Shown here piece by piece: positions 1 through 64,000 of a DNA stretch of 64,000 bases; positions within the stretch are counted from its first letter, which is position 1, and every line of letters starts with the position of its first letter. Where the stretch lies: the NCBI GenBank assembly GCA_008501765.1, contig QQUE01000002.1, forward strand, positions 1,238,336 to 1,302,335. The letters run 5' to 3'. The position numbers were made by a program, and so were the translations under genes. Source of the stretch: Calditrichota bacterium (GTDB lineage: Bacteria; Zhuqueibacterota; Zhuqueibacteria; Zhuqueibacterales; Geothermadaptataceae). Below the pieces are notes generated by a model. That model did no database searches, was not told the DNA's origin, and saw only the letters and a list, made by a program, of their open reading frames with translations.

Positions 1-112
1 GAAAATGGTTTATTTACATTGAAAATTCTCAGCCTATTTTTTTATTTGAAAACCCAATTCAACACCCTATCTTATTTTAGAATAATTGATAAATCAAGAT
101 TTGAGAAATAAT

Positions 113-712
113 ATGCCTGCGAAAATGGCGATCTTCCCCCTGCTTTTAGTTCTGGTTTTAACCACCAGTTGTACCAATCCATTTACCACGCGCGATCCTG
201 AAGAACCGGATTCAGCTCGCCAGAGCTGGATACAACCACGGCAGCCGGAACTGGTTTTGGATAATTTGCGCAATTCCATTCTTGAGATGAATATCGATAA
301 TTATTTGCGCTCTTTGAGCGATACCAGCAAGGCATTGCCGTTATTCAAATTTATTCCGGCGCCGGATGTGGCTGCTGAAAATCCGGGTGTTTTTATGGCG
401 TGGACGAAAGAAAATGAGCGCAGTTATTTTACGGTTTTGGGTGTACTCACGCCGGCAGACTCGCTGCATTTTATTTCATTTAAAACGAATAAACTGGATT
501 TTTCAGGGGAGGCAGCATTAATAATCGCCAATTATACTTTACGGATTCACCACACACAGCAGGCGCAGGGAATTCCTGCTGTGGTTCAGGGTGAAGCCCG
601 TTTCACTTTGATGGCTGACACTTTTGGAGATTGGGCGATCGTCGAATGGCAGGATATTTCGACGGAGGAAGCGCCAACATGGAGTGTTTTTAAGGCAAAT
701 TACGGTCAATAA
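113..712 (+). CDS. Lipoprotein of the C-NPF family, NTF2-like body
   Basis: Predicted 199-aa lipoprotein. A hydrophobic signal runs into the lipobox LTTSC, followed directly by TNPF, so the mature protein starts with an acylated Cys. The body has no motif I recognise. Its end (GEARFTL, then WAIVEWQD) parallels the end of the lipoprotein at 15689, which also begins C-x-NPF and ends with FTL...W-x-I...W-x-D; the two are probably paralogues, perhaps with an NTF2-like fold (inference). The frame is open from a TTG at 86, but the ATG at 113 gives a normal 20-residue lipoprotein signal. It lies 13 bp upstream of the polysaccharide deacetylase gene, so the two may be cotranscribed. Function unknown, probably envelope-associated. 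Confidence 0.7.
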   Translation: MPAKMAIFPLLLVLVLTTSCTNPFTTRDPEEPDSARQSWIQPRQPELVLDNLRNSILEMNIDNYLRSLSDTSKALPLFKFIPAPDVAAENPGVFMAWTKENERSYFTVLGVLTPADSLHFISFKTNKLDFSGEAALIIANYTLRIHHTQQAQGIPAVVQGEARFTLMADTFGDWAIVEWQDISTEEAPTWSVFKANYGQ

Positions 713-725
713 AAATAGGAAATAC

Positions 726-1817
726 ATGGCGCGAAGAACAAAGAAGAAAGAAAAGCATACTTTTATTTATCTAATTTTTACGATGATTTTATCCGGCGTT
801 TTATTCGTGGTGGCAGTCAGAACCGGATTGATTTCGCTGTCCTGGCTGGATAAAAAAACAACGCAAATAACGCCAGCCTTCCCCCTATCCACGGAAATTT
901 CTAAAATTTTATTGCGAAACCAAATCCCTGCCGCGGCGATGAATATAAACATAGATCGTATGCAAATAGCAGTGCCGCAGAAAATTCACCCGGCAGTTCT
1001 GTATCATGCGATTTCAGGATTGATATTGAAAAAAGACGGCAGGATAATATCCGGTCAACAGACAGACAGCACAGGGACAGCGCAACTGCAATTTAATTAT
1101 AAATCAAATCAAACTTTTCTCATCAATTTCGTGCCGGACAGACAAGCGCCGACCGGGCCGAAAATTGCAATTGTCATCGATGATTTTGGATACAATCGTG
1201 GGAAAACTGTACAACAATTGATTGGATTTCCCTACTCGATAACTTATTCCGTCATCCCCGGATTGCCGAAATCAGAAGCGATTGCCAAAGAGCTTTTTCA
1301 ACTTGATAAAACAATTTTTATCCATTTGCCGATGGAACCGATGCAAGGCAGGGTAGAGTCGGAGGGCTACACTCTTTTTACTAATTTAGAAGCCGAAGAA
1401 ATACGCATCAGGGTGCAAAAAGCCATAGCGGCCGTGCCTCATGCAAAGGGGCTGAATAATCATATGGGTTCAAAAGCCACAGCAGATTCGGCCACGATCA
1501 CACCAGCGCTGGAAGAAATTAAAAAAGCCAATCTCATTTTTTTGGATAGCCGGACATCGCCACAGTCTGTGGCCTATAAACTTGCCGGAAAAATGCAAAT
1601 GACTGCCTACCTCAACAATGCATTTATTGATGCGGTGGATGAAAAAGAAGCCATTACCCAAAAAATGCAGCGTCTCGCGAAACAAGCTAAAAAGGACGGT
1701 CTGGCCATCGGCATTGGCCACCCGCGGGCAAAAACGCTGGCTGTGCTCAGCGAAATGATGCCGAAACTGGCCGAGCAGGGATTTGTGTTTGTTGTGTTGG
1801 GGAGAAATATAATGTAA
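726..1817 (+). CDS. Divergent polysaccharide deacetylase family protein
   Basis: 363-aa protein of the divergent polysaccharide deacetylase family (YibQ/DUF610 type). A basic N-terminus and one membrane segment (about residues 13-32) suggest a membrane-anchored periplasmic enzyme. The catalytic-type domain fills the C-terminal two thirds: IAIVIDDFGYN near residue 155, the HLPMEP strand, the NNHMGS motif, LDSRTSP and the terminal IGIGHPR. These are the conserved blocks of the family, which has a NodB-like fold; the true substrate is not established. The frame is open from 624 but that would overlap the previous gene, and the ATG at 726 begins MARRTKKK just before the membrane segment. Confidence 0.85.
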   Translation: MARRTKKKEKHTFIYLIFTMILSGVLFVVAVRTGLISLSWLDKKTTQITPAFPLSTEISKILLRNQIPAAAMNINIDRMQIAVPQKIHPAVLYHAISGLILKKDGRIISGQQTDSTGTAQLQFNYKSNQTFLINFVPDRQAPTGPKIAIVIDDFGYNRGKTVQQLIGFPYSITYSVIPGLPKSEAIAKELFQLDKTIFIHLPMEPMQGRVESEGYTLFTNLEAEEIRIRVQKAIAAVPHAKGLNNHMGSKATADSATITPALEEIKKANLIFLDSRTSPQSVAYKLAGKMQMTAYLNNAFIDAVDEKEAITQKMQRLAKQAKKDGLAIGIGHPRAKTLAVLSEMMPKLAEQGFVFVVLGRNIM

Positions 1818-2181
1818 TGGTATCGATAAGGTGATTTGCCACTTGAAACAAATTCAAACCAGAATTCATCCTCCGAGTCACAAAATAATCTCGATTGAAT
1901 TTATAACTGCTTTCAATTTTTAAGGGAAGACATTCCTAATCTGATTAAAATAGCCTTTGATATTGCGGCCATATCGTAAAAAATAAATTGACTTCGCGCC
2001 AGTAAAACTAAACTTCAGGATAGGCAATTGACTCCCCTTAATTATGCAAGGACAAACGGGAAATAAAAATCCCACCATTTTTCATTTCTCGGTTGTATAT
2101 TCAAATTATTTTTCATTTTTTCTTTTTGCTCATTTTTTTAAAAACAAGAATTTACCAAAGTTATAATTTCAGGAGTTACCC
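1818..2181. other. Intergenic region upstream of pdxJ
   Basis: 364-bp AT-rich spacer between the deacetylase and pdxJ. I see no ORF, RNA or strong terminator. Two TTGACT hexamers (near 1989 and 2028) have no convincing -10 partner. The pdxJ ribosome-binding site AGGAG lies at 2171-2175. Confidence 0.5.
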
Positions 2182-2892
2182 GTGAGATTGGGAGTAAATA
2201 TCGATCACGTCGCTACCGTACGTGAGGCGCGACAAATTGATGAACCGGATCCCGTAGCTGCAGCTGTTTTGGTGGACCTGGCTGGGGCGTATGGCATTGT
2301 CTGTCACCTGCGCGAAGACCGCCGTCATATTAAAGACAGAGATGTTTATTTTTTGCGTGAAATCGTTAAATCACACCTGAATCTGGAAATGGCAGCTACC
2401 GATGAAATGGTCAAAATCGCCATCGATCTCAAGCCTGAAATGGTGACGCTGGTACCTGAAAAACGGGAGGAGCTCACCACGGAAGGCGGGTTAGAAATTG
2501 CCGGTAGTCAAGAGCATTTGCGTGAAGTTATCAGCCAATTGCAAAAACACCGGATCGTCACAAGCCTGTTCATCGAACCCGATATCAAGCAGATTAAAGC
2601 CTCCGCACGGGTACAAACCGATTATGTTGAACTGCACACAGGACGTTACGCCAATTTGCGCTCGAAAAAAAGTATCAGTGAAGAATTAGAAAAAATAAAA
2701 TCCGCCGCTATCGCCGCCAGTAAACTTGGACTGGGTGTGAGTGCCGGGCATGGTTTGAATTATCAAAATGTGCATGAAATAGCAAAAATTCGAGAGATCG
2801 AAGAGTTGAATATCGGTCATTCCATTGTTGGCCGTGCTTTGTTTGTTGGCATGGAAAAAGCAGTTCGTGAAATGATGGACTTGATAAAATAA
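2182..2892 (+). CDS. pdxJ: Pyridoxine 5'-phosphate synthase
   Basis: 236-aa PdxJ, which condenses 1-deoxy-D-xylulose 5-phosphate with 3-amino-2-oxopropyl phosphate to give pyridoxine 5'-phosphate in the DXP-dependent vitamin B6 pathway. Family hallmarks are complete: N-terminal [47 protein letters not shown], the TDYVELHTG strand, and [12 protein letters not shown] with [13 protein letters not shown] at the end. Length matches the family. The start is GTG, preceded by AGGAG seven bases upstream. No other B6 gene is visible in the window. Confidence 0.97.
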
Positions 2893-2900
2893 TGGTTGCA

Positions 2901-2924
2901 GGTAGAAGGTTGAAACGTTCAAAC
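2901..2924 (+). repeat. Dispersed 24-bp post-stop element, copy 1
   Basis: Begins 8 bp after the pdxJ stop codon and matches 20 of 24 positions of 8909-8932, which lies 14 bp after another stop. Core TAGAAGGTT followed by an AACGTT-centred palindromic half. Function unknown; it looks like a dispersed intergenic repeat. Confidence 0.45.
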
Positions 2925-2965
2925 TTTTCAACGAGTATTATAAATGGCATCGGATATCAATAAAA

Positions 2966-3982
2966 TTGCAGAATAAAGCCTCTGTAAAAAATGAATCATC
3001 GGCTGTGCTTTTGGCGCGGGTTTTTCGTGGCGAAAATATCGAGAGCGAGCATTGCGGCCATATCGTTGTCGTGGATGCCGATGGTGAAATTTTATATTCA
3101 TGGGGTGATGCAGAGCAGATTGTACACATGCGCTCTGCAGCAAAACCGATACAAATACTGCCATCTTTAGACGATGGCATCGCAGCCCGTTTCGGATTGC
3201 AACGGCAAGAATTGGCTTTGGCCTGTGCTTCCCACAATGGAGAATGGCAACATACGGCACTCGCAGGCTCAATTTTAAATAAAATTGGTCTTACTGAAAA
3301 GAACATGCAATGCGGCATTCACCGACCGATGGGCGTAGATCTTGCCGTAGTTGCGGAAAAAACGCCCTATTCAGTTTTACAGAATAATTGTTCGGGAAAA
3401 CATGCTGTAATGCTGGCAGCCTGCGTAAAAAACGGATGGCCGGTTAAAAATTATCTCGATCCGCAACATCCGCATCAACAGCGAATATTGCACACGCTGG
3501 CTAAAATGGGACACATTCCCGTTGCCGAAATTGGTGTACAAATCGATGGGTGCAGTGCTCCGGAATTTTCTCTGCCACTCAAAAATGTCGCAACGATGTA
3601 TGCACGGCTCGCTGCAGCAAAAAAATCAGAGCTCAATCCTTTTGATTTGATGGCCGATTTTCCTTATTTGATCGCAGGAAAAAATCGTTTCGATACGGCG
3701 GTCATTGAAGCCGGGCGTGGACGACTGATCGCAAAAATTGGTGCCGAAGGCCTCGAATGTATCGCTGTTCGCGGGAAAAAAACGCTGGGCATTGTCATTT
3801 CTATTGCCGATGGAAACAGTCGCGCTACGCCCCCGGTGGCAGTGGAACTTTTAAGCGCGCTCAAAGTTTTAAAGGGCGATCAACTTAAAATGTTGAGCGA
3901 ATTTAGTAAACCCACAATTTATAATCACAGAAACCGAATCGTTGGCCGAATCGAGTGCGCATTGGATTTTTCATCGATTTAA
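2966..3982 (+). CDS. Asparaginase, L-asparaginase II family
   Basis: 338-aa protein of the L-asparaginase II family (Rhizobium AnsA-like, unrelated to the E. coli enzymes), predicted to hydrolyse asparagine to aspartate and ammonia in the cytoplasm. Seen motifs: GHIVVVDADG near the N-terminus, RSAAKPIQ, LALACASHNGE, the NCSGKHAVML block, IDGCSAPEF, and RGRLIAKIGAEG followed by a GIVISIADG strand. Length is normal. The assigned start is TTG at 2966 because the family domain begins about 15 residues later and there is no nearer in-frame ATG; no ribosome-binding site is evident, so the start is uncertain. Confidence 0.88.
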   Translation: MQNKASVKNESSAVLLARVFRGENIESEHCGHIVVVDADGEILYSWGDAEQIVHMRSAAKPIQILPSLDDGIAARFGLQRQELALACASHNGEWQHTALAGSILNKIGLTEKNMQCGIHRPMGVDLAVVAEKTPYSVLQNNCSGKHAVMLAACVKNGWPVKNYLDPQHPHQQRILHTLAKMGHIPVAEIGVQIDGCSAPEFSLPLKNVATMYARLAAAKKSELNPFDLMADFPYLIAGKNRFDTAVIEAGRGRLIAKIGAEGLECIAVRGKKTLGIVISIADGNSRATPPVAVELLSALKVLKGDQLKMLSEFSKPTIYNHRNRIVGRIECALDFSSI

Positions 3983-4048
3983 ACACATTTAACTCGCAGA
4001 AACCACTGTGTGTTTGTATTTTTCATAATTGATTGATAGGATGTTACA

Positions 4049-4699
4049 TTGTATAAAGCTGTACTATTTGATTTTGATGGGGTTATCTTGCAAAGCATGC
4101 AAACGCATGCCCGCTTGTGGCAAGAAATTTTATTACAGGAATACGATCTGAAAATAACGACACGGGATGTTTTTCTCGAAGAGGGCCGTACCACAGACGC
4201 AGTAGCGGATATCCTTTTTAAGAAATATAATCGCGCCATTTCATCGGCAGATTCGCACATCATTGCAGAAAAGAAACAGTCACTTTATTTAGATGCAGCG
4301 AAACCCGGAATTTACCCTGAAATTGCGGATATCTTGGCATTTTTAAAATCGAAGAAAATAGCAACTGCAGTGGTGACCGGCACACGCCGGGCTAATATTG
4401 ACCGCGCAATACCGCCAGATTTGCGAGGGTTATTCGATGAATTTGTTACTGCTGAAAAATACGAAAAGGGAAAGCCGGATCCGGAACCGTTTTTAAACGG
4501 AGCCAAATTGCTGGGCGTAAATCCGCAAGATTGTATTGTAGTTGAAAATGCGCCACTGGGAGTGCAAGCCGCGAAAGCAGCGGGAACGCATGTCATCGCT
4601 ATTTGTACAACACTCGGATCAGATGATTTGACCGAAGCAGATGAAATTGTCCCGGATTTTGAGCGACTGTTTTTACGCTTGAAAAAGTATTTGTCTTAG
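4049..4699 (+). CDS. HAD-superfamily phosphatase, beta-phosphoglucomutase-like
   Basis: 216-aa HAD hydrolase. Motif I is DFDGVI near residue 8 (nucleophile Asp and general acid Asp), motif II is VVTGT near 110, the Lys is in KGKPDPEPF near 140, and motif IV is VVENAPLGVQAAKAAG near 160. The alpha-helical cap after motif I puts it in subclass I with phosphoglycolate phosphatases and beta-phosphoglucomutases. The substrate cannot be told from sequence. It starts with TTG at 4049, with GATAGG upstream; no ATG fits the motif I position. Confidence 0.85.
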   Translation: MYKAVLFDFDGVILQSMQTHARLWQEILLQEYDLKITTRDVFLEEGRTTDAVADILFKKYNRAISSADSHIIAEKKQSLYLDAAKPGIYPEIADILAFLKSKKIATAVVTGTRRANIDRAIPPDLRGLFDEFVTAEKYEKGKPDPEPFLNGAKLLGVNPQDCIVVENAPLGVQAAKAAGTHVIAICTTLGSDDLTEADEIVPDFERLFLRLKKYLS

Positions 4700-4787
4700 G
4701 CTAACAAAAATAGAATTTATGTTTCTCACAATGGCACAAAGACCACTATTTTATTGAATTTTTTGTGAACATTGTGCCTTCGTTAGC
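4699..4787. repeat. Imperfect inverted repeat before the GxxExxY gene
   Basis: GGCACAA at 4733-4739 pairs with TTGTGCC at 4772-4778 and the pairing continues imperfectly inward (12 of 16 positions). An outer CTAAC (4701-4705) pairs with GTTAG (4782-4786). The wording (GGCACAAAGAC, TTTTGTGAACATTGTGCC) resembles dispersed intergenic phrases I recall from FCB genomes, often just upstream of GxxExxY genes. Confidence 0.4.
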
Positions 4788-4806
4788 GCGAAAAAGGGGA
4801 AGTGTG

Positions 4807-5187
4807 ATGAATGAAAATGAAGTATCAAAAATTGTTGTAGAAAAAGCATTGAAAATTCATACAACACTTGGGCCGGGATTGTTTAAATCAGTCTATCACA
4901 GTGTTTTGGTTTATGAGCTTGAAAAAGCAGATTTGCAAATTGAAGCTGAGAAAATTATACCTGTTAATTATGAGAATACTAAATTTGACAAAGGATTTCG
5001 CGCTGATATCATCGTGAATCAAAAATTGATTATAGAAATAAAATCAGTTAAAAATCTCGAAGATGTTCATTTCAAACAACTTTTAACCTATTTGAAATTA
5101 ACCGGATTAAAGTTAGGTTTGTTGATAAATTTTAATGAGGTTCTACTGAAAAATGGTTTGAAGCGGGTCATAAATGGCTGGATTTAA
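4807..5187 (+). CDS. GxxExxY family protein
   Basis: 126-aa GxxExxY protein. Typical features are the N-terminal helix ending in HTTLGPGLFKSVY, where Lys replaces the usual Glu of the name motif, then LVYEL, the strand FRADIIVNQKLIIEIKSV and a C-terminal LLINF strand. The D...E-x-K arrangement recalls PD-(D/E)XK nuclease folds; this is suggestive only, and the biological role of the family is unknown. The frame opens at GTG 4765, but the ATG at 4807 has GGGGA five bases upstream and matches the usual MNENE-type start. The gene is more AT-rich than its neighbours and follows a repeat, suggesting a mobile or recently acquired cassette. Confidence 0.85.
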   Translation: MNENEVSKIVVEKALKIHTTLGPGLFKSVYHSVLVYELEKADLQIEAEKIIPVNYENTKFDKGFRADIIVNQKLIIEIKSVKNLEDVHFKQLLTYLKLTGLKLGLLINFNEVLLKNGLKRVINGWI

Positions 5188-5243
5188 CTCAGAAAATGAA
5201 AAATTAGACTGGAATTTTTCCTACTAAAGTTCCAATTTTCTAT

Positions 5244-6401
5244 ATGGAGAATAATTTGAAAAATATAATAGTGAGTTTAATTGCTATTTCGATACTTGGG
5301 CTCAGTTCCTGCACCGAAGACAAAATCAGCCAACCGGATTTAACCGTACCAGAAATTGTCGAAGTTTTGGCCCCGGCTGTGGCTTTTATCGCGGAAACAA
5401 CCGTATTTCAGGCCGTTATCGACGATCCTCAGGGCGCCGGCGATATATCTTCCGCAGTTATGACTTTGCACAATCCTGCCAGCGTCACCCATATTTTGGA
5501 CATGCGGGATGACGGCCTTGATGGCGATATTATTGCCGATGACGGTCAATTTGTTGTTGCGCTCACAGCTGAAGAATGGCAGTTTATCGGCATGGCCACT
5601 TTTTTTGTCACAGCCACAGACGCAGACGGGAATTCAACGCAAAGTGATACAGTAACCGTCGAAGTTTTGCCGGGTAGCCGTGGCAGTACACCGCAGATTT
5701 CTGCGCTTACATTTGCTGATTCCATCCGTATCGATTCAAGCTATTCAGTACAACTTTTAGCCGCAGTGCAGGACGAGGACGGTCTGGCAAATATTGATAG
5801 TGTTATTGCCGGATTTTACAAAACGACATCAGCAGCTCCGTTTTTGCGAATTGCCCTGGTTGATGACGGTAATTCTGATGATGGAATCGCTGACAATGGC
5901 ATTTACGGAGCCGTGATCTCATCCTCGGAAAATGGATTTGTTCGCACGAGTTACATCATCCGGGTAATCGCAACGGATAAAAAAGGAAATAAATCGAAAG
6001 CAGCTTCGAAATCTTTTATCACCACACAGTTGGATGAAATTGCACCTGAAATTCTCAGTATTTCGGTGCCGGATACAATTTCCCGCACCACTGGCGAGCC
6101 TATCACGCTATCGGCCCGGGTGGCAGATCGGAATGGTTTGGGTGATATTCGTCAGGTAATTTTTAATACCTTCCGGCCCGATGGCACACCTTCCAGCGGT
6201 AATCCATTTGCCCTGCGCGACGATGGCATCAAAGATAATAGTGGATTTGGTGATGCAACAGCCGGGGATGGCGAATACACAGCCGTGATTACAATTGGCG
6301 CAACCAACGCAACCGGCAATTATCGTTTTGAGTTTCAGGCAGAAGATAAATCCGGCTTAAAAAGTGAAAAGATCAATCATATTTTAACGGTGATCGAATG
6401 A
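5244..6401 (+). CDS. Surface lipoprotein with repeated Ig-like domains
   Basis: 385-aa predicted lipoprotein with signal and lipobox LSSC (Cys about residue 23). The mature part holds three similar beta-sandwich units of about 115 residues. Each contains an acidic loop of the pattern DDG-x-x-D-x-x-A-D-x-G-x-(F/Y) (for example DDGLDGDIIADDGQF; the others end GIADNGIYGAVI and TAGDGEYTAVI), probably calcium-binding. Each unit ends in a strand like FFVTATDADGN, an Ig/cadherin-like appearance. The gene overlaps the next by ATGA, so the two are translationally coupled. A surface-attached adhesive or scaffold role is inference. Confidence 0.75.
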   Translation: MENNLKNIIVSLIAISILGLSSCTEDKISQPDLTVPEIVEVLAPAVAFIAETTVFQAVIDDPQGAGDISSAVMTLHNPASVTHILDMRDDGLDGDIIADDGQFVVALTAEEWQFIGMATFFVTATDADGNSTQSDTVTVEVLPGSRGSTPQISALTFADSIRIDSSYSVQLLAAVQDEDGLANIDSVIAGFYKTTSAAPFLRIALVDDGNSDDGIADNGIYGAVISSSENGFVRTSYIIRVIATDKKGNKSKAASKSFITTQLDEIAPEILSISVPDTISRTTGEPITLSARVADRNGLGDIRQVIFNTFRPDGTPSSGNPFALRDDGIKDNSGFGDATAGDGEYTAVITIGATNATGNYRFEFQAEDKSGLKSEKINHILTVIE

Positions 6402-7891
6402 AATTAATTCTCAGTTTTTTACTTTTTTTCTCTGTCTGTCAGGCACAAGAACATCGCATTGCTGCTTTAAATGGGCAAGCAGATATACTGGCGCAAACGC
6501 AACTGCAATCAAACGGGATTGTTGATATCGTAGCTGCGGGCGATCGAATATGGCTGGCGACAGGAACAGGATTGTCGGTGACAACCGATGGCGGTGAAAA
6601 TTTTCAGACTTTTACGCAGGCCGATGGCCTTGGCCGCGGCGAAATCACGGCGTTGACAGTCCGACAATTTGATGAAATCTCGCTCATCATTGTGGCTACG
6701 GCATTTGACACTGTCGTTGCCGAGGGCAATTTGCCCGTCGGTGGTGGAATTGCTTATTCACTGGATTTCGGAGAATCGTGGGTGCATTCCGAACAACCGG
6801 GGCTGACACCCATCCAAAATGTGACCTTCGATATTTCCATTCATGACGACAAATCTGTCTGGATTACCAGTTGGGGAGGTGGAACGCGCCGTGGAACCGG
6901 TTGGGAATATGGTCTGCCGTTGATTTTTGAAAAAAATCCGGCCGATGAATTTATACACGATCCGCTTTGCAATCTCAATCACCGGGCCTTTTCATCTGAA
7001 AGCGCCAACGGCGTTTTATGGATCGGCACAGCGGGTGCTATCAATAAATCTCTGGATGACGGTGAAACCTGGATGAATATCACCCATCAAAATCAGGAAA
7101 ATCCCATTTCCGGCAATTTTGTCGTCGCCATCGACGTACAAAATGTCGGCGACGATGAATATATTTGGGCGGCAACACGCCTCGTCACCGATACGACAGA
7201 AGCGTCGTGCTCGCGGCTGCTTTTTCCGGGTTCAGCCGGTCAATTTAATGGCCTTTCTGTGAGCAATGACGGAGGATTTTCGTGGCACACAGCCCTTGAT
7301 GACAAACGAATTCATAATTTTGCTTTCGATGGCGCAACGGTTTATGCAGCCGCCGATGAGGGACTTTTCAAATCCATAGATTTTGGGCAAACCTGGGCTG
7401 AATTTCCACCTATCGTCGATGCGACAAAGGATGTTCAATTTTTATCCGAGCGCATTTTTTCAATAGCAATATCCGCGGATCGCACCTTGTGGGTCGGGAG
7501 CCCGGACGGTTTGGCTGTATCAAAAAACGAAGGCATTTCGTGGGATATCATTCGCGGCAGTGTGAAAACGGGGCAGGGTGGCGAACCCCGAACTTATGCC
7601 TATCCGAGCCCATTTTCTCACACGCGACACAATCAACTCGGCGGCAGTGGGTACCTGCGATTTCAATACAATACTAAAGATAATACTCAAGTGACGCTGC
7701 GAATTTATGACTTTGCTATGGATTTAGTCAAGGAAGTAGTAAGCGGAAAATCACGCGCTGCAGGCGAGTTTTATGAAGTTTGGAATGGTTACAACGAACA
7801 TGGAGAATTGGCCGCTAATGGCGTTTATTTTTATAGTGTCGAACTGGACGGTGATGGTGTTTACTGGGGCAAATTTATTGTCATGGAATAA
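6398..7891 (+). CDS. Secreted beta-propeller protein with FlgD-like C-terminal domain
   Basis: 497-aa exported protein with a signal peptide ending SVCQAQ. The body carries repeats of the sialidase/YCF48-like propeller type (LSVTTDGGENF, IAYSLDFGESW, NKSLDDGETW, LSVSNDGGFSW, LFKSIDFGQTW, LAVSKNEGISW). The last 90 residues form a FlgD-Ig/type IX sorting-like domain: a YPSPFS motif, VTLRIYDFAMD, W-N-G-x-N-E-x-G, ANGVYFYSVEL and a final KFIVME. In this group such tails usually direct export through the T9SS and surface attachment. It overlaps the lipoprotein upstream by 4 bp and is followed 7 bp later by a PorV-like gene. Confidence 0.82.
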   Translation: MKLILSFLLFFSVCQAQEHRIAALNGQADILAQTQLQSNGIVDIVAAGDRIWLATGTGLSVTTDGGENFQTFTQADGLGRGEITALTVRQFDEISLIIVATAFDTVVAEGNLPVGGGIAYSLDFGESWVHSEQPGLTPIQNVTFDISIHDDKSVWITSWGGGTRRGTGWEYGLPLIFEKNPADEFIHDPLCNLNHRAFSSESANGVLWIGTAGAINKSLDDGETWMNITHQNQENPISGNFVVAIDVQNVGDDEYIWAATRLVTDTTEASCSRLLFPGSAGQFNGLSVSNDGGFSWHTALDDKRIHNFAFDGATVYAAADEGLFKSIDFGQTWAEFPPIVDATKDVQFLSERIFSIAISADRTLWVGSPDGLAVSKNEGISWDIIRGSVKTGQGGEPRTYAYPSPFSHTRHNQLGGSGYLRFQYNTKDNTQVTLRIYDFAMDLVKEVVSGKSRAAGEFYEVWNGYNEHGELAANGVYFYSVELDGDGVYWGKFIVME

Positions 7892-7898
7892 AAAGGCG

Positions 7899-8894
7899 AT
7901 GGCTAAAATGATATATTTTCAGCGAATTGTAACACTAAGTTTTATAATTTTATTCGGTAATATCAGTACCGGTTTATTTGCCCAGGGTGGCTACGCGGGC
8001 GCTTTTCTGCGCATGGGACTCGGTGCGCGGTCTGAATCGATGGGCCGGGCGTACACAGCCATCTCCGGATCTGCGGAAAGCGCATACTTCAATCCGGCAT
8101 CTGTGACAGCCATGCAAGATCGTGGAATCGACGTTTCGATGCGATCCCTGTCCCTGGACCGGCGCTTCGCTTATTTGGGATTTTCGACAGCAATCAAACC
8201 CGGGGCAAAAAGTGGCGCGAAATCGGGTGCGCGGGTGCCGGAAGGCGGTGTTGCTTTAACATGGATTCATGCTTCGACGACAAATATCGATGGGCGCGAT
8301 AGTGACGGCCGTAAATTCGATTCATTTTCCAATTATGAAAATGCCATAAATTTTTCGTTTGGCCTAAAATTTAGTGAAAGATTTTCTGCCGGAATTACGG
8401 CGCGCACAATCTGGAATAACTTTCCCGGCCTCGGTACCGATGACGCTGATATGTCGAGCCGCTCAATCGGTGTTGACCTCGGAGCGTTGGTTAGTCCGAT
8501 GCAAAATGTATGGCTCGGCGCAGTGATAAAAAACCTCAATTCTAAATACAACTGGAACAGCGACAAAATTTATGAGCGCGGAACCAGCACGAAAGATGAG
8601 TTCCCGCAAGTTTGGCGGCTCGGGATTGCAACGCGGCAAATAAATAATAAATTATTAGTTGCAGCCGATATCGAGGGATCAAAAAAGTTTGATCCGCGTT
8701 TCATGTTTGGGGCGGAATACATGGTAGTGCAAAATGCTTTATTACGTGCCGGATTTCGCGACGGCAACCCGACTTTTGGCGCCGCCTATTTATTTGAATT
8801 TAAAGGTGTAGCGGCAGGCTTGCATTACGCATTCGCATCCCAAGCTGATGAAATTGACAGCGATCATGTGTTTTCGTGGAGTTTTGCGTTTTAA
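7899..8894 (+). CDS. PorV/PorQ (UPF0164) family outer-membrane protein
   Basis: 331-aa outer-membrane beta-barrel of the PorV/PorQ family. After a signal peptide ending GLFAQ comes the family signature: FLRMGLGARSESMGRAYTAISGSAESAYFNPASV, shown here in parts as residues ~33-66. The C-terminus FSWSFAF ends in an aromatic strand typical of barrels. PorV shuttles T9SS cargo to the attachment complex in Bacteroidetes; here it directly follows a propeller protein with a FlgD-like tail, a likely cargo. The frame is open from 7773 inside the previous gene, but ATG 7899 gives the signal peptide. A low-complexity stretch near residue 105 (GAKSGAKSGAR) is unusual. Confidence 0.85.
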   Translation: MAKMIYFQRIVTLSFIILFGNISTGLFAQGGYAGAFLRMGLGARSESMGRAYTAISGSAESAYFNPASVTAMQDRGIDVSMRSLSLDRRFAYLGFSTAIKPGAKSGAKSGARVPEGGVALTWIHASTTNIDGRDSDGRKFDSFSNYENAINFSFGLKFSERFSAGITARTIWNNFPGLGTDDADMSSRSIGVDLGALVSPMQNVWLGAVIKNLNSKYNWNSDKIYERGTSTKDEFPQVWRLGIATRQINNKLLVAADIEGSKKFDPRFMFGAEYMVVQNALLRAGFRDGNPTFGAAYLFEFKGVAAGLHYAFASQADEIDSDHVFSWSFAF

Positions 8895-8908
8895 ATTAAG
8901 GTTTGAAA

Positions 8909-8932
8909 GTTAGAAGGTTTGAACGTTTAAAC
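8909..8932 (+). repeat. Dispersed 24-bp post-stop element, copy 2
   Basis: Lies 14 bp after the PorV-like stop codon. It matches 20 of 24 bases of the element at 2901-2924 (TAGAAGGTT, then AACGTT and AAAC). Same orientation relative to the preceding gene as copy 1. Confidence 0.45.
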
Positions 8933-8980
8933 GGAATATCCTTCTGATCTTTAAGGTGCTCATTTTTTAGAGAATGAAAA

Positions 8981-10225
8981 ATGACGGTAAAAAAATTAAT
9001 TGCCATTGTAATCATCTACATTTTGACGTTTATTGCCTGGATGATACTCGGTGCGTCTAATTGGGCACGCACAGATAAAGCATTTAAGAGTCTTAGAGAT
9101 GAAGTTAGCAATCTTTATGGTGATGCCGTTATAATTAATGCCCCGAAATGCTATTTAGAGGAAACTAAAGATCGAGAAGAAATTATAGCAGGGAACAAAG
9201 TAAGTAAAATATATCACGAAACGATCGACTATGAATTATCAAAATCAGAGATTCTGATAGATATCAGCTTAGATCAAAGAAAAAAGGGAAACCTATGGTT
9301 TCCAACATTTAAAACGAAATTTAGTGGTAACTATGAGTTTGAAATTAAAAATCCCAGGATGGAAAGCAGTTTTAAATATTATATTTATTCGACATTGGGT
9401 TCATCTAATTCCATATATAATAATATTCAATTATCAATAAATGATAAAAAAATCACCAATGTACTCCCGCTGATTAAAAAGAAGGCTATAGAAATAATAC
9501 CTCCTGATGACGGGATTGTTAAATTAGCCATTAGCTATGAATGCACTGGAATGGAGAAGCTGATGTATTATATTTCCCCAAACCAGGAAGATCTTAGCCA
9601 AATAAACAATTTCAAATTGCAACTTCGGACGGACTTCGAAAATTTTGATTTCGCACAAAATATGATGTCCCCAACAGAGAAGAATAAAATTGAAAATGGG
9701 TATAAATTGCTTTGGCAATTCGATAAATCAATTACAGGCAAAGATATTGGTGTCATTATCCCCAATAAATTGAATCCTGGGGAAATAGTAAGTCGGGTCG
9801 CTTTTTTCGCACCAATATCCTTATTGTTTTTTATAATTGTCTTGTTTGTGATTTCTATAGTACTTGATACGAATATTCATCCAATGAACTATTTCTTTTT
9901 GGCGGCAACATTTTTTTCTTTTCATCTTATGTTTTCATATTTCTCAGATCATCTTAATATTTATATAACATTTATAATCGCATCATTTGTATCGCTAATA
10001 TTGACAGTTACATACTTACGAACGTTTACGCCAACACGTTTAGCTTATATTTATGCCCCTTTGACACAACTTATATATTTGATAGTATTTTCTTATTCAT
10101 TTTTCTTCAAAGGAATGACGGGTGTTATTGTAACTGTTTGTTCTGTGATCACACTTTTTATTTTAATGCAAGTGACAGCAAAAGTTAACTGGGAAGAAGT
10201 ATTTGGTAAAAATCAAACCAATTAA
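8981..10225 (+). CDS. CreD-like inner-membrane protein
   Basis: 414-aa membrane protein. One membrane segment lies at residues 4-24, then about 240 residues of extracytoplasmic beta-rich sequence, then six hydrophobic segments from about residue 265 to 400. The membrane part (IHPMNYFFLAATFFSFH, then FSDHLNIYITFIIASF and ILTVTYLRTF) fits the CreD inner-membrane family, which has the same topology of one N-terminal helix, a large periplasmic domain and a C-terminal helical bundle. The role of CreD is poorly defined (envelope stress in enterobacteria). No CreBC pair is adjacent. The gene is clearly AT-richer than its flanking genes, suggesting different ancestry or relaxed constraint. Confidence 0.6.
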   Translation: MTVKKLIAIVIIYILTFIAWMILGASNWARTDKAFKSLRDEVSNLYGDAVIINAPKCYLEETKDREEIIAGNKVSKIYHETIDYELSKSEILIDISLDQRKKGNLWFPTFKTKFSGNYEFEIKNPRMESSFKYYIYSTLGSSNSIYNNIQLSINDKKITNVLPLIKKKAIEIIPPDDGIVKLAISYECTGMEKLMYYISPNQEDLSQINNFKLQLRTDFENFDFAQNMMSPTEKNKIENGYKLLWQFDKSITGKDIGVIIPNKLNPGEIVSRVAFFAPISLLFFIIVLFVISIVLDTNIHPMNYFFLAATFFSFHLMFSYFSDHLNIYITFIIASFVSLILTVTYLRTFTPTRLAYIYAPLTQLIYLIVFSYSFFFKGMTGVIVTVCSVITLFILMQVTAKVNWEEVFGKNQTN

Positions 10226-10255
10226 TGAACCTTTGCTTTGAAAGATAGAAATAAA

Positions 10256-11149
10256 ATGAAAAAAATAGTTTTAGTTTTATTAATTTTTCCTGCTTTACTC
10301 GTGGCTCAAGCCGGTTCAACCGGTTTGGCTTTGCTAAAAATCGGCATCGGTGGACAGGGCGCAGCTTTGGGGGAATCTGTTGTGGCCGGTGACAACGGTG
10401 CCTTGGCGACTTATTGGAACCCGGCTGGATTGGCCAATGCGCAGGACGAAATCGTTTTTGGCCATTCGGAGTGGCTGCAGGATGTAAGCTACGAATTTAT
10501 TGCCATGAAATTTAACGGCTACGGCGCCAGCTGGGGGTTGCTGTTGCAAGTGCAAAATGTAGAAAAAATCATGCACCGCACAAAAGCGACGGCAGAGCCT
10601 CTTTCCACTTTTTCGGAGCATGAAATCGTCACCGGTTTAAGTTATGCGCGGTCTCTTAATTCAGATCTGTCAGTCGGTGCGACAGCAAAATTTATTAGCG
10701 AGCGCCATTTCAGTTATGTTTCAAAAGGCGCGGCGCTGGATTTGGGCGCACAATATAAATTAAATCAAATCAAAGGTGTCGAATTGGGCGCATCGGTGCA
10801 CAATCTGGGAAAATTGAGTGAGTTGCGGGATGAACCGACAAAATTACCAGCCTTGTTTCGTGCCGGATTGTCCTACGCTCCGGATGCAAAAATAATGCAA
10901 GCTAATATGCGCGTTTTAGCCGGATTCACCAAGATTTTTGATAATGATTCCTTCGCTGGCTTTGGCCTGGAGGCGGTGGCGAAAAATGTACTGGCTTTGC
11001 GCCTCGGATATCAGGCAGGCCGGGAAGCACAATCCGTCACCGGCGGCGTGGGAATAATATTTAATCGCTATCAGTTTGACTATGCCTATGTGCCATTCTC
11101 GTTTGATCTTGGCGATACGCACCGCTTGTCGTTTACGTTAGTGCTTTAA
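10256..11149 (+). CDS. PorV/PorQ (UPF0164) family outer-membrane protein
   Basis: 297-aa second PorV-like protein. Signal peptide ends LLVAQ; the signature LLKIGIGGQGAALGES with ATYWNPAGLAN follows at residues ~29-63, then alternating barrel strands and an aromatic end (HRLSFTLVL). The frame is open from TTG 10238, but ATG 10256 starts at the signal peptide. It sits 30 bp after the CreD-like gene. Only about 22% of positions look shared with the copy at 7899 on visual alignment outside the signature, so this is an old paralogue rather than a recent duplicate; I have not computed identity. Confidence 0.85.
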   Translation: MKKIVLVLLIFPALLVAQAGSTGLALLKIGIGGQGAALGESVVAGDNGALATYWNPAGLANAQDEIVFGHSEWLQDVSYEFIAMKFNGYGASWGLLLQVQNVEKIMHRTKATAEPLSTFSEHEIVTGLSYARSLNSDLSVGATAKFISERHFSYVSKGAALDLGAQYKLNQIKGVELGASVHNLGKLSELRDEPTKLPALFRAGLSYAPDAKIMQANMRVLAGFTKIFDNDSFAGFGLEAVAKNVLALRLGYQAGREAQSVTGGVGIIFNRYQFDYAYVPFSFDLGDTHRLSFTLVL

Positions 11150-11189
11150 ACTATCACGACGGATATTGCTTGAAGGAAGGGGGATTTTT

Positions 11190-11672
11190 ATGTTTTCGAA
11201 ACTAAAAATTATTCTGACTTTATTTACGTTTTCGGCTTGCGCCCATTATCATTCCGTTGGAACGCAATCAACAGATTTAGAAATTGCAAAAATAAATGCG
11301 CAGTTGGCCGGAAAACGAGCTTATGTAAAACTACGTTCGGGAGAAAAATTTTGGGCAAAGAATGTCCAATTCAATGGCGAGTATAATTTTTCAAAAAAGG
11401 ATACTCTGGCGAGTGAACGAATTGAGAAAGTGGAGTCTATTCAAATTAAAAATTATAAGAGAGGTGCCTGGGAAGCCCTGAAGTATGGTTTTATAAGCGG
11501 AGCATCGGCAGGGGGAATTTTGGGTATTGCTATTTACGCTACCTATATTCCACAACCGCAATATTTAATAGGAATGCCCCTGATGTTCGGTGGCATTTGG
11601 TCGTTTCTTGGACTTAGTGCTGGTGGGATCAATGGTGCAGACGAAATTATACATATTGCTCATATTAAATAA
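11190..11672 (+). CDS. Small lipoprotein with glycine-zipper segment
   Basis: 160-aa predicted lipoprotein, lipobox FSAC around residue 17. The middle (VKLRSGEKFWAKNV ... RIEKVESIQI) looks like a small beta-barrel/SH3-like unit seen in FCB lipoproteins. A Gly-rich hydrophobic stretch (GFISGASAGGILGIAIYATY, then MFGGIWSFLGLSAGG) could insert in a membrane. The start is ATG 11190, with GGAAGGGGG just upstream. Composition is AT-rich like the CreD-like gene. No function can be named. Confidence 0.65.
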   Translation: MFSKLKIILTLFTFSACAHYHSVGTQSTDLEIAKINAQLAGKRAYVKLRSGEKFWAKNVQFNGEYNFSKKDTLASERIEKVESIQIKNYKRGAWEALKYGFISGASAGGILGIAIYATYIPQPQYLIGMPLMFGGIWSFLGLSAGGINGADEIIHIAHIK

Positions 11673-11702
11673 ATATAAATTTCTATTTTTAAAGGAAATA
11701 AC

Positions 11703-13292
11703 ATGCACAAACAAAAGCATGTATTAACTCTCATTTCTGGCATCGTAATCGGTTTGCTGATGGCGATTTTGCTGCAACCGGTCTCCGGATTGTCCGGAGG
11801 AAATCTGCTTTTTCATTTGCAGCGATTCGCGGAGGTTATCACGGATGTTTCCGGCCTTTATGTGGAAGAAGTTGATCCCGAAAAATTAGTCAATAAGGCC
11901 ATTGAAGGCATGTTGAAAGAGCTGGATCCACACACCGTTTTTATCCCAAAAGAAGAACTGGCAGATGTAGTTGAGCGGTTTGAGGGTCACTTTGAAGGCA
12001 TCGGGATTGAGTTTATTATTCAAAATAAATACCCCACAGTGGTTTCCCCGATTGCTGATTCTCCATCGGATCGCCTTGGGTTGCGGCCGGGTGACCGGAT
12101 CATTGAAATCGCCGGGCAGTCTACTTATGATTTCACCGAGGAGCAGGTGATGGAGCATTTACGCGGGCCACGCGACTCAGTGGTGGAAATTGTGATTGAA
12201 CGGCATGGCGAAGACCAGCCATTGCCTTTTCATATTCGCCGTGCTCAAATCTCTATTTTCAGTATCCTGGCAGATTTCATGCTCGACGAGGAAACCGGTT
12301 ATATCAAATTAACACGATTTTCCCGCACGACTGAAAGCGAGTTCATCACGGCGCTGGAGAAACTTCAGCACGATGGGATGAAAAAACTGATCCTCGATTT
12401 GCGCTACAATGGTGGGGGTTTTTTGGATCAGGCTGTGGCCATCGTAAGTAAATTTCTTCAGCCAGGGCAACAGATCGTGTTCACAAAAGGAAGAATCCCG
12501 CAGGCAAACGAAGAATATCATGCCGAGGAAATTGAATTTCATCTACAGGATATGCCGCTTATTGTTCTAATCAACCATGGCTCGGCAAGCGCCTCGGAAA
12601 TTGTTGCGGGAGCAATTCAGGACTGGGATCGCGGGCTGGTTGTTGGTGAGCGCAGCTTTGGAAAAGGCCTCGTGCAGCGGCAAGTTGGGCTCAAAGACGG
12701 GGCAGCAATTCGTGTAACTGTTGCTCGCTATTTCACGCCCAGTGGCCGGTTGATTCAGCGATCATTTGAGAATGGCCATGAACAATATTATAAAGATGGC
12801 TGGACCAGCACAGATAGTGTGAATCGGGCCGATATGGCGAGCGAAAAATATTATACGGAGGCAGGCCGTGTTGTTTTTGGTGGCGGCGGGATTCGCCCCG
12901 ACGTCATCTCAAAAGCCGATACGATTACCTCTTTTACTGCGTCATTAATTCGCAATCGGGTATTTTTTGAGTTCGCCAGTGATTTTGCTGCCAAAAATCC
13001 TGATCTGAAAACATCTCCGAATAATTTCTTGCAGAATTTTTCAGTTTCCACCAACCAACTTATGGCATTCCGCAATTTAGTCAAATCTAAGGAACTAACT
13101 ATTGAAGAGCCCTCCTGGGAGCTTGATAAAGCCTTTATTAAATTGCGCATCAAGAGTGAAATAGCCCGAAATTTATGGGACAGCAAGATCTACTATCTAA
13201 TGGAAGCCCACGGAGACAAACAGCTGCAAAACGCCATTCAGCTTTTCGAAAAAATAGCTGATATATTGCCATCTACTCCTGAAAAAAAGTAG
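11703..13292 (+). CDS. S41 family C-terminal processing peptidase
   Basis: 529-aa CtpA/Prc-type serine protease, exported or anchored by an N-terminal hydrophobic segment (residues 9-32). Order: helical cap, PDZ domain at about 85-175 (GIGIEFIIQ, RPGDRIIEIAG), then the catalytic core. The Ser-Lys pair is visible: Ser296 in GSASASEI and Lys321 in SFGKGLVQ with Gln325. These proteases trim C-termini of envelope proteins. The C-terminal 130 residues are the helical extension seen in larger CTPs. It starts 30 bp after the small lipoprotein with AAAGGAA upstream, and is separated from exbB by an independent promoter. Confidence 0.93.
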   Translation: MHKQKHVLTLISGIVIGLLMAILLQPVSGLSGGNLLFHLQRFAEVITDVSGLYVEEVDPEKLVNKAIEGMLKELDPHTVFIPKEELADVVERFEGHFEGIGIEFIIQNKYPTVVSPIADSPSDRLGLRPGDRIIEIAGQSTYDFTEEQVMEHLRGPRDSVVEIVIERHGEDQPLPFHIRRAQISIFSILADFMLDEETGYIKLTRFSRTTESEFITALEKLQHDGMKKLILDLRYNGGGFLDQAVAIVSKFLQPGQQIVFTKGRIPQANEEYHAEEIEFHLQDMPLIVLINHGSASASEIVAGAIQDWDRGLVVGERSFGKGLVQRQVGLKDGAAIRVTVARYFTPSGRLIQRSFENGHEQYYKDGWTSTDSVNRADMASEKYYTEAGRVVFGGGGIRPDVISKADTITSFTASLIRNRVFFEFASDFAAKNPDLKTSPNNFLQNFSVSTNQLMAFRNLVKSKELTIEEPSWELDKAFIKLRIKSEIARNLWDSKIYYLMEAHGDKQLQNAIQLFEKIADILPSTPEKK

Positions 13293-13360
13293 ATTATATT
13301 ATAAAAATTGAAACCAGAATACAAGCTTTGTATTATCACTAAAGACACAGTTTGTCAGGC

Positions 13361-13382
13361 AAAAAAGAGTTGACTCTTTTTT
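13361..13382. promoter_or_regulatory. Perfect 10-bp palindrome over the exbB -35 box
   Basis: AAAAAAGAGT, TG, ACTCTTTTTT: a perfect inverted repeat with a 2-bp centre. The -35 hexamer TTGACT (13370-13375) lies in its middle. Could be an operator that blocks RNA polymerase, or a weak AT-rich terminator for the protease gene. No Fur-box match is apparent. Confidence 0.5.
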
Positions 13383-13398
13383 AAATTATTTCTATTAT
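13370..13398 (+). promoter_or_regulatory. Sigma-70 promoter for the exbB operon
   Basis: TTGACT at 13370-13375, 17-bp spacer, TATTAT at 13393-13398. Predicted start near 13405, about 70 bp before the exbB ATG at 13474, whose ribosome-binding site GGGAGGA lies at 13458-13464. Confidence 0.65.
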
Positions 13399-13473
13399 GA
13401 CTAATATTTTTCGTAGAAATTAATAGCTCATTGCTGCGTTTTACTTACTAATTAATCGGGAGGATTTTTTAGA

Positions 13474-14103
13474 ATGGAAGTTAGTTTAATTCAACTCTAT
13501 AACGATGGCGGCGGCTTCATGCATCCGATTCTTGCTCTTCTTATTTTTGGTCTGGCCATTAGTATTGAACGAGTAATCACCTTGACAAGAGCTTCTGTCA
13601 ACAATCAAAAATTTATTTCGCGGATTAAAGAATCTTTGACAGATGGTGGAATCGCGGCTGCTACTGAAGTATGCTCCAATACACGCGGTCCCGTTGCTTC
13701 GATTTTTCATGCCGGTCTCCTGCGTGTTGACCGGGGAATTGAGCATGTTGAAAAAGCTGTAATGAACGCCGGTTCGATTGAAATGGCCTTCCTTGAAAAA
13801 AATCTGATTTGGCTTTCCACGGTAATCGCTGTTGCGCCCATGCTTGGTTTTATGGGAACTGTCTGGGGTATGATCATCGCTTTTCAGGATATTGCTGCAG
13901 CGAACGATATTAGCCCGGCAATTGTTGCAGGTGGTATTTCTACCGCGCTGCTTACGACCCTGATGGGACTAATCGTCGCTACAATAATTCAATTATTGCA
14001 CAATTACTTTATCTCACGAATTGATAAACTTATTGTTGATATGGAAGAAAGTTCAACCGAACTGGTTGATACCTTAATCGAAATGCAAGCTTCTAACAAG
14101 TAA
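13474..14103 (+). CDS. exbB: ExbB/TolQ-family proton channel
   Basis: 209-aa MotA/TolQ/ExbB family protein, the pentameric inner-membrane proton channel that powers TonB. Three hydrophobic segments at about residues 17-35, 112-135 and 150-172 match ExbB topology. The conserved core is present: WLSTVIAVAPMLGFMGTVWGMI near residue 110 (given as positions 109-130) and GGISTALLTTLMGLIVA near 155. It is the first gene of an ordered exbB-exbD-exbD-tonB operon with short spacers (15, 16 and 8 bp). Confidence 0.93.
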   Translation: MEVSLIQLYNDGGGFMHPILALLIFGLAISIERVITLTRASVNNQKFISRIKESLTDGGIAAATEVCSNTRGPVASIFHAGLLRVDRGIEHVEKAVMNAGSIEMAFLEKNLIWLSTVIAVAPMLGFMGTVWGMIIAFQDIAAANDISPAIVAGGISTALLTTLMGLIVATIIQLLHNYFISRIDKLIVDMEESSTELVDTLIEMQASNK

Positions 14104-14118
14104 TCAGGAGCTTATAAT

Positions 14119-14520
14119 ATGCTGGTAGATAAGAAAAAAAAGCGGGAAGCTCAGGTGCCGACCTCCTCATTGGCCGACATTGCGTTTCTCATACTCATCT
14201 TCTTCCTTATCTCTTCAACAATGGATGTTGACAAAGGTGTGACTCTCACACTTCCGGGTATTGAACAGGAAAAGAAAATTAAGCAGAAAAACATCTCAAA
14301 TATCCTGATCAGTGCTGAAGGAAATGTAATGTTCGATGAACAGCTTGTTGAGATTCCTGTTATTAGGGAAATTGTGCGGGAAAAATTGTTTGAAAATGAA
14401 AATCAAATTTTTTCGCTAAAACCTGTTGCTGACACGGAGTATGAAGTATATATTCGTGTGCTCGATCAAATTAAACAGGGTGGTGCGAAGAAGATTTCAT
14501 TAGCTGAACCCGATTTTTAG
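14119..14520 (+). CDS. exbD: ExbD-family biopolymer transport protein, first copy
   Basis: 133-aa ExbD. Cytoplasmic N-terminus, then VPTSSLADIAFLILIFFLISS: the key Asp of the membrane helix (D in LADIAF, about residue 17) and the single helix are visible. The periplasmic part is the usual small domain (ISNILISAEGNVMFD). ExbD dimers sit in the ExbB pore and carry protons to energise TonB. It is paired with a second ExbD 16 bp downstream; such tandem, non-identical ExbD genes are common in FCB bacteria and may form heterodimers. Confidence 0.9.
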   Translation: MLVDKKKKREAQVPTSSLADIAFLILIFFLISSTMDVDKGVTLTLPGIEQEKKIKQKNISNILISAEGNVMFDEQLVEIPVIREIVREKLFENENQIFSLKPVADTEYEVYIRVLDQIKQGGAKKISLAEPDF

Positions 14521-14536
14521 AGGTAGGTATAATACT

Positions 14537-14953
14537 ATGATGAAATTTAACAAAAAATCTACAGTCGATAGTGAAGTGCCTACTTCATCGCTTCCGGATA
14601 TTGTGTTTCTTTTGCTTATCTTTTTTATGGTAACGACTGTTTTTAAGGAGTTTACCGGATTGCAAGTAAAATTGCCAACAGCAAAAGAGATCACAAAGTT
14701 GCCTGGAAAACGTGATGTAGCCCATATTTGGGCTGATCGAAGAGGCCTTATTTCTATCGATGACAAAATCGTCGAAGTCCCAGAAATTCAAGGTGTTATG
14801 TGGGAACTTCGAAGCCGGGCCATCAACCCGATTCGTGTCAGTTCAATGCGAATTGATAAAAAAGTAAAAATGAAAACCGTTACTGATATCCAGCAGCAAT
14901 TGCGAAAAGCGGATTGCCTGGCTATTAACTATTCTGCGAAAGTTGGTTCTTAG
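14537..14953 (+). CDS. exbD: ExbD-family biopolymer transport protein, second copy
   Basis: 138-aa second ExbD with VPTSSLPDIVFLLLIFFMVTT: same membrane helix and essential Asp as the first copy, but a Pro before the Asp. The periplasmic domain differs (LPTAKEITKLPGKRD, HIWADRRGLISID). The frame starts with ATG ATG; either could be used. Lies between the first exbD and tonB, so a component of the same energy-transducing complex. Confidence 0.9.
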   Translation: MMKFNKKSTVDSEVPTSSLPDIVFLLLIFFMVTTVFKEFTGLQVKLPTAKEITKLPGKRDVAHIWADRRGLISIDDKIVEVPEIQGVMWELRSRAINPIRVSSMRIDKKVKMKTVTDIQQQLRKADCLAINYSAKVGS

Positions 14954-14961
14954 GAGGTAGT

Positions 14962-15603
14962 ATGAAGAACAAAAGTCCCGAAGCTGACCTCCGTGTCCGT
15001 TACAGAAAACTGATGGAACTGGGAATGATCGGTAGCTTGACGTTCATCCTAATCAGTTTTCTGGCATTTCGTTCCGGAGAAATCAAAAAAAGAAATCTTG
15101 ATATCCCGGATCAAATAATCAAAATGGAAGAAATTCCACAAACGGAGCAAGTAAAACGGCAACCACCACCTCCACGTCCGTCGGTCGCTGTACCAACAGA
15201 AGACGAAGATGTGGATGACGACGAAACCATCGATGAGACCGACATCAATTTTGATGAGATTCCACCACCACCAGAAGAGCCTCCGGTTGATGAAAGCGCG
15301 CAAATATTTGTTGCTTTCGATACAGCCCCCGCTCCCATCGGTGGATTTCCTGCGATTCAGAAAAAATTGAGGTATCCGGACATTGCACGCAAAGCTGGAA
15401 TCGAAGGTCGAGTAATTGTCAATGTGCTGGTTGGTACCGATGGAACAGTAAAAGATACACGAATCTTGAAATCACTGGGGCACACCGGATGCGATGAAGC
15501 AGCAATTAGCGCAATAAAAGCTGTTCGCTGGACGCCCGCGAAACAGCGTGACCGCGCCGTACAGGTCTGGGTTGGTATTCCGGTTATCTTTAGGTTGAAA
15601 TAG
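14962..15603 (+). CDS. tonB: TonB-family energy transducer
   Basis: 213-aa TonB. A membrane anchor at about residues 21-38, then a proline/acid-rich spacer (QPPPPRPSVAVP, DEIPPPPEEPPVDE) that spans the periplasm, and the C-terminal TonB domain from about residue 125: YPDIARKAGIEGRVIVNVLV, TVKDTRILKSLG, DEAAISAIKAVRWTPAKQ and VWVGIPVIFRL. It couples the ExbBD proton channel to outer-membrane receptors such as the one at 55268. The start has GGAGG eight bases upstream. Last gene of the operon; a hairpin terminator follows. Confidence 0.93.
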   Translation: MKNKSPEADLRVRYRKLMELGMIGSLTFILISFLAFRSGEIKKRNLDIPDQIIKMEEIPQTEQVKRQPPPPRPSVAVPTEDEDVDDDETIDETDINFDEIPPPPEEPPVDESAQIFVAFDTAPAPIGGFPAIQKKLRYPDIARKAGIEGRVIVNVLVGTDGTVKDTRILKSLGHTGCDEAAISAIKAVRWTPAKQRDRAVQVWVGIPVIFRLK

Positions 15604-15623
15604 ATATTCTTTTTATTATCTTT

Positions 15624-15652
15624 AAAGCGGCACTTTGTGTCGCTTTTTTTTT
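15624..15652 (+). terminator. Rho-independent terminator after tonB
   Basis: AAAGCG-GCAC-TTT-GTG-T-CGC followed by a run of T. The hairpin ends the exbB-tonB operon 21 bp after the stop. Confidence 0.75.
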
Positions 15653-15688
15653 GCCTGCTTTTGCTGCACAACCGGATAGACGGAAAAT

Positions 15689-16216
15689 ATGCAAAATGAG
15701 ACGAACCTGAAAATTACGTTTGTTGCCTTGCTGCTCTCATTGTCAATGGTTGGATGTTACAATCCATTTTCGCCGGCTCTTGACCAAAGCGAAGGCGATG
15801 TCCCGTTCATAACCGAGCAAAAAACACCGGAAGATTTTTTCCAAAATTTTCGTTATGCTTACACTTTTAAGGATTCTCTGGTCTATTCGGATTTGCTGGA
15901 TAGCAGTTTTACATTCCAGTATTTTAATCCCGATATTGGGGAATCAGGCGCATTCGATTCCTGGCGCCGAAACGTGGAATTGAGAACGACAGGGCAGTTG
16001 CTCCGCACTTTTGATACGATAGATTTGACCTGGTACCGTATTTTTTTTGAATCTGAGGAGAGCAACAGCGAAAAAAAAGTATACCGGGACTTTCGACTTA
16101 CGCTTATCAATGGCGATGAAAATATATCACTTTATGGTTCGGCGTTATTTACGCTCGTCAAGAATGAAGATCAAAAGTGGCGCATTAAGTTATGGGTCGA
16201 TGAAACAAATTACTAA
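15689..16216 (+). CDS. Lipoprotein of the C-NPF family, NTF2-like body
   Basis: 175-aa predicted lipoprotein with lipobox MVGC (Cys about residue 23) and YNPF right after the Cys. The body resembles an NTF2-like/nuclear transport factor fold: helix EDFFQNFRYAYTFKD, then SLVYSDLLDSSFTFQYF, and a terminal strand pair GSALFTLV ... WRIKLWVDE. The lipoprotein at 113 shares C-x-NPF and the terminal pattern. It sits just after the tonB terminator, in front of the ECF sigma gene. Role unknown; an envelope function is inferred. Confidence 0.7.
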   Translation: MQNETNLKITFVALLLSLSMVGCYNPFSPALDQSEGDVPFITEQKTPEDFFQNFRYAYTFKDSLVYSDLLDSSFTFQYFNPDIGESGAFDSWRRNVELRTTGQLLRTFDTIDLTWYRIFFESEESNSEKKVYRDFRLTLINGDENISLYGSALFTLVKNEDQKWRIKLWVDETNY

Positions 16217-16373
16217 TTTTAATACTAAATTGTTGATTTGTGGGAATACAACAAAAAATCTCTGTGTTTCGCAATGGGAAAGTTATTATTTAAGCTTAAT
16301 AATCTCCAGCCGGATAAATTAGTTTAAAGTAATTTTCGCCTTGCCCCACTATTCGAAAAAATGAAGGAGAACG

Positions 16374-16967
16374 ATGATCTGGGGTAACAGAAATGAGCAG
16401 GAACTAAAACGTCATTTTGAAGAAATTGCTTACCAGTACATGGATATTTTGTATGGAACAGCTTTGAAAATGACGAAGGATCCTGTTGAGGCAGAAGACC
16501 TCGTGCAGGATACCTATTTACGGGCTTACCGATTTTTTAATAAATTTGAAGAAGGCACAAATTTTAAGGCCTGGATTTTTAAGATACTCACAAATACGTT
16601 TATCAATAAATATCGGAAAAAAGCCAAGCAGCCGCACCAGGTCGATTTTGATAAGGTTGAATTTTTATACGCAGATGATCAAAAAGAAAATAGCCCGGAT
16701 AATGTCCGGAACCTTGATAATGATATTTATCAAAAGCTTTTTGATGACAAGATCAACGATGCCCTCGATAAACTTTCGGATGAATTTCGCATGGTCGTTT
16801 TGCTATGCGATGTCCATGGTTTCGCTTATAAGGAAATCTCGGAGATAGCAAGTATTCCGATAGGAACTGTTATGTCTCGATTGTCTCGTGGACGCAAACA
16901 ATTGCAGGGTTTGCTGTTGGAATATGCAGAACAAGAAGGATTTATCAAGAAGCGGAGTAGTAATTAA
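16374..16967 (+). CDS. ECF-type RNA polymerase sigma factor
   Basis: 197-aa RpoE-like sigma factor. Region 2: YMDILYGTALKMTKDPVEAEDLVQDTYLRAY with the FKAWIFKILTNTFINKYRKK block (positions ~22-85). Region 4: DALDKLSDEFRMVVLLCDVHGFAYKEISEIASIPIGTVMSRLSRGRKQL (positions ~130-178), the HTH. ATG 16374 has AAGGAGA three bases upstream. The anti-sigma gene follows 35 bp later, so this is a sigma/anti-sigma pair responding to a periplasmic or envelope signal. Between regions 2 and 4 is a charged linker of about 50 residues. Confidence 0.92.
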   Translation: MIWGNRNEQELKRHFEEIAYQYMDILYGTALKMTKDPVEAEDLVQDTYLRAYRFFNKFEEGTNFKAWIFKILTNTFINKYRKKAKQPHQVDFDKVEFLYADDQKENSPDNVRNLDNDIYQKLFDDKINDALDKLSDEFRMVVLLCDVHGFAYKEISEIASIPIGTVMSRLSRGRKQLQGLLLEYAEQEGFIKKRSSN

Positions 16968-17002
16968 TCTGCAAAAATTTTACTATGATTTGAGAGGTTA
17001 GA

Positions 17003-17650
17003 ATGAGTCAAAAGGAATCATCCATTCCATCCGAAAAAATTACAGCCTATGTGGACAACGAATTGGTGGAAGTTGAAAGGGATGAAATTGAAGCGCGAAT
17101 TGGGAATGATCCAAAACTTAAAGAGATCTGTGAAGCCCAAAAGCAGGTAAAAAAACTGGTAAAAGAGTGTGTTTTATTGGAAAAAGCGCCTGTTCATTTG
17201 CGGGCGCGGATCCGGCGCAGTTTGGATCAGGCACAAATTGTACCTGGTTTTTTAAATTTGATTTCTGATATTTTCCGGTATCACGCAGTGAAGGGCCTTG
17301 CTACAACCTGCACAATCCTTGTTTTGGTAGCACTTCCCTGGTTTCCCGCGGAAAATTTAACACCCAGCTCGGATGATGTGATTGCGGTTAAATTGCAAGT
17401 GATCGAGGGAAAGTTGATTTGTGTTGACTGTGAACAGTTGCATTCCGAACATATAAATTCTGTAAAACACTCCGATTTTCATCGCGCCGGATTGAAAACA
17501 TCGGATGGTACCATTTGGCAGTTCCTCGACTACGGGAAGGGCAGTGAACTGATACATGACTTTTCCAGATTAAACGCTACGATGCACGTTGAGGGCAAAC
17601 TGATAAATGGTGATCATACTTTGAATGTTCAATCTTATCAAAAAATTTGA
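17003..17650 (+). CDS. Transmembrane anti-sigma factor with periplasmic Cys-x-x-Cys domain
   Basis: 215-aa cognate anti-sigma factor. The N-terminal 75 residues form the cytoplasmic helical anti-sigma domain (SEKITAYVDNELVEVERDEIE, positions 10-30), without the His/Cys zinc motif of ZAS proteins. One membrane helix spans about residues 97-115. The periplasmic domain (about 125-215) has CVDC, three His in the next 20 residues, then GLKTSDGTIWQFLD and a terminal VEGKLINGDHTLNVQSY strand pattern like a small OB-type barrel. The CxxC/His cluster suggests metal or thiol-redox sensing (inference). Confidence 0.75.
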   Translation: MSQKESSIPSEKITAYVDNELVEVERDEIEARIGNDPKLKEICEAQKQVKKLVKECVLLEKAPVHLRARIRRSLDQAQIVPGFLNLISDIFRYHAVKGLATTCTILVLVALPWFPAENLTPSSDDVIAVKLQVIEGKLICVDCEQLHSEHINSVKHSDFHRAGLKTSDGTIWQFLDYGKGSELIHDFSRLNATMHVEGKLINGDHTLNVQSYQKI

Positions 17651-17658
17651 GGAGTTGA

Positions 17659-18339
17659 TTGAATCAAAATTGCAACGCACTTGTTGTTTATGCAAAATAC
17701 CCTGAGCCCGGAAAAGTAAAAACACGGCTTGCAGCCACAATTGGGGAGATATTAGCGGCCGAAGTTTATTCTCGTTTTATTCACCATATCTTTAAAAAAC
17801 ATCAGCGTGCAGATAAAAAATACGATTTCCTGTGTGCTGTCGCACCTGCCAATAAACTGGACTCTTTTAAAAATACATTTTCCGGTCCACGGACATTTAT
17901 CCCGCAAATATCTAAGAGCGATTTGGGGAAACGCTTATTCGATACCACCCAAAAAGTCCAAAATCTGGGCTACAATAAAATTGTGATAATTGGAACAGAT
18001 AGTCCGGCTTTACCAATGCAGCATATCGAGCAGGCATTTGTTGCGCTTGATAAAGGTGATCTTGCGCTTGGCCCAACTTCCGATGGCGGCTATTATTTAA
18101 TCGGAATGCGAGAACCGAATCAACAAATATTTGAATCCATTCGCTGGAGCACAGAATTTACGCTAAAGGATACGATGAAAGCAGCTAATCGCACGAGATT
18201 AAAATACTCTTTACTGCCCGAGCACTTCGATATCGATGAAGGACAAGATTTACACTATCTTCTGCAAATTGACAACGAGGGAATTTTCCCGGAAAATTTG
18301 AAGTCAAAGATTTATGCGGCTTTACAAGAAAAAATATGA
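17659..18339 (+). CDS. DUF2064/TIGR04282-family glycosyltransferase-like protein
   Basis: 226-aa nucleotidyl/glycosyltransferase-fold protein of the CofC-like DUF2064 group. Visible motifs: N-terminal VYAKYPEPGKVKTRLA (the P-loop-like nucleotide-binding segment), IIGTDSPALP (acidic metal site), and LALGPTSDGGYYLIGM. It probably transfers a sugar or nucleotidyl group; the exact reaction is not established. Start TTG at 17659 with GAGGAG four bases upstream. It precedes a polyprenyl-type GT2 by 13 bp, a pairing that is frequent, so both likely act on the same lipid-linked sugar product. Confidence 0.82.
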   Translation: MNQNCNALVVYAKYPEPGKVKTRLAATIGEILAAEVYSRFIHHIFKKHQRADKKYDFLCAVAPANKLDSFKNTFSGPRTFIPQISKSDLGKRLFDTTQKVQNLGYNKIVIIGTDSPALPMQHIEQAFVALDKGDLALGPTSDGGYYLIGMREPNQQIFESIRWSTEFTLKDTMKAANRTRLKYSLLPEHFDIDEGQDLHYLLQIDNEGIFPENLKSKIYAALQEKI

Positions 18340-18352
18340 AGAAATTAGGCTA

Positions 18353-19078
18353 ATGAATAATCAAAAAGTGGTCGTTATAATTCCCGCCTTAAATGAAGAA
18401 AAATCAATTGGAAAAGTAATCACTGCCTTGCCGGAAAACACCTGTGAACAAGTCATAGTCGTGGACAACGGTTCGACTGACAACACAGTGTCGGTGGCAA
18501 CTGATTCAGGAGCAACTGTTGTCTTTGAGCCGCAGCGTGGTTATGGGCAGGCCTGTTTAACCGGAATTTCCACAGCGCGTGACTTTGACCCGGATATCGT
18601 CGTTTTCCTCGACGGAGACTACAGTGATTTTCCCGAGCAAATTGGCGAGGTCATTCAGCCAATCCTTGCCGGACAAGCGGACATGGTTATCGGCTCACGA
18701 ACGCGGGGCAGACACGCGCCGGGTGCTTTGTTGCCGCAGGCACGGTTCGGAAATTGGCTTGCCTCGTGGCTCATCAAGATTTTTTGGAAATTTCAATATT
18801 CAGACCTCGGCCCATTTCGCGCCATTCGCTGGGACAGCTTATTAGCTCTCAATATGCAGGATAGAAATTATGGCTGGACGGTCGAGATGCAAATTAAGGC
18901 ATTGTTAATCGGTTTGCGTGTAAAAGAAGTGCCGGTTAATTACAGAAAACGGATTGGCACCTCAAAAGTAACGGGGACTATTTCGGGATCGATTCGAGCT
19001 GGTTATAAAATATTATGGGTCATATTTAAATATGGCTTTTTCTCGAAAAAGCTGACGATACAACCAATCAATCAATGA
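18353..19078 (+). CDS. Family 2 glycosyltransferase, dolichyl-phosphate-mannose-synthase-like
   Basis: 241-aa GT-A glycosyltransferase: IIPALNEEKSIGKVI, VVDNGSTDNT, FLDGDYSDFP (DxD-type metal site), GSRTRG, then DLGPFRAIRW and the late ALLIGLRVKEVPVNYRKRIG. No C-terminal membrane pair, so a cytosolic or peripheral enzyme that probably makes a polyprenyl-phosphate sugar. ATG 18353 is preferred over the upstream frame at 18314, which overlaps the previous gene. Its 3' end overlaps the convergent diguanylate cyclase by 11 bp. Confidence 0.87.
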   Translation: MNNQKVVVIIPALNEEKSIGKVITALPENTCEQVIVVDNGSTDNTVSVATDSGATVVFEPQRGYGQACLTGISTARDFDPDIVVFLDGDYSDFPEQIGEVIQPILAGQADMVIGSRTRGRHAPGALLPQARFGNWLASWLIKIFWKFQYSDLGPFRAIRWDSLLALNMQDRNYGWTVEMQIKALLIGLRVKEVPVNYRKRIGTSKVTGTISGSIRAGYKILWVIFKYGFFSKKLTIQPINQ

Positions 19079-20306
19079 TTTTTAGCTTGGATTTGCTGGG
19101 CCCGGGAATTTTATTTGTAATTAGGGCAATATCGCCGGTCCTGTTCCTACCCTGAGATTTTGCCCAATACAGCGCCTGATCAACCATTTTGATGAGTACA
19201 GATATTTCGGCGGAATCTTCGGGCAACGAGGCAATACCGATGGAAATGGTTAATTTGCGGGTCTTGTTTGAATCCGAATTTTGTTGTGCGGATTTTTCAA
19301 CGGCGAGTCGTAGTTTTTCTGCTACTTTAAATCCTTGTTTCTTTGCTGTTTCCGGTAAGATTACCATAAACTCCTCCCCACCATAACGCGCAAGAAAATC
19401 ACCTTTTCGGAGAATTTTTTGCAAGCAGCGCACAACATTTTTCAAAGCAATATCTCCGACTGGATGGCCATATTTATCATTGTATTTTTTGAAATGGTCG
19501 ATATCGATCATCAGCAAAGTGAGGGGATGATTGTAGCGATGTGCCCGCTCGATTTCGTGTGAAAGTTGGTTGTCAAAAAAGCGCCTGTTGGGGATTTGCG
19601 TCAAAGAATCGGTTATCGATTGCTGTTGAAATTGTTCGAATTCATTAATTTTCGCTAGAATTTGACCCAAATGCGTCGTTAAATTATCTAGGAAAAAGAG
19701 TTCTTTTTCTGAAAATGCGTGTATTTTTTTGCTGTAAATTGTAAGATAACCAACTATCGCATGTTTTTTTAATAAAATGGGCTTAATCAGAAGGCAGCCT
19801 TGGTGAGAAAAAACTTTTTTGGATTTTGAATTTCGGAATTCAGGAATATCGGGAATATAAATATCCTGATCGTGCCGCTTCTTCTGTTCGTTAATTAAAA
19901 TTGATGGAATATTCAAACCTGCCGTCATCACCGTCTTATAATCATCGATTTTCTCATCCCTTAATTCAAGCCGTAATCCAGTAAATTTCAAGTACGATTT
20001 TAAAATAGTTTTCACTTTTTTTAGTACTGAACGCTGAGAGAATTCGTTGCTGAATTCTGCGAACAATTCGTACAGATGTTTGATTTCATCCGTATCGAGC
20101 TGAATTTTTGCAGCACCCAAATTAGTGTCGGACGAGTGGAAGTATTCATCGTTTTCTTTTTTTAAATGGATTGGAAAGTCGGGATATGTCGTTCCATTTT
20201 GTTTGGAACGGTGAAAACTTTTCATCCGGATTGTATTAAAAGTAGACGATTTTTGTTCATCCACTGACGATTTTGAAATTGGAATTATTTTCATTGTGCA
20301 GCCCAT
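19068..20306 (-). CDS. GAF-GGDEF diguanylate cyclase
   Basis: 412-aa predicted diguanylate cyclase making c-di-GMP from two GTP. A variable N-terminus (1-70), GAF-type sensor at about 75-225 (VGYLTIYSKK, FSEKELFFLDNLTTHLGQILAKI in positions 186-220), then GGDEF domain at 230-400: DSLTQIPNRRFFDNQL, MIDIDHFKKYNDKYGH, and the active-site GGEEF (309-313). The inhibitory I-site RKGD lies five residues upstream of GGEEF, so product feedback is likely. No EAL domain. The second Met (residue 5) is an alternative start. A very good sigma-54 promoter lies about 207 bp upstream at 20513-20528. Confidence 0.93.
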   Translation of the reverse strand: MGCTMKIIPISKSSVDEQKSSTFNTIRMKSFHRSKQNGTTYPDFPIHLKKENDEYFHSSDTNLGAAKIQLDTDEIKHLYELFAEFSNEFSQRSVLKKVKTILKSYLKFTGLRLELRDEKIDDYKTVMTAGLNIPSILINEQKKRHDQDIYIPDIPEFRNSKSKKVFSHQGCLLIKPILLKKHAIVGYLTIYSKKIHAFSEKELFFLDNLTTHLGQILAKINEFEQFQQQSITDSLTQIPNRRFFDNQLSHEIERAHRYNHPLTLLMIDIDHFKKYNDKYGHPVGDIALKNVVRCLQKILRKGDFLARYGGEEFMVILPETAKKQGFKVAEKLRLAVEKSAQQNSDSNKTRKLTISIGIASLPEDSAEISVLIKMVDQALYWAKSQGRNRTGDIALITNKIPGPSKSKLKIID

Positions 20307-20328
20307 CCTGGAGATCGTTTGGTGTCAC

Positions 20329-20339
20329 GTCATGATGAC
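20329..20339. promoter_or_regulatory. 11-bp palindrome in the leader of the cyclase gene
   Basis: GTCATGATGAC, a perfect palindrome 23 bp upstream of the cyclase ATG and inside the predicted untranslated leader; an outer TGTCA/TGACA pair surrounds it. Possible operator or RNA element; low confidence. Confidence 0.3.
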
Positions 20340-20512
20340 AACGGATAATTATATTTGGAAATCACAGGTGCTAAATTGTTAATTATTCTGTGTTAAACTG
20401 GATTGTTTTAAACGGTCTAAAGTTTAAAATAATACGACTGTCATTTAGCAGGTGTGAGTTGTGGAATTGGTGATTTTGCAGACTTTACACATGTAATTGT
20501 TTGCTTCTATTT

Positions 20513-20528
20513 GGCAATATGTATGCCA
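20513..20528 (-). promoter_or_regulatory. Sigma-54 promoter for the diguanylate cyclase
   Basis: On the minus strand: TGGCATA (20528-20522), CATA spacer, TTGC (20517-20514). It fits TGGCAYR-N4-TTGCW at every position but the last and has the GG-N10-GC core. Transcription would start near 20502 and run into the cyclase with a leader of about 195 nt. Confidence 0.65.
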
Positions 20529-20532
20529 CTCA

Positions 20533-21117
20533 TCAAACAGTTTGGAAGGTTGTTGGATTTGCAGCCGGGGAAATAGCTTTGGAGAGATATTTTAATAAAA
20601 CATCGTATTTGCCTGTCAATGTTTTTGCTTCAAAAGCGTTTACTTGAAAATTATAAAAAGCTTCCCTGTGTGGATTCGCCAGACAAACCCGCAACTTCGC
20701 GTTGCATTTACTGGCAAAATAAGTGGCAAAAATATTAAAGTCGGCATTGAAATCAACTAACAGGTCGAAGGAAATTCCGTCATATTCATTCATTAACATT
20801 TTTGTGGGGGTTCCTAAAAATGTCAAATCCTGTTTTTCAATAATTCGGGCATTTGCTAAAATATCCTGGGGAAAATCAAATGCTGGGTGGGTGTTTAAAA
20901 CAAGGTATTGAAATGTGGTGTTATTGAAAAGTCCAATTAACTCCAGCCGTTTTTCCAATGCGACGGGCAGTGATTTTACATCTTCCGGCAAGAGAATAAT
21001 GCCATTTCTGATCTTGCTAAATTGCAAGGTGACATCGATCATCTCCGCCTGACGGCGTTTTTTTGCCCGCCAAATCAACAGCATTTTCGAAATATGATTT
21101 AATGGATTTTGAAACAT
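20533..21117 (-). CDS. GT9/DUF6913-like protein, N-terminal half only
   Basis: 194-aa protein. The order of strands and motifs (IRNGIILLPEDVKSLP, LVLNTHPAFDFP, ISFDLLVDFNADFNIFATYFAS, and RVCLANPHREAFYNFQV) resembles DUF6913 and the N-terminal Rossmann half of GT9 heptosyltransferases (where a 'DLVIDL' strand is followed by a chain recognising a lipid acceptor). The nucleotide-sugar-binding C-terminal half of a GT9 is absent, so it is either a family of its own or a shortened relative. It starts at ATG 21117 with a basic helix. Function unknown. Confidence 0.5.
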   Translation of the reverse strand: MFQNPLNHISKMLLIWRAKKRRQAEMIDVTLQFSKIRNGIILLPEDVKSLPVALEKRLELIGLFNNTTFQYLVLNTHPAFDFPQDILANARIIEKQDLTFLGTPTKMLMNEYDGISFDLLVDFNADFNIFATYFASKCNAKLRVCLANPHREAFYNFQVNAFEAKTLTGKYDVLLKYLSKAISPAANPTTFQTV

Positions 21118-21309
21118 AAATTTTTGTGTAAATTTCCCAGACTTGGCGCAACCTGTCTAGTTTATAAACAGTTGCATGAAATTGCAATTGCTGGTCTCAC
21201 CAAAAAAACGATAAGATAACAAAAATGAAACCAACCTAAATATATGGATTCCTAATACTTTGTCAATATATAAATAGAATCAGGCAGATAAAAATTTTCA
21301 GATCAAAAT

Positions 21310-23181
21310 TTATTTACTAAAATTAAATTGCACACCCCATTGGTTTTCTGCCTGCTCATCCTGTTTTTTCTCCCGGATAAAGTAACCGGCCAATTTAATA
21401 TAAAATATTTTAAATTGATAGCCAAGAATGAATCTTCTTCCCAACCCTGAAAGCGGGATTGGTTGCAATAAATCCGGAAATCGATAGTCGATCTGATATA
21501 TCCGGCTCAAATAATCTTCAATAGTAAAAAGTGAGTATCGGATTTGGAAACGGTATTTATCCAGAAAACGAAACTTGAATTGATGCATTTGAGCCCAGCC
21601 CTGATACGAATTGGGAACAGTCTTGCTGGTACGGGCAAAGTCAAACCGAAATCGATAATCACAATTGCTGCTTATCTGGTAATCCGTTTTTAAATAAATA
21701 CTGCTGGTTGACGGATTGTTTATTATATTACCTCTTAATTGCAGCGTATTCGGAAGAATTTCTGCTATTTGTGGCCGCGTGCTCACTTTTAATCGTGAAT
21801 TAAAATTTAATTTTCTCAGAAGACGTTTCTCAAAATGAAAAATAAAAGTTTGTTTTTCAACAGGTTGAGGAAATAAATATGTACGCCATGGCGTCTTCTC
21901 ACGCTGAATTGAGAAAATAAATTTCCCCCAATGATTTCCCAAATAAAAACCAAAATAGAATCCGGAGGTATTGCTGGTCTCACCCAGTTGCTTGTTGGGA
22001 AGTGTGCCATAATCCGATTCAAAATCCGGAGTCGCCTGCCAAAGAAGAATTGATAATGTTTTTTGTGCCGCGGATTTTTTAAAGCCCACAATTTCTGCGT
22101 GGGCTCCATTGTTCAGACGCCCAATTTCGCTAAAAAACACCATGTCCGCCGGTGGAATTACGAACTGCGAGTATAGACTCCACGTCGATTTCCACTCACC
22201 ATTAAAATGAAAATGCTGTCTTTCCAGATCGGCAGGAATAATCTTGTAACTGTACCGGGTATGGGTTAGACTCGTTCCCAGTTGAAAATTTTTTATCCTT
22301 TTCAACTCTGCAAAAATTCCGGTTGTATTCTCCCCAAGCGCATCTTTTTTCCCCTGTTCTGCTTCCGAAACATGTAAACCTGATATTGGACGAGAGACAA
22401 CAAAACCGGATTCATTAACCTGCGCGTCTCTCTTTGCTGACGAATAAAATGAGAGAACCTGAAATCGTTTTTTGTTTAAGTTTAGCGCTAATCCGCGAAA
22501 GGCCAGGTTTTCCGTGATGGATCTGTATGGCCGAATTTTTGTGCTATGAAATTTAGCAGCAGTGCGTGGATGCGATAAAATTGGTGCACTAAATGGGCCT
22601 GCGTATACTAATCCTGTTGCACTCTGCACAGTGAAATCCCCCAAAACAACGGACAAATTTTTCTCAAAATAATTTACACCAAGATAAGCAGATGAAAAAT
22701 CGTTTAATTGTTTTTCACCTGCATCCTGCTCAAGCGTAACTCGGGCAGTTGTGTTATTGCGCGTAAATTCAAATTTTTGTTCTTTGCACGTCCCGTTTTG
22801 GTTGTTTTTAAATCGCGCCCTATGCGACAAGCGATCAAAAAAATCGTCTGGTAATTCAAAAATTAATTCCACCTGTTCGATCGGCATATTAAGAGTTTTG
22901 GCCAGGGTTGGATAGGTTAGTGTTTGTAAACTCTGTGTCTGCAAAACAGCTTTGAGTTGCTTCATCTGCAAAGCCGTGAGGAACCAAAGTTGACTAACAC
23001 TGTCAGGAGAAATTTTTTTTAATGGGATCGGGCTTGGGATATAGGATCGAATGAGCGTCTCAATATCGATGGCATTTTCTGTCTCAACTTCATCGAGTAT
23101 CTGCATGAGTGATTGACCTGCGAGTGTCTGCAAAACGAATAAAAGCAAGGTACAAAATAGAAATATTTTTGTGCAGTACAT
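21310..23181 (-). CDS. Helix-hairpin-helix-type outer-membrane beta-barrel protein
   Basis: 623-aa exported protein. A signal peptide ends QTLAGQ; residues ~30-110 contain degenerate helix-hairpin-helix segments (VSQLWFLTALQMKQLKAVLQ and YPTLAKTLNMPIEQVELIFELP). From about residue 130 the sequence is aromatic alternating beta-barrel (for example GDFTVQSATGLVYAGPF). This architecture, HhH repeats plus a large barrel, matches a FCB family found next to PorV-type genes; its role is not established. It starts at ATG 23181, sharing one base with the stop of the PorV-like gene (TAATG), so translation is coupled. Confidence 0.6.
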   Translation of the reverse strand: MYCTKIFLFCTLLLFVLQTLAGQSLMQILDEVETENAIDIETLIRSYIPSPIPLKKISPDSVSQLWFLTALQMKQLKAVLQTQSLQTLTYPTLAKTLNMPIEQVELIFELPDDFFDRLSHRARFKNNQNGTCKEQKFEFTRNNTTARVTLEQDAGEKQLNDFSSAYLGVNYFEKNLSVVLGDFTVQSATGLVYAGPFSAPILSHPRTAAKFHSTKIRPYRSITENLAFRGLALNLNKKRFQVLSFYSSAKRDAQVNESGFVVSRPISGLHVSEAEQGKKDALGENTTGIFAELKRIKNFQLGTSLTHTRYSYKIIPADLERQHFHFNGEWKSTWSLYSQFVIPPADMVFFSEIGRLNNGAHAEIVGFKKSAAQKTLSILLWQATPDFESDYGTLPNKQLGETSNTSGFYFGFYLGNHWGKFIFSIQREKTPWRTYLFPQPVEKQTFIFHFEKRLLRKLNFNSRLKVSTRPQIAEILPNTLQLRGNIINNPSTSSIYLKTDYQISSNCDYRFRFDFARTSKTVPNSYQGWAQMHQFKFRFLDKYRFQIRYSLFTIEDYLSRIYQIDYRFPDLLQPIPLSGLGRRFILGYQFKIFYIKLAGYFIREKKQDEQAENQWGVQFNFSK

Positions 23182-23993
23182 TATTTTATCTCCAGCGAAA
23201 AGGTAAAATAATGCGTTTGTGCAAGATAGGTGTGGTTTTGCAAAGCGTAATCAAAACTCATTCTGTTCCAGTTTACGCAGAACCCCATCGAATAAATTTC
23301 GCTCGAATTTAATCCTGTGCCTGCCCGAAGCTGAAGAAAATCAATGGGTGAGTAAGTGGCGGCAAAGCGCAAATCAGGGGTCTGACTTTCGACGTGTGCG
23401 GTTTCGATGTATAGATTAATATCTGGAATTGTTGCTATTTTTAAAGCCGAAATAAGCTCACGCTTAAATTCATCGCCTGATTCAGCCAGAGCTGTATTGT
23501 GAAAATTAACAAGCCGCGCCCCAAAGTTCATTTTCGAGGAGAGCGGAACATGGATTCCTAAATCGAAAAGAAAGTGCCCTGCGGAACCATAGCGGGCAAT
23601 ATCAATCCGGCGATATTTTACTGTGATCCCTGCAGAAACATCATGAAAAATAGCCCGGCTCAAGGCCAAGTTTACGATTTGTTCTTTATATAATTTATGC
23701 CCTAATTGCCAGAAGCCAATTCCAATGCCGTAAACACCGTTCGAATAATTGATGGCGGAGGCAATACTTTGAACTTCTTTTAATTGATATGGGTTAAAGA
23801 CGTTAAACCAGGTTGTACAAAGCGGAAGTTGGGGTAGCAGAGCAGGGTTTGTAAATACTGTACCGGCATTATCAAGAATGAGTGCGCTTTGGGAATGCAG
23901 CGCTTTCGTTCTGCCCCCCGGGCTTAGTGTTTGCGCATGTGCGGTTAGAATATAGAAGAAAAAAATAAGAAAAGGTTTCAATTTGCCCCCCAT
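23181..23993 (-). CDS. PorV/PorQ-like outer-membrane protein, third copy
   Basis: 270-aa protein with a signal peptide ending TAHAQ and a PorV-like N-terminus: GGRTKALHSQSALI and AGTVFTNPALL, where the ancestral FNPAxL motif is still recognisable. Barrel strands follow (GVYGIGIGFWQLG, AGITVKYRRIDIARYG) and an aromatic terminal strand HYFTFSLEIK. It is the shortest PorV-type gene of the window. It overlaps the next gene (HhH barrel) by one base and reads away from the PorD-like gene, from which it is separated by a 126-bp divergent region. Confidence 0.78.
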   Translation of the reverse strand: MGGKLKPFLIFFFYILTAHAQTLSPGGRTKALHSQSALILDNAGTVFTNPALLPQLPLCTTWFNVFNPYQLKEVQSIASAINYSNGVYGIGIGFWQLGHKLYKEQIVNLALSRAIFHDVSAGITVKYRRIDIARYGSAGHFLFDLGIHVPLSSKMNFGARLVNFHNTALAESGDEFKRELISALKIATIPDINLYIETAHVESQTPDLRFAATYSPIDFLQLRAGTGLNSSEIYSMGFCVNWNRMSFDYALQNHTYLAQTHYFTFSLEIK

Positions 23994-24050
23994 TCTCTTA
24001 TCGTTTGCACTTTAACTTATTTTATTGGACTGCTGAATATTTTTAATCGC

Positions 24051-24079
24051 TTGACACGGGTATAAGCAATATTTATATT
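24051..24079 (+). promoter_or_regulatory. Sigma-70 promoter for the PorD-like gene
   Basis: TTGACA at 24051-24056, exactly 17 bp, TATATT at 24074-24079. The start is predicted near 24086, 34 bp before the ATG at 24120. One of the best promoters in the window. Confidence 0.75.
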
Positions 24080-24119
24080 AACATAGTGATACGAAATTTA
24101 ACCGGTTGGAGAGAGAACT

Positions 24120-24977
24120 ATGTTTGTAAAAAAAACGACTTTGGTATTCTCTGTATTCATGTGCCTGACATTGGTGTTTTCAATAGTTTTGGCGAACGAA
24201 GATGATAAAACACTACGGGCTGAAATTCAGGTTATACTTGATAAACTGCCGATTGAGAAACAAGAAGAGCTCAAAGAGTTTGATAAAATGATCGAACGCT
24301 ATGTCAATGATTTTGCCTGGATTGAAGAAGATGATGTTCCAGTGGTTGAGATCAGCATTCAAATTTTTCTCGAAAAACAACCAACCAGTGTTGAAGAGCG
24401 GTATAGCTGCACTATTCTCGTCACCGGAGGGGATATCCGGTATTATGATAAACGGGTTGTCTTTCCATTTCAGGAAGGTGATCAAATTGAACATGGTGGC
24501 CAATTTCATCCTTTATCCGGGATTATCGATTTTTATGTTTACCTTGCTATTGCGAATGAGATGGATAAGCTTAGTTATCTCGAAGGAACAAAATACTTTG
24601 ATAAAGCCAAAGCTGTGATGGAGCAAGGAAAGTTTACACGATACAACACGGGTTGGGATCGCCGAGATGAGTTGATTCAGAAAATATACAGTGAAAATTA
24701 TAAGAAATTTCGTGAAATGAAAGATTATTTTTTCTATGCAGTCTCCATTTTACCCGATGAAAAAGCAGAAGCCAGAAAATACATGGCCACCGCGATAAAT
24801 ATGCTGCAGGAAACAATGGAAAAGGATCATGATTTGGAGGCAGCTAAAAAATTTATCGATGCCCATCACCGGGAAGTGATCGATTTATTTAAGGACTCCG
24901 AGAACAAAAAACCGATTCGCATTTTGCAGCAAATTGATTTTGACCGGTCGGCTCTCTATGACGAATATCTTTATTAA
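24120..24977 (+). CDS. DUF4835/PorD-like secretion protein
   Basis: 285-aa protein with an N-terminal signal peptide (ends IVLAN, about residue 26). The layout follows DUF4835/PorD: ERYVNDFAWIEEDDVPVVEISIQIF, then LVTGGDIRYYDKRVVFPFQEGDQIE, GIIDFYVYLAIANEMDKLSYLEGTKYFDKAKAVM and the FREMKDYFFYAVSIL helix (given here as segments spanning residues ~60-215). The family term 'type IX secretion protein PorD' is applied to it in databases; the biochemical role is not known. It stands alone with a strong promoter and a terminator, convergent with the TPR lipoprotein. Confidence 0.6.
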   Translation: MFVKKTTLVFSVFMCLTLVFSIVLANEDDKTLRAEIQVILDKLPIEKQEELKEFDKMIERYVNDFAWIEEDDVPVVEISIQIFLEKQPTSVEERYSCTILVTGGDIRYYDKRVVFPFQEGDQIEHGGQFHPLSGIIDFYVYLAIANEMDKLSYLEGTKYFDKAKAVMEQGKFTRYNTGWDRRDELIQKIYSENYKKFREMKDYFFYAVSILPDEKAEARKYMATAINMLQETMEKDHDLEAAKKFIDAHHREVIDLFKDSENKKPIRILQQIDFDRSALYDEYLY

Positions 24978-25033
24978 GCATCTTTGGAAATTAAAATACC
25001 CGTGTCATCATTTAGCGTCCTAATTTGAACTTA

Positions 25034-25060
25034 AAAGGCGACTCGATCCGAGCCGCCTTT
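25034..25060. terminator. Bidirectional terminator between convergent genes
   Basis: AAAGGCG-A-CTCG-ATC-CGAG-C-CGCCTTT, a strong GC hairpin with A-rich and T-rich flanks. It separates the PorD-like gene (plus strand) from the TPR lipoprotein (minus strand). Confidence 0.75.
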
Positions 25061-25063
25061 GCT

Positions 25064-25660
25064 TTATCCCCCTGTGCTGGATAGCCGTTCAATTTCCTGT
25101 GAAAGTTGGGCCCTGCCAAAGGCTGAATAGACATCAGTCGAAAATCCGGAATTCACTTTTTGCACATAAATCAAGCTATCAGAAAATTTGCCAGTGAGAA
25201 AATAATTGGAAGCGAGCAATACATAAATTGTCGTTTTATCAATGGTGGTTCCATTTCCTAAACTCCAGTCTGCATCCAAACTCAAAGCTTCATTCGCCTG
25301 GGTGATTGATGCTTCGAAATTATGCCGTAAATTGAGTGAAATTGACCATCCGGCAAACAAGGTTGCGTCAGGGTCAGTTTTTTGTGAACCTAACTCAAAA
25401 TTCTGATCTGCTAATGAAATGCTGTCTTGCATGATAAAAATCCAGCCTATACCTGCGTACGCTGTTGCCAGTGCTGCATCGATAGATTTTGCTTCGTTGA
25501 ATTGAACTTTTGCTGCACTGTAGTTTTTTTCGGCAAAGGCTTGCCAACCGTCGGCAATAGCTTCATTATATTCCGAATTTTGCGGCGGTGTTTCAGTACT
25601 TTTCTTGTCGCAAGAAATAAAAGTGATTGCCGAAATTATAAATATTGTGAAAATCCTCAT
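25064..25660 (-). CDS. TPR-containing lipoprotein
   Basis: 198-aa predicted lipoprotein, lipobox FISC around residue 17. The mature part is made of TPR helices: EAIADGWQAFAEKNYSAAKVQFNEAKSID (positions ~32-60), ALATAYAGIGWIFIMQDSISLADQNFELG, then a third pair NFEASITQANEALSLDADWS, and a fourth near the end. TPR lipoproteins usually mediate protein-protein contacts at the envelope. The frame is open to 25678 but MRIFTIFIIS at ATG 25660 gives the signal. It is 64 bp from the subtilisin gene's stop, same strand. Confidence 0.78.
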   Translation of the reverse strand: MRIFTIFIISAITFISCDKKSTETPPQNSEYNEAIADGWQAFAEKNYSAAKVQFNEAKSIDAALATAYAGIGWIFIMQDSISLADQNFELGSQKTDPDATLFAGWSISLNLRHNFEASITQANEALSLDADWSLGNGTTIDKTTIYVLLASNYFLTGKFSDSLIYVQKVNSGFSTDVYSAFGRAQLSQEIERLSSTGG

Positions 25661-25724
25661 TTTGTCCTCTTTATCCAATGAGTGACCAATTTTGTAAAAA
25701 TTCTATTTTGCACAACGGGTTATT

Positions 25725-28700
25725 CTACCTTAAAAGAAGCATCTTTTTTATCAATATCTCCTTGCCGGTTTTTAATTGATAAAAATAAAGTGCACTTGGC
25801 ATTACGATGTTATTCTCATTGGTGCCATCCCATTCAACGGTATATGTTCCACCTTCTTGAAATCCGGAAAACAAGGATTTTATTGCTTGTCCCAACGCGT
25901 TGTAAACGATTATGTTCACTTGAGTTCTATTTGGTATTGAATATTCAATCCGGGTCTTTGGATTAAATGGATTGGGGTAGTTCTGCGCCAATGAAATGAC
26001 TTCCGGTATTTGTTGGCTGATATGGGTTGGCGCACCGATTCCGAGCTTAAATTGACCCAGTTTTTGGATGAAGGCAGTCGCTGTGCGGTTTTCGTTGTCG
26101 ATTTGAGTTGAGAGCTGTTCCCATGCTGTGCCATCGTGCATAAAAATTGAAATAAGTTGTGATTTATCAAAAAGTTCAGGTCTGATTTGCATCGTTAGCC
26201 TGCCGGATTCGTTCAAGGCTAACTTGGGAGAAATATTGAGAATCTGTTCAGAATTTTCCACAACATTTTCAGCTAAAATATAGCTGTCGTGGTCAAGGCT
26301 GGCTTGCGGCAGGAACAATTCATCCGCGTTCAGGCTTGTGATAACTGTTGATTGACTCGGGGAGAACGTGCTCAAAGTAAAATCGCGGATCGTTGTTGTG
26401 TCAGCCCCATATTTTGGCTGAACAGCCGTCATTAATTGGTAAATCCCCGTCGATGAAAATTCGTGGTTTCCCATAAATCCTGTCGTTGTGCCTGTAATCG
26501 GTGCCATCGCAATTTGGGTTGAATCAGCATTTTTAATAAGGTGAACAGATGGAGGTGACTGCAGTGATTTATCCGAAATGACCGTGATGTTGGCATATTT
26601 GCTGTTCACCGGATTTAGAAAAATGGAGGTTGTAGTCGTTGGCGCACTTTCATCCGAAGTGGGAATGAGGTTGTTGTTCCACAACAATTGTGCATTGCTG
26701 GCGTTGATTTGCAGATCGTTTACAGATTCCCCGGCAACCATGGCAAAAGCAACAACTTTGGACTCACCAGCAGCAAAATTAAGCGGCCCGGCTGATATCA
26801 TCGTTGAAACATCAAGATCATTCAGAGATCGTGCCTGGATACCGGAACTGAGCATGCCCCACTTTTCCTGATCGGTAAAACCATCGTTTATAAATGCATT
26901 ATTAATCGCATTAAAACCGATACCAATTTCAGGGTTTAGCAGCATTGTTCCGGAAAGAATTTCGGGTGAGTTTAAAGTGTTTTGTACCCATCCCAGGTTT
27001 TGATCCTCAGAAAATCGGGCATAGTCCACAGCATCCCCATTTATATCCCAATCGACAAAAATGCCGGCAAATACGTCTTCGATGCTGGTTGAATTGAGAT
27101 TAGTCAGCGTATATTTGATAATGATAAAATCGTTAAATGGTTCATCATAGTAAATATAGGAATCCTGCACGATTTTTATCCCGACAGGGTTGCTTGCCAA
27201 CGAATCAAACAATGTCACGCGCCCGCGCTCATAAGTTCCATCCATGAGATCAACAGAGATGCTCGTATCGTTTGGGGTGGTGAATTCATAAAAACGATTT
27301 GTATCGATCGGGCGGATACTGTTCGAAATTTGCGTTGGCGAACTGCCAATGAGTAAGCCAGATTCGTAAAGCGTATTGATGCCTTTAAACACAAACCCGG
27401 TGCCATTTTCAAGAAATGCATAACCGTTGATGTCATTTTCATCGGCGTAGCCGGTAAATCCGATGTTGCCGCAGGAGGTAATTGAGGCAACCAGGTTGCC
27501 GTTGTCGTGATCGAAAAATACCGGTGGCCGGACTTTAAAGCGTATTATCTCATAATCGATATAATCCGTACCGGTAATTACCGTCGTGAACAGAAGGCTG
27601 GTATTGTCCGGTGTGCCGGGAGCGACGGTGAAAGAAAATGGCAAAGTGACCGTTTCACCGGCTCCGATGGCAGGTATTGTGCCGACCGGATTCGTGATTT
27701 CAAGCTCAATATTTGGTGAACTAAATTGAATTTCCAGATTTGCGGCCGCACCAAGGAGGCCGGTGAAGGACAATTGCAGGTCGATCGTTTCACCTTCATT
27801 AATGATCCCGTTTCCGCCCGAATCCTGAAAGGACAAGTCGGTCAATCGAACCGCTGTGAGACCGGTTCCAGTTAATGCTGTCAGTGCATTTACTCGCCCT
27901 TTGGCCAGTTTATCCCGCGCCGCTGTACTGGTAAAATCTACCCAATCCGCTGATTGACGCAATTGTTCTTTAATTTGTGCAGGCGACCAGTCCGGATTTT
28001 TGGTTTTAACCAACGCTGCTATGCCAGCGACGATCGGTGCAGCCATTGATGTTCCGGTATTCGAACCATAATTATCACCGTGCAATGTGCTGTAGACTGC
28101 TTGTCCGGGCGCAAAAATATCGACGGATAGGCCATAATTTGAACTGAGAACTTTATCATCTTTGTCGCTTGTTGCACCAACAGAAACCACGTGCCGGTAT
28201 TGGGCAGGGTAAAATGGAATGATGTCATTGTTTGAGTTGGCATTTCCGGCTGCCGCCACAATGAGCGCGCCATTGGCATGGGCAAACGTGATGACGTCCT
28301 GCTCAAATTGCGACGGGGAACCGGCGCTGCCCCAACTGCAATTGATGATGTCGGCCCCGTTTTCAACCGCATATTGTATGCCTTCAAAACCAAATCCGAT
28401 GTTGCCATCACCACTGCTTTCCTCGGTGCTAACATCTGCAACACAAATTGGCATGATTCGGCTATTCCAACTCATTCCAGCGACACCGGTATTATTGTTT
28501 GTACGTGCAGAAGCGATGCCGGCGGTTTGTGTGCCGTGGTTCCGATTGGCTGGCTGGGTGTCCAATCCCGTGGGATCGCCAGATTTGGTATTAAAATTCC
28601 AGCCGTGCACATCATCGATAAATCCGTTGTTATCGTCATCGATTCCGTTGCCGGCTATTTCGTCGAGATTAAGCCAGATATTCTCTTGCAAGTCGGTATG

Positions 28701-29279
28701 TTGCCAATCGGTGCCGCCATCCACGATGGCGATGACAACCTCGCCTTGCTCGCCTTTCGTTACGTCCCAGGCTGCTTCGATGGATATGGCGCTGGTGTAG
28801 GTTTGATTTAAATAGTATGTGTCGTTGGGTGTGGCGGTGATGTGGTGAATGCGTTTAACTTCGGCGTATTCGATATTGGTGTCTGCCGAAAATCGGGCTG
28901 CCATTTGATGGGGATTTTCTTGTTCAGCAAATTTAAAATAATAAATACCATCGAGAATTTCAGCGCCTTTGGTCATCTTTGATTTGAAAACCGGCACAAT
29001 ATCCCGAATAGCATTTGTAGCAATTTTTTGTGCTAATGTGGAATAGGACATTGGGTGATTGGATTTGGCAAGGGCTGGCGATTTCCTGAGTTTGACAATA
29101 ATGACTCCCGGTACAATCTTTTGATCGGGGAGCGATTTTTTTTGTTTTTTAATGACCGGCTGACCAACGCCGAAATACGCCATTGCTGGCGTCGTTAAAA
29201 TGAGCGCCGAGATGACCAGAATTATTGAAGTGATAAATTTGGATTTAATTGGATTCAGTTTCACTGCCTTGTTTTTCAT
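25725..29279 (-). CDS. S8 (subtilisin-like) peptidase with type IX sorting-like tail
   Basis: 1184-aa secreted serine protease. Signal peptide (about 35 residues), an inhibitor-type propeptide (about 50-150) and S8 domain with triad Asp187 in VDGGTD, His248 in NHGTQTAG and Ser411 in GTSMAAP. After it come several beta-sandwich domains (NEGETIDLQLSF, VKYTLTN-like stretches). The last 80 residues are a canonical T9SS type A/FlgD-like tail: LAQNYPNPFNPKTRIEYSIP, VNIIVYNALGQ, VEWDGTNENN, SALYFYQLKTGK and KKMLLLR. It is probably exported through T9SS, cleaved and displayed on the surface. Confidence 0.94.
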   Translation of the reverse strand: MKNKAVKLNPIKSKFITSIILVISALILTTPAMAYFGVGQPVIKKQKKSLPDQKIVPGVIIVKLRKSPALAKSNHPMSYSTLAQKIATNAIRDIVPVFKSKMTKGAEILDGIYYFKFAEQENPHQMAARFSADTNIEYAEVKRIHHITATPNDTYYLNQTYTSAISIEAAWDVTKGEQGEVVIAIVDGGTDWQHTDLQENIWLNLDEIAGNGIDDDNNGFIDDVHGWNFNTKSGDPTGLDTQPANRNHGTQTAGIASARTNNNTGVAGMSWNSRIMPICVADVSTEESSGDGNIGFGFEGIQYAVENGADIINCSWGSAGSPSQFEQDVITFAHANGALIVAAAGNANSNNDIIPFYPAQYRHVVSVGATSDKDDKVLSSNYGLSVDIFAPGQAVYSTLHGDNYGSNTGTSMAAPIVAGIAALVKTKNPDWSPAQIKEQLRQSADWVDFTSTAARDKLAKGRVNALTALTGTGLTAVRLTDLSFQDSGGNGIINEGETIDLQLSFTGLLGAAANLEIQFSSPNIELEITNPVGTIPAIGAGETVTLPFSFTVAPGTPDNTSLLFTTVITGTDYIDYEIIRFKVRPPVFFDHDNGNLVASITSCGNIGFTGYADENDINGYAFLENGTGFVFKGINTLYESGLLIGSSPTQISNSIRPIDTNRFYEFTTPNDTSISVDLMDGTYERGRVTLFDSLASNPVGIKIVQDSYIYYDEPFNDFIIIKYTLTNLNSTSIEDVFAGIFVDWDINGDAVDYARFSEDQNLGWVQNTLNSPEILSGTMLLNPEIGIGFNAINNAFINDGFTDQEKWGMLSSGIQARSLNDLDVSTMISAGPLNFAAGESKVVAFAMVAGESVNDLQINASNAQLLWNNNLIPTSDESAPTTTTSIFLNPVNSKYANITVISDKSLQSPPSVHLIKNADSTQIAMAPITGTTTGFMGNHEFSSTGIYQLMTAVQPKYGADTTTIRDFTLSTFSPSQSTVITSLNADELFLPQASLDHDSYILAENVVENSEQILNISPKLALNESGRLTMQIRPELFDKSQLISIFMHDGTAWEQLSTQIDNENRTATAFIQKLGQFKLGIGAPTHISQQIPEVISLAQNYPNPFNPKTRIEYSIPNRTQVNIIVYNALGQAIKSLFSGFQEGGTYTVEWDGTNENNIVMPSALYFYQLKTGKEILIKKMLLLR

Positions 29280-29835
29280 TACTTTTCCTAATCAATTAGA
29301 ATTCGGTGCCGCGTCGTTCTTTTATCAATACTTGAACTGCATTAAATCAAAATTTATTCACTCGGGAAAAATTTTATCGATTAATCTGGGCTGGCGACGG
29401 AGGTTAATCTAAAAAAATAATTTGTCTCTTTCTAAGATACCACATAAATCGACTTGTTTAGTGGTTTTTTCAAAATAAGTCTTTGATGCATGTTATCTAT
29501 GAACTAAAATATTGGAAATATATGACAAGCGAAAGTTATAATATGAGCAAATAATTACCAGCGGTTCCAAGTTTTCTCGATAAAAGTGGCGCTAATTTTG
29601 GTGTGTTTGTTTTTTAATTTTCGATTATTGACATGTTTCTCAACGATTGCGCTGATCCTGCTGAAACATCATTAACACAGTTTTTAGTTGCATTATGTTA
29701 TTGAAAACATTAAAATAATTAGCTGGAATTAATCGAGATTTGATAAATGTTATCCTTCCACAGTGGCAACATTTTTGAGATTTAAAATATTTATTATAGT
29801 AGAATGAGCACATTAAAACCAATATTAAGAATACT
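29280..29835. other. Divergent intergenic region, subtilisin and threonine aldolase
   Basis: 556-bp AT-rich region between two divergent genes. It must hold promoters for both. I find no repeat, RNA or strong promoter match. A partial sigma-54-like sequence (TGGCAAC-ATTT-TTGA) near 29764-29779 lacks the -12 C and has two other mismatches, so I do not call it. Confidence 0.4.
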
Positions 29836-30861
29836 ATGATTGATTTGCGGAGCGATACTGTAACAAAACCGTCGAAAGGCATGCTGGCTGCAATGATGCA
29901 GGCAGAAGTGGGTGATGATATTTACGGTGAAGATCCAACGGTAAACCAGCTTCAGGATAAAGTGGCTTCACTGCTCGGGAAAGAGGCAGCGCTGTTTGTT
30001 CCAAGCGGCACGATGGGAAATCAGATTTGTCTCAATGTTCATGCCCAGCCAGGCGATGAGGTTATTTGTGAATCCGATGCCCATATTTTTCATTTTGAAA
30101 GTGGGGCCCTTGCCAAACTTTCCGGAATCCAGGTGCATCAAATTCCCGGTAGCGCCGGAATGATGTCCCCCGAGCACATCGAAAAAGCGGTTCGGCCCAG
30201 TGCGCATTACTACCCCCGAACCTCGATAATTGCCCTTGAAAATACACATAATATGGCGGGAGGAACTATTCTGCCAATCGAGGAGGTGATTCCCATTGCT
30301 GATTTTGCCCGGAATCGCTCGTTGCGAATGCATCTCGACGGGGCACGCCTCTGGAACGCAAGCGCAGCCTCCGGTATCGGGCTTCATGAATATGCACGGC
30401 ATTTCGATTCGCTCTCTGTCTGTTTTTCGAAAGGGTTGGGTGCGCCAATCGGATCAATGATTGCCGGTTCGTATGATTTCATTGCAGAGGCGTTGCGTAC
30501 ACGCAAACAATTCGGCGGCGCCATGCGACAGGCCGGCTATCTTGCTGCTGCTGCCATTTATGCGATTGATCATAATTTTCCACGCTTGCAGGAAGACCAC
30601 GTGAATGCGAGAATATTTGCTGAAATCATAGCTGAATCACCGGCTTTAACTGTTGATTTAAATTCAGTTATGACGAATATTGTGATGTTTTACACTAAGC
30701 AGGGATTGGATGCATATCAGCTCGCTGAACAACTGAAAGAGGAAGGCGTGCTTTTGCACGCCATGAGTACAGATGCCCTGCGTGTTGTTACGCATCTGGA
30801 TGTCTCCCAGGAAGAAGTGACACAGGCCGCACAAATAACCGTTAATCTCCTTCAATCATAG
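29836..30861 (+). CDS. ltaE: Low-specificity L-threonine aldolase
   Basis: 341-aa PLP-dependent fold-type I enzyme that cleaves L-threonine or allo-threonine to glycine and acetaldehyde. Motifs: [12 protein letters not shown] at the start, [57 protein letters not shown], and [12 protein letters not shown] with the PLP Lys about residue 202. Length and motif order are typical. Followed 26 bp later by the solute-binding protein gene. A sequence-only view cannot say which threonine isomer is preferred. Confidence 0.95.
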
Positions 30862-30887
30862 ATCATATTGGAACGCAGCAAATTTTG

Positions 30888-32132
30888 ATGACAAGAAAAG
30901 CTTTCCATTTTTCACGCCTAATTTCGATTCATATTAGCCTGCTGTTTCTTGGAGGTGGATTGTCATCTCTCACCGCCCAAAACCTTGCATTTCAGCGCTT
31001 TCCGGATAGTTATTCAATTGATAATACAATCACGATCGGCTTGCTCAAGGGGGAACACGATCCGAAGGATATTTCAGTAAAGCTGCGACAAGGTGAATTT
31101 AAAGTAGTTGGCAATAGTGATAATGCCATGCCGTTTGAGGTTTCCGAATACTCTTCTGAATGGCTGGGGATTCGACTCAAATCAACGCAGCCGCAGGCTT
31201 TCTCCAGCGTAAAAGTTATTTTCTTTCGGTTTTTCGAGACAGACTCGGATTTATTGCGTGCCTTGTTGCTCGGCAAAGTCGATTATTCCGTTTTCCGTGG
31301 GCGAAAATTACTCGATAAATACTTGCCCGATTTACAAGGAATGCAACCCATACCTATCCGGCTTCCCAACAACACGGTAGATATGATTTTATATAATCTC
31401 AATCATCCGGTATTGAAAAGTACGAATGTCCGCAAGGCGATTTCGTTTTCAATCAAGAAAAATGAAATTGAAGAAAAAATCTTGCAAAATCAGGGCGAGG
31501 TAGCCAAAGGAAGTCCCTATGAGCCTGAAAGCGATTATTATCCCCCCGATGAAGGAATCGAGCATTATAATTATTCTCCACGTCGTGCCATCATGATTTT
31601 GAAACGAGATGGATGGGCTTTGAATGCCAACGATATTTTTGAAAAAAACGGCCAAAAACTCACTTTCCGGCTTGCCTTTAAAAAGGGAATTCAGCTCGAT
31701 AGAACGATGGCAACCAAAATCAGGCGTGATTTAAATTTGCGGGGTATGGAAGTAATTTTAATTGCTCAAACCAAGGTGGAATTAAAAAACAATTTTGCTT
31801 CCGGTGATTTTGATGCCGTTCTTTGGCATCATCAATTTGAGGAAAGCCCTTTTGCGCTCTATGATTTTTTTGTCAATCCGGAAACCAGTTTTATCAAGTT
31901 TGAAAATTCGACATTTACGCGTGCCTACAAACGCCTCCTGCGATTACCGGAAGATGCAAGAAAACCGGAAATTGACCGGCTGCAGATCATAACAAATCAA
32001 AAATGTATTGCGACCTATCTGAGTTTCCGGTGGTACTTGTATCATCTGTTCAACATAAATAGATTAACCAATTACTATTATGATGGTAAGTTAAATCCCT
32101 TTGATGAGTGGCAGATCGGGAAGAAAAATTAG
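30888..32132 (+). CDS. Family 5 extracellular solute-binding protein, shortened
   Basis: 414-aa periplasmic protein with a signal peptide ending SLTAQ. From about residue 110 it matches the SBP_bac_5 (peptide/nickel) fold: DLLRALLLGKVDYSVF, MILYNLNHPVLKSTNVRKAISFSIKKNEIE (segments near 165-190), YSPRRAIMILKRDGW and a DFDAVLWHHQFEESP strand. It is about 100 residues shorter than usual and lacks a typical domain I start. No ABC permease or ATPase gene is adjacent; instead a sensor kinase follows 5 bp later, suggesting a ligand-sensing role. ATG 30888 is chosen over the TTG one codon earlier. Confidence 0.8.
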   Translation: MTRKAFHFSRLISIHISLLFLGGGLSSLTAQNLAFQRFPDSYSIDNTITIGLLKGEHDPKDISVKLRQGEFKVVGNSDNAMPFEVSEYSSEWLGIRLKSTQPQAFSSVKVIFFRFFETDSDLLRALLLGKVDYSVFRGRKLLDKYLPDLQGMQPIPIRLPNNTVDMILYNLNHPVLKSTNVRKAISFSIKKNEIEEKILQNQGEVAKGSPYEPESDYYPPDEGIEHYNYSPRRAIMILKRDGWALNANDIFEKNGQKLTFRLAFKKGIQLDRTMATKIRRDLNLRGMEVILIAQTKVELKNNFASGDFDAVLWHHQFEESPFALYDFFVNPETSFIKFENSTFTRAYKRLLRLPEDARKPEIDRLQIITNQKCIATYLSFRWYLYHLFNINRLTNYYYDGKLNPFDEWQIGKKN

Positions 32133-32137
32133 CTTTT

Positions 32138-33928
32138 ATGGCTGAAAAAATAGCGTGGAAATTCCCTCATAACTTGCTCACCCGGCTATTGGCGTCCCAT
32201 ATCTTTCTTGTGGTAATTCCGCTCTTTTTAACCGGGCACATATTAACACAGGCGGCCAAAAGCTCCATTGAGGAAACCATAAAACATCGCAACCTGGAGA
32301 TTGCCAAACGCGCATCTAAGCAGGTGGAGCAACGCCTCGAGAGTATTCGGGATATTTTGCGCATCGTCGTGGAAAATCCCGATTTTTTTGAGATGAGCAA
32401 AATTGGCAAGGACCTCTTGCTGGGAGATATATTCTTAAAATACCCGGTTTTCCGCAACCTTATCGTTACCTCCATTGATGGGGAAATTCTCAGTTCGACA
32501 GGTTTGTATGGGGACACAGAAATTTTTCTAAAATCGAAATTATCGCCAATAATTGAGCAAGGCTCTTATGCCTCAGAAGTTTACCTTTCCGATGAAAATT
32601 TATTGATTATGGATCTTGGCGAAGTCGTCATCGATCGATTCGAACTGGCTGTTGGTGCGCTCTGCGCCGAAGTTGACTTAAGGGAATTGTGGACATTGGT
32701 GGATAGTTTCAACGAAAACAAAGTACTGGGTGAATCAGGGGAAGCTTTTATTTTTAAGGATGATGGACAATTTTTGGCGCATACGGATCGGACTAAGGTT
32801 CTCGCAGCAGCCAGCTTGCAGGATGAAGCGATAATTAACGATGTTCGCACTGGAAACAGCTCGAGCCTTCTGCATAAAACCCAGGAAGGCGTGGAAATGA
32901 TTATGGCTTATGCCCCGATTCCATCGATGGATTGGGGGATTGTTTTGCAGCAGCCGACCAGTGAAGCCTTTGCCCCGGCAACACGTATGCAGTACCAAGT
33001 TTTGATGCTGATGCTCGGCGGATTGGCCGCAGCGACCTTGGTCGCTTTTTTATACACGCGCAACTTTTTACGCCCAATTGATCGACTTGTAACCGGAATT
33101 ACAAAAATTTCCAGTGGCGACCTTTATTATCGAATTGAACCCCTCGGCAAAGATGAGATTTCTCAGCTGGCTGTACATATCAATAATATGTCAGCCAGAT
33201 TACGGACCATTCAAAATCAGTTAAAACGCACTGAAAGGCTTGAAACCTTGGGAAAACTTGCATCAGTTCTTTCCCATGAAATTCGTAATCCGCTCAATTC
33301 AATGGTTATCAATATGCAGATATTGCGCCGTGAATATAAAAAGGGTGGCCCCGACCTTGAAAAACTGGACCACTACCATAAAGTTGTCGTCAGTGAAATA
33401 AAAAGGGTCGATGAACTTGTTAGCAACTTTTTAATGATCGCGAAACCACCAAAATTGGAGCGGACCAAATGCGATTTGGCCAAATTGGTTGATGAAATCA
33501 TCAAATCACAGCAGCCTTCATTGCTACCCCAAGGGATTCGTACACAGCGGCTTTTTGATGAAAATCAATTGATAGTTGATGTTGATAGCAATAAAATCAA
33601 GCAGGTCTTTTTAAATATAATTCTCAATTCAGCACAGGCGATGCCGGGCGGTGGTCGACTTTTTATAGAATGTGGAAAAGCATTTCTTCATGATCAGGAG
33701 CGATCCAACGTCGCAAAGTTAGTCTTCCGGGATACAGGAAAGGGAATTACGGCCAGGACATTACAGCACATTTTTGATTTTTATTATTCTACAAAACCAA
33801 GAGGAACCGGCCTCGGATTGCCCATCGCCCAACAAATTATTGAAGAGCATGGCGGACTCATCAAAGTCGATAGTGAACTGGGTAGCGGAACCGTGGTTAC
33901 GCTGTATATTCCTTTGGCTGAACAATAG
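32138..33928 (+). CDS. dCache-type sensor histidine kinase, NtrB-like
   Basis: 596-aa membrane histidine kinase. A first membrane helix at about residues 22-42, extracytoplasmic double-Cache-like sensor (about 45-280), second helix at about 290-308, HAMP (NFLRPIDRLVTGITKISSGDL), then HisKA with LSHEIRNPLNSM (phospho-His about 380) and HATPase with NIILNSAQAM, DTGKGI and GTGLGLPIAQQI. The N box and G boxes are intact. ORF is open to GTG 32108 in the previous gene; ATG 32138 is the cleaner start. No response regulator is adjacent; the orphan NtrC-type regulator at 52663 is a possible partner. Confidence 0.92.
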   Translation: MAEKIAWKFPHNLLTRLLASHIFLVVIPLFLTGHILTQAAKSSIEETIKHRNLEIAKRASKQVEQRLESIRDILRIVVENPDFFEMSKIGKDLLLGDIFLKYPVFRNLIVTSIDGEILSSTGLYGDTEIFLKSKLSPIIEQGSYASEVYLSDENLLIMDLGEVVIDRFELAVGALCAEVDLRELWTLVDSFNENKVLGESGEAFIFKDDGQFLAHTDRTKVLAAASLQDEAIINDVRTGNSSSLLHKTQEGVEMIMAYAPIPSMDWGIVLQQPTSEAFAPATRMQYQVLMLMLGGLAAATLVAFLYTRNFLRPIDRLVTGITKISSGDLYYRIEPLGKDEISQLAVHINNMSARLRTIQNQLKRTERLETLGKLASVLSHEIRNPLNSMVINMQILRREYKKGGPDLEKLDHYHKVVVSEIKRVDELVSNFLMIAKPPKLERTKCDLAKLVDEIIKSQQPSLLPQGIRTQRLFDENQLIVDVDSNKIKQVFLNIILNSAQAMPGGGRLFIECGKAFLHDQERSNVAKLVFRDTGKGITARTLQHIFDFYYSTKPRGTGLGLPIAQQIIEEHGGLIKVDSELGSGTVVTLYIPLAEQ

Positions 33929-34473
33929 ATTTAATTGCCTTTAATTTAAGCAGTTTCGTTATTCTAAGGAAGGCCAGTCCTTTAAATTCTCTTTACCGAA
34001 AAAAAATAAGGCCAAAACGGGAACTTTTCTTATCTAAAGCATAGTATTAATTCTTGACTTCGTATGCAAAATGCAGTATATTCAACACTGCTTTGCCTGG
34101 ATTGCTGCAGTTTCAGTAAGAAAATCTGCAGCGAGCTTCTGATAGGAAACATTTTCTATTAAACAAAGTCTTAATTGTATTACGAGGCGATAACTTAATG
34201 GAAAAGAAGAAGTTCACCCCTTTTAATATAAAGATTGGTTTTTTATCCTGCATCATCACAGAAAACCGGTTCAAAAAAACTCCGAAGGAATTGCTTGTAC
34301 CTTTTTTATTTTCTTGCTGCATATTGAGGCAGCGAGTCTCCGCATACATCCAAAAAAATGCGTATATATATTAATCAAATTAAATTTATTACCCACGATT
34401 ATTTTATCCCCTGCGACATGCACTGACAAATTTTCCGGGACGAATTTTTTACGTACATTATTTGAGAGAGCTA
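33929..34473. other. Leader region of the primary sigma factor gene
   Basis: 545 bp without a secure gene. It has the sigma-70 promoter at 34054-34082, so the predicted transcript has a leader of about 385 nt. A 58-codon frame (34198-34374) lies within it, starting MEKKKFTPFNIKIG; it has no clear ribosome-binding site. No riboswitch or terminator class was recognised. Confidence 0.4.
34054..34082 (+). promoter_or_regulatory. Sigma-70 promoter for the primary sigma gene
   Basis: TTGACT at 34054-34059, 17-bp spacer, TATATT at 34077-34082; start near 34089. The leader to the ATG at 34474 is about 385 nt. Confidence 0.6.
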
Positions 34474-35331
34474 ATGGCGAAAAAACCAAAGGTAAACGAA
34501 ACTCGCACTAGACAATCTATCGAGAAATATCTCGAAGAAATTGGAGGATACTCTCCGCTCGCGCCTGAACAGGAAGTTGAACTTGCGTGTCGAATTAGAA
34601 AGAACGATTCCAATGCCCTCGATCTGCTGGTGAAAGCCAACCTGCGTTTTGTGATTAGCGTCGCAAAAGAATACCAGGGACAAGGCTTGCCGTTGCAAGA
34701 TTTGATTAGTGAGGGAAATCTCGGCTTGATCAAAGCCGCCCAACGATTTGATGAAACTCGCGGATTCAAGTTTATTTCCTACGCTGTGTGGTGGATTCGA
34801 CAATCCATTTTACAGGCGCTGGCCGAGCAATCCCGTGTTGTTCGATTGCCGCTGAACCGCGTAGGCGCGATCAATAAAGTGGGCCGGGCTCTGGAGAAGT
34901 TGGAGAAAAAATATGGCCGTGAACCAAGTATGGAAGAAGTTGCCGATCAGATGGAAATGACAGAGTTCGAAGTGGCCGATGTTTTAAAAACTTCCGCACG
35001 CCACCTTTCACTCGATGAACCATTTAAAGAAGAAGACGGCAACAGCCTGCTCGACGTTCTCGAAAGCGACCGCTATGCTCCGCCGGATGACACGTTGATG
35101 ATCGAATCACTCCAGGTTGAAGTTGAAAAAGTTCTGTCGACTTTAAAACCGCGGGAAGCTGAAATTATCCGCCTTTATTTCGGGCTTGATGGTGACCGAC
35201 CACTGACGCTGGAAGAAATCGGCGAACACTTTAAATTGACCCGTGAACGCGTGCGTCAAATTAAAGAAAAAGCCCTGCGCCGGTTGCGACACCGGTCACG
35301 CCTCGAACCCCTGCGAAAATACCTGGGGTAA
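34474..35331 (+). CDS. rpoD: Primary sigma-70 factor, RpoD/SigA family
   Basis: 285-aa primary-type sigma factor without region 1.1, as is normal in FCB bacteria. Region 1.2: [26 protein letters not shown] (positions ~14-40). Region 2: [34 protein letters not shown] and [19 protein letters not shown]. Region 3: [22 protein letters not shown]. Region 4: [49 protein letters not shown] (each motif in segments). The [19 protein letters not shown] is a perfect RpoD type. ATG 34474 has GAGAGAG upstream. A terminator follows. Confidence 0.95.
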
Positions 35332-35342
35332 GTAATTTTATC

Positions 35343-35373
35343 AGGCCTTCAATTTTGAAGGCCTTTTTTTTTG
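35343..35373 (+). terminator. Rho-independent terminator after rpoD
   Basis: AGGCCTTCAATTTTGAAGGCC followed by nine T. It is a 9-bp GC-rich stem with a T-tail, 11 bp after the stop. Confidence 0.88.
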
Positions 35374-35505
35374 ATCTTGCGTTTCTTGAAAAATTATAAC
35401 TAATTCCCCAGTGTCTTTTGATACCCTACTCTCAAAAAGTGATTTCTTTACATTAATTTCTGTCGCTAATTTATCATGAGCTCGATGTACGCACAAAATG
35501 AATAT

Positions 35506-35640
35506 GACGCAAGTCATCCCAGTTCGAGTACCAACGAGATGCCGGGATCTCCCTGGCCAGGCGCTTTATCTTTACATTGCGTAAATCGTTTGAGATCCCG
35601 GTATTTTGCGCTGCAAAACTCGGGTTGACGAGACATATTT
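35506..35640. repeat. Degenerate intergenic repeat with a 10-bp inverted repeat
   Basis: CCGGGATCTC (35542-35551) and GAGATCCCGG (35592-35601) form a perfect 10-bp inverted repeat. The flanks (GTCATCCCAGTTCGAGTACC, later AACTCGGGTTGACGAG) resemble dispersed 'GTCATCCCGAG...GGGATCTC' sequences that occur between genes in many FCB genomes. No coding potential. Confidence 0.45.
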
Positions 35641-35720
35641 GTGCATTTTTATTTGATCGAATTCACATTAATTTAAGGTGAGTTCGATCTAAACAGCTTT
35701 ACTACGAGCAGCATCTTTTC

Positions 35721-35801
35721 AGCCACAGATCGACATTGATTAGCATGAATTTTTGATAATTTTTGATAAAATCTGTGTTTGATCAATGTCGATCTGTGGC
35801 T
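35721..35801. repeat. Perfect 20-bp inverted repeat with 41-bp loop
   Basis: AGCCACAGATCGACATTGAT at 35721-35740 and its exact reverse complement at 35782-35801. The loop holds two TTTTTGATAA units and an ATCTGTG half-copy. The wording recalls the 'ATCTGTG...ATCTGTGGCT' dispersed phrase of some bacterial genomes. It may be a small palindromic mobile element (MITE/REP-like) or a structured RNA. Confidence 0.65.
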
Positions 35802-35918
35802 AAAATATATCTTAAAGTTTAGTTCTGAACAGTAATATTTGACTATCAAAAAGTATTTCTCAAGTCAAACTCACGTTAATTTTATTAAGGTGATTACGGG
35901 AAAAAACCCCATTAATCA

Positions 35919-38378
35919 ATGCGTGTTTATATGTTTGTAAATATTGTATTTCCAATTCCGAATAATCAGGAGTTCACATATTCTATCCCTTCCGAGTTTG
36001 TGGGAATGACAAAACCTGGCTGTCGGGCGCTGGTTCCATTCGGTAACCGTATTTTGACCGGATTCATAGTTGGAAATCGAAAATTACCGGACGATAAATT
36101 CAAAGTCAAACCCATTATTGATGTACTCGATTCCGAGCCGGTAATCTCAGCGAGCATGCTTGAAATGGCCCGGTGGATGGCTGATTATTATATGTGCAGT
36201 CTGGGCGAAGCGATTCGTGTATTTTTGCCATCAGGAATGCTGCTGCAATCCAAAAAATATGCTGAGTTGAATAATGCAATGTCCGCCAAAACATCCTCGA
36301 TAGCGCAGCGAAAAATTATAAATACCATTGAAACACATAAATCGATTCAACTTGAGCGGTTAAAAAGGATCGTCGGCAAGCAGGGGTTTTATTATAACCT
36401 CACCAAGCTTGTAGAAAATGGCAGTATAGTTTTAAAAGATAAAATGGTCGGGCGTAAAAACTACGAACGTACGATAAAATTTGTAAAACTCATCGCCGCC
36501 CCTGCAACAGATGAAGTTAACAAGTTGATTTCGCGATCTCCCCGTCAAATTGCAATGCTTGATGAACTAAAAAAATCCGGTGGTGTTGAGCAGCTTAGTC
36601 GTTTGTGCAAATCCACGAATTCCTCATCACAGACAGCAAAAGCCCTCGAAAAAAAACGCTTGATTAAATTATTTGATCGCGTTGTGGAGCAGGATTATTA
36701 CGGAGATCTGCATGTCCCGCCGGCACCCAGATTGGTGCTCAATAGCGAACAGGAACAAGCGGTTACGAAAATTAGTGAACCCTTGCTCGCAACGAAAAAG
36801 AGCACTTTTTTATTATTAGGAGTAACCGGAAGCGGCAAAACACAGGTATATATCGAAGTCATGCGGCAGGCTTTGCAGCAAAAGAAGGGAGCCATCGTAT
36901 TGGTGCCTGAAATTGCTTTAACGCCGCAAACAGTTTATCGATTTCGCAGCGAATTTCAGAATGAAGTTACGGTTATGCACAGTCGAATGTCTCCCGGAGA
37001 ACGCTATGGTGCCTGGTCCCGAATCCGGCAGGGCAAATGTAAAGTCGTTGTCGGGCCGCGTTCCGCCATCTTCGCACCGGTAATTAACCTTGGTTTAATT
37101 GTCGTTGACGAGGAACATGATGGCAGTTATAAGCAAAGTGAAAATGTGCCGAGGTATAATGCACGGGATCTCGCGGTCATTCGTGGAAATGCGGCCAATG
37201 CGGTTGTTGTACTCGGTTCGGCAACACCGGCATTGGAAACTTATCACAATGCAAAGACCGGCAAATATTCGCTTGTCGAACTGAAAAAACGGATTGCTGA
37301 CATTCCATTGCCCAAGGTAGCTATCGTCGATTTAGCTCGGGAACGTCTCGCCGGACAGCGGCAGAGTGAAGTTATAATATCTCGCAAACTGGTACAAAAA
37401 ATTGCAGAGAAATTACAGCGCAAGGAACAGATCATTTTATTGCAAAACAGGCGCGGATTTTCGACAACGGTGCAGTGTGCAAAATGTGGTGAGGTGACAA
37501 TGTGCCCCAATTGCAATATTAGTCTGAGCTTCCACAGGCAGGGTAATATAATGCGCTGCCACTATTGTAATTTTGCCCAAAAGCTGCAAGAAATTTGTGA
37601 GGGTTGTAAAAATAAAACAGTCTTGCACCGTGGCGTCGGTACGCAGCAGGTGCAGGAATTCCTGCAAAGCCAGTTTCCCGACGCTCGAATAGCCCGGATG
37701 GACATGGATACAACACGTCAAAAACATGCCCACGACAAAATTCTCACCAGCTTTCGCAACCACAAATATGATATTTTGCTCGGCACGCAAATGATTGCCA
37801 AAGGCCTGGATTTTGAAAAGGTAACGCTGGTCGGTGTAATTTCTGCGGATACCGGTCTTTTTTTGCCAGATTTTCGGGCGACAGAACGCACATTCCAGCT
37901 ATTAACCCAGGTGGCTGGGCGTGCCGGCCGGAAAAATGGCCAGGGCGAAGTGATAATTCAAACGATGACACCCCAGCATCCCAGTGTGCAATTTGCCCGC
38001 ACGCATGATTATTTCACCTTCGCGGAAACAGAAATCAGGGAAAGAAAGGCATTGGAATATCCACCGATCGGCAGGTTGGCGCTGTTGCATTTCAGCCACA
38101 AAGATGAAAAACTGGCCTTGCAAGCAGCACGTAAATTTGCCTTTCTGTTAGAAGGGAAAAACGAAAAATTTAAAATTGTCGGTCCGGCGCCGGCTGCCCT
38201 CTCACGATTGAAGGAGCTGTATCGATTTCACCTGTTGATAAAAAGTGATAAATTTACCGACCCCGGAGCACAGAAAGCACGCGAAAATATTCAAATTTGT
38301 TTAAATGAGTTTGATGATGGTACGGATGTAAGCCGTGTTCAAATCAAAATTGATATTGATCCTGTTTTGATTCTTTAA
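35919..38378 (+). CDS. priA: Primosomal protein N' (replication restart helicase)
   Basis: 819-aa PriA, the 3'-5' DNA helicase that reloads the replisome at stalled forks. N-terminal 3'BD domain (residues 5-110: VNIVFPIPNNQEFTYSIP), winged-helix part, then Walker A GVTGSGKTQVY (about 305), DEEH (about 395), and the zinc-binding insertion with eight Cys (CAKCGEVTMCPNCN, MRCHYCN, CEGCKN). The helicase C motifs RIARMDMDT, LGTQMIAKGLDF and QVAGRAGR follow. ATG 35919 is the first; ATG 35931 (MFVNIVFP) is an alternative with a more family-like start. Confidence 0.96.
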   Translation: MRVYMFVNIVFPIPNNQEFTYSIPSEFVGMTKPGCRALVPFGNRILTGFIVGNRKLPDDKFKVKPIIDVLDSEPVISASMLEMARWMADYYMCSLGEAIRVFLPSGMLLQSKKYAELNNAMSAKTSSIAQRKIINTIETHKSIQLERLKRIVGKQGFYYNLTKLVENGSIVLKDKMVGRKNYERTIKFVKLIAAPATDEVNKLISRSPRQIAMLDELKKSGGVEQLSRLCKSTNSSSQTAKALEKKRLIKLFDRVVEQDYYGDLHVPPAPRLVLNSEQEQAVTKISEPLLATKKSTFLLLGVTGSGKTQVYIEVMRQALQQKKGAIVLVPEIALTPQTVYRFRSEFQNEVTVMHSRMSPGERYGAWSRIRQGKCKVVVGPRSAIFAPVINLGLIVVDEEHDGSYKQSENVPRYNARDLAVIRGNAANAVVVLGSATPALETYHNAKTGKYSLVELKKRIADIPLPKVAIVDLARERLAGQRQSEVIISRKLVQKIAEKLQRKEQIILLQNRRGFSTTVQCAKCGEVTMCPNCNISLSFHRQGNIMRCHYCNFAQKLQEICEGCKNKTVLHRGVGTQQVQEFLQSQFPDARIARMDMDTTRQKHAHDKILTSFRNHKYDILLGTQMIAKGLDFEKVTLVGVISADTGLFLPDFRATERTFQLLTQVAGRAGRKNGQGEVIIQTMTPQHPSVQFARTHDYFTFAETEIRERKALEYPPIGRLALLHFSHKDEKLALQAARKFAFLLEGKNEKFKIVGPAPAALSRLKELYRFHLLIKSDKFTDPGAQKARENIQICLNEFDDGTDVSRVQIKIDIDPVLIL

Positions 38379-38589
38379 TGATTTTTTTCAACCGTTGATA
38401 AAATTGTTTCTTGCAACTCTCTAAAAAATAGTGCATTATATAAAACTATTCGAAGTTTCAGCCTCAGATTTTTCCTAAATATTATTTGGCCGGAGGGCCA
38501 GCGGATGGGATCAGACCGGAAAATTATTGGTTACCCGTGCAAACGAATAGTCAACTTGAAATTAAGATAATGTGATCACCGGAGATGGA

Positions 38590-39876
38590 ATGAACTTAAA
38601 AAAGGCTGAAACCCGCAAAGCGATATTTGCCTGGGCCATGTATGATTTTGCAAATTCGGCTTTCACAACTCTGGTAATTTCATTTATTTACTCAGCATTT
38701 TTTGTGTCTAAAATTGCTGAAAATGAAATAATCGGCACCTCAATTTGGTCCACTGGCATCAGTATCTCCGCTATTCTCATCGCCATTTTATCTCCAATTT
38801 TTGGTGCAATCGCAGATCGCGGCGGCTACCGCAAACAAATGCTGCTCACCTGGACCTACATCTCGATCGCGGCTACAATTGTGCTGTACACGGTGCTGCC
38901 GGGGGAGCCGGTCAAAGCGATAATTTGGATGATAATTGCGAATGTTGCCTTTGAGATGGGCATCGTTTTTAATAATGCATTCTTGCCTGATATCGCCCCG
39001 CCGGACAAAATCGGCCGAATTTCAGGTTATGGCTGGGCAGTGGGATATTTAGGTGGTTTGCTGGCTTTGTTTATCGCTCTGGGTTTTGTATTGCCTGCAA
39101 ACGACCCGCTTTGGGGAGTAACGACAGAACTCGGGAAAAATATTCGTGTCACAAATATTTTGGTTGCCGGCTGGTTTTTTGTGTTTTCGCTGCCGGTTAT
39201 CTTCTGGCTAAAAGAAAAGAAAAAACCACAATCTATAAAACCGACAACTTTAATATCTGAATCTTTTGCACAAATTTTATCGACTTTTCGGGAGATTAAA
39301 AAATATCGCCAAATCATGCAATTGCTGCTTGCCCGCCTGTTTTATAATGATGGTCTGATAACTATTTTTGCCTTCGGTGGGGTTTACGCATCCGGCACAT
39401 TTGGTTTTACTTTTGATGAAATTATCACCTTCGGCATCGTTTTGAATGTGATGGCCGGCCTCGGGGCATTCATTTTTGGCTATGTTGATGATAAAGTTGG
39501 CGCCAAAGCAACTATTCAAGGCAGTAATATTGCCCTGTTTTTAGCCATTATTATTGCTGTTCTCGCCCCATCAAAGTTTTGGTTTTGGGTAGCCGGAATT
39601 CTGGTGGGTATTTTTTCCGGTCCAAATCAGTCTGCCACCCGTTCATTGATGGCGCGATTCGTACCCGAAAAAAAAGATTCAGAATTCTTTGGATTTTTTG
39701 CCTTTTCAGGCAAGGCGACCGCATTTCTCGGTCCAATGTTGCTGGGAAAACTTACACTAATTTTTTCGTCGCAGCGCGTTGGTGTCGGGGCTTTGCTCAT
39801 CTTTTTTATTATTGGTGGCTTGTTGTTGACACGAGTGGATGTAAACGAAGGCATTAAAGTTGCTAAAGCGGAGTAA
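38590..39876 (+). CDS. MFS transporter, UMF1/Atg22-like family
   Basis: 428-aa transporter of the UMF1 (MFS) family, Atg22-related. Twelve hydrophobic segments are visible. The N-terminal hallmark WAMYDFANSAFTTLVISFIY (positions 11-30) is diagnostic. The loop between TM2 and TM3 has GAIADRGGYRKQ, the equivalent of the MFS loop 2-3 motif, and the late segment ATRSLMARFVPEKKDSEFFGFF (positions ~340-361) is typical. In eukaryotes relatives export amino acids; the bacterial substrate is unknown. ATG 38590 has GGAGATGG just upstream; the open frame from GTG 38572 is longer by six codons. Confidence 0.87.
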   Translation: MNLKKAETRKAIFAWAMYDFANSAFTTLVISFIYSAFFVSKIAENEIIGTSIWSTGISISAILIAILSPIFGAIADRGGYRKQMLLTWTYISIAATIVLYTVLPGEPVKAIIWMIIANVAFEMGIVFNNAFLPDIAPPDKIGRISGYGWAVGYLGGLLALFIALGFVLPANDPLWGVTTELGKNIRVTNILVAGWFFVFSLPVIFWLKEKKKPQSIKPTTLISESFAQILSTFREIKKYRQIMQLLLARLFYNDGLITIFAFGGVYASGTFGFTFDEIITFGIVLNVMAGLGAFIFGYVDDKVGAKATIQGSNIALFLAIIIAVLAPSKFWFWVAGILVGIFSGPNQSATRSLMARFVPEKKDSEFFGFFAFSGKATAFLGPMLLGKLTLIFSSQRVGVGALLIFFIIGGLLLTRVDVNEGIKVAKAE

Positions 39877-40124
39877 ATTTAAAAATAATAAATATGCGAC
39901 ATGAGCGGATTATCCCTAATTTTTTACTCACGAAATAATTCTCTTCAGGCTGACGTTAAGTTTATGTAGATTTTTGTTTAAACGCATTTGAATTTCAACC
40001 GATTACACCTTTGAAACGCCCAGTCATTCGGTATTACAATTTTTTCGAGGAATGAAAAAGGATACGCAATTTTGGACGAAGAGCATATAGTGAATTTTAA
40101 CGTTACACAAGGATGCGGAAGGTA

Positions 40125-40853
40125 ATGCGTTACGGACTTATTTCGGATATTCATGCCAATCTTGAAGCATTGGAAACAGTTTTATCGTGCCTGTCGAAAG
40201 CAAAAGTGGACGAAATTATTTGCCTCGGTGATATTATCGGATACGGACCGGATCCGGAAAAATGTATCGAACTTGTCCGGGAAAATACTTTGTTGACAAT
40301 TGCAGGCAATCATGACCACGCTCTGCTGGGCCTGATTGATACACGATTTTTTAATCAATTTGCAAAAAAATCCGTCGAATGGACGCGCGTCCAGCTCAGT
40401 GAAAGCTCCATTGAATATTTACATTCCTTGCCTTTAATCGATAAACGAGAAAATTTTACCCTCGTTCACGCGTCACCGGCGCGCCCGGAAGCCTGGAGTT
40501 ATATCTTATCTGTCGATGACGCCTCTGATAATTTTGCTTACATCCAGGGTGTGGCTTGTTTTGTTGGCCATTCTCACGTGCCGATCATTCTTGAAAAAAA
40601 TAATGACAATAAAGTCTCGGTTAAACGCAACTTTGAGCTTGAGCTGGATCAGGACAAGCAGTATATTATCAACATTGGCAGCGTTGGGCAACCGCGCGAT
40701 CTCGATCCGCGGGCGGCCTATGCTATTTTTGACAGCGATTCCTGTGAATTCGAACTCAAACGCGTGCGCTACGATATGAGTATAACGCAGAAAAAAATAA
40801 TCGAGCGCGGATTGCCGGCCTATCTCGCCGAAAGATTATCAAGTGGTCAATAA
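40125..40853 (+). CDS. Calcineurin-like metallophosphoesterase
   Basis: 242-aa YfcE-like metallophosphoesterase. All metal-binding motifs are present: GLISDIHANL (D-x-H) near residue 4, GDIIGYGPDP near 34, GNHDHALL near 58, HASPARPE near 110 and GHSHVPI near 147 (H-x-H). The terminal part has INIGSVGQPRD. This group often acts as 2',3'-cyclic or small phosphodiesterases; substrate not predictable. GGAAGG lies 3 bp before ATG 40125, favouring it over ATG 40113. It stands upstream of the roadblock-MglA-roadblock genes by 65 bp; cotranscription is plausible. Confidence 0.88.
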   Translation: MRYGLISDIHANLEALETVLSCLSKAKVDEIICLGDIIGYGPDPEKCIELVRENTLLTIAGNHDHALLGLIDTRFFNQFAKKSVEWTRVQLSESSIEYLHSLPLIDKRENFTLVHASPARPEAWSYILSVDDASDNFAYIQGVACFVGHSHVPIILEKNNDNKVSVKRNFELELDQDKQYIINIGSVGQPRDLDPRAAYAIFDSDSCEFELKRVRYDMSITQKKIIERGLPAYLAERLSSGQ

Positions 40854-40917
40854 TTGGATTCGCGTAGTATCACAAACTTGTTAAAAAGAATTTCCCAGCT
40901 TAATGTGGAGGCAATTC

Positions 40918-41430
40918 ATGGTTAATAAAGATCAATTACCATCAAACCAAATCATGCTTTCAACAGAAATGTTCAATGAAATTTCCGCTGTTTTGAAGGA
41001 TTTGGAAGGATCGATTCGGGCCGAACTGGCAATTTTCTGCGAAACGAGTGGAATCCCGATCACCAGCACGGGAAATCAGCGGGCGATCGATATTTCTGCG
41101 CTCTCAACTTTAGCTGCCGCCAATTTTGCGGCCACTGCGGAAATGGCACGGCTGCTCGGTGAAAAAGACGGCTTCCGTTTTCTTTTTCTCGAAGGGGAAC
41201 GCTATAATATTTACCTGTGCAATGTTGGATTTGAATATTTGCTGACGATCGCCATCAGCAAATCAGTCGCGTTGGGCATGTTGCGTATTTACGCAAATCG
41301 CGCCGTTAAACAGCTGACGGAAATTTTAAACAAAGCCAAAAAACAGGAAAAAGCCTCCGAGGCCATTTTTGATAGTGAATTCGCTGATCTGCTTGGCAAT
41401 GCTTTTGATGCCTCATTTAAAAAGGAATAG
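40918..41430 (+). CDS. Roadblock/LC7-domain protein upstream of MglA
   Basis: 170-aa cytoplasmic protein with a roadblock/LC7 fold: helix TEMFNEISAVLKDLEG, strand AELAIFCETSGIPI, central helix LSTLAAANFAATAEMARLLG, strand FRFLFLEGERYNIYLCNVG and a late ALGMLRIYANRAVKQL. Roadblock proteins of this kind (MglB) act as GTPase-activating or scaffold partners for MglA. A 30-residue charged C-terminal tail is unusual compared with short MglB. GGAGG lies seven bases upstream of ATG 40918. The MglA-like GTPase follows 23 bp later. Confidence 0.8.
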   Translation: MVNKDQLPSNQIMLSTEMFNEISAVLKDLEGSIRAELAIFCETSGIPITSTGNQRAIDISALSTLAAANFAATAEMARLLGEKDGFRFLFLEGERYNIYLCNVGFEYLLTIAISKSVALGMLRIYANRAVKQLTEILNKAKKQEKASEAIFDSEFADLLGNAFDASFKKE

Positions 41431-41453
41431 CATGGCTTTGCGAGGCTGTTATC

Positions 41454-42038
41454 GTGTTTATTAATTGGGCACAGAAAGAACTCAATCTCAAAATAGTTTA
41501 TTACGGTCCCGGATTAAGCGGTAAAACCACCAACCTTGAATATATTTATTCTCAAATAAATCCTGACTGTCGCGGTGAGCTCATCATGTTGAAAACACGT
41601 GAGGAGCGAACGTTATATTTTGATTTTTTGCAAGTCGAATTTGGCAATATTAAAGGCCTGCGACCGAAATTTAATCTTTACACAATTCCGGGGCAGGTAT
41701 ATTATACCGAAAGCCGCCGCATCATCCTGAGAGGTGTCGATGGCGTTGTTTTCGTAGCCGATTCACAGGCGGATCGAACTGTGGAAAACCTGGATTCGCT
41801 GCTCGATCTTGAGCACAATTTAATAAAAAATGGCCATAGTTTGGAAAGCTTCCCGTGGATTTTACAGTTGAACAAGCAAGACCTGGCAACATCCGGTTCC
41901 ATAGCCGATTTGAAGGAAAAGCTCAACTTTCTGGATGTGCCAACAATCGACGCGGTTGCCTCAAAGGGCACCGGGGTGCTCGAAACCTTAAAATTGGCAA
42001 TTCAAAATACCATCGCAAATGTAGATGAAACAATATGA
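41454..42038 (+). CDS. mglA: MglA-like small GTPase
   Basis: 194-aa Ras-like GTPase of the MglA family, which sets cell polarity and controls gliding or pili in Myxococcus. Features: MFINWAQKELNLKIVYYGPG at the start, P-loop GPGLSGKTTNL, TREERTLYFDF, switch region LYTIPGQVYYTESRRIILRGVDGVVFVADSQ in segments, and the guanine site LNKQDL near residue 140, then DAVASKGTGV. It starts with GTG 41454 preceded by GAGG. The final seven codons overlap another possible start (42025), but the downstream gene is better started at 42046. Flanked by two roadblock genes. Confidence 0.93.
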   Translation: MFINWAQKELNLKIVYYGPGLSGKTTNLEYIYSQINPDCRGELIMLKTREERTLYFDFLQVEFGNIKGLRPKFNLYTIPGQVYYTESRRIILRGVDGVVFVADSQADRTVENLDSLLDLEHNLIKNGHSLESFPWILQLNKQDLATSGSIADLKEKLNFLDVPTIDAVASKGTGVLETLKLAIQNTIANVDETI

Positions 42039-42045
42039 GGATTCA

Positions 42046-42441
42046 ATGATTACGCAACAAGCTGCTCCGCAGGCTGAAATAGAAGCGCGAATGCAAGACA
42101 TTGTCGTTTATGGGAATTATGAAGCGGTCTATCTCTTCTCTGAGGAAGGCCTTTATTTGGCGAAGGCCCATTCCGAAGATTCTCTCGATGAGGAACGCCT
42201 GGCAGAAATTTCGTTGATTTTAAATGATGTGCAGCGGTTGGCGAATACGCTCGGTAAAATTCAACGACTGAAAGAAGTCTTTATGGAGGGGGAGAACTTC
42301 CGTAAAATAATTTTTCGATTTTTTCGCGCATTTGAGCAGAATGTTGTTCTGGTTGCCGTCGTTGCACCCCACAAAACCTACCGACGCTACACCAATGATT
42401 TACAACGCATGATAAATGCAGTTAGCTTCACCGATGACTGA
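42046..42441 (+). CDS. Second roadblock/LC7-like protein after MglA
   Basis: 131-aa protein with a roadblock-like appearance: the strand YEAVYLFSEEGLYLAKAH, helix SLILNDVQRLANTLGKIQRLKEVFMEG (positions ~60-86), strand VVLVAVVAPHKTYRRY and a final helix. Length and pattern fit an MglB-like partner of the preceding MglA gene. GAGG lies at 42037-42040, six bases before ATG 42046; an alternative ATG at 42025 overlaps mglA. The tandem roadblock-MglA-roadblock arrangement suggests a heteromeric regulator (inference). Confidence 0.68.
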   Translation: MITQQAAPQAEIEARMQDIVVYGNYEAVYLFSEEGLYLAKAHSEDSLDEERLAEISLILNDVQRLANTLGKIQRLKEVFMEGENFRKIIFRFFRAFEQNVVLVAVVAPHKTYRRYTNDLQRMINAVSFTDD

Positions 42442-42650
42442 ATCACATCTCTCTTGAGTGGGTATTAAATCCGGTTTTACGCCTGTTTTTCAGTGTTAAA
42501 CCTCTGCCTGATTCCCATCTCGAATTTATTGTCCGAATTGAGACAGTGTGCGGCCGGTACACATTTTTAAAAATATCGTTTCCTGAAACATTTTTTTGTT
42601 AACTCATGTAAAACAAGTATTAAGGTGGTTTGAATATTGTAATATATTTT

Positions 42651-42666
42651 TGGCATGTTCCTTGTT
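42651..42666 (+). promoter_or_regulatory. Candidate sigma-54 promoter before the small secreted protein
   Basis: TGGCATG-TTCC-TTGTT. The -24 half fits well, but the -12 half has GT instead of GC, so it is weaker than the other two candidates. Distance to ATG 42727 is 60 bp. Confidence 0.45.
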
Positions 42667-42726
42667 TAGTGATAGAGTAGATTTAGAAAGCGCCAACAGC
42701 ATTGTACTAATTTTTGGAGGTGTGCT

Positions 42727-43290
42727 ATGAACAAATCTATAACACTTAAAAAAACATTGAGCATTAATTATATGGCCTATAATATTTCATTTGTCATTTT
42801 CATGTTAACTCTTTCTTTTGCAACTCCGGCGTTTTCCCAGAGCAGCAATTTAAAATCAAAAGGCCGCCTGGTGAAAAAAGACGGTGTGTCTGCTTACATG
42901 GTCCGCGATAATATGAGCAAATCATTGAAACTCACCATGCTCGTTGCTCACAAAACTTCTTTCAGCAAAAGAGTTGTGAAAATGCTTGGACATGACGCGG
43001 TTCCTTTAACGTTTTCAGTGTCAACAGCCCCGAACACAGCAATTCAGTTCGACCCGAAAAAAATTCAATTTATCCAAAATGGCAAAACCTGGCACGCGGA
43101 CAGCTTAAAACTGGAAGATGCTGTCATTCGTTTGAATGAAGGTGAACCGTTTGGTGGTTTGATGCGAAACGGCGATACACATCAGGCAGTATTTATTCTG
43201 CCAGGATGGTTCGATATTGACGCGCCATTGTATGTTCGCTACGATGATAATCAGGTTGATATGCCGCTGGTCTCCGCAGGAGGCGAATAA
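42727..43290 (+). CDS. Small secreted protein of unknown function
   Basis: 187-aa exported protein. Two short hydrophobic runs near the N-terminus (residues 15-36) end at ATPAFSQ, a signal-peptidase I-like site. The mature part (about 150 residues) has a beta-rich look: TFSVSTAPNTAIQFDPKKIQ, WHADSLKLEDAVIRL, HQAVFILPGWFDIDAPLYVRYDDN (segments). I do not recognise the family. GGAGG precedes the ATG by six bases, the candidate sigma-54 promoter is 60 bp upstream, and a strong terminator follows, so it is a single-gene unit. Confidence 0.7.
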   Translation: MNKSITLKKTLSINYMAYNISFVIFMLTLSFATPAFSQSSNLKSKGRLVKKDGVSAYMVRDNMSKSLKLTMLVAHKTSFSKRVVKMLGHDAVPLTFSVSTAPNTAIQFDPKKIQFIQNGKTWHADSLKLEDAVIRLNEGEPFGGLMRNGDTHQAVFILPGWFDIDAPLYVRYDDNQVDMPLVSAGGE

Positions 43291-43327
43291 ATTTTTTGAG
43301 TCATTTCAAAATAATTAAGTGAACGCC

Positions 43328-43359
43328 AAAGCTCCGGAATTTCCGGGGCTTTTTTTTTG
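43328..43359 (+). terminator. Rho-independent terminator
   Basis: AAAGCTCCGGAATTTCCGGGGCTTT-type hairpin (CCGGAA...TTCCGG core) followed by a run of nine T, downstream of the secreted protein gene. Confidence 0.85.
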
Positions 43360-43585
43360 CCCCAAAATATCGGCAATAGGAAATATTTGTGATCGCATGT
43401 CTAAAAATGGGCAATTTTAGAATCATCCGATTGATGAAATAGTTTCCGATTTATATTCGTTTCATATATGGTTGGAGTTGTGCGCTTGCAACCGGGCTCC
43501 TTTCAGTGTTGTAACTATCGTATAAATAGTTGATTAATTATGAATTTTTTATAAAATAAACACGGTTTCGATAATGAAAATAATA

Positions 43586-43614
43586 TTGACATTCAAGGCA
43601 TTGTTGTCTATATT
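43586..43614 (+). promoter_or_regulatory. Sigma-70 promoter for tRNA-Leu
   Basis: Perfect TTGACA at 43586-43591, 17-bp spacer, TATATT at 43609-43614. The -10 box ends 12 bp before the tRNA 5' end, as usual for tRNA genes. Transcription may continue into tig. Confidence 0.82.
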
Positions 43615-43626
43615 TACAATTCCCTT

Positions 43627-43708
43627 GCGAGAGTGGCGAAATTGGCATACGCGCTAGATTTAGGATCTAGTGCCTCCGGGCTTGGGGGTTCGAGTCCCCC
43701 CTCTCGCA
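43627..43708 (+). tRNA. tRNA-Leu(UAG)
   Basis: 82-nt tRNA. Acceptor GCGAGAG (43627-43633) pairs with CTCTCGC (43701-43707), discriminator A at 43708. Anticodon stem CTAGA (43654-43658) and TCTAG (43666-43670) enclose the loop TTTAGGA, anticodon TAG at 43661-43663, reading CUA. The T arm is GGGGG-TTCGAGT-CCCCC. The variable arm is the long class II type expected for Leu. CCA is not encoded. Confidence 0.95.
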
Positions 43709-43823
43709 CTTGTTACATTATTTTTATGGCCAGGGTTTAATTTTCTGCGGGCATTAAGTGCCCGTTTTTATTATATTGAATGGCTATTCGAAGCAGAAAT
43801 AAATTTTAAACATAGGAGTTGTT

Positions 43824-45125
43824 TTGGAAGTCCAAATAACGACAAAAGAACACTGTGTTCGTGATGTGGAAATAAAAGTACCCCATGCTGAAATCGAGCC
43901 TGAGATTGCGAAATCCTTGAGAAATGCTCAGAAAAAAGTAAAGCTCGAAGGATTTCGTAAAGGGAAAGTACCCTTATCAGTCGTAAAAAAATTGTATGGC
44001 CCCAGCCTTGAAGCAGAAGTTATCGAAAACTTACTTCCAGTTTTATTCCAACGGGGTGCACAGCAAAAAGATTTGCATATCGCTGCACCGGCAACGATAA
44101 AAGATATGAAATACCAGCCTGGTGGCGATCTCACGGTATTTTACGAGGTTGAAGTTGAGCCCGAATTCGAATTGAAAAAACATGAAAATCTCAAATTTGA
44201 CCGCGAAATGTACGAAGCATCGGAAGACGATATTTCCGAGGCGCTGGAGCAGCTTCGCAAAGATCACAGCACATGGGAAAAAGTTGAGGGAAAGGCCGGC
44301 AAGGATCATTTTGTCAGCGTCGATTTGCAAGAGCTGGATGAAAGCGGCGTGCCGCTGATCGGTAAAAAGCTTGAAAATCGCTTCCTAAGTTTGAAAGATG
44401 AACAGGGTGAGTTAACTGAAGTCGGGCAGCAATTGCTTGACATCGCTGTTGACGATACACGGATTATCTCGGTGACACCGCCGCCGGCTGAAGGCGAAGC
44501 TGCGCCAATGACGGTAAAATACGAAGTAAAAGTCAATGATATTCAAGCACAAACTTTACCGGATCTCGATGATGAGCTGGCGAAAGATGCGGGTGACTAC
44601 GAAAATCTCGAAGAACTAAAAGTTGAGCTGAAAAAGCGAATTCAGAAAAACACACAAAGAGAGCTTGATAAGGGATTTTACCACAAAATTATTGAAAAGT
44701 TAATTGCTGAGAATACTTTTGATCTGCCTGAAGGTATGATTAAATTTTATATTTCGGCAATTATAAAAGATATGCGTTCCCGGCTGCAAGAAGGTCAGGA
44801 CGATCAGCTGGATGAAAAACAGATCGCTGAGCAATATCGTGATGGCGCTATTTTTAATTTAAAATGGCGGTTAATTCGCAAGAAAATTGCGGAAAAGTAC
44901 GATATTACAGTAGAAGAAAAAGATCTTGAGGAATTCATCCATGAATACGCGGGTGACCGTGGTATTGATGGCAAGGCCTTTTGGCTGCAAATGAAGAAGA
45001 GCCCCGAAAAATTGGACGATGTTCGCGCGGATGTGTTTGAACAGAAAGTCCTCAATGTGCTCGCTGAAAAACAGAAGGTCAAAGAAAAAAAAGTAAACCG
45101 TAAAGATCTCGAAAAGCAAAAATAA
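43824..45125 (+). CDS. tig: Trigger factor
   Basis: 433-aa ribosome-associated chaperone and prolyl isomerase. Ribosome-binding tail region with GFRKGKVPLSVVKKLYG (the GFRxGKxP signature) near residue 45; the PPIase domain at about 150-245 is divergent; the C-terminal helical arms fill the remainder. The start is TTG 43824 with AGGAG five bases upstream. It opens the tig-clpP-clpX cluster, a widespread gene order. The 3' end is 32 bp from clpP. Confidence 0.93.
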   Translation: MEVQITTKEHCVRDVEIKVPHAEIEPEIAKSLRNAQKKVKLEGFRKGKVPLSVVKKLYGPSLEAEVIENLLPVLFQRGAQQKDLHIAAPATIKDMKYQPGGDLTVFYEVEVEPEFELKKHENLKFDREMYEASEDDISEALEQLRKDHSTWEKVEGKAGKDHFVSVDLQELDESGVPLIGKKLENRFLSLKDEQGELTEVGQQLLDIAVDDTRIISVTPPPAEGEAAPMTVKYEVKVNDIQAQTLPDLDDELAKDAGDYENLEELKVELKKRIQKNTQRELDKGFYHKIIEKLIAENTFDLPEGMIKFYISAIIKDMRSRLQEGQDDQLDEKQIAEQYRDGAIFNLKWRLIRKKIAEKYDITVEEKDLEEFIHEYAGDRGIDGKAFWLQMKKSPEKLDDVRADVFEQKVLNVLAEKQKVKEKKVNRKDLEKQK

Positions 45126-45157
45126 CCTGAGCATCCATCAAATTTCGAGGAGCGAAA

Positions 45158-45742
45158 ATGGGATTCATGCCTTACGTAGTTGAGCAAACTGGAAGAGGCG
45201 AACGTGCCTATGATATTTTTTCCAGATTGCTGAAAGAAAGAATTATATTTCTCGGTAGTGCTGTTGATGATACGGTAGCCAGTTTAATTATTGCCCAGCT
45301 ACTGTTTCTCGCTGCCGAAGATGCGGATAAAGAAATTGCAATGTACATCAATTCTCCCGGTGGATATATTTCCGCAGGATTGGCGATTTACGATACAATG
45401 CAATATGTAAAACCGGATATCACAACATACTGTATCGGGCAATCGGCCAGTATGGCAGCTGTATTACTGGCTGCGGGCACCAAGGGCAAAAGATTTGCTT
45501 TGCCGCACTCCCGTGTTATGATTCACCAGCCGCTGGGCGGGGCCCAGGGACAGGCCAGTGATATTGAAATTCAGGCAAAGGAAATACTTACCTTGCGTAA
45601 ACGGCTGAATAAAATCCTGGCGAACCACACCGGTCAAAACGAAGAGCAAATTGTTGCGGATACAGATCGCAACTATTTTATGTCGGCAATCGAAGCCAAG
45701 GAATATGGCATAGTTGATGAAGTTTTAGAACAACATCCATAA
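45158..45742 (+). CDS. clpP: ATP-dependent Clp protease proteolytic subunit
   Basis: 194-aa ClpP, the tetradecameric serine protease paired with ClpX. Ser98 (GQSASMAA) and His123 (MIHQPLGG) are in place. The third triad position normally reads D-R-D-x-F; here the segment is DTDRNYFMS, so the catalytic Asp is Asn (about residue 172). The N-terminus [26 protein letters not shown] and the SPGG loop are normal. No processing propeptide beyond a few residues. It lies 19 bp before clpX and 32 bp after tig. Confidence 0.97.
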
Positions 45743-45761
45743 TTTAAAATATTGAGTAACT

Positions 45762-47006
45762 ATGGCAGACAGTAATAAAAGAGATCGCTTGTTTATTTGC
45801 AGTTTTTGCGGAAAAAACTCCAACCAGGTGGATTGTATCGTCACTGGCCCCGATGTTTATATCTGCAACGAATGTGTGAATAATGCCAGTGAAATCATCA
45901 AGGACGATAAAAAAAGACGTGCTACGCCTTTTATCGACAAAATTCCAATTCCTGGTGCGATTAAAGCGGAATTGGATAATTATGTCATCGGTCAGAATGA
46001 TGCAAAAAGGGCGCTCTCCGTTGCTGTTTATAACCATTATAAAAGGGTCAACCTTGAAAGCACTTTTAATGAAGTTGAGCTGGAAAAAAGCAATATTTTG
46101 CTCATTGGCCCTACCGGAACTGGCAAAACACTCCTGGCGCAAACACTGGCTCGTTTTTTACAAGTTCCTTTTACCATCGCCGATGCAACTACACTCACAG
46201 AAGCAGGCTATGTTGGCGAGGATGTCGAGAATATTATCGTTCGCCTTTTGCAGGCCGCTGATTATGACGTCGAACGCGCTGAAAAAGGGATAATTTATAT
46301 CGATGAGCTGGATAAAATTGCCCGCAAGGATGGCAATCCAAGCATCACCCGCGATGTTTCCGGTGAGGGTGTTCAGCAAGCTTTATTAAAATTACTCGAG
46401 GGGACTTCAGCCTCGGTACCGCCAAAAGGCGGGCGCAAGCATCCGGAGCAAAACCTGATAAATATCAATACCAAAAATATATTGTTTATTTGTGGCGGTG
46501 CTTTTGTTGGCCTCGATGACGTCATTGCCGAGCGTACGAATAAAAAAATGTATGGTTTTGTAACCGAAGAATCGGGGAAAGAAGCTGACAAAAAGAGTTC
46601 ATTTTCGCGGGTTGAGCCGGAAGATTTGATGCATTACGGATTGATTCCTGAGCTCATTGGGCGGATGCCTGTGGCTGCTTCATTGGAAAAACTGGATGAG
46701 AAAGCCCTTAAAAAAATATTGCTTGAGCCCAGGAATGCGTTAACAAAACAATACATTCGTCTTTTGGAGCTCGATGGTGTCGAATTGAAATTTGATGATG
46801 CTGCATTGGACGCCATCGTTAAAAGAGCGGTAAAATTCGGTACCGGAGCCCGGGCGTTGCGTTCTGTTTTGGAAGGCATAATGATGGATGTGATGTACAG
46901 CGTTCCGTCAAAGGAAAATCTGGAATCATGCCTGATCACCAAGCAGGTTGTCCTCGATGGACGGGAGCCAATTTACAAAATGAAAGAACTCAAGAAATCT
47001 GCTTGA
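45762..47006 (+). CDS. clpX: ATP-dependent Clp protease ATP-binding subunit ClpX
   Basis: 414-aa AAA+ unfoldase. The N-terminal zinc-binding domain has four Cys ([15 protein letters not shown], then YICNECV); Walker A GPTGTGKT near residue 112, Walker [10 protein letters not shown] near 178, sensor and pore loops ([16 protein letters not shown]) and the IGF-type loop near residue 275 is represented by [10 protein letters not shown] rather than IGF, which may be imprecise alignment. C-terminal small domain [19 protein letters not shown] is typical. Delivers substrates to ClpP encoded 19 bp upstream. Confidence 0.97.
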
Positions 47007-47312
47007 ATTAGTTTAATAAAACAAGATTTATTCATAATTTTATTTTTCATGTAAGCAGTCTTTTGTCCCGTTTCTGAATACCAATTTCATCGCATCGGTT
47101 GTTGTCACTTCTATCTGTGTTCGACAACGAAATTAACATTAAACAAGTGGAACCCCGAAAGACTATCACTCCAGTTTTCTATTTCAGTCAATAACTCGAA
47201 GACCCGAAATATGTGCCTTGTTTGTTGATAAAAATGACAGAGCCCGTTATTTGATCGTCTCAGGCATCTTGCCGTTGCCGGGTTTAGGAATTTAATAATA
47301 AAGTGGATTTTT
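47007..47312. other. Intergenic region upstream of lon
   Basis: 306 bp between clpX and lon. No terminator hairpin, no HrcA (CIRCE) palindrome and no strong sigma-70 match was seen, so heat-shock control is not visible from sequence. Nothing else recognised. Confidence 0.45.
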
Positions 47313-49661
47313 ATGGAAACTATCATTCGAAATAAGGAAGAGTTTGAAATAAACAGCCGTTTACCGGTCCTACCGTTGAAAGAAGTTGTTGTCTTCCCTT
47401 ATATGATTTTTCCACTTTTGGTGGGCAGGGAGCCCTCGCTACGCGCCGTGCAAGAAGCGATGTTGCTCGATAAATTTATTTTTTTGACAGCACAAAAAGA
47501 CGTACAGACTGAGGAACCGCTTAAAGATGATTTATACCGCCTCGGTGTGGTTGCGCGAATTATTCAAGTGCTCAAATTGCCCAATGGTCTGATGAAAGTC
47601 CTGGTTGAAGGATTGGTTCGAGCAAAAATAACCCGCTTTTTACCCATCAGCGACCACTTCGAAGTGAAACTGGATTTCCTCGAAGACCTGGATTCAGAGA
47701 CCCCGGACATTCTTGCTCTCACCCGTAAAACTGTGGCCGCATTTAAAGACTATGTGCAATTACACCCGAAATTACCGGATGAAATCCTGCTCTCCCTGGA
47801 AGGTATCGTTTCGCCGTCGCGGGCCGCGCATTATATTTCCTGCTATATTCACCGCGACGTGCGCACAAAACAGGAAATTCTCGAAGAGATAAATTTAAAA
47901 GTTCAACTCGAATTACTGCTCGATTTGCTTAATTCGGAATGTGAAATTTTGAAACTTGAACACTCCATCGATGATAAAGTGCGGGATAATATCCAGTGGT
48001 CGCAGAAAAAGTTTTACCTGCAGGAACAGATGCGGGTGATCAAAGAAGAGCTGGGTGAAGAGCACGGCGCCGATACCGAACTTTCCAAAATTCGCGACAA
48101 GATTCGCAAAGCAAAGATGCCGAAAGAGACGGAAGTCAAAGCGCTCGAAGAATACAATAAGTTGAAGTCTACACCGCCGATGTCCCCGGAATCTTCGGTA
48201 ATCCGGAATTATCTCGATTGGGTGACCGCAGTTCCATGGCACAAAAAGACCAAGGACAGGCTCGAATTAGCGCAGGCAATTCAAATGCTCGATGAGGATC
48301 ATTATGGGCTGAAGAAACCCAAAGAGCGCATCGTGGAGCATCTTGCTGTTCTGAAACTCGTTAAAAAATTAAAAGGCCCGATCCTTTGTTTTGTCGGCCC
48401 GCCGGGGGTGGGAAAAACCTCGCTGGGAAAATCAATTGCTCGTTCGATGGGGAGAAATTTTATCCGCATCTCCCTTGGTGGTGTGCGTGATGAAGCCGAG
48501 ATTCGTGGCCACCGACGCACCTATATCGGCTCGATGCCCGGCAGGATAATCCAGTCGATGAAAAAAGCCAAGTCGATGAATCCGGTGTTTTTACTTGACG
48601 AGATCGACAAAATGAGCCAGGATTTTCGCGGCGATCCGGCGTCTGCCTTGCTGGAGGTGCTCGATCCCGAACAAAATCGTGCTTTTAACGACCATTATCT
48701 CGAAGTCGATTACGATTTATCCAACGTAATGTTCATAACAACGGCGAATGTTCGTGGTCAAATTCCAAAACCGCTGCAAGACAGAATGGAAATAATCGAG
48801 CTGCCCGGTTATCTTGAATTTGAAAAACTGGCAATCGCGGAAGGGTTTCTCTTACCGAAAGCTTTGCAGGCCCATGGGCTGCACAAAAAGAAAGTATCTT
48901 TTTCGAAGCCGGCAATTTTAAAAATTATTCACGATTACACACGCGAAGCCGGTGTTCGCGAACTGGAGCGCAATCTCAACGCTATTTGCCGGAAAATTGC
49001 GAAAGAAATTGCCTCTGATTCCAAAAACAATAAAGCCTATAAAGTGACTCCTGCAAATATTCAAACATATTTAGGCTTGAATAAATACAGCTATCACAAA
49101 CGATTTGACAAGCCGACGATCGGCGAAGCAACCGGATTGGCCTGGACGCAATACGGCGGTGACGTGCTTGAAATTGAGGTTAATGTTGTGCCCGGAAAAG
49201 GCGCTTTTATTTTGACTGGTAAATTGGGTGAAGTCATGCAGGAATCTGCGAAAGCCGCGTTGAGTTTTATTCGCAGTCGTGTCGATGTGCTAAAAATAAC
49301 CGAAGAATTCTGGAAAGATAGCGATATTCATATCCACTTTCCGGAGGGTGCCATCCCCAAAGATGGGCCTTCTGCGGGAATCACCATCGCGGTGGCGGTT
49401 GTCTCAGCGTTAACAGGCAGAAAAGTGAACCGGAAAATAGCCATGACCGGTGAAATCACCCTGCGCGGCAAAGTGCTGGCGATCGGCGGTCTCAATGAAA
49501 AAATCCTGGCGGCGCAGCGCTTCGGGGTTAAACAGGTAATCATTCCGAAAGAAAATGAAAACGATGTCATTGAGTTGCCACCTGAGCTGAAAAAAGGCAT
49601 AAAAATCATTCAAGTTTCTCATATGGATGAAGTTTTAAAATACGCTTTGATGGGTTCGTAG
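47313..49661 (+). CDS. lon: ATP-dependent protease Lon
   Basis: 782-aa Lon. N-terminal substrate-binding (LON) domain ([19 protein letters not shown]), helical linker, AAA+ module with Walker [16 protein letters not shown] (about 360) and Walker [12 protein letters not shown] (about 425), and the C-terminal Ser-Lys protease domain: the catalytic Ser lies in KDGPSAG near residue 684 and Lys in the segment [12 protein letters not shown] near 727. Length and order are canonical. It degrades misfolded and regulatory proteins. engB begins 3 bp later, so the two genes are tightly coupled. Confidence 0.97.
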
Positions 49662-49664
49662 TGC

Positions 49665-50249
49665 ATGAAAATTAAGGAATCAAAATTCATTGGCAGCTTT
49701 GCCAACAATACGCAATTACCCAAAGACAGGCTGCCAGAAATCGCCTTTGCCGGGCGATCCAATGTTGGGAAATCGAGCTTGATCAATACACTGTTAGCCC
49801 GGAAAAATCTTGCCCGAATAAGCAACACGCCGGGAAAAACACAGCTGCTTAATTATATTCGCGTTAATGATGCTTTTTACTTGGTAGATTTACCGGGGTA
49901 TGGGTTTGCCAAAGTACCAAAATCAGAAAAAAGACGTTGGCGACTCATGATCGATGATTACCTCAAGGAATCGCCGTATTTACGCGGCGTCGTCAGTTTG
50001 ATTGATTCCCGTCACGGCCCGGCCAACTCTGATCTCGAGCTTATTTCATGGCTTGCCGAGCTGGAGATTCCTTGCCTCGTCGTTGCCACAAAAGTTGATA
50101 AACTGAACAGAAAACAGTTCAACGAATCTCAAAATCGAATTTTGCAAACAATTGAACGGTTTCCTGTTCATGGGCCACTTTTTATTTCCTCAGCCAATGG
50201 ACAGGGTAAGAAAGAATTATGGCAAAGTATCTCAAATCTATTGGAGTAG
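49665..50249 (+). CDS. engB: Ribosome biogenesis GTPase EngB (YsxC/YihA)
   Basis: 194-aa TrmE-Era-EngA-like GTPase, required for 50S subunit assembly. G1: GRSNVGKSSLIN near residue 30; G2: SNTPGKTQLLN; G3: DLPGYGFA near 78; G4: TKVDKL near 144; G5: SSANGQGK near the end. N-terminus KFIGSFANNTQLPKDRLPEIAFAG is typical of the family. It is just 3 bp after lon and followed closely by the aminotransferase, whose ATG is 4 bp after its stop, suggesting one transcription unit. Confidence 0.96.
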   Translation: MKIKESKFIGSFANNTQLPKDRLPEIAFAGRSNVGKSSLINTLLARKNLARISNTPGKTQLLNYIRVNDAFYLVDLPGYGFAKVPKSEKRRWRLMIDDYLKESPYLRGVVSLIDSRHGPANSDLELISWLAELEIPCLVVATKVDKLNRKQFNESQNRILQTIERFPVHGPLFISSANGQGKKELWQSISNLLE

Positions 50250-50253
50250 TAAA

Positions 50254-51405
50254 ATGCGTCCCAGACTTTTTACACCCGGCCCAACGCAAATTTCTGACCA
50301 GGTAACCAAGGCAATGGCGCAGCCGATGCGTCACCACCGTAGTCCCGAATTTAAACAGTTTTTCGCAGACACGTCGAAACTGCTGCAGCAATTTTTTAAG
50401 ACCAAAAACGACGTCCTGACTTTAACTTCATCCGGCAGTGGCGGTATGGAGGGGGCGATTGTCAATTTTTTGAGTCGGGGTGATAAAGTTATCACGGTTG
50501 AAGCGGGTAAGTTTGGCCAACGTTGGGGCGAAATTTCCCGGGCTTACGGCCTCGAAGTAATACCTCTTATCATCGAGTGGGGTGATTTCGCAACACCTGA
50601 CGATATAAAAAATCTACTCCTGAAAAATCCTGATGCGAAAGCTGTTTTATTCACCCACAGCGAGACCTCGACCGGAACGGCTTTTGATGTACAGGGAATT
50701 ACCCGCGTTGTGCGCGAAAACAGCGAAGCGCTAACAATTATTGACGGTGTGACTTCTGTCGGTGTTTTGCCTTTTTTTATGGATGAATGGGATGTCGATG
50801 TCTGCGTTTCCGGCTCACAAAAGGGTGCGATGATTCCACCCGGTTTGGCATTTGTGGCGATCAGTGAACGTGCCTGGCGGTGCGCAGAAACCAGCGACCT
50901 GCCAAAATATTATTTTGATTTTAAAAAAGCACGGAAAACACTGCGAAACGATACGACTCCATTCACTCCGGCAACAACCCTGCTGATTGGATTGAATGAG
51001 GCTTTGAAATTATTTCATGCAAAAGGCCACGAATATCACTGGCAAAAATATGCGGCGATGTCTTATGCGGTGCGCACGGGCCTTACAGCGGCTGGTCTGG
51101 AAGTTTTTTCCAGGCAGCCAAGCCATGCTTTGACAGCTATGAAAGTTCCAACCGGCATCGATGGGCAGGAATTTGTTAAAATTATGCGCGACAAATATAA
51201 TTTAACACTCGCTGGAGGGCAGGATCACCTGAAGGGTAAAATTTTCCGTTTGGCGCATATGGGTTATTATGATCATTTGGATATGATTGCATTTGCAGCT
51301 GCATTGGAGCTTGCACTTCGGGACCTTGGTTGGCCGTTAGTGCCTGGTTTGGCGGTGCAAGGCATCCAAAAAGCCTATACCGAATTTATCAATAAACCAG
51401 CATGA
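50254..51405 (+). CDS. Class V aminotransferase, serine-pyruvate/alanine-glyoxylate type
   Basis: 383-aa PLP-dependent aminotransferase (fold type I). N-terminus RLFTPGPTQISDQV is the signature of this group; the loop TSSGSGGMEG binds cofactor phosphate, HSETSTGTA and the DGVTSVGVLPFFMDEWDVDVCVSGSQKGAM segments include the PLP Asp and the Lys of SGSQK. In several phyla such enzymes replace SerC, making phosphoserine. Because the D-3-phosphoglycerate dehydrogenase gene follows, serine synthesis is a reasonable role; direct serine-glyoxylate transamination is the alternative. The longer frame from 50152 overlaps engB and is not used. Confidence 0.9.
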   Translation: MRPRLFTPGPTQISDQVTKAMAQPMRHHRSPEFKQFFADTSKLLQQFFKTKNDVLTLTSSGSGGMEGAIVNFLSRGDKVITVEAGKFGQRWGEISRAYGLEVIPLIIEWGDFATPDDIKNLLLKNPDAKAVLFTHSETSTGTAFDVQGITRVVRENSEALTIIDGVTSVGVLPFFMDEWDVDVCVSGSQKGAMIPPGLAFVAISERAWRCAETSDLPKYYFDFKKARKTLRNDTTPFTPATTLLIGLNEALKLFHAKGHEYHWQKYAAMSYAVRTGLTAAGLEVFSRQPSHALTAMKVPTGIDGQEFVKIMRDKYNLTLAGGQDHLKGKIFRLAHMGYYDHLDMIAFAAALELALRDLGWPLVPGLAVQGIQKAYTEFINKPA

Positions 51406-51434
51406 AATCAGCCCTTCGACGATTATTAAATTTT

Positions 51435-51465
51435 AAAAGCGATGCATGGTTTGTGTATCGCTTTT
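51435..51465 (+). terminator. Hairpin after the aminotransferase gene
   Basis: AAAAGCGAT (51435-51443) and ATCGCTTTT (51457-51465), a perfect 9-bp stem with a 13-nt loop and a T-rich tail. Probable intrinsic terminator, 30 bp past the stop. Confidence 0.6.
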
Positions 51466-51600
51466 GTTGTTTTCAGTGATTTCAGCTTTGCTCTTTGGTG
51501 AATAGTTTGTTACTTTACTACGGCTGAAAATATATCCGTCCCAATATGATTTCAATTTGGATTAACGATTTTAAGTTTATTGAGTATGAAGGACTGTATC

Positions 51601-52566
51601 ATGGCTGCCTTCAAAATTTGCCTAACAGATAATATTTCCAATGACGCAGTAAAACTATTGCAACGCAAGGGTTTTGCGGCGGAGTTGGTTGAAACACTGC
51701 CGGAAGCGGAGCTCGCCAAAGTTATCGGTGAATACGATGCGATGGCAATCCGCAGCGCGACAAAAATTACCCTTGCTGTGCTGGAAAATTCTGGAAGATT
51801 AAAAATAATCGTGCGCGGTGGCGTTGGCATTGATAATATTGACGTCGCTGCAGCAACGGCAAAAAATGTGGCTGTCGCCAATACCCCCGGTGCAAATACA
51901 ATAGCTACGGCTGAATTAACTTTTGGTTTGATGCTGGCAATGGCCCGAAATATTGCGACCGGTTATGTTTCTTTGAGTGCCGGCGAGTGGGATCGCGCGC
52001 TGTTCCGCGGTGTTGAACTTGCGGGAAAAACTTTGGGTTTGCTTGGTTTTGGCCGCATCGGCCGGGAAGTCGCGAAGCGGGCGCAAGCATTTGGCATGAC
52101 GGTTCTCGCATTTGATCCGTATTTGCCGGAGGATGTTTTTAAAAAAATTGGCGTTAAACAAGTCAATCTTGAAGCGATTTGGACGGCAGCCGATTTTATT
52201 TCATTGCATCTGCCCGTGACTGATGAGACGAAACGAATCATCAATCAGGATGCCATCGAAAAAATGAAATCGGGTGTTCGGCTTATCAACGCGGCACGCG
52301 GTGGCTTGATCGATGACGTTGCTTTGGCAGAGGCGCTGGATGCTGGAAAAGTAGCCGGGATTGCCCTTGATGTCTATCCTTCGGAACCGCCTGCTCCGGA
52401 TTATCCACTTCTGAATAAAAAGGGTGTTTTGCATGTTCCCCACCTTGGTGCTTCCAGCTTTGAAGCACAGGGAAAAGTGGCCTCAGAAATCGCAACCGTC
52501 ATTGCTGATTTTTTGAATTATGGTAGCGGGAATTCTATAGTAAATTTGAAAGAAATTAAAGTGTAA
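51601..52566 (+). CDS. serA: D-3-phosphoglycerate dehydrogenase-like protein, short form
   Basis: 321-aa D-2-hydroxyacid dehydrogenase. NAD-binding Rossmann motif GFGRIGREVAKRA near residue 145, the arginine segment NAARGGLIDD, the Glu of the catalytic triad in YPSEPP and the His in PHLGASSFEAQG. This order is SerA/PGDH-like. There is no C-terminal ACT regulatory domain, so no allosteric feedback by serine is expected. ATG 51601 is preferred because AAGGA precedes it and the family begins near here. It follows the class V aminotransferase, which supports a shared serine pathway. Confidence 0.85.
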   Translation: MAAFKICLTDNISNDAVKLLQRKGFAAELVETLPEAELAKVIGEYDAMAIRSATKITLAVLENSGRLKIIVRGGVGIDNIDVAAATAKNVAVANTPGANTIATAELTFGLMLAMARNIATGYVSLSAGEWDRALFRGVELAGKTLGLLGFGRIGREVAKRAQAFGMTVLAFDPYLPEDVFKKIGVKQVNLEAIWTAADFISLHLPVTDETKRIINQDAIEKMKSGVRLINAARGGLIDDVALAEALDAGKVAGIALDVYPSEPPAPDYPLLNKKGVLHVPHLGASSFEAQGKVASEIATVIADFLNYGSGNSIVNLKEIKV

Positions 52567-52662
52567 CCCCGGGCCTGTCAGCCAGCAATTTAAATTTAGC
52601 TGTAATTTGACGCCATCTGAACTGAATACCTGACATATTTAAAAATATTTTTGGAAAGCACT

Positions 52663-54027
52663 ATGATTCGAGTTCTCATCGCTGAAGACGATCGTAATAC
52701 ATTAACCGGGCTCGTTGAAATTCTCCGCCAGGAAGGATTTGAAGTCGTTGGGGCTGAGAGCGGTGAAGAAGCATTGCAGGTTTTGGCTTATCGACAGTTC
52801 GATATCTTATTGACCGATTTGCGTATGCCGGATATGGGGGGAATGGAGCTTTACGAAAAAGCTAAAATTCAAGCGCCGCAGATGAAAACGATCATCATGA
52901 CGGCCTTTAATTCGGTGAAAGATGCTGTCGAGGCGATGAAAGGTGGTGTTTACGAATATCTGACAAAACCGCTGGATCTGGATGAGCTATTTATCATTTT
53001 AAAAAAAGCCGTTGCCGATTTTGAGCTCGAACGTGAAAATGAGGAGTTAAAACACCGCCTCCAGGGTGTTTACCGGTTTGAAAATATTATTGGCACCAGC
53101 AAAGTAATGCAAGATGTTTTTCATGCTATTATTAAAGTCGCGAAGAGTGATTCTACAATTTTGGTCCGCGGTGAAAGTGGAACCGGGAAAGAACTTGTTG
53201 CCCGAGCTATCCATTATAACAGCCCGCGTATGAAAAACAGTCTCATCGAAGTGAGCTGTGCCAGCTTCCCTGAATCCTTGCTTGAAAGTGAACTTTTTGG
53301 ATATGAGAAAGGGGCTTTTACCGGCGCTGCAGGCAGAAAAGTTGGGCGATTTGAACTGGCGGATAACGGCACCATTTTTTTGGATGAAATAGGTGAAATA
53401 TCTGGCAATGTACAAACAAAATTATTGCGTGTTTTGCAGGAACGGGAAATTACTCGCTTGGGTGGAACGAGTGCGATAAATGTAAATACACGAGTAATTG
53501 CTGCCACCAACAGAAATTTAGAGGAGGCGCTTGATGATGGGCGTTTTCGTGAAGATTTGTACTATCGGCTGAACGTTATCCCAATTACATTGCCGCCACT
53601 GCGCGATCGTAAGGAAGATATTCCGCTGCTCCTCGATCATTTCATTCGAAAATATGCAAAATCCAATAACCGGGGACCGCTAACAATTCATGAGGATGTA
53701 TTAAATATTTGTCTGGAGTATCACTGGCCGGGCAATGTGCGGGAGCTCGAAAATGCGATGGAGAATGCTATTGTTCTCGGCGATGGTGATAAGGTTTTGC
53801 CTGAACATTTGCCGGTATTTATCAAAATGCGCAAATCTGACGCCGCAGGGGACATGGGGATGATTTTGAATGCTGGTGCATCTTTTAGGGAAAAACTGGA
53901 TTTTGCCGAAAAATTAATTCTTGAAGATGCCATACGGAACGCTAATGGGAACAAATCTGAAGCTGCCAAAAACCTGGATATCAGCGTTCGAAATATGCGC
54001 TATAAAATTAGTAAATACAACTTGTAA
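52663..54027 (+). CDS. NtrC-family sigma-54-dependent response regulator
   Basis: 454-aa REC-AAA+-Fis protein. Receiver domain at 1-120 with phospho-acceptor Asp52 (LTDLRMP), DD at 9-10 and Lys near 102. The AAA+ domain has Walker A GESGTGKE (170-177), GAFTGA (217-222), the sigma-54 contact loop, and Walker B LDEIGE. The C-terminal HTH (NGNKSEAAKNLDISVRNMRYKISKYN in segments) is Fis-like. It activates sigma-54 promoters after phosphorylation. No kinase is adjacent, but the orphan NtrB-like kinase at 32138 is nearby. The target operon with a matching promoter lies directly downstream. Confidence 0.95.
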   Translation: MIRVLIAEDDRNTLTGLVEILRQEGFEVVGAESGEEALQVLAYRQFDILLTDLRMPDMGGMELYEKAKIQAPQMKTIIMTAFNSVKDAVEAMKGGVYEYLTKPLDLDELFIILKKAVADFELERENEELKHRLQGVYRFENIIGTSKVMQDVFHAIIKVAKSDSTILVRGESGTGKELVARAIHYNSPRMKNSLIEVSCASFPESLLESELFGYEKGAFTGAAGRKVGRFELADNGTIFLDEIGEISGNVQTKLLRVLQEREITRLGGTSAINVNTRVIAATNRNLEEALDDGRFREDLYYRLNVIPITLPPLRDRKEDIPLLLDHFIRKYAKSNNRGPLTIHEDVLNICLEYHWPGNVRELENAMENAIVLGDGDKVLPEHLPVFIKMRKSDAAGDMGMILNAGASFREKLDFAEKLILEDAIRNANGNKSEAAKNLDISVRNMRYKISKYNL

Positions 54028-54084
54028 TATCCCACCCAAATTTCCTTCAGATTTATGATTTCGTTGGTTATTCTAAATTTGTTC

Positions 54085-54099
54085 TAACTTGAGAAGTTA
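54085..54099. promoter_or_regulatory. Candidate enhancer site for the NtrC-type regulator
   Basis: TAACTT (54085-54090), GAG, AAGTTA (54094-54099), a perfect inverted repeat with 6-bp arms, about 230 bp upstream of the -24 element. Speculative. Confidence 0.3.
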
Positions 54100-54321
54100 A
54101 TTCCTATCACTCGCTTACCCTATTTTTACAATTCAATTTTAAAGACATAACCTGCGTCATCTTTCTATGCAATTTTTTTCACCCATCAAGTGAACAAATT
54201 TGCACAATTTATATTAACTCAAATAAATGTATAAAAATAAATTATTTTATTTTGACATAAGTATTATAAAAACAGCTATTAAAAATAATGTCGATGTGTG
54301 CAGGATGTTAATAAATTCCAC

Positions 54322-54337
54322 TGGCATAGTGTTTGCC
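54322..54337 (+). promoter_or_regulatory. Sigma-54 promoter for the outer-membrane operon
   Basis: TGGCATA (54322-54328), GTGT, TTGC (54333-54336), C. It matches TGGCAYR-N4-TTGCW in all but the last base and has the GG-N10-GC core. A start near 54348 would leave a 140-nt leader to the lipoprotein at 54488, which has AAGGAGG at 54474-54480. Confidence 0.72.
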
Positions 54338-54487
54338 AAATGTGTGCTGTTAAATTTTCCATGGTTTTGAAAGGTGGTTTTGGTGCAAAAGAAATGCGTG
54401 GATGTGGCCAAATTTTTACCCCTTTTACAAACTTAAGCGATCATCCAAATCAATTAATCCTAATAACTTATTTAAGGAGGCGAGTAG

Positions 54488-55210
54488 ATGAGTTGGAAAA
54501 CAACAACTGCGGTTTTCATCAGTTTGATGTTGGCTGCATTGCTTGTTGGGTGTGCCGATGTGCCCTCGACTGGACCTGCCGCACCAGATTTAAAAGCCGA
54601 ATATCGTTTTATTAATGCTGATGTGGCTTTAGCTGGTGGTGCTGTTACTGTTGATGGAGCAGGTGCTGGAAGCCTGGCAAGTGCTGGTAGTGCTACTTCA
54701 CATCAGTCTTGGGATTCCGGTTCTCGGACTGTATCTTTTAATGGTGAAAGCATTAAAGTAAGTATGGAAACAGATTGGAGAGGTTCTGTTGTTTTGTTGC
54801 CACAGGTGACAATCGGTAATGAAACAGTGAGAAATTTCCTGAAGGTAAACGAGAGAAGAATTTTCGATTCACCAGTTGCTCCCAAAATTCAACTTGAAAA
54901 TGATGATGGATCAATTACTGAATTGGACGCTTCAATGTTCCGCTTCATTAATGCCTCTGACGTGTCTGTTGACGTTAATCTGTGGTTGAATGACAGTACT
55001 TCTGTAGACTTTGCGTCAGATGTTGAACCCGAAGGTTTTGCTAACTATGGCTCTATTGAGATGGCAAGTTATAAAGTCTATGTCACAGACCATACGACTG
55101 CTGATACATTAGCAACTTTTGACACTGGTGCGATGAGTGCCAAACGCTATACAGCCGTTGTCTGGGGTGCCGCTGGTGCAGTTGCCGGTAAAACTTTAGC
55201 AGATGATTAA
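54488..55210 (+). CDS. DUF4397-like lipoprotein
   Basis: 240-aa predicted lipoprotein with lipobox LVGC (Cys near 22). The N-terminal half is Gly/Ala-rich (GGAVTVDGAGAGSLASAG) and the C-terminal half (MFRFINASDVSVDVNLWLND, GFANYGSIEMASYKVYVTD, KRYTAVVWGAAG in segments) resembles the DUF4397 beta-sandwich. Such proteins sit on the outer surface or periplasmic face. AAGGAGG lies seven bases upstream of ATG 54488. First gene after the sigma-54 promoter and 57 bp before the TonB-dependent receptor. Confidence 0.75.
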   Translation: MSWKTTTAVFISLMLAALLVGCADVPSTGPAAPDLKAEYRFINADVALAGGAVTVDGAGAGSLASAGSATSHQSWDSGSRTVSFNGESIKVSMETDWRGSVVLLPQVTIGNETVRNFLKVNERRIFDSPVAPKIQLENDDGSITELDASMFRFINASDVSVDVNLWLNDSTSVDFASDVEPEGFANYGSIEMASYKVYVTDHTTADTLATFDTGAMSAKRYTAVVWGAAGAVAGKTLADD

Positions 55211-55267
55211 TCCATTGCTTTTTTGAATTAAATAATTGAAAAATAAACGTTTTTAGGAGAAAACCTT

Positions 55268-58200
55268 ATGAAGCGTTATTCACTGGTAATCCTCTTGTTA
55301 GCTTTGCTGCTTCCTGCCATGTTGTTTGCACAAACGACAGGGAAGCTGAGAGGTGTGGTAGTCGATAAAGAGTCCGGCGACGCCTTGCCAGGAGCAAACG
55401 TCACAATCGTCGGAACCACGCTCGGCTCCGCGACAGACGTGAATGGTGAATTCATCATTCTTAATGTTCCTGCAGGTCATTTTAGTGTTAAAGGCTCCTT
55501 TATTGGTTACCGTGACGTAACTATGACAGGTGTTGTTGTCAATGCTGGTTTGACAAAAGAAGTTAATTTTAATCTTCCTACAGAGGCCCTGGAGGGATCT
55601 GAGGTGACCATCGTGGCCGAGCGTCCGTTGGTTGAAAAAAATGCGACCAGTGCTGTTCGTATTCAGACATCTGAGCAGATCGAAAAAATTCCTGTACGTG
55701 GTGTCGCAAATATTGTCGCGCTGCAACCAGGTGTTGTTCGTCAAGATGGCGATATCTATATTCGTGGCGGTCGTCGTGATGAAGTTGGTTACTTCCTTGA
55801 AGGCGCCAACACACGTGACGGAGTTGATGGTCGCGATGCTGTTTCCGTTATTCCTGAAGCACTTGAAGAAATTCAGGTTGAAGCTGGTGGATACACCGCT
55901 GAATTTGGTGGTGCGAACTCAGGTATTGTTCGGCAATCATTGAAAAGCGGCAGTGAAAAATATCAATTTTCCGTTCAAGCGGAAACTGATAATTTTGCTG
56001 ATCCTGGTGAACAATTTCTCGGTACCCATTCTTATGGCTACAGTGATTATACATTGACAGCCAGTGGTCCTGTTCCCGGCGTTGATAAACTGCGTTTTTT
56101 CTTTGCTGGTGAGAATGAATTTCGTCGTGACCGTAATCAGCGGTTTTGGGAAGGATTTGACATCAATCATAGTGATACATACGTTGATGAAAATAATTTC
56201 CCGCTGGTGATCGATGATTTATCAGCCCGCCAGGAAGCACAAGATTTTCAGACAATGATACAGCAGCAAGGTCTGCATATGCGCGATAATTTCACTGAAA
56301 ATGCACTTAGTGAGCGTTGGACGGGCAATGGAACTTTGGTTTACGACGCCAGTCCATTTATTGTTCGCTTAGGTGGTGCTTTAACTTTTCGTCGAAACCA
56401 AGGGGATACATTTACTAATCTCCCGGCGCGTATTTTCAATTTGGAAAACCAAACAATTGCTGATCAATCGACAGCATTGCTTAATTTAAAACTCACTCAC
56501 CTGGTTAATCCAACGACTTTTTGGGAAGTGAATTTAAACTATTTTGACAAACGAAATATTAATTATGATCCGGTTGCTGCAGACAGGCACAACTATTTTT
56601 CTTACTGGGATAGTACAGCCAATGCAGCGCAGGGTGTGACATTCGACCGTTATTTTAGTCCAAATGTATCCCCTGTTGGAAATACATTTACTATCAACCG
56701 TTTCACCTTTAATGCTCCAGGCAGCCCTGCTGGTTATAATAAATACAAGCGTGGTTACTTTGGTGGTAGTTTCGCGTTGACCACACAGGTTAAGGATCAT
56801 GAGGTCAAGCTTGGTGGCCATGCTGAACTGAACACAATCCGTAATTATGCTGTCGGTCCGCGGACCATGTTGACCAGAGCCCGTGCTTTTCCTGATGATT
56901 TTCGTGATGCATATTCTGGAGATGAAGTAGCGCAGGATGCATGGCTCGTGAATATGGGAATGCGCAAAACGTACGGCTATGATCCTTTTGGTAATGAAAA
57001 TGATATTGACGGTCCTAATGGTGCACGTAAACCTTCACGTTATTCCGCTTATTTGCAGGATAAATTTGAATTGTCAGACCTTGTTATCAATGCTGGTTTG
57101 CGTCTCGACATTATTGATAACGATGATTTTATTATAACGGATCTCGCAAATCCTGCCTGGGACAATGAAAACAGTGTGCTGGATCAGTCCAAGCTACAAG
57201 ATAAAGATCCTGCTGTTGAACTAAGCCCACGTCTTGGTGTTGCTTTTCCAGTAAGCGATCGTACGGTATTCCATATGCAGTATGGTAAATTTGTACAAGC
57301 CCCACGTCTCGACCAGCTTTACGCCAATAATGCCTGGTATAATGCTATTTTCATCGGTGGGTCATCCTTTCAGACTGGAAATGTTGGTAATGGACTTGAT
57401 CCTCAGAAAACTGTTATGTACGAAGTCGGTTTCAGTCAGCAATTTACTGACGCCGCTGCTTTTGATATAACTTATTTCTATAAAAATATTACTGATCAGA
57501 TTCAAACAGAACGCATTGTTGTTGATGCTCTTTCATCTGCAAAAGGTGATTATAATATGCTCACCAATGGCGACTTTGCTACAACAAAAGGTCTTGAATT
57601 GCAATTGAATTTGCGTCGTACAAATCGTTTGGCTGGTCAAATAAATTACACCTTCCAGAGCGCTAAAGGCTCCGGTTCGGTTAACAATAATTCTATAGCC
57701 GGCCTTGAACTTGGTGAAGCTGTTCCAACGGTTATTCAGCCATTGGATTTTGAACAACCACAACGTGGTTCCGTCAATCTCGATTATCGTTATGGCAAAG
57801 GTGATGGCGGTTCTGTCCTGGAACAGTTTGGCATTAATATACTTACGACTTTTAACAGTGGTCACCCTTATACTTTATCCGAAGGTAACTTTGGCCAGCA
57901 GCAAGCTTCCATGGCTGGGCAAATTGGCGATCCACGTGACCGTCGGCCTCTGGAGCAAGTAAATGCATCGTTGACCCCATGGAATTTTCAAATGGATGTG
58001 CGTATCGATAAAACGGTCGATTTTGGTAACCTCGGCGTTAATTTCTATGCCTACGTGCAGAACCTGACTAACCGTGAAAACATAATCAATGTTTATTCCC
58101 GGACCGGAAATCCATACGATGATGGATTTGTCGGTAATGAGGATTTGAGTAGTTCACTCATCGCATCCAATGGTGGTGATGCCTTTTTGGCAATGCACAA

Positions 58201-58306
58201 TGCCATTAATCTTAATGGTAACGGTGTCAACTATTCCATAGATACGGGAAACTACTTGCTCGGTATTCCTCGCCTCTTCCGTTTAGGTGTCAGATTGTCT
58301 TATTAA
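55268..58306 (+). CDS. TonB-dependent receptor with N-terminal regulatory domain
   Basis: 1012-aa outer-membrane receptor. A signal peptide ends FAQTTG-like (about 22 residues); a carboxypeptidase-regulatory-like beta-sandwich follows (about 26-105: GKLRGVVVDKESGDALPGANVTIVGT), then the plug (VRIQTSEQIEKIPVRGVANIVALQPGVV, IYIRGGRRDEVGYFLEGANTRD, ~130-190) and the 22-stranded barrel ending in LFRLGVRLSY. The regulatory domain resembles SusC-type receptors. Substrate not predictable. It needs the ExbB-ExbD-TonB system encoded at 13474-15603. No SusD-like protein is adjacent. Confidence 0.93.
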   Translation: MKRYSLVILLLALLLPAMLFAQTTGKLRGVVVDKESGDALPGANVTIVGTTLGSATDVNGEFIILNVPAGHFSVKGSFIGYRDVTMTGVVVNAGLTKEVNFNLPTEALEGSEVTIVAERPLVEKNATSAVRIQTSEQIEKIPVRGVANIVALQPGVVRQDGDIYIRGGRRDEVGYFLEGANTRDGVDGRDAVSVIPEALEEIQVEAGGYTAEFGGANSGIVRQSLKSGSEKYQFSVQAETDNFADPGEQFLGTHSYGYSDYTLTASGPVPGVDKLRFFFAGENEFRRDRNQRFWEGFDINHSDTYVDENNFPLVIDDLSARQEAQDFQTMIQQQGLHMRDNFTENALSERWTGNGTLVYDASPFIVRLGGALTFRRNQGDTFTNLPARIFNLENQTIADQSTALLNLKLTHLVNPTTFWEVNLNYFDKRNINYDPVAADRHNYFSYWDSTANAAQGVTFDRYFSPNVSPVGNTFTINRFTFNAPGSPAGYNKYKRGYFGGSFALTTQVKDHEVKLGGHAELNTIRNYAVGPRTMLTRARAFPDDFRDAYSGDEVAQDAWLVNMGMRKTYGYDPFGNENDIDGPNGARKPSRYSAYLQDKFELSDLVINAGLRLDIIDNDDFIITDLANPAWDNENSVLDQSKLQDKDPAVELSPRLGVAFPVSDRTVFHMQYGKFVQAPRLDQLYANNAWYNAIFIGGSSFQTGNVGNGLDPQKTVMYEVGFSQQFTDAAAFDITYFYKNITDQIQTERIVVDALSSAKGDYNMLTNGDFATTKGLELQLNLRRTNRLAGQINYTFQSAKGSGSVNNNSIAGLELGEAVPTVIQPLDFEQPQRGSVNLDYRYGKGDGGSVLEQFGINILTTFNSGHPYTLSEGNFGQQQASMAGQIGDPRDRRPLEQVNASLTPWNFQMDVRIDKTVDFGNLGVNFYAYVQNLTNRENIINVYSRTGNPYDDGFVGNEDLSSSLIASNGGDAFLAMHNAINLNGNGVNYSIDTGNYLLGIPRLFRLGVRLSY

Positions 58307-58376
58307 TTCAAAGAATTCGAGTTGGTTCGAATATATTCTCAAATTTAGTGAATCCTAACAAGGGAGCTAAATCATA

Positions 58377-61300
58377 ATGAAGAGAAATTTAAGTAAAATC
58401 TTTCTAGCGGTTGCTGTGTGCATGTTTCTGCTTAGCGGAATCGCATTGAGTGCAGAAGCCGATGGAAAGGTTACTCTTGGCAAACGCTCGAGCGGCGAAG
58501 TTATCCTGCAGGATGACAGCCCTCGTGCAAATAGAACGCTTGTTAATGTCGGGCAAGTGGCGATGTGGATTTATGCTGACGGGGGCTCTGCTATCACCCC
58601 TGGTGGCGATTCCGGCTTGTTTTACCCTCGAGGTTCCACACCAAATACAGCCGTTATTTTTCAAGACGGTATGGTTTGGGGCGGCCTTGTAAACGATGGC
58701 GAAACACCCGCCCTGCGCGTGGGTGGCCAAACCTATAGTATAGGTACGGTTCCGGGAGCCATTCTCAGTAAAGGTGTCCCTGAAGATAAGGATGATTTGG
58801 CTGTTCGTCGGGTTTGGCGAATACGCCGCGATTATCCGATTGCTAACCTGCAACAAGATGCGGCCGAATTTTTCCAAATTAACGCATCTGCTGTAACTAC
58901 GGGGAACATGGATCAGTTGCGTGCATTGTATAAGTCAGACTGGGTGGATTGGCCTGCGGAAAAAGGCGCGCCTTTTTATGACGTCGATGGTGATGGTATT
59001 TACACACCAGGTTTTTATACTGACGCAACTGGTGTTGAATGGCCAAAATTACGCCCGGCTGACGGGGAAGAATTCAATGCGGCTATTCATGCCGATGAAC
59101 CTGGTGTTGCAGGCGCTGATCAGGTTGTCTGGTTAGTTGCCAACGATCTCAGCGATAATGAAGTTAGTTCAATGTATGGATCACCTTCTATCGGCCTGGA
59201 AATGCAACTTACTATATGGGCTTATGCACGTTCAGATGCCGTCGGTAATATTATTTTTAAGCAGTTTCGTGTTATCTATAAGGGAACGGAGACAACCCCT
59301 GTTAACGCGACTATTGACTCTATGTATATGTGCCAGTGGTCTGATCCTGACCTCGGTGGTGCCGGTGACGATTTTGCCGGTTGCGATACAACTTTGAGTC
59401 TTGGTTTTGCTTATAATTCATCTTCAAATGACGCTGTCTTTTCCAAAGCCGGCCTGGCACCTCCTGCCAGTGGGTACGACTTTTTTGCCGGCCCACTCGT
59501 TGAGGACCCTGAAGGTACAGCTATCTTTGGCCTTAAAGAACGACCTGGTTTTAGAAACCTGCCGATGACATCTTTTGCGTTCTTCGCGGCCGGCCAGGGC
59601 GATAGCGATCCAACACGTGGTGGTAACTATGATGGTACACGGCAATGGTGGAATTTGCTGCGTGGATTCCGTCCACGTCCGGAAGAACCTGCTGAACCAT
59701 GGACTAATCCATTTACAACTGAACGTGTTATGTTCCGTGTTCCTGGTGAAGATCTTAACGGTTCGGCTTCAGCAGCGAACTGGATTGATGAAAACCCGGG
59801 TGACCGTCGCATTTTATTGGTTTCCGGTCCTTTCACAATGGCCTACGCTGATACACAAGAAGTTGTAGTTGCAGTTATCGGTGCATTAGGCTCTGATCGT
59901 ATTTCTTCTGTTTCCGCATTGAAGTTTTATGATAAATCCGCACAATTTGCTTTTGATAACCTTTTTGACCTACCGAAACCTCCACCAGCACCGTCCGTCA
60001 CTGGGACAGCGCTGGATGGAAGGATCCTTCTCAACTGGGGTGACAAGCCAGATGCTGTATCCGCAACCGAGAAACATGAGAACAAAGGATATACTTTCGA
60101 AGGTTATAATATATATCAACTGCCAAATGCAGGAGCAAACCAATCACAAGGTGTGCGTATTGCAACTTATGATGTCATTGATGAGGCGACAGTAATTTCT
60201 CAGGACGCCTTTGATGAGTCATCTGGCCTTGTTCTAAATTTACCTGTTCAATTTGGTACAAACAGTGGTATTTTTCACAGTGAAGTGTTCACTAAAGATG
60301 TTATTCGTGACAAACCATTGTTGAATGGCCAGGTTTATTACTTCGGTGTCTCAGCATACAATTTCAATGGAGCTGAAGTTACAAAGACCTTGGAAAGCCC
60401 GATGTCGGTTGTTACAGTTGTTCCACAAACAGCAAAACCCGGCGACCGTTTGCACGCTGCTGTAGGCGATACTGTAAGTGGTGTTGATCATGCTGCTGGA
60501 CCGAGCGACGGATTTGTCGTTGTTAAAGTAATTGATCCAACCAAAGTGACAGGTGATGATTATACTGTTACTTTCCGTATCGATACCGTCAGCGCCGATT
60601 TGACCGATCCGGAACATCCGGTTTATGAAACAGAGGATGTATGGGATCTCACAAATACGACCACAGGTGCGAAAGTGCTCGAAAAGCAAACAAACCAGTC
60701 GGGTGATGAAGCCTATCTCATCGTTGATGGATTGATGGTGAAAGTATTTGGTGCCCCATCTGACTTTGCCCGTATGGCAAATGGCGATCCTGCTATAATT
60801 GAAGTTGCCAACGAAAATGGTCCATTAGCCGAAGCGGATTTTGATGCCAATGGCGCCCCGTTTGGCGGCAACAACGTATGGCACAGCCTGAATTCGTCAA
60901 GCTCGGCAGATCGTTATTTTGTCAGCACCGCGAGCGCAGATGAAAGCGCTTTAGGATTTAATGCTGCTCTTGCTGTGCCGTTTGATTTTGAAATCCGCTT
61001 TACAACACTGGAAGAAGGCAGTTACGGCTGGTGGGCTTTTACCGATGGTTCTGTAGGAAAAATCCCATTAACAATCTGGAATGTGGGTTCGGGAACGCCG
61101 GATGACGCCAGCGATGACGTTCAGTATATTCCGATTATGTTTGAAGGCGGCGGTACTCCTGGTTCCTATACGCCGGATCATGGTCCGGACGGCGCCTTCG
61201 GTTATCCTGCTTTTGACCGTATCTATTTCTATGCGCCGGCTCCTGGAAATACCTATGCTGACCATCATGCTGATATCGAGGCGGATGGATCGCTTGATGC

Positions 61301-61805
61301 TGATTATTCTGCTGCAAGCAGGGAATTTGGCCGTGTTCTCGTTTGTGATTTTGATCAAAATGGTGCGCCGCCAATTCCGGGAACTGTCGTACGTATGTAC
61401 ACGACCAAGCCAAATACACCGAAAGATTTATTTACTTTCTCTACCGCTGGTTTGAATCCAACAACGAGCACTGCAGCCAAAGAGGCAGATATGGATCTCA
61501 TCAATGTATTCCCGAATCCATATTATGGCCTGCACGAATTTGAGACGAATCGTTTCCAGCGTAGCGTGACATTCAGTCACTTGCCTGCACAGTGTACAAT
61601 TCGCATTTTTAGTCTTGCCGGTGTTCTTGTACGAACTATCGAAAAAGATGATGATAAGCAGTTCAGTGCATGGGACCTGCTCAATGAGCAAGGCCTGCCA
61701 ATCGCAAGTGGTCTGTATCTTGCGAATGTCGAAGTACCGAATTTTGGCAGCAGGATATTGAAAATAGCAATTGTAATGGAACAGCAATACCTCGATTACT
61801 ATTAA
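58377..61805 (+). CDS. Large secreted protein with Fn3-like and type IX sorting-like domains
   Basis: 1142-aa exported protein, signal peptide ending LSAEA. Residues about 60-520 are a large beta-rich unit without a recognised name. A fibronectin-like segment lies at about 535-685 (PPAPSVTGTALDGRILLNWGD). The final 90 residues form a T9SS/FlgD-like tail: INVFPNPYYGLHEFETNRFQ, VTFSHLP, CTIRIFSLAGVLVRTI, FSAWDLLNEQGLPIASGLYLANVEV and KIAIVMEQ (segments). No catalytic motif seen. It lies between the TonB-dependent receptor and a PorV protein, so it is the probable surface cargo of this module; binding to the receptor is inference. Confidence 0.82.
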   Translation: MKRNLSKIFLAVAVCMFLLSGIALSAEADGKVTLGKRSSGEVILQDDSPRANRTLVNVGQVAMWIYADGGSAITPGGDSGLFYPRGSTPNTAVIFQDGMVWGGLVNDGETPALRVGGQTYSIGTVPGAILSKGVPEDKDDLAVRRVWRIRRDYPIANLQQDAAEFFQINASAVTTGNMDQLRALYKSDWVDWPAEKGAPFYDVDGDGIYTPGFYTDATGVEWPKLRPADGEEFNAAIHADEPGVAGADQVVWLVANDLSDNEVSSMYGSPSIGLEMQLTIWAYARSDAVGNIIFKQFRVIYKGTETTPVNATIDSMYMCQWSDPDLGGAGDDFAGCDTTLSLGFAYNSSSNDAVFSKAGLAPPASGYDFFAGPLVEDPEGTAIFGLKERPGFRNLPMTSFAFFAAGQGDSDPTRGGNYDGTRQWWNLLRGFRPRPEEPAEPWTNPFTTERVMFRVPGEDLNGSASAANWIDENPGDRRILLVSGPFTMAYADTQEVVVAVIGALGSDRISSVSALKFYDKSAQFAFDNLFDLPKPPPAPSVTGTALDGRILLNWGDKPDAVSATEKHENKGYTFEGYNIYQLPNAGANQSQGVRIATYDVIDEATVISQDAFDESSGLVLNLPVQFGTNSGIFHSEVFTKDVIRDKPLLNGQVYYFGVSAYNFNGAEVTKTLESPMSVVTVVPQTAKPGDRLHAAVGDTVSGVDHAAGPSDGFVVVKVIDPTKVTGDDYTVTFRIDTVSADLTDPEHPVYETEDVWDLTNTTTGAKVLEKQTNQSGDEAYLIVDGLMVKVFGAPSDFARMANGDPAIIEVANENGPLAEADFDANGAPFGGNNVWHSLNSSSSADRYFVSTASADESALGFNAALAVPFDFEIRFTTLEEGSYGWWAFTDGSVGKIPLTIWNVGSGTPDDASDDVQYIPIMFEGGGTPGSYTPDHGPDGAFGYPAFDRIYFYAPAPGNTYADHHADIEADGSLDADYSAASREFGRVLVCDFDQNGAPPIPGTVVRMYTTKPNTPKDLFTFSTAGLNPTTSTAAKEADMDLINVFPNPYYGLHEFETNRFQRSVTFSHLPAQCTIRIFSLAGVLVRTIEKDDDKQFSAWDLLNEQGLPIASGLYLANVEVPNFGSRILKIAIVMEQQYLDYY

Positions 61806-61895
61806 TGGTAACCTGAGTATAGACATGTTTTTTTAATGGCTGTACAGGAAATGTAAAATAATAAAGTAATAGTTAATTATTAGGAGTCAAAAACT

Positions 61896-62942
61896 ATGAA
61901 GCACTCTTTAAATAGATTCATGGTCATCTTGGTTGCGCTCCTGCTTCTCGTGAGCGTAAGCGGGTTTGCCCAGGAAGCTCGAACAGGTACCAACGCTGCT
62001 TCGGAATTGCTGATCCCTGTCGGTGCCCGGTATATCGGGATGGGTGGCGCGCCACTTGCTGTCGTAAGTGGAATCGATGCTATCTATTATAATCCGGCTG
62101 GTTTGGCATCCTCCGATAAATCAGCCTATGGTATGTTTTCACAGATGAGCTATATCGCAGATATCGACGTAACGTATGCTGCAGCCAGTGTTAACTTTGA
62201 AGGATTTGGTTCACTAGCTTTTGCTGTCAAATCTCTCAACGTTGGTGAAATAGATATTACCACAGTCGATCTTCCCGACGGTACTGGTGCTACTTTTAGC
62301 CCACAGTTCTTGACTGTAGGTTTGACGTATTCCAGAGCTTTAAGCGACCGTGTTTATGTTGGTGTTACTGGTAACCTGGTTTCCGAAACCATGGATCGTG
62401 TAAAAGCATCTGGTATGGTTTTCGATTTTGGTGTGCAGTATCGTGGTGTTGGCCAGATCGATGGCTTAAGCCTTGGCCTCGCAGTGAAGAATATTGGTCA
62501 ATCAATGCAATTTGAAGGTACAGGACTTGTCCGGCAAACAAATATCCCCGATGGTGATCGTCCTACTTCACCTACGGGAGTTGTTGCTCAGACGGATGAG
62601 TTACCAACTTCATTTGAAATCGGTTTGAATTATTCAATGAAAATTGATGAAAGAAGTACAGTTGATTTTTCTTCTTTGTATCAAGAGCAAAGTTTTCTCG
62701 CTGATATCACAAAACTTGGTGTTGAGTATTCATTTGACAATATGGCTTTCCTCAGAGCCGGATATTCAATATCACCAGATGCACTTGACCTCAATGATGA
62801 AAATGTTTACAATTATGGTTTGACTTTAGGTGCCGGCCTGCAGTACAGCATCAATAATGTTGATGTCCGTCTGGACTATGCGTTCCGTCAGGTTGAATAC
62901 TTTGATTCAAACAATGTTTTCAGTTTAATATTTGGATTCTAA
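61896..62942 (+). CDS. PorV/PorQ family outer-membrane protein, fourth copy
   Basis: 348-aa PorV-like barrel. A signal peptide ends SGFAQ; the PorV signature follows (ELLIPVGARYIGMGGAPLAV, SGIDAIYYNPAGLA in segments), then strands SAYGMFSQMSYIADIDVTYAAASVNF. The barrel closes with VRLDYAFRQ ... NNVFSLIFGF. Closest in layout to canonical PorV. Presumably the shuttle for the large sorting-tail protein just upstream. ATG 61896 is preceded by AGGAG 10 bases upstream. A strong terminator ends the operon. Confidence 0.9.
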   Translation: MKHSLNRFMVILVALLLLVSVSGFAQEARTGTNAASELLIPVGARYIGMGGAPLAVVSGIDAIYYNPAGLASSDKSAYGMFSQMSYIADIDVTYAAASVNFEGFGSLAFAVKSLNVGEIDITTVDLPDGTGATFSPQFLTVGLTYSRALSDRVYVGVTGNLVSETMDRVKASGMVFDFGVQYRGVGQIDGLSLGLAVKNIGQSMQFEGTGLVRQTNIPDGDRPTSPTGVVAQTDELPTSFEIGLNYSMKIDERSTVDFSSLYQEQSFLADITKLGVEYSFDNMAFLRAGYSISPDALDLNDENVYNYGLTLGAGLQYSINNVDVRLDYAFRQVEYFDSNNVFSLIFGF

Positions 62943-63564
62943 TCTGAAAATATATTAGTTTAAAGCCCCGAATTTTCGGGGCTTTTTTTTTTGTCTTCCT
63001 TTTAAAGTTGAACGTGATGAGAAACGGTCGGTCTTAATAAAAAAAAGTTAAGTTCATGGCATAAATAATTTGACTATTGGTTAAATTGTCACTTCTTTAT
63101 AAAATTAACGCTACGTGATAGATTTTAATTAAATATTCAGAGCATTTAACGCACGGTTCCTGCTCTATATATTGTAAATTACACAGTTTGTGAATTAATC
63201 TTGGAACTTGCTCAAGCCCCATATTCAGTAGCGTGTTGTTGAATTGTTAACCAATTATGCAGTAACGCATAGATTCGTTTTGTTATTAAATTGGAACGAA
63301 CTTGCACCTATAAGGTATAGAAGGAGAGTTTGTTTCCTTTTACATAACTCAGGTTTAATATTCTAAAAATTATTCCGTTCGACAGGAGATTACATATTTC
63401 CATAATCCTGAACTCTTTATCTCGGTTAAACCGATTGTATTTATCAATGTTCTTCAAGGTTGGTATTGAAATGATGGAATAGCATTTTAATGCAATTCTC
63501 AACGTGGCGGGATAATCATAAAATTATTTTATCCATCATAACTTTTAAGATTAAAGGCACAAAA
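62943..63564. other. Intergenic region before the right-edge gene
   Basis: 622 bp. It contains the terminator at 62962-62992, then AT-rich sequence without repeats, RNA motifs or ORFs I can support. The promoter of the GWxTD-like gene must lie here, but no close match to either sigma-70 or sigma-54 consensus was found. Confidence 0.5.
62962..62992 (+). terminator. Rho-independent terminator after the PorV gene
   Basis: AAAGCCCCGAATTTTCGGGGC followed by ten T; 8-bp stem with a short loop. Ends the 54488-62942 operon. Confidence 0.9.
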
Positions 63565-64000
63565 ATGACTGGTCATGCGTTTTTTCAAAAAGGAAAAATA
63601 GGAATTACACTTCTGTTGCTCCTTTTTTCTGCACAGAATACTTTTGCTCAATCTTCTGTGCGTGCTAATTTGGATGGGGCTTATTTCCAAGGTGCTGATA
63701 GTAATTATTATTTAGAGGTTTATTACTCAATCGCAGATGCGGTGTTTGCTGAAATTCAGACAAAGAATAATAAAGCTGAGGCTGGCATTGTATTCAATCT
63801 GGTGATTACCCGAGATGATTCAGTTTGGGCAACAAAAGTTTGGAAGGTTGAGAAAACTATTGCAGATTCGACGCTGGCACAATCACAAAATTCTGTTGTC
63901 GATGCATTGCGGTATGTGGCAAACAGACCTGGAAAATATAATGTCAAATTGTATACAAGAGCTATGGATATTTCCGGATATCCCGATAGCGCTCAGGTCG
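63565..64000 (+). CDS. GWxTD-domain-like secreted protein, 5' part
   Basis: Truncated by the window edge: 145 complete codons from ATG 63565, no stop. A signal peptide (MTGHAFFQKG, then a Leu-rich core, ends FAQ/SS) is followed by a domain with YYLEVYYSIADAVF, AGIVFNLVITRDDSVWATKVWKVEKT and PGKYNVKLYTRAMD (segments). This pattern is that of the N-terminal half of GWxTD-domain proteins of the FCB group. The GWxTD motif itself would be further right and is not visible. Function unknown. Confidence 0.6.
   Translation, partial: MTGHAFFQKGKIGITLLLLLFSAQNTFAQSSVRANLDGAYFQGADSNYYLEVYYSIADAVFAEIQTKNNKAEAGIVFNLVITRDDSVWATKVWKVEKTIADSTLAQSQNSVVDALRYVANRPGKYNVKLYTRAMDISGYPDSAQV

Follow-up and report, generated by a model that had tools for sequence, protein, structure and literature searches.

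The 64,000-nucleotide stretch of DNA analysed here (the window) carries a diguanylate cyclase gene and a DUF6913 gene side by side on its minus strand, with a predicted sigma-54 promoter element in the 226-nt gap between them. The relevant features are the following.

19068..20306, minus strand: diguanylate cyclase gene with a GGDEF domain and a weak GAF-like region (PF00990 profile, motifs)
20307..20502, minus strand: predicted 5' leader, its start at ~20502 placed from the -12 position
20329..20339, no strand assigned: palindrome GTCATGATGAC in the leader, at chance level and without conservation
20513..20528, minus strand: predicted sigma-54 -24/-12 promoter element TGGCATACATATTGCC (exact consensus match; kept in 6/6 readable gaps of family f1, see below)
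20533..21117, minus strand: DUF6913 gene upstream of the predicted promoter, a conserved neighbour of the cyclase
54322..54337, plus strand: the window's other exact sigma-54 element, which follows closely on a sigma-54 activator gene and precedes a predicted lipoprotein-like gene by 166 nt

The cyclase is identified by its GGDEF domain (PF00990, E = 1.7e-53), with a GGEEF active-site motif at residue 309. The RxxD inhibitory site of such enzymes lies five residues before the GG[DE]EF motif, and an RxxD motif precedes GGEEF in this protein (RKGDFLARYGGEEF). The initial annotation had described the product as a GAF-GGDEF protein. The GGDEF assignment is certain, whereas the GAF domain is reduced to a hint, its GAF_2 match falling below the Pfam cut-off (18.4 versus 28.6 bits, E = 0.0027). 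Translation may start at the second ATG (20294), since the first ATG is missing in the relative G002. At its other end the cyclase gene is met by a converging glycosyltransferase gene (18314-19078, plus strand), and the two ends overlap by 11 nt (window 19068-19078).

A DUF6913 gene (at least 25 bits) lies upstream on the same strand in 37 of the 44 cyclase loci examined, across many families of the class. In its predicted structure (pLDDT 88.9) the DUF6913 protein is closest to GT9 glycosyltransferases, over their N-terminal half, scoring Z 12.7 against 3tov (148 residues, 3.2 Å) and Z 11.4 against WaaC; the best Foldseek E-value was only 1.5e-3, and for another fold. The GT9-like resemblance of the model is that of a common fold and shows no function. 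No paper on DUF6913 was found in the open-licence literature searched.

The consensus of sigma-54 promoters is TGGCAC-N5-TTGC. The sequence TGGCATACATATTGCC is an exact minus-strand match to the pattern TGGCAYRN4TTGC, retains the fixed GG-N10-GC spacing of the TGG and TTGC core blocks, and lies 4 nt beyond the DUF6913 stop. Measured from the first ATG of the GGDEF gene (20306), the near end of the element is 207 nt away and its first base 222 nt, in agreement with the initial annotation, which had placed it on the minus strand 207 bp before the cyclase gene. The near-identity to the element at 54322 claimed there holds as well, all 12 non-spacer positions being the same at 54322-54337 and 20513-20528. 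A loose scan of the 64-kb window alone (up to one mismatch) does not clearly exceed chance: it found 31 matches where shuffles average 23.4, and 7 of 100 shuffles reached that number. The case that the element is more than a chance match rests on genome-wide counts, on related genomes and on conservation at the cyclase locus.

A scan of the source genome (5.9 Mb, 21 contigs), of the kind that the initial annotation had proposed, returned 16 exact sites for TGGCAYRN4TTGC and 8 for the reversed pattern, and gene context tells the two sets apart. All 16 exact sites lie at gene starts or between genes and none lies inside a long ORF, while 7 of the 8 control sites fall inside ORFs of at least 249 aa. 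At 14 of the 16, a same-strand ORF of at least 80 aa begins 38-222 nt downstream; at the remaining two the ORF as called starts right at the element, presumably an artefact of start-codon choice. The genes behind these sites, as judged by eye in translation, include three of flagellar type (flgB/flgC-like, fliR-like and flgF/flgG-like), one for a Lon-like protease, one for a sigma-54 activator, others for lipoprotein-like or outer-membrane proteins, and the GGDEF cyclase. An activator domain is encoded within 1 kb of 4 of the 16. The genome possesses one rpoN (a single Sigma54_DBD match, E = 1.3e-60) and 44 matches to the enhancer-binding activator domain PF00158, 39 of them above 200 bits.

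The same contrast extends across this Calditrichota class, for which 63 genomes are available; 60 of them, including this one, were scanned. A W-extended pattern, which leaves out the site at 20513-20528 because that site ends in C, matched 808 times and its reversed form 145 times, and it was the more frequent of the two in 56 of the 60 genomes. The sigma-54 consensus is thus a reliable predictor in this class. No rpoN gene turned up in G005 (91% complete), although that genome carries the cyclase element, or in G002 (67% complete).

The family to which the source genome belongs (f1) has seven genomes, one of which (G002) was set aside, its contig beginning 80 nt before the cyclase gene. The initial annotation had named absence of the element from close relatives as one of the observations that would speak against a promoter; in f1 the element is instead kept on the sense strand between the DUF6913 and GGDEF genes in all six readable gaps. 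The sequences are as follows.

G000 (source genome): TGGCATACATATTGCC
G001: TGGCATGTATATTGCT
G003: TGGCATAAATATTGCT
G005: TGGCATAAATCTTGCT
G004 and G006: TGGAATATGAATTGCA

This count allowed up to one mismatch with the GG and G held fixed; under the same rule the antisense strand and the reversed control gave 0, and shuffled gaps a mean of 0.02 of 6 (largest 2). Two of the six sites, in the near-identical sequences of G004 and G006, read TGGAAT, which is off consensus. In the congener G001 the element lies 222 nt from the ATG, exactly as in the source genome, and the best 20-nt window over the element is identical at 17 of 20 bases (85%). The leader between the same two genomes has a mean identity of 0.44 in 20-nt windows, and one window reaches 80%. 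In the other f1 genera the distance from element to start is 327-366 nt, counted to the first ATG.

Across the class, 44 cyclase loci from the 60 genomes were examined, of which 5 without a DUF6913 neighbour and 4 with gaps shorter than 40 nt were dropped, leaving 35 gaps; the other 16 genomes, in which no close cyclase-DUF6913 pair was recognised by eye, were left out, and start codons throughout are first-ATG approximations. A broad consensus, GG[CTA]AYN5TTGC, occurs in 14 of the 35 gaps and in four families: f1 (6/6), f6 (4/4), f10 (3/3) and f8 (1/1). With this broad consensus the element was not found in the sister family f2 (0/7) or in six further families (f5 0/6, f3 0/3, f9 0/2, and f7, f11 and f12 0/1 each). 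Since the broad form was set after the sites in G004/G006, f6 and f10 had been seen, its counts are descriptive. The stricter form GGYAYN5TTGC occurs in 12 of the 35 gaps, against an average of 0.07 for base shuffles, and its reversed, complemented, spacer -1, spacer +1 and antisense versions each gave 0 in the same 35. Spacing is exact in all 14 element-bearing gaps. In many f6, f8 and f10 sites an A or G replaces the first T. The element occurs in 14 of the 20 gaps of at least 150 nt and in none of the 15 shorter ones. Sites of the type TGGCATAATATTTGTA in f5 and f9 were not counted, because they lie inside the DUF6913 gene, where by eye their letters encode a GIIFV-type stretch, and they are taken as coding sequence. 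Kept at the corresponding place in related bacteria, the element is very probably real.

The element also appears to belong to this cyclase in particular, as it was found before none of the five other GGDEF genes examined in the source genome, out of nine GGDEF matches that include this one. An operon promoter ahead of DUF6913 was rejected: the element is absent from all 43 upstream regions searched, a number that pools two locus sets and counts several genomes twice.

The predicted leader measures ~196 nt, or ~208 nt with the second ATG at 20294, and the 195 nt given by the initial annotation is plausible. In RNA folding it does not exceed shuffles (z = -0.58 and 0.18) and shows no conserved structure, and no Rfam family matched the window leader at the gathering threshold. 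Likewise, no riboswitch or known RNA scored above threshold at 12 cyclase loci. The only match at these loci, a sub-threshold L20_leader in G006 (L059 2881-2977, minus strand; 33.1 versus 58.7 bits, E = 0.008), lies downstream of the cyclase, far from the DUF6913-cyclase gap. The palindrome GTCATGATGAC, for which a regulatory role had been suggested, does exist at 20329-20339; the role itself was rejected, since palindromes with 5-bp arms are at chance level in the leader (2 seen, shuffle mean 1.66) and this one is not preserved in G001, the nearest relative. G003 and G005 resemble each other in the 3' part of the leader. The two g2 genomes (L063 and L061) differ from the other genera in having a conserved stretch between promoter and gene, in the last ~110 nt before the cyclase start; it contains GTCGATTATCGAC and ACCAGCGG and may represent a second promoter or some regulatory site.

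Taken with the presence of rpoN and many activators in the genome, conservation in relatives supports the original proposal that the element is a minus-strand sigma-54 (RpoN) promoter of the diguanylate cyclase gene, which would be read leftward from ~20502; we give this sequence-based reading a probability of roughly 0.87. The sigma-54 holoenzyme binds the -24/-12 element, and an activator ATPase is needed for opening. By extension from this established behaviour, to which the closed complex, the need for an activator and the start site are all owed, sigma-54 RNA polymerase would wait in a closed complex at 20513-20528 until an enhancer-binding activator opened it with ATP. The transcript would then run leftward from ~20502 into the cyclase gene, and more of this one cyclase would raise c-di-GMP in response to a specific signal. 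Like known -24/-12 promoters, the locus has the GG and GC elements at the exact spacing, is oriented and positioned to read into a gene, and lies in a genome that carries rpoN and activators. It differs from most in its longer distance to the start codon; within the source genome, too, the 222 nt exceeds that of most other sites (38-189 nt).

Two readings would deny the cyclase its sigma-54 promoter or shift the emphasis to the RNA. That the conserved sequence is another factor's binding site or a chance match, with the cyclase read from a different promoter, could draw on the AT-rich spacer and partly palindromic character of the element, whose reverse strand is one mismatch from the pattern, and on three weak minus-strand sites in the region that look sigma-70-like. 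This is highly improbable: spacing is invariant in the 14 element-bearing gaps and altered-spacing controls find nothing, relatives do not preserve the match on the reverse strand (antisense 0), and sigma-70-like sites do not stand out from shuffles in number (4 versus 2.4). It is also very unlikely that a regulatory leader or small RNA is the main product, the cyclase being read only when the leader permits. The long promoter-to-gene gap in f1 (222-366 nt) and the likeness of the G003 and G005 leaders in their 3' part would suit such an arrangement, but the leader has no Rfam match, folds no better than shuffles and is barely kept within the genus.

Accepting the sigma-54 promoter leaves the choice of activator, on which the initial annotation went further than the data: it placed the cyclase under the same kind of nitrogen- or envelope-signal activator as the element at 54322. 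Common -24/-12 bases imply the same sigma factor only, not which of some 39 activators acts. That claim is not supported: the flanks of 12 cyclase loci (some on short contigs of 5.7-6.5 kb) yielded no activator gene, the closest one known within the window lies ~33 kb off, at ~53 kb, and no common upstream site emerged. A search for a common dyad or 8-mer around the 14 promoters gave none above shuffles, which is weak evidence because the search was crude and took exact matches only. The genome is rich in activators, and excerpts from PMC3162934 describe a frequent link of sigma-54 regulons to the cell exterior, yet control by a nitrogen- or envelope-stress activator is unlikely given the flanks searched and the lack of a common upstream site. 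Membership of the cyclase in a flagellar sigma-54 regulon, coupling flagellar assembly to c-di-GMP, is doubtful, if a little easier to entertain. Three of the 16 exact sites in the source genome precede genes judged flagellar by eye, and within the order f1 combines FliG (6/7 genomes) with the promoter while f2 has neither (FliG 0/8). Over the class the association breaks down: f6 (FliG 0/4) and the three element-bearing f10 genomes lack a FliG match, whereas f3 has FliG yet no element in its three gaps. Flagella are therefore not the explanation for the class-wide conservation. We tentatively propose that one sigma-54-controlled cyclase, linked to DUF6913, is a long-kept c-di-GMP input of the class, answering to one dedicated, non-flagellar activator in at least four families, and that the promoter disappeared where the cyclase and DUF6913 genes came to lie near each other (0/15 short gaps versus 14/20 longer ones).

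Comparable arrangements have been proposed elsewhere. In excerpts from PMC3162934, which also describe a reduced sigma-54 promoter motif, sigma-54 promoters are predicted for the E. coli diguanylate cyclase genes yeaJ and yhjK. The likeness is that of a GGDEF gene behind a predicted sigma-54 promoter; the present case concerns a different phylum, and here the prediction gains support from a site that is conserved at one syntenic locus. Pseudomonas networks of the FleQ/FleR type, as described in PMC6120874 and PMC8335546, tie flagella to c-di-GMP through sigma-54, and the source genome likewise holds sigma-54, flagellar genes and predicted c-di-GMP synthesis together, but the element before its cyclase is also kept in families that lack FliG. 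Promoters of this kind have thus already been proposed ahead of diguanylate cyclase genes in other bacteria, and the conservation evidence within the class is the addition. In the open-licence literature searched, no paper was found for Calditrichota or Calditrichaeota with sigma-54, for Calditrichota with c-di-GMP, or for Caldithrix with diguanylate cyclase. General knowledge of sigma-54 or c-di-GMP is unchanged by this promoter. Its interest lies in a conserved entry point to c-di-GMP control in an almost unstudied class, where one cyclase of several would be under activator-dependent sigma-54, so that identifying its activator would name the signal.

The source genome departs from the sigma-54 consensus in preferring T over C at the sixth base. 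TGGCAT rather than TGGCAC occurs in 14 of its 16 exact sites, while several other genomes of the class (e.g., G020, G025 and G015) mostly show TGGCAC.

Follow-up and report, generated by a model that had tools for sequence, protein, structure and literature searches.

A two-component, sigma-54-dependent switch probably controls a single outer-membrane nutrient-import operon in a Calditrichota bacterium. The operon lies in a 64,000-nucleotide stretch of contig QQUE01000002.1 (the window), taken from a 5.9 Mb assembly that is 99% complete. An initial annotation had placed four envelope genes under a sigma-54 promoter, and this assignment is supported by phylogenetic footprinting, by a conserved enhancer and by the finding of this switch ahead of further TonB-receptor operons, among them a SusC-SusD pair.

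The four genes, all on the forward strand, follow in the order originally claimed: a DUF4397 lipoprotein (54488-55210), a TonB-dependent receptor with a SusC-like start (55268-58306), a putative surface protein of 1142 aa ('BIG') whose C-terminal domain is PorZ/T9SS-like (58377-61805), and an outer-membrane barrel of the PorV/PorQ family, nearer to PorQ (61896-62942). Each gene start is that of the longest ORF, and the true start may lie some codons away. A strong intrinsic terminator on the same strand, a 10-bp stem followed by a T-run (62962-62985), stands directly behind the barrel gene and closes the operon. The GWxTD gene from 63490, a conserved neighbour, forms a separate unit here.

The sigma-54 promoter

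The sequence TGGCATAGTGTTTGC at 54322-54336 (forward strand) is a perfect match to TGGCAYR-N4-TTGC, with GG and GC 10 bp apart; measured against TGGCAYR-N4-TTGCW, every position fits except the final W. It lies 166 bp ahead of the lipoprotein gene, and transcription would be expected to start near 54347-54349. The initial annotation had located it just behind an NtrC-type activator; a regulator gene is indeed found upstream, but its stop, at 54027, is 295 bp away.

With one mismatch allowed, the -24/-12 pattern occurs 5 times in the window, compared to 6.4 expected, which is not above chance, so that the motif by itself would prove nothing. Genome-wide, the perfect motif occurs at 16 sites and its reversed control at 8; of the 16 sites, 14 lie between genes, 38-222 bp ahead of an ORF, and flagellar genes are among those that follow. 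The genome also contains rpoN (PF04552, E 1.3e-60). As far as sequence comparison can establish a promoter, we regard conservation between genera as the decisive evidence: mean intergenus identity is 72% over the 15-bp core and falls to 27-30%, the chance level, in the flanks. The orthologous operons carry the element as TGGCATGGGGTTTGC in G001, TGGCATGGAGTTTGA in G002, TGGCATGGAGTTTGT in both G004 and G006, TGGTATGGAGTTTGC in G034, TGGTATGGTCTTTGC in G019, TGGCACTTCATTTGC in G014, TGGCATGCGCTTTGC in G010 and TGGCATATCGTTTGC in G009, while weaker versions are found upstream of the operon in G022 and G003. The perfect consensus, together with its conservation between chance-level flanks, bears out the original promoter claim and, at the level of sequence, confirms the element as real and conserved.

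The candidate tandem enhancer

What the initial annotation had not noticed is a candidate tandem enhancer (upstream activating sequence, UAS) at 54167-54205 on the forward strand, ATGCAATTTTTTTCAC-CCATCAA-GTGAACAAATTTGCAC, which may represent the missing half of the switch. It is of a type with two 16-bp dyads, RTGCA-N6-TGCAY, whose starts are 21-24 bp apart and whose TGCA half-sites recall NtrC sites; here 155 bp separate its start from the -24 box, and the gap between its end and the promoter is about 120 bp. Tandem dyads were present in all 12 operons of relatives that were scored (p<=0.04 each against shuffles, mostly <0.005). These first 12 enhancers were spotted by eye and then scored, and the later genome searches were independent of that step. 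The distance from the enhancer start to the -24 box is 144-155 bp in one family group and 113-117 bp in another, a spacing difference of about 40 bp, or roughly four helical turns. The perfect pattern TGCAN6TGCA-N8-10-TGCAN6TGCA occurs at only 5 sites in 63 genomes of the class, each followed downstream by a -24/-12 element and then by a DUF4397 or TonB-receptor gene. At the other 15 perfect sigma-54-like sites of the genome the enhancer score reaches at most 15/20, compared to 18 at the operon.

The repeat lies 140 bp past the regulator stop and could be read as the terminator of the regulator gene, with the -24/-12 match, in line with its unremarkable count in the window, arising by chance. 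We consider this combination exceedingly improbable: a terminator scan was empty at the repeat, and repeat and promoter recur as a pair at fixed spacing before operons that are not linked to the regulator. The negative scan and the copies away from the regulator led us to reject the terminator assignment.

Distribution of the switch

A joint scan for enhancer and promoter over 2.35 Mb of collected loci returned 16 matches, all of them before these operons, and none in the reversed control. Because the presence of operon or regulator had guided the choice of these loci, an unbiased test is given by the pattern search over 82 genomes of the phylum, in which the combined patterns gave 13 + 16 = 29 matches and the reversed controls 0 + 0; the 19 phylum genomes outside the class yielded zero. 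Sixteen of the 29 matches stand before a DUF4397 or TonB-receptor gene, and the remainder, some of which fall inside ORFs, are probably due to chance or to other sigma-54 genes. The genome under study has a single combined match, at this operon. Across the 40 genomes searched for the regulator, matches lay before TonB-receptor or DUF4397 operons in 16 of 24 cases with a regulator orthologue and in 0 of 3 without, in counts over genomes that ignore kinship among them.

The operon directly adjoins the regulator gene in six genomes (G000, G001, G002, G004, G019, G034) and lies within about 6 kb of it in four more (G003, G005, G024, G028), and all ten of these linked operons carry both enhancer and promoter. 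In the regions behind 14 unlinked regulator orthologues no switch was found, with scores of at most 13.8 against 14.3-16.3 at real sites, and the switch thus travels with the operon and not with the regulator gene. Operons unlinked to the regulator (G007-G011, G013, G014, G022) likewise carry repeat and promoter at fixed spacing. With the patterns used, no switch was detected before a TonB receptor in G012, G017, G027, G029, G035 and G038, in which the regulator is present.

A different TonB receptor lies behind the switch in G003, G005, G007 and G037. This receptor is accompanied by a SusD_RagB protein in G003 (PF07980, 1.4e-8) and by a SusD-like protein below the cut-off in G007 (3e-4), and those of G005 and G037 are similar to the G003/G007 type. 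Paralogous operons with a lone receiver gene upstream (the C6 copy of the genome under study and the G007, G012, G013 and G034_C88 copies) lack the promoter.

Receptor, large protein and PorV-type protein are co-conserved in homologous operons, as would be expected from the initial annotation, and the trio also occurs in records from Gemmatimonadota, Ignavibacteria, Latescibacterota and Marinimicrobia, in which the joint scan detected no such switch. The trio being widespread, and the switch being absent from these other phyla as well as from the paralogous operons, the sigma-54 wiring would be an innovation at the level of the class; judged from the sequence records, it is this wiring only that is class-specific.

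The regulator and its candidate sensor

The gene upstream of the promoter (52666-54027, forward strand) encodes an NtrC-type response regulator with a receiver (Response_reg, 2e-27), a sigma-54 AAA+ domain with GAFTGA (Sigma54_activat, 1e-70) and a Fis-type HTH (HTH_8, 2e-9). Its score against the NtrC model TIGR01818 is 431.1 bits, below the cut-off of 558.6, and it also remains below the AtoC and ZraR equivalog cut-offs, by which the protein is NtrC-like, not NtrC. It belongs to an orthologue group of its own, with 59-88% identity among members compared to at most 50% for paralogues, and has members in 26 of the 40 relatives. Across 24 orthologues, GAFTGA does not vary and the recognition helix of the HTH hardly does.

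From its domain content, its orthologues and the conservation of its HTH, the regulator (52666-54024) is likely the activator of the operon, and it would bind the enhancer at 54167-54205. An alternative that accepts promoter and enhancer as real assigns activation to some other NtrC-type protein and sees in the neighbouring gene a mere member of a housekeeping cluster. The orthologues do reside in a class-wide ClpX-Lon-EngB-aminotransferase-serA-regulator cluster, whether or not the operon adjoins, and the genome holds two more NtrC-type genes, with 45-46% identity to the regulator. The presence of the switch in all ten linked operons nevertheless argues for the neighbour, as does the near-invariance of both recognition helix and enhancer. 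Furthermore, a switch before a TonB receptor is found in 21 genomes, 20 of which possess the orthologue; the exception, G006, is only 83% complete, and its sister G004, of the same genus, has the gene. We therefore hold activation by another protein to be improbable and retain the regulator as the likely activator.

No kinase gene stands beside the regulator in any genome examined, unlinked orthologues included. A candidate for the cognate sensor is an orphan dCache-HAMP-HisKA kinase (32108-33928, forward strand), preceded by an SBP_bac_5-type solute-binding protein (30885-32132, forward strand) as its candidate sensor partner, both assigned by Pfam. The two genes are adjacent in all relatives examined, and neither there nor at 30885-33928 does a response regulator adjoin the pair. 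Presence of kinase and regulator agrees in 37 of 40 genomes (both in 24, neither in 13); the Fisher p of 1e-7 ignores descent, the pattern being one of clades, with about 11 families agreeing within themselves. This co-occurrence, the only evidence for the pairing, is suggestive of kinase and solute-binding protein as partners of the regulator.

The operon proteins

The lipoprotein matches DUF4397 (2e-8), and its AlphaFold2 model (pLDDT 89) consists of two Ig-like domains whose nearest fold in the PDB is the tandem-Ig extracellular domain of PepT1/PepT2 (E 3e-8), a domain that binds trypsin (PMC4597091). The receptor contains CarbopepD_reg_2 (7e-18) and Plug (3e-7) domains and scores 66 bits against the SusC/RagA model TIGR04056, whose cut-off is 368; profile searches detected no SusD match in any protein of the operon, all four being covered. 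A PDB profile search gave weak matches only.

No Pfam domain was found in the 1142-aa protein. Its sorting-like tail, postulated at the outset, scores 17.3 bits against TIGR04183, below the cut-off of 23, but is recognised across the family, where all 20 members match the PorZ model at the C-terminus and 16 of the 20 match TIGR04183 at E<=0.01. The model of the protein (pLDDT 83) has PorZ (5m11) as its best PDB fold, at E 4e-7 and with a low TM-score, and beyond PorZ shows a weak likeness to beta-sandwiches of glycan-active enzymes. The resemblance of the lipoprotein model to PepT1/2 and that of the large-protein model to glycan enzymes would point to conflicting substrates, and the latter is too weak to name one.

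The barrel protein, initially annotated as PorV, clearly belongs to the PorV/PorQ subfamily (NF033709, 170.8 bits, cut-off 90), but scores higher as PorQ (95.3 bits) than as PorV (NF033710, 64.9 bits, cut-off 250). In the same genome we found SprA and a C25/PorU-like protein; the GldM/PorM motor profiles gave no match there and were equally silent in the control set.

Instead of importing a nutrient, the operon could serve to build or maintain the surface, as an S-layer-like coat with its assembly factors, or to assemble other proteins of the outer membrane, with the receptor assisting or energising the process. The sheer size and paralogy of the large protein, which has 17 matches in its own genome and in relatives stands in arrays with as many as four members, would suit such a role, as would the weak match of the PorV-type protein to BamG (9.7e-9) and the conserved GWxTD neighbour. 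However, a SusC-SusD pair stands under this switch in relatives, and NtrC-type control of one target fits inducible uptake better than a structural coat; we thus rate a surface-building function as rather unlikely and nutrient import as the preferred reading.

Discussion

In the mechanism that we propose, an unlinked kinase would detect a periplasmic ligand and phosphorylate the receiver of the regulator at Asp51; this is probably the dCache enzyme (32108-33928), to which the solute-binding protein would deliver the ligand. Regulator dimers would then occupy the two 16-bp dyads at 54167-54205, a site defined by conservation, and the AAA+ hexamer would contact the sigma-54 holoenzyme at the conserved promoter (54322-54336) through a loop of about 120 bp and open that promoter, as established for bacterial enhancer-binding proteins (bEBPs). 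Lipoprotein, receptor, 1142-aa protein and PorQ-like barrel would be produced from a single transcript ending at 62985. The T9SS translocon would export the large protein, whose PorZ-like C-terminal domain may be held at the surface by its PorQ-like partner, and large protein, receptor and lipoprotein would together capture the substrate for import by the receptor with TonB energy. The large protein would thereby play for the receptor the part that SusD plays for SusC, as the surface-exposed component with which a nutrient importer binds its substrate. One switch being common to SusC-SusD and trio operons, both architectures may perform outer-membrane nutrient import, the large protein replacing SusD. 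Since PorZ is tethered to the cell surface by PorQ in Porphyromonas (PMC5562754), an anchored pair is a more suitable model than a shuttle that releases its cargo.

Several known systems are similar. With NtrC/NtrB systems this one has in common a bEBP of the response-regulator type that carries GAFTGA and a Fis-type HTH, tandem dyads 110-155 bp upstream and a -24/-12 promoter, whereas the regulator described here is an orphan with no adjoining kinase gene and would control surface import in place of nitrogen metabolism. As in SusC-SusD and RagA-RagB of Bacteroidota, a TonB receptor, here with a SusC-like start, is encoded with a putative surface partner, but SusD itself is replaced by the PorQ-like barrel together with the 1142-aa protein and its T9SS-like C-terminal domain, and control is by sigma-54; in Bacteroidota, SusC-SusD is usually controlled by hybrid two-component systems, SusR or ECF factors. 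Porphyromonas PorQ/PorZ likewise combines a barrel of the PorV/PorQ family with a protein of the kind whose C-terminal domain matches PorZ best, yet here the pair is encoded with a TonB receptor and a lipoprotein and not with secretion genes, and the N-terminal part of the large protein is unrelated to PorZ by sequence. A literature search found no paper that joins sigma-54, a TonB receptor and T9SS. A survey of sigma-54 regulons (PMC12316311) assigns TonB of Flavobacteriia to sigma-54 by prediction, as yet unconfirmed; no mention of Calditrichota or SusC was found there, nor a description of an enhancer.

The broadest reading, which we advance tentatively and with less than even confidence, is that in this class one sigma-54 two-component switch has been placed interchangeably on SusC-SusD or on a receptor with a giant, T9SS-displayed and PorQ-anchored SusD-equivalent, a second architecture of capture complex, with its own sensor pair of solute-binding protein and dCache kinase. 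In a class with hardly any cultured members and almost unstudied regulation, the switch provides a promoter-plus-enhancer code for a regulon of outer-membrane import. Because the same switch also drives SusC-SusD, the unexplained trio of TonB receptor, giant CTD protein and PorV in FCB phyla would be tied to nutrient uptake, and both its substrate and the idea of a T9SS-displayed partner become testable.

Further sigma-54 elements and related operons

Another perfect sigma-54 element, TGGCATACATATTGC, occupies an intergenic position in the window (20514-20528, minus strand), and the open reading frame of a GGDEF-type protein (19068-20306, minus strand) starts 222 bp past it; no enhancer of the main-operon kind, with tandem 16-bp dyads, was found at this element. 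Such an enhancer is likewise absent from the perfect element TGGCACATAAGTTGC on contig C8 of the same genome, directly behind which, ~5-8 kb beyond the window end, lies a TonB-receptor-like gene (L178:7522-9978, minus strand), possibly another sigma-54-controlled receptor under a different activator. On contig C12, also of this genome, flagellar genes read as FlgB-, FliR- and FlgF/G-like are found 48-69 bp past perfect elements (L066, L067, L068), and flagella seem to be under sigma-54 control in this lineage.

The genome has canonical T9SS cargo, since the type A sorting domain of a subtilisin-like protease in the window (25725-29279, minus strand) scores 34.5 bits, above the curated cut-off of 23. 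In relatives, three to four large-protein genes are arrayed head-to-tail (L051:108-11500, L107:2-10091). A GWxTD-domain gene (PF20094, 1e-16; window 63490-64000 and L035:14826-16361) is a conserved neighbour behind the PorV gene in most relatives.

Paralogous DUF4397-receptor-large protein-PorV operons, found on contig C6 of the same genome (L032:3514-12576) and at L047, L050, L052 and L056, have no sigma-54 element; directly upstream of them a lone receiver protein of 130-140 aa is encoded, and this arrangement would be a second control mode.
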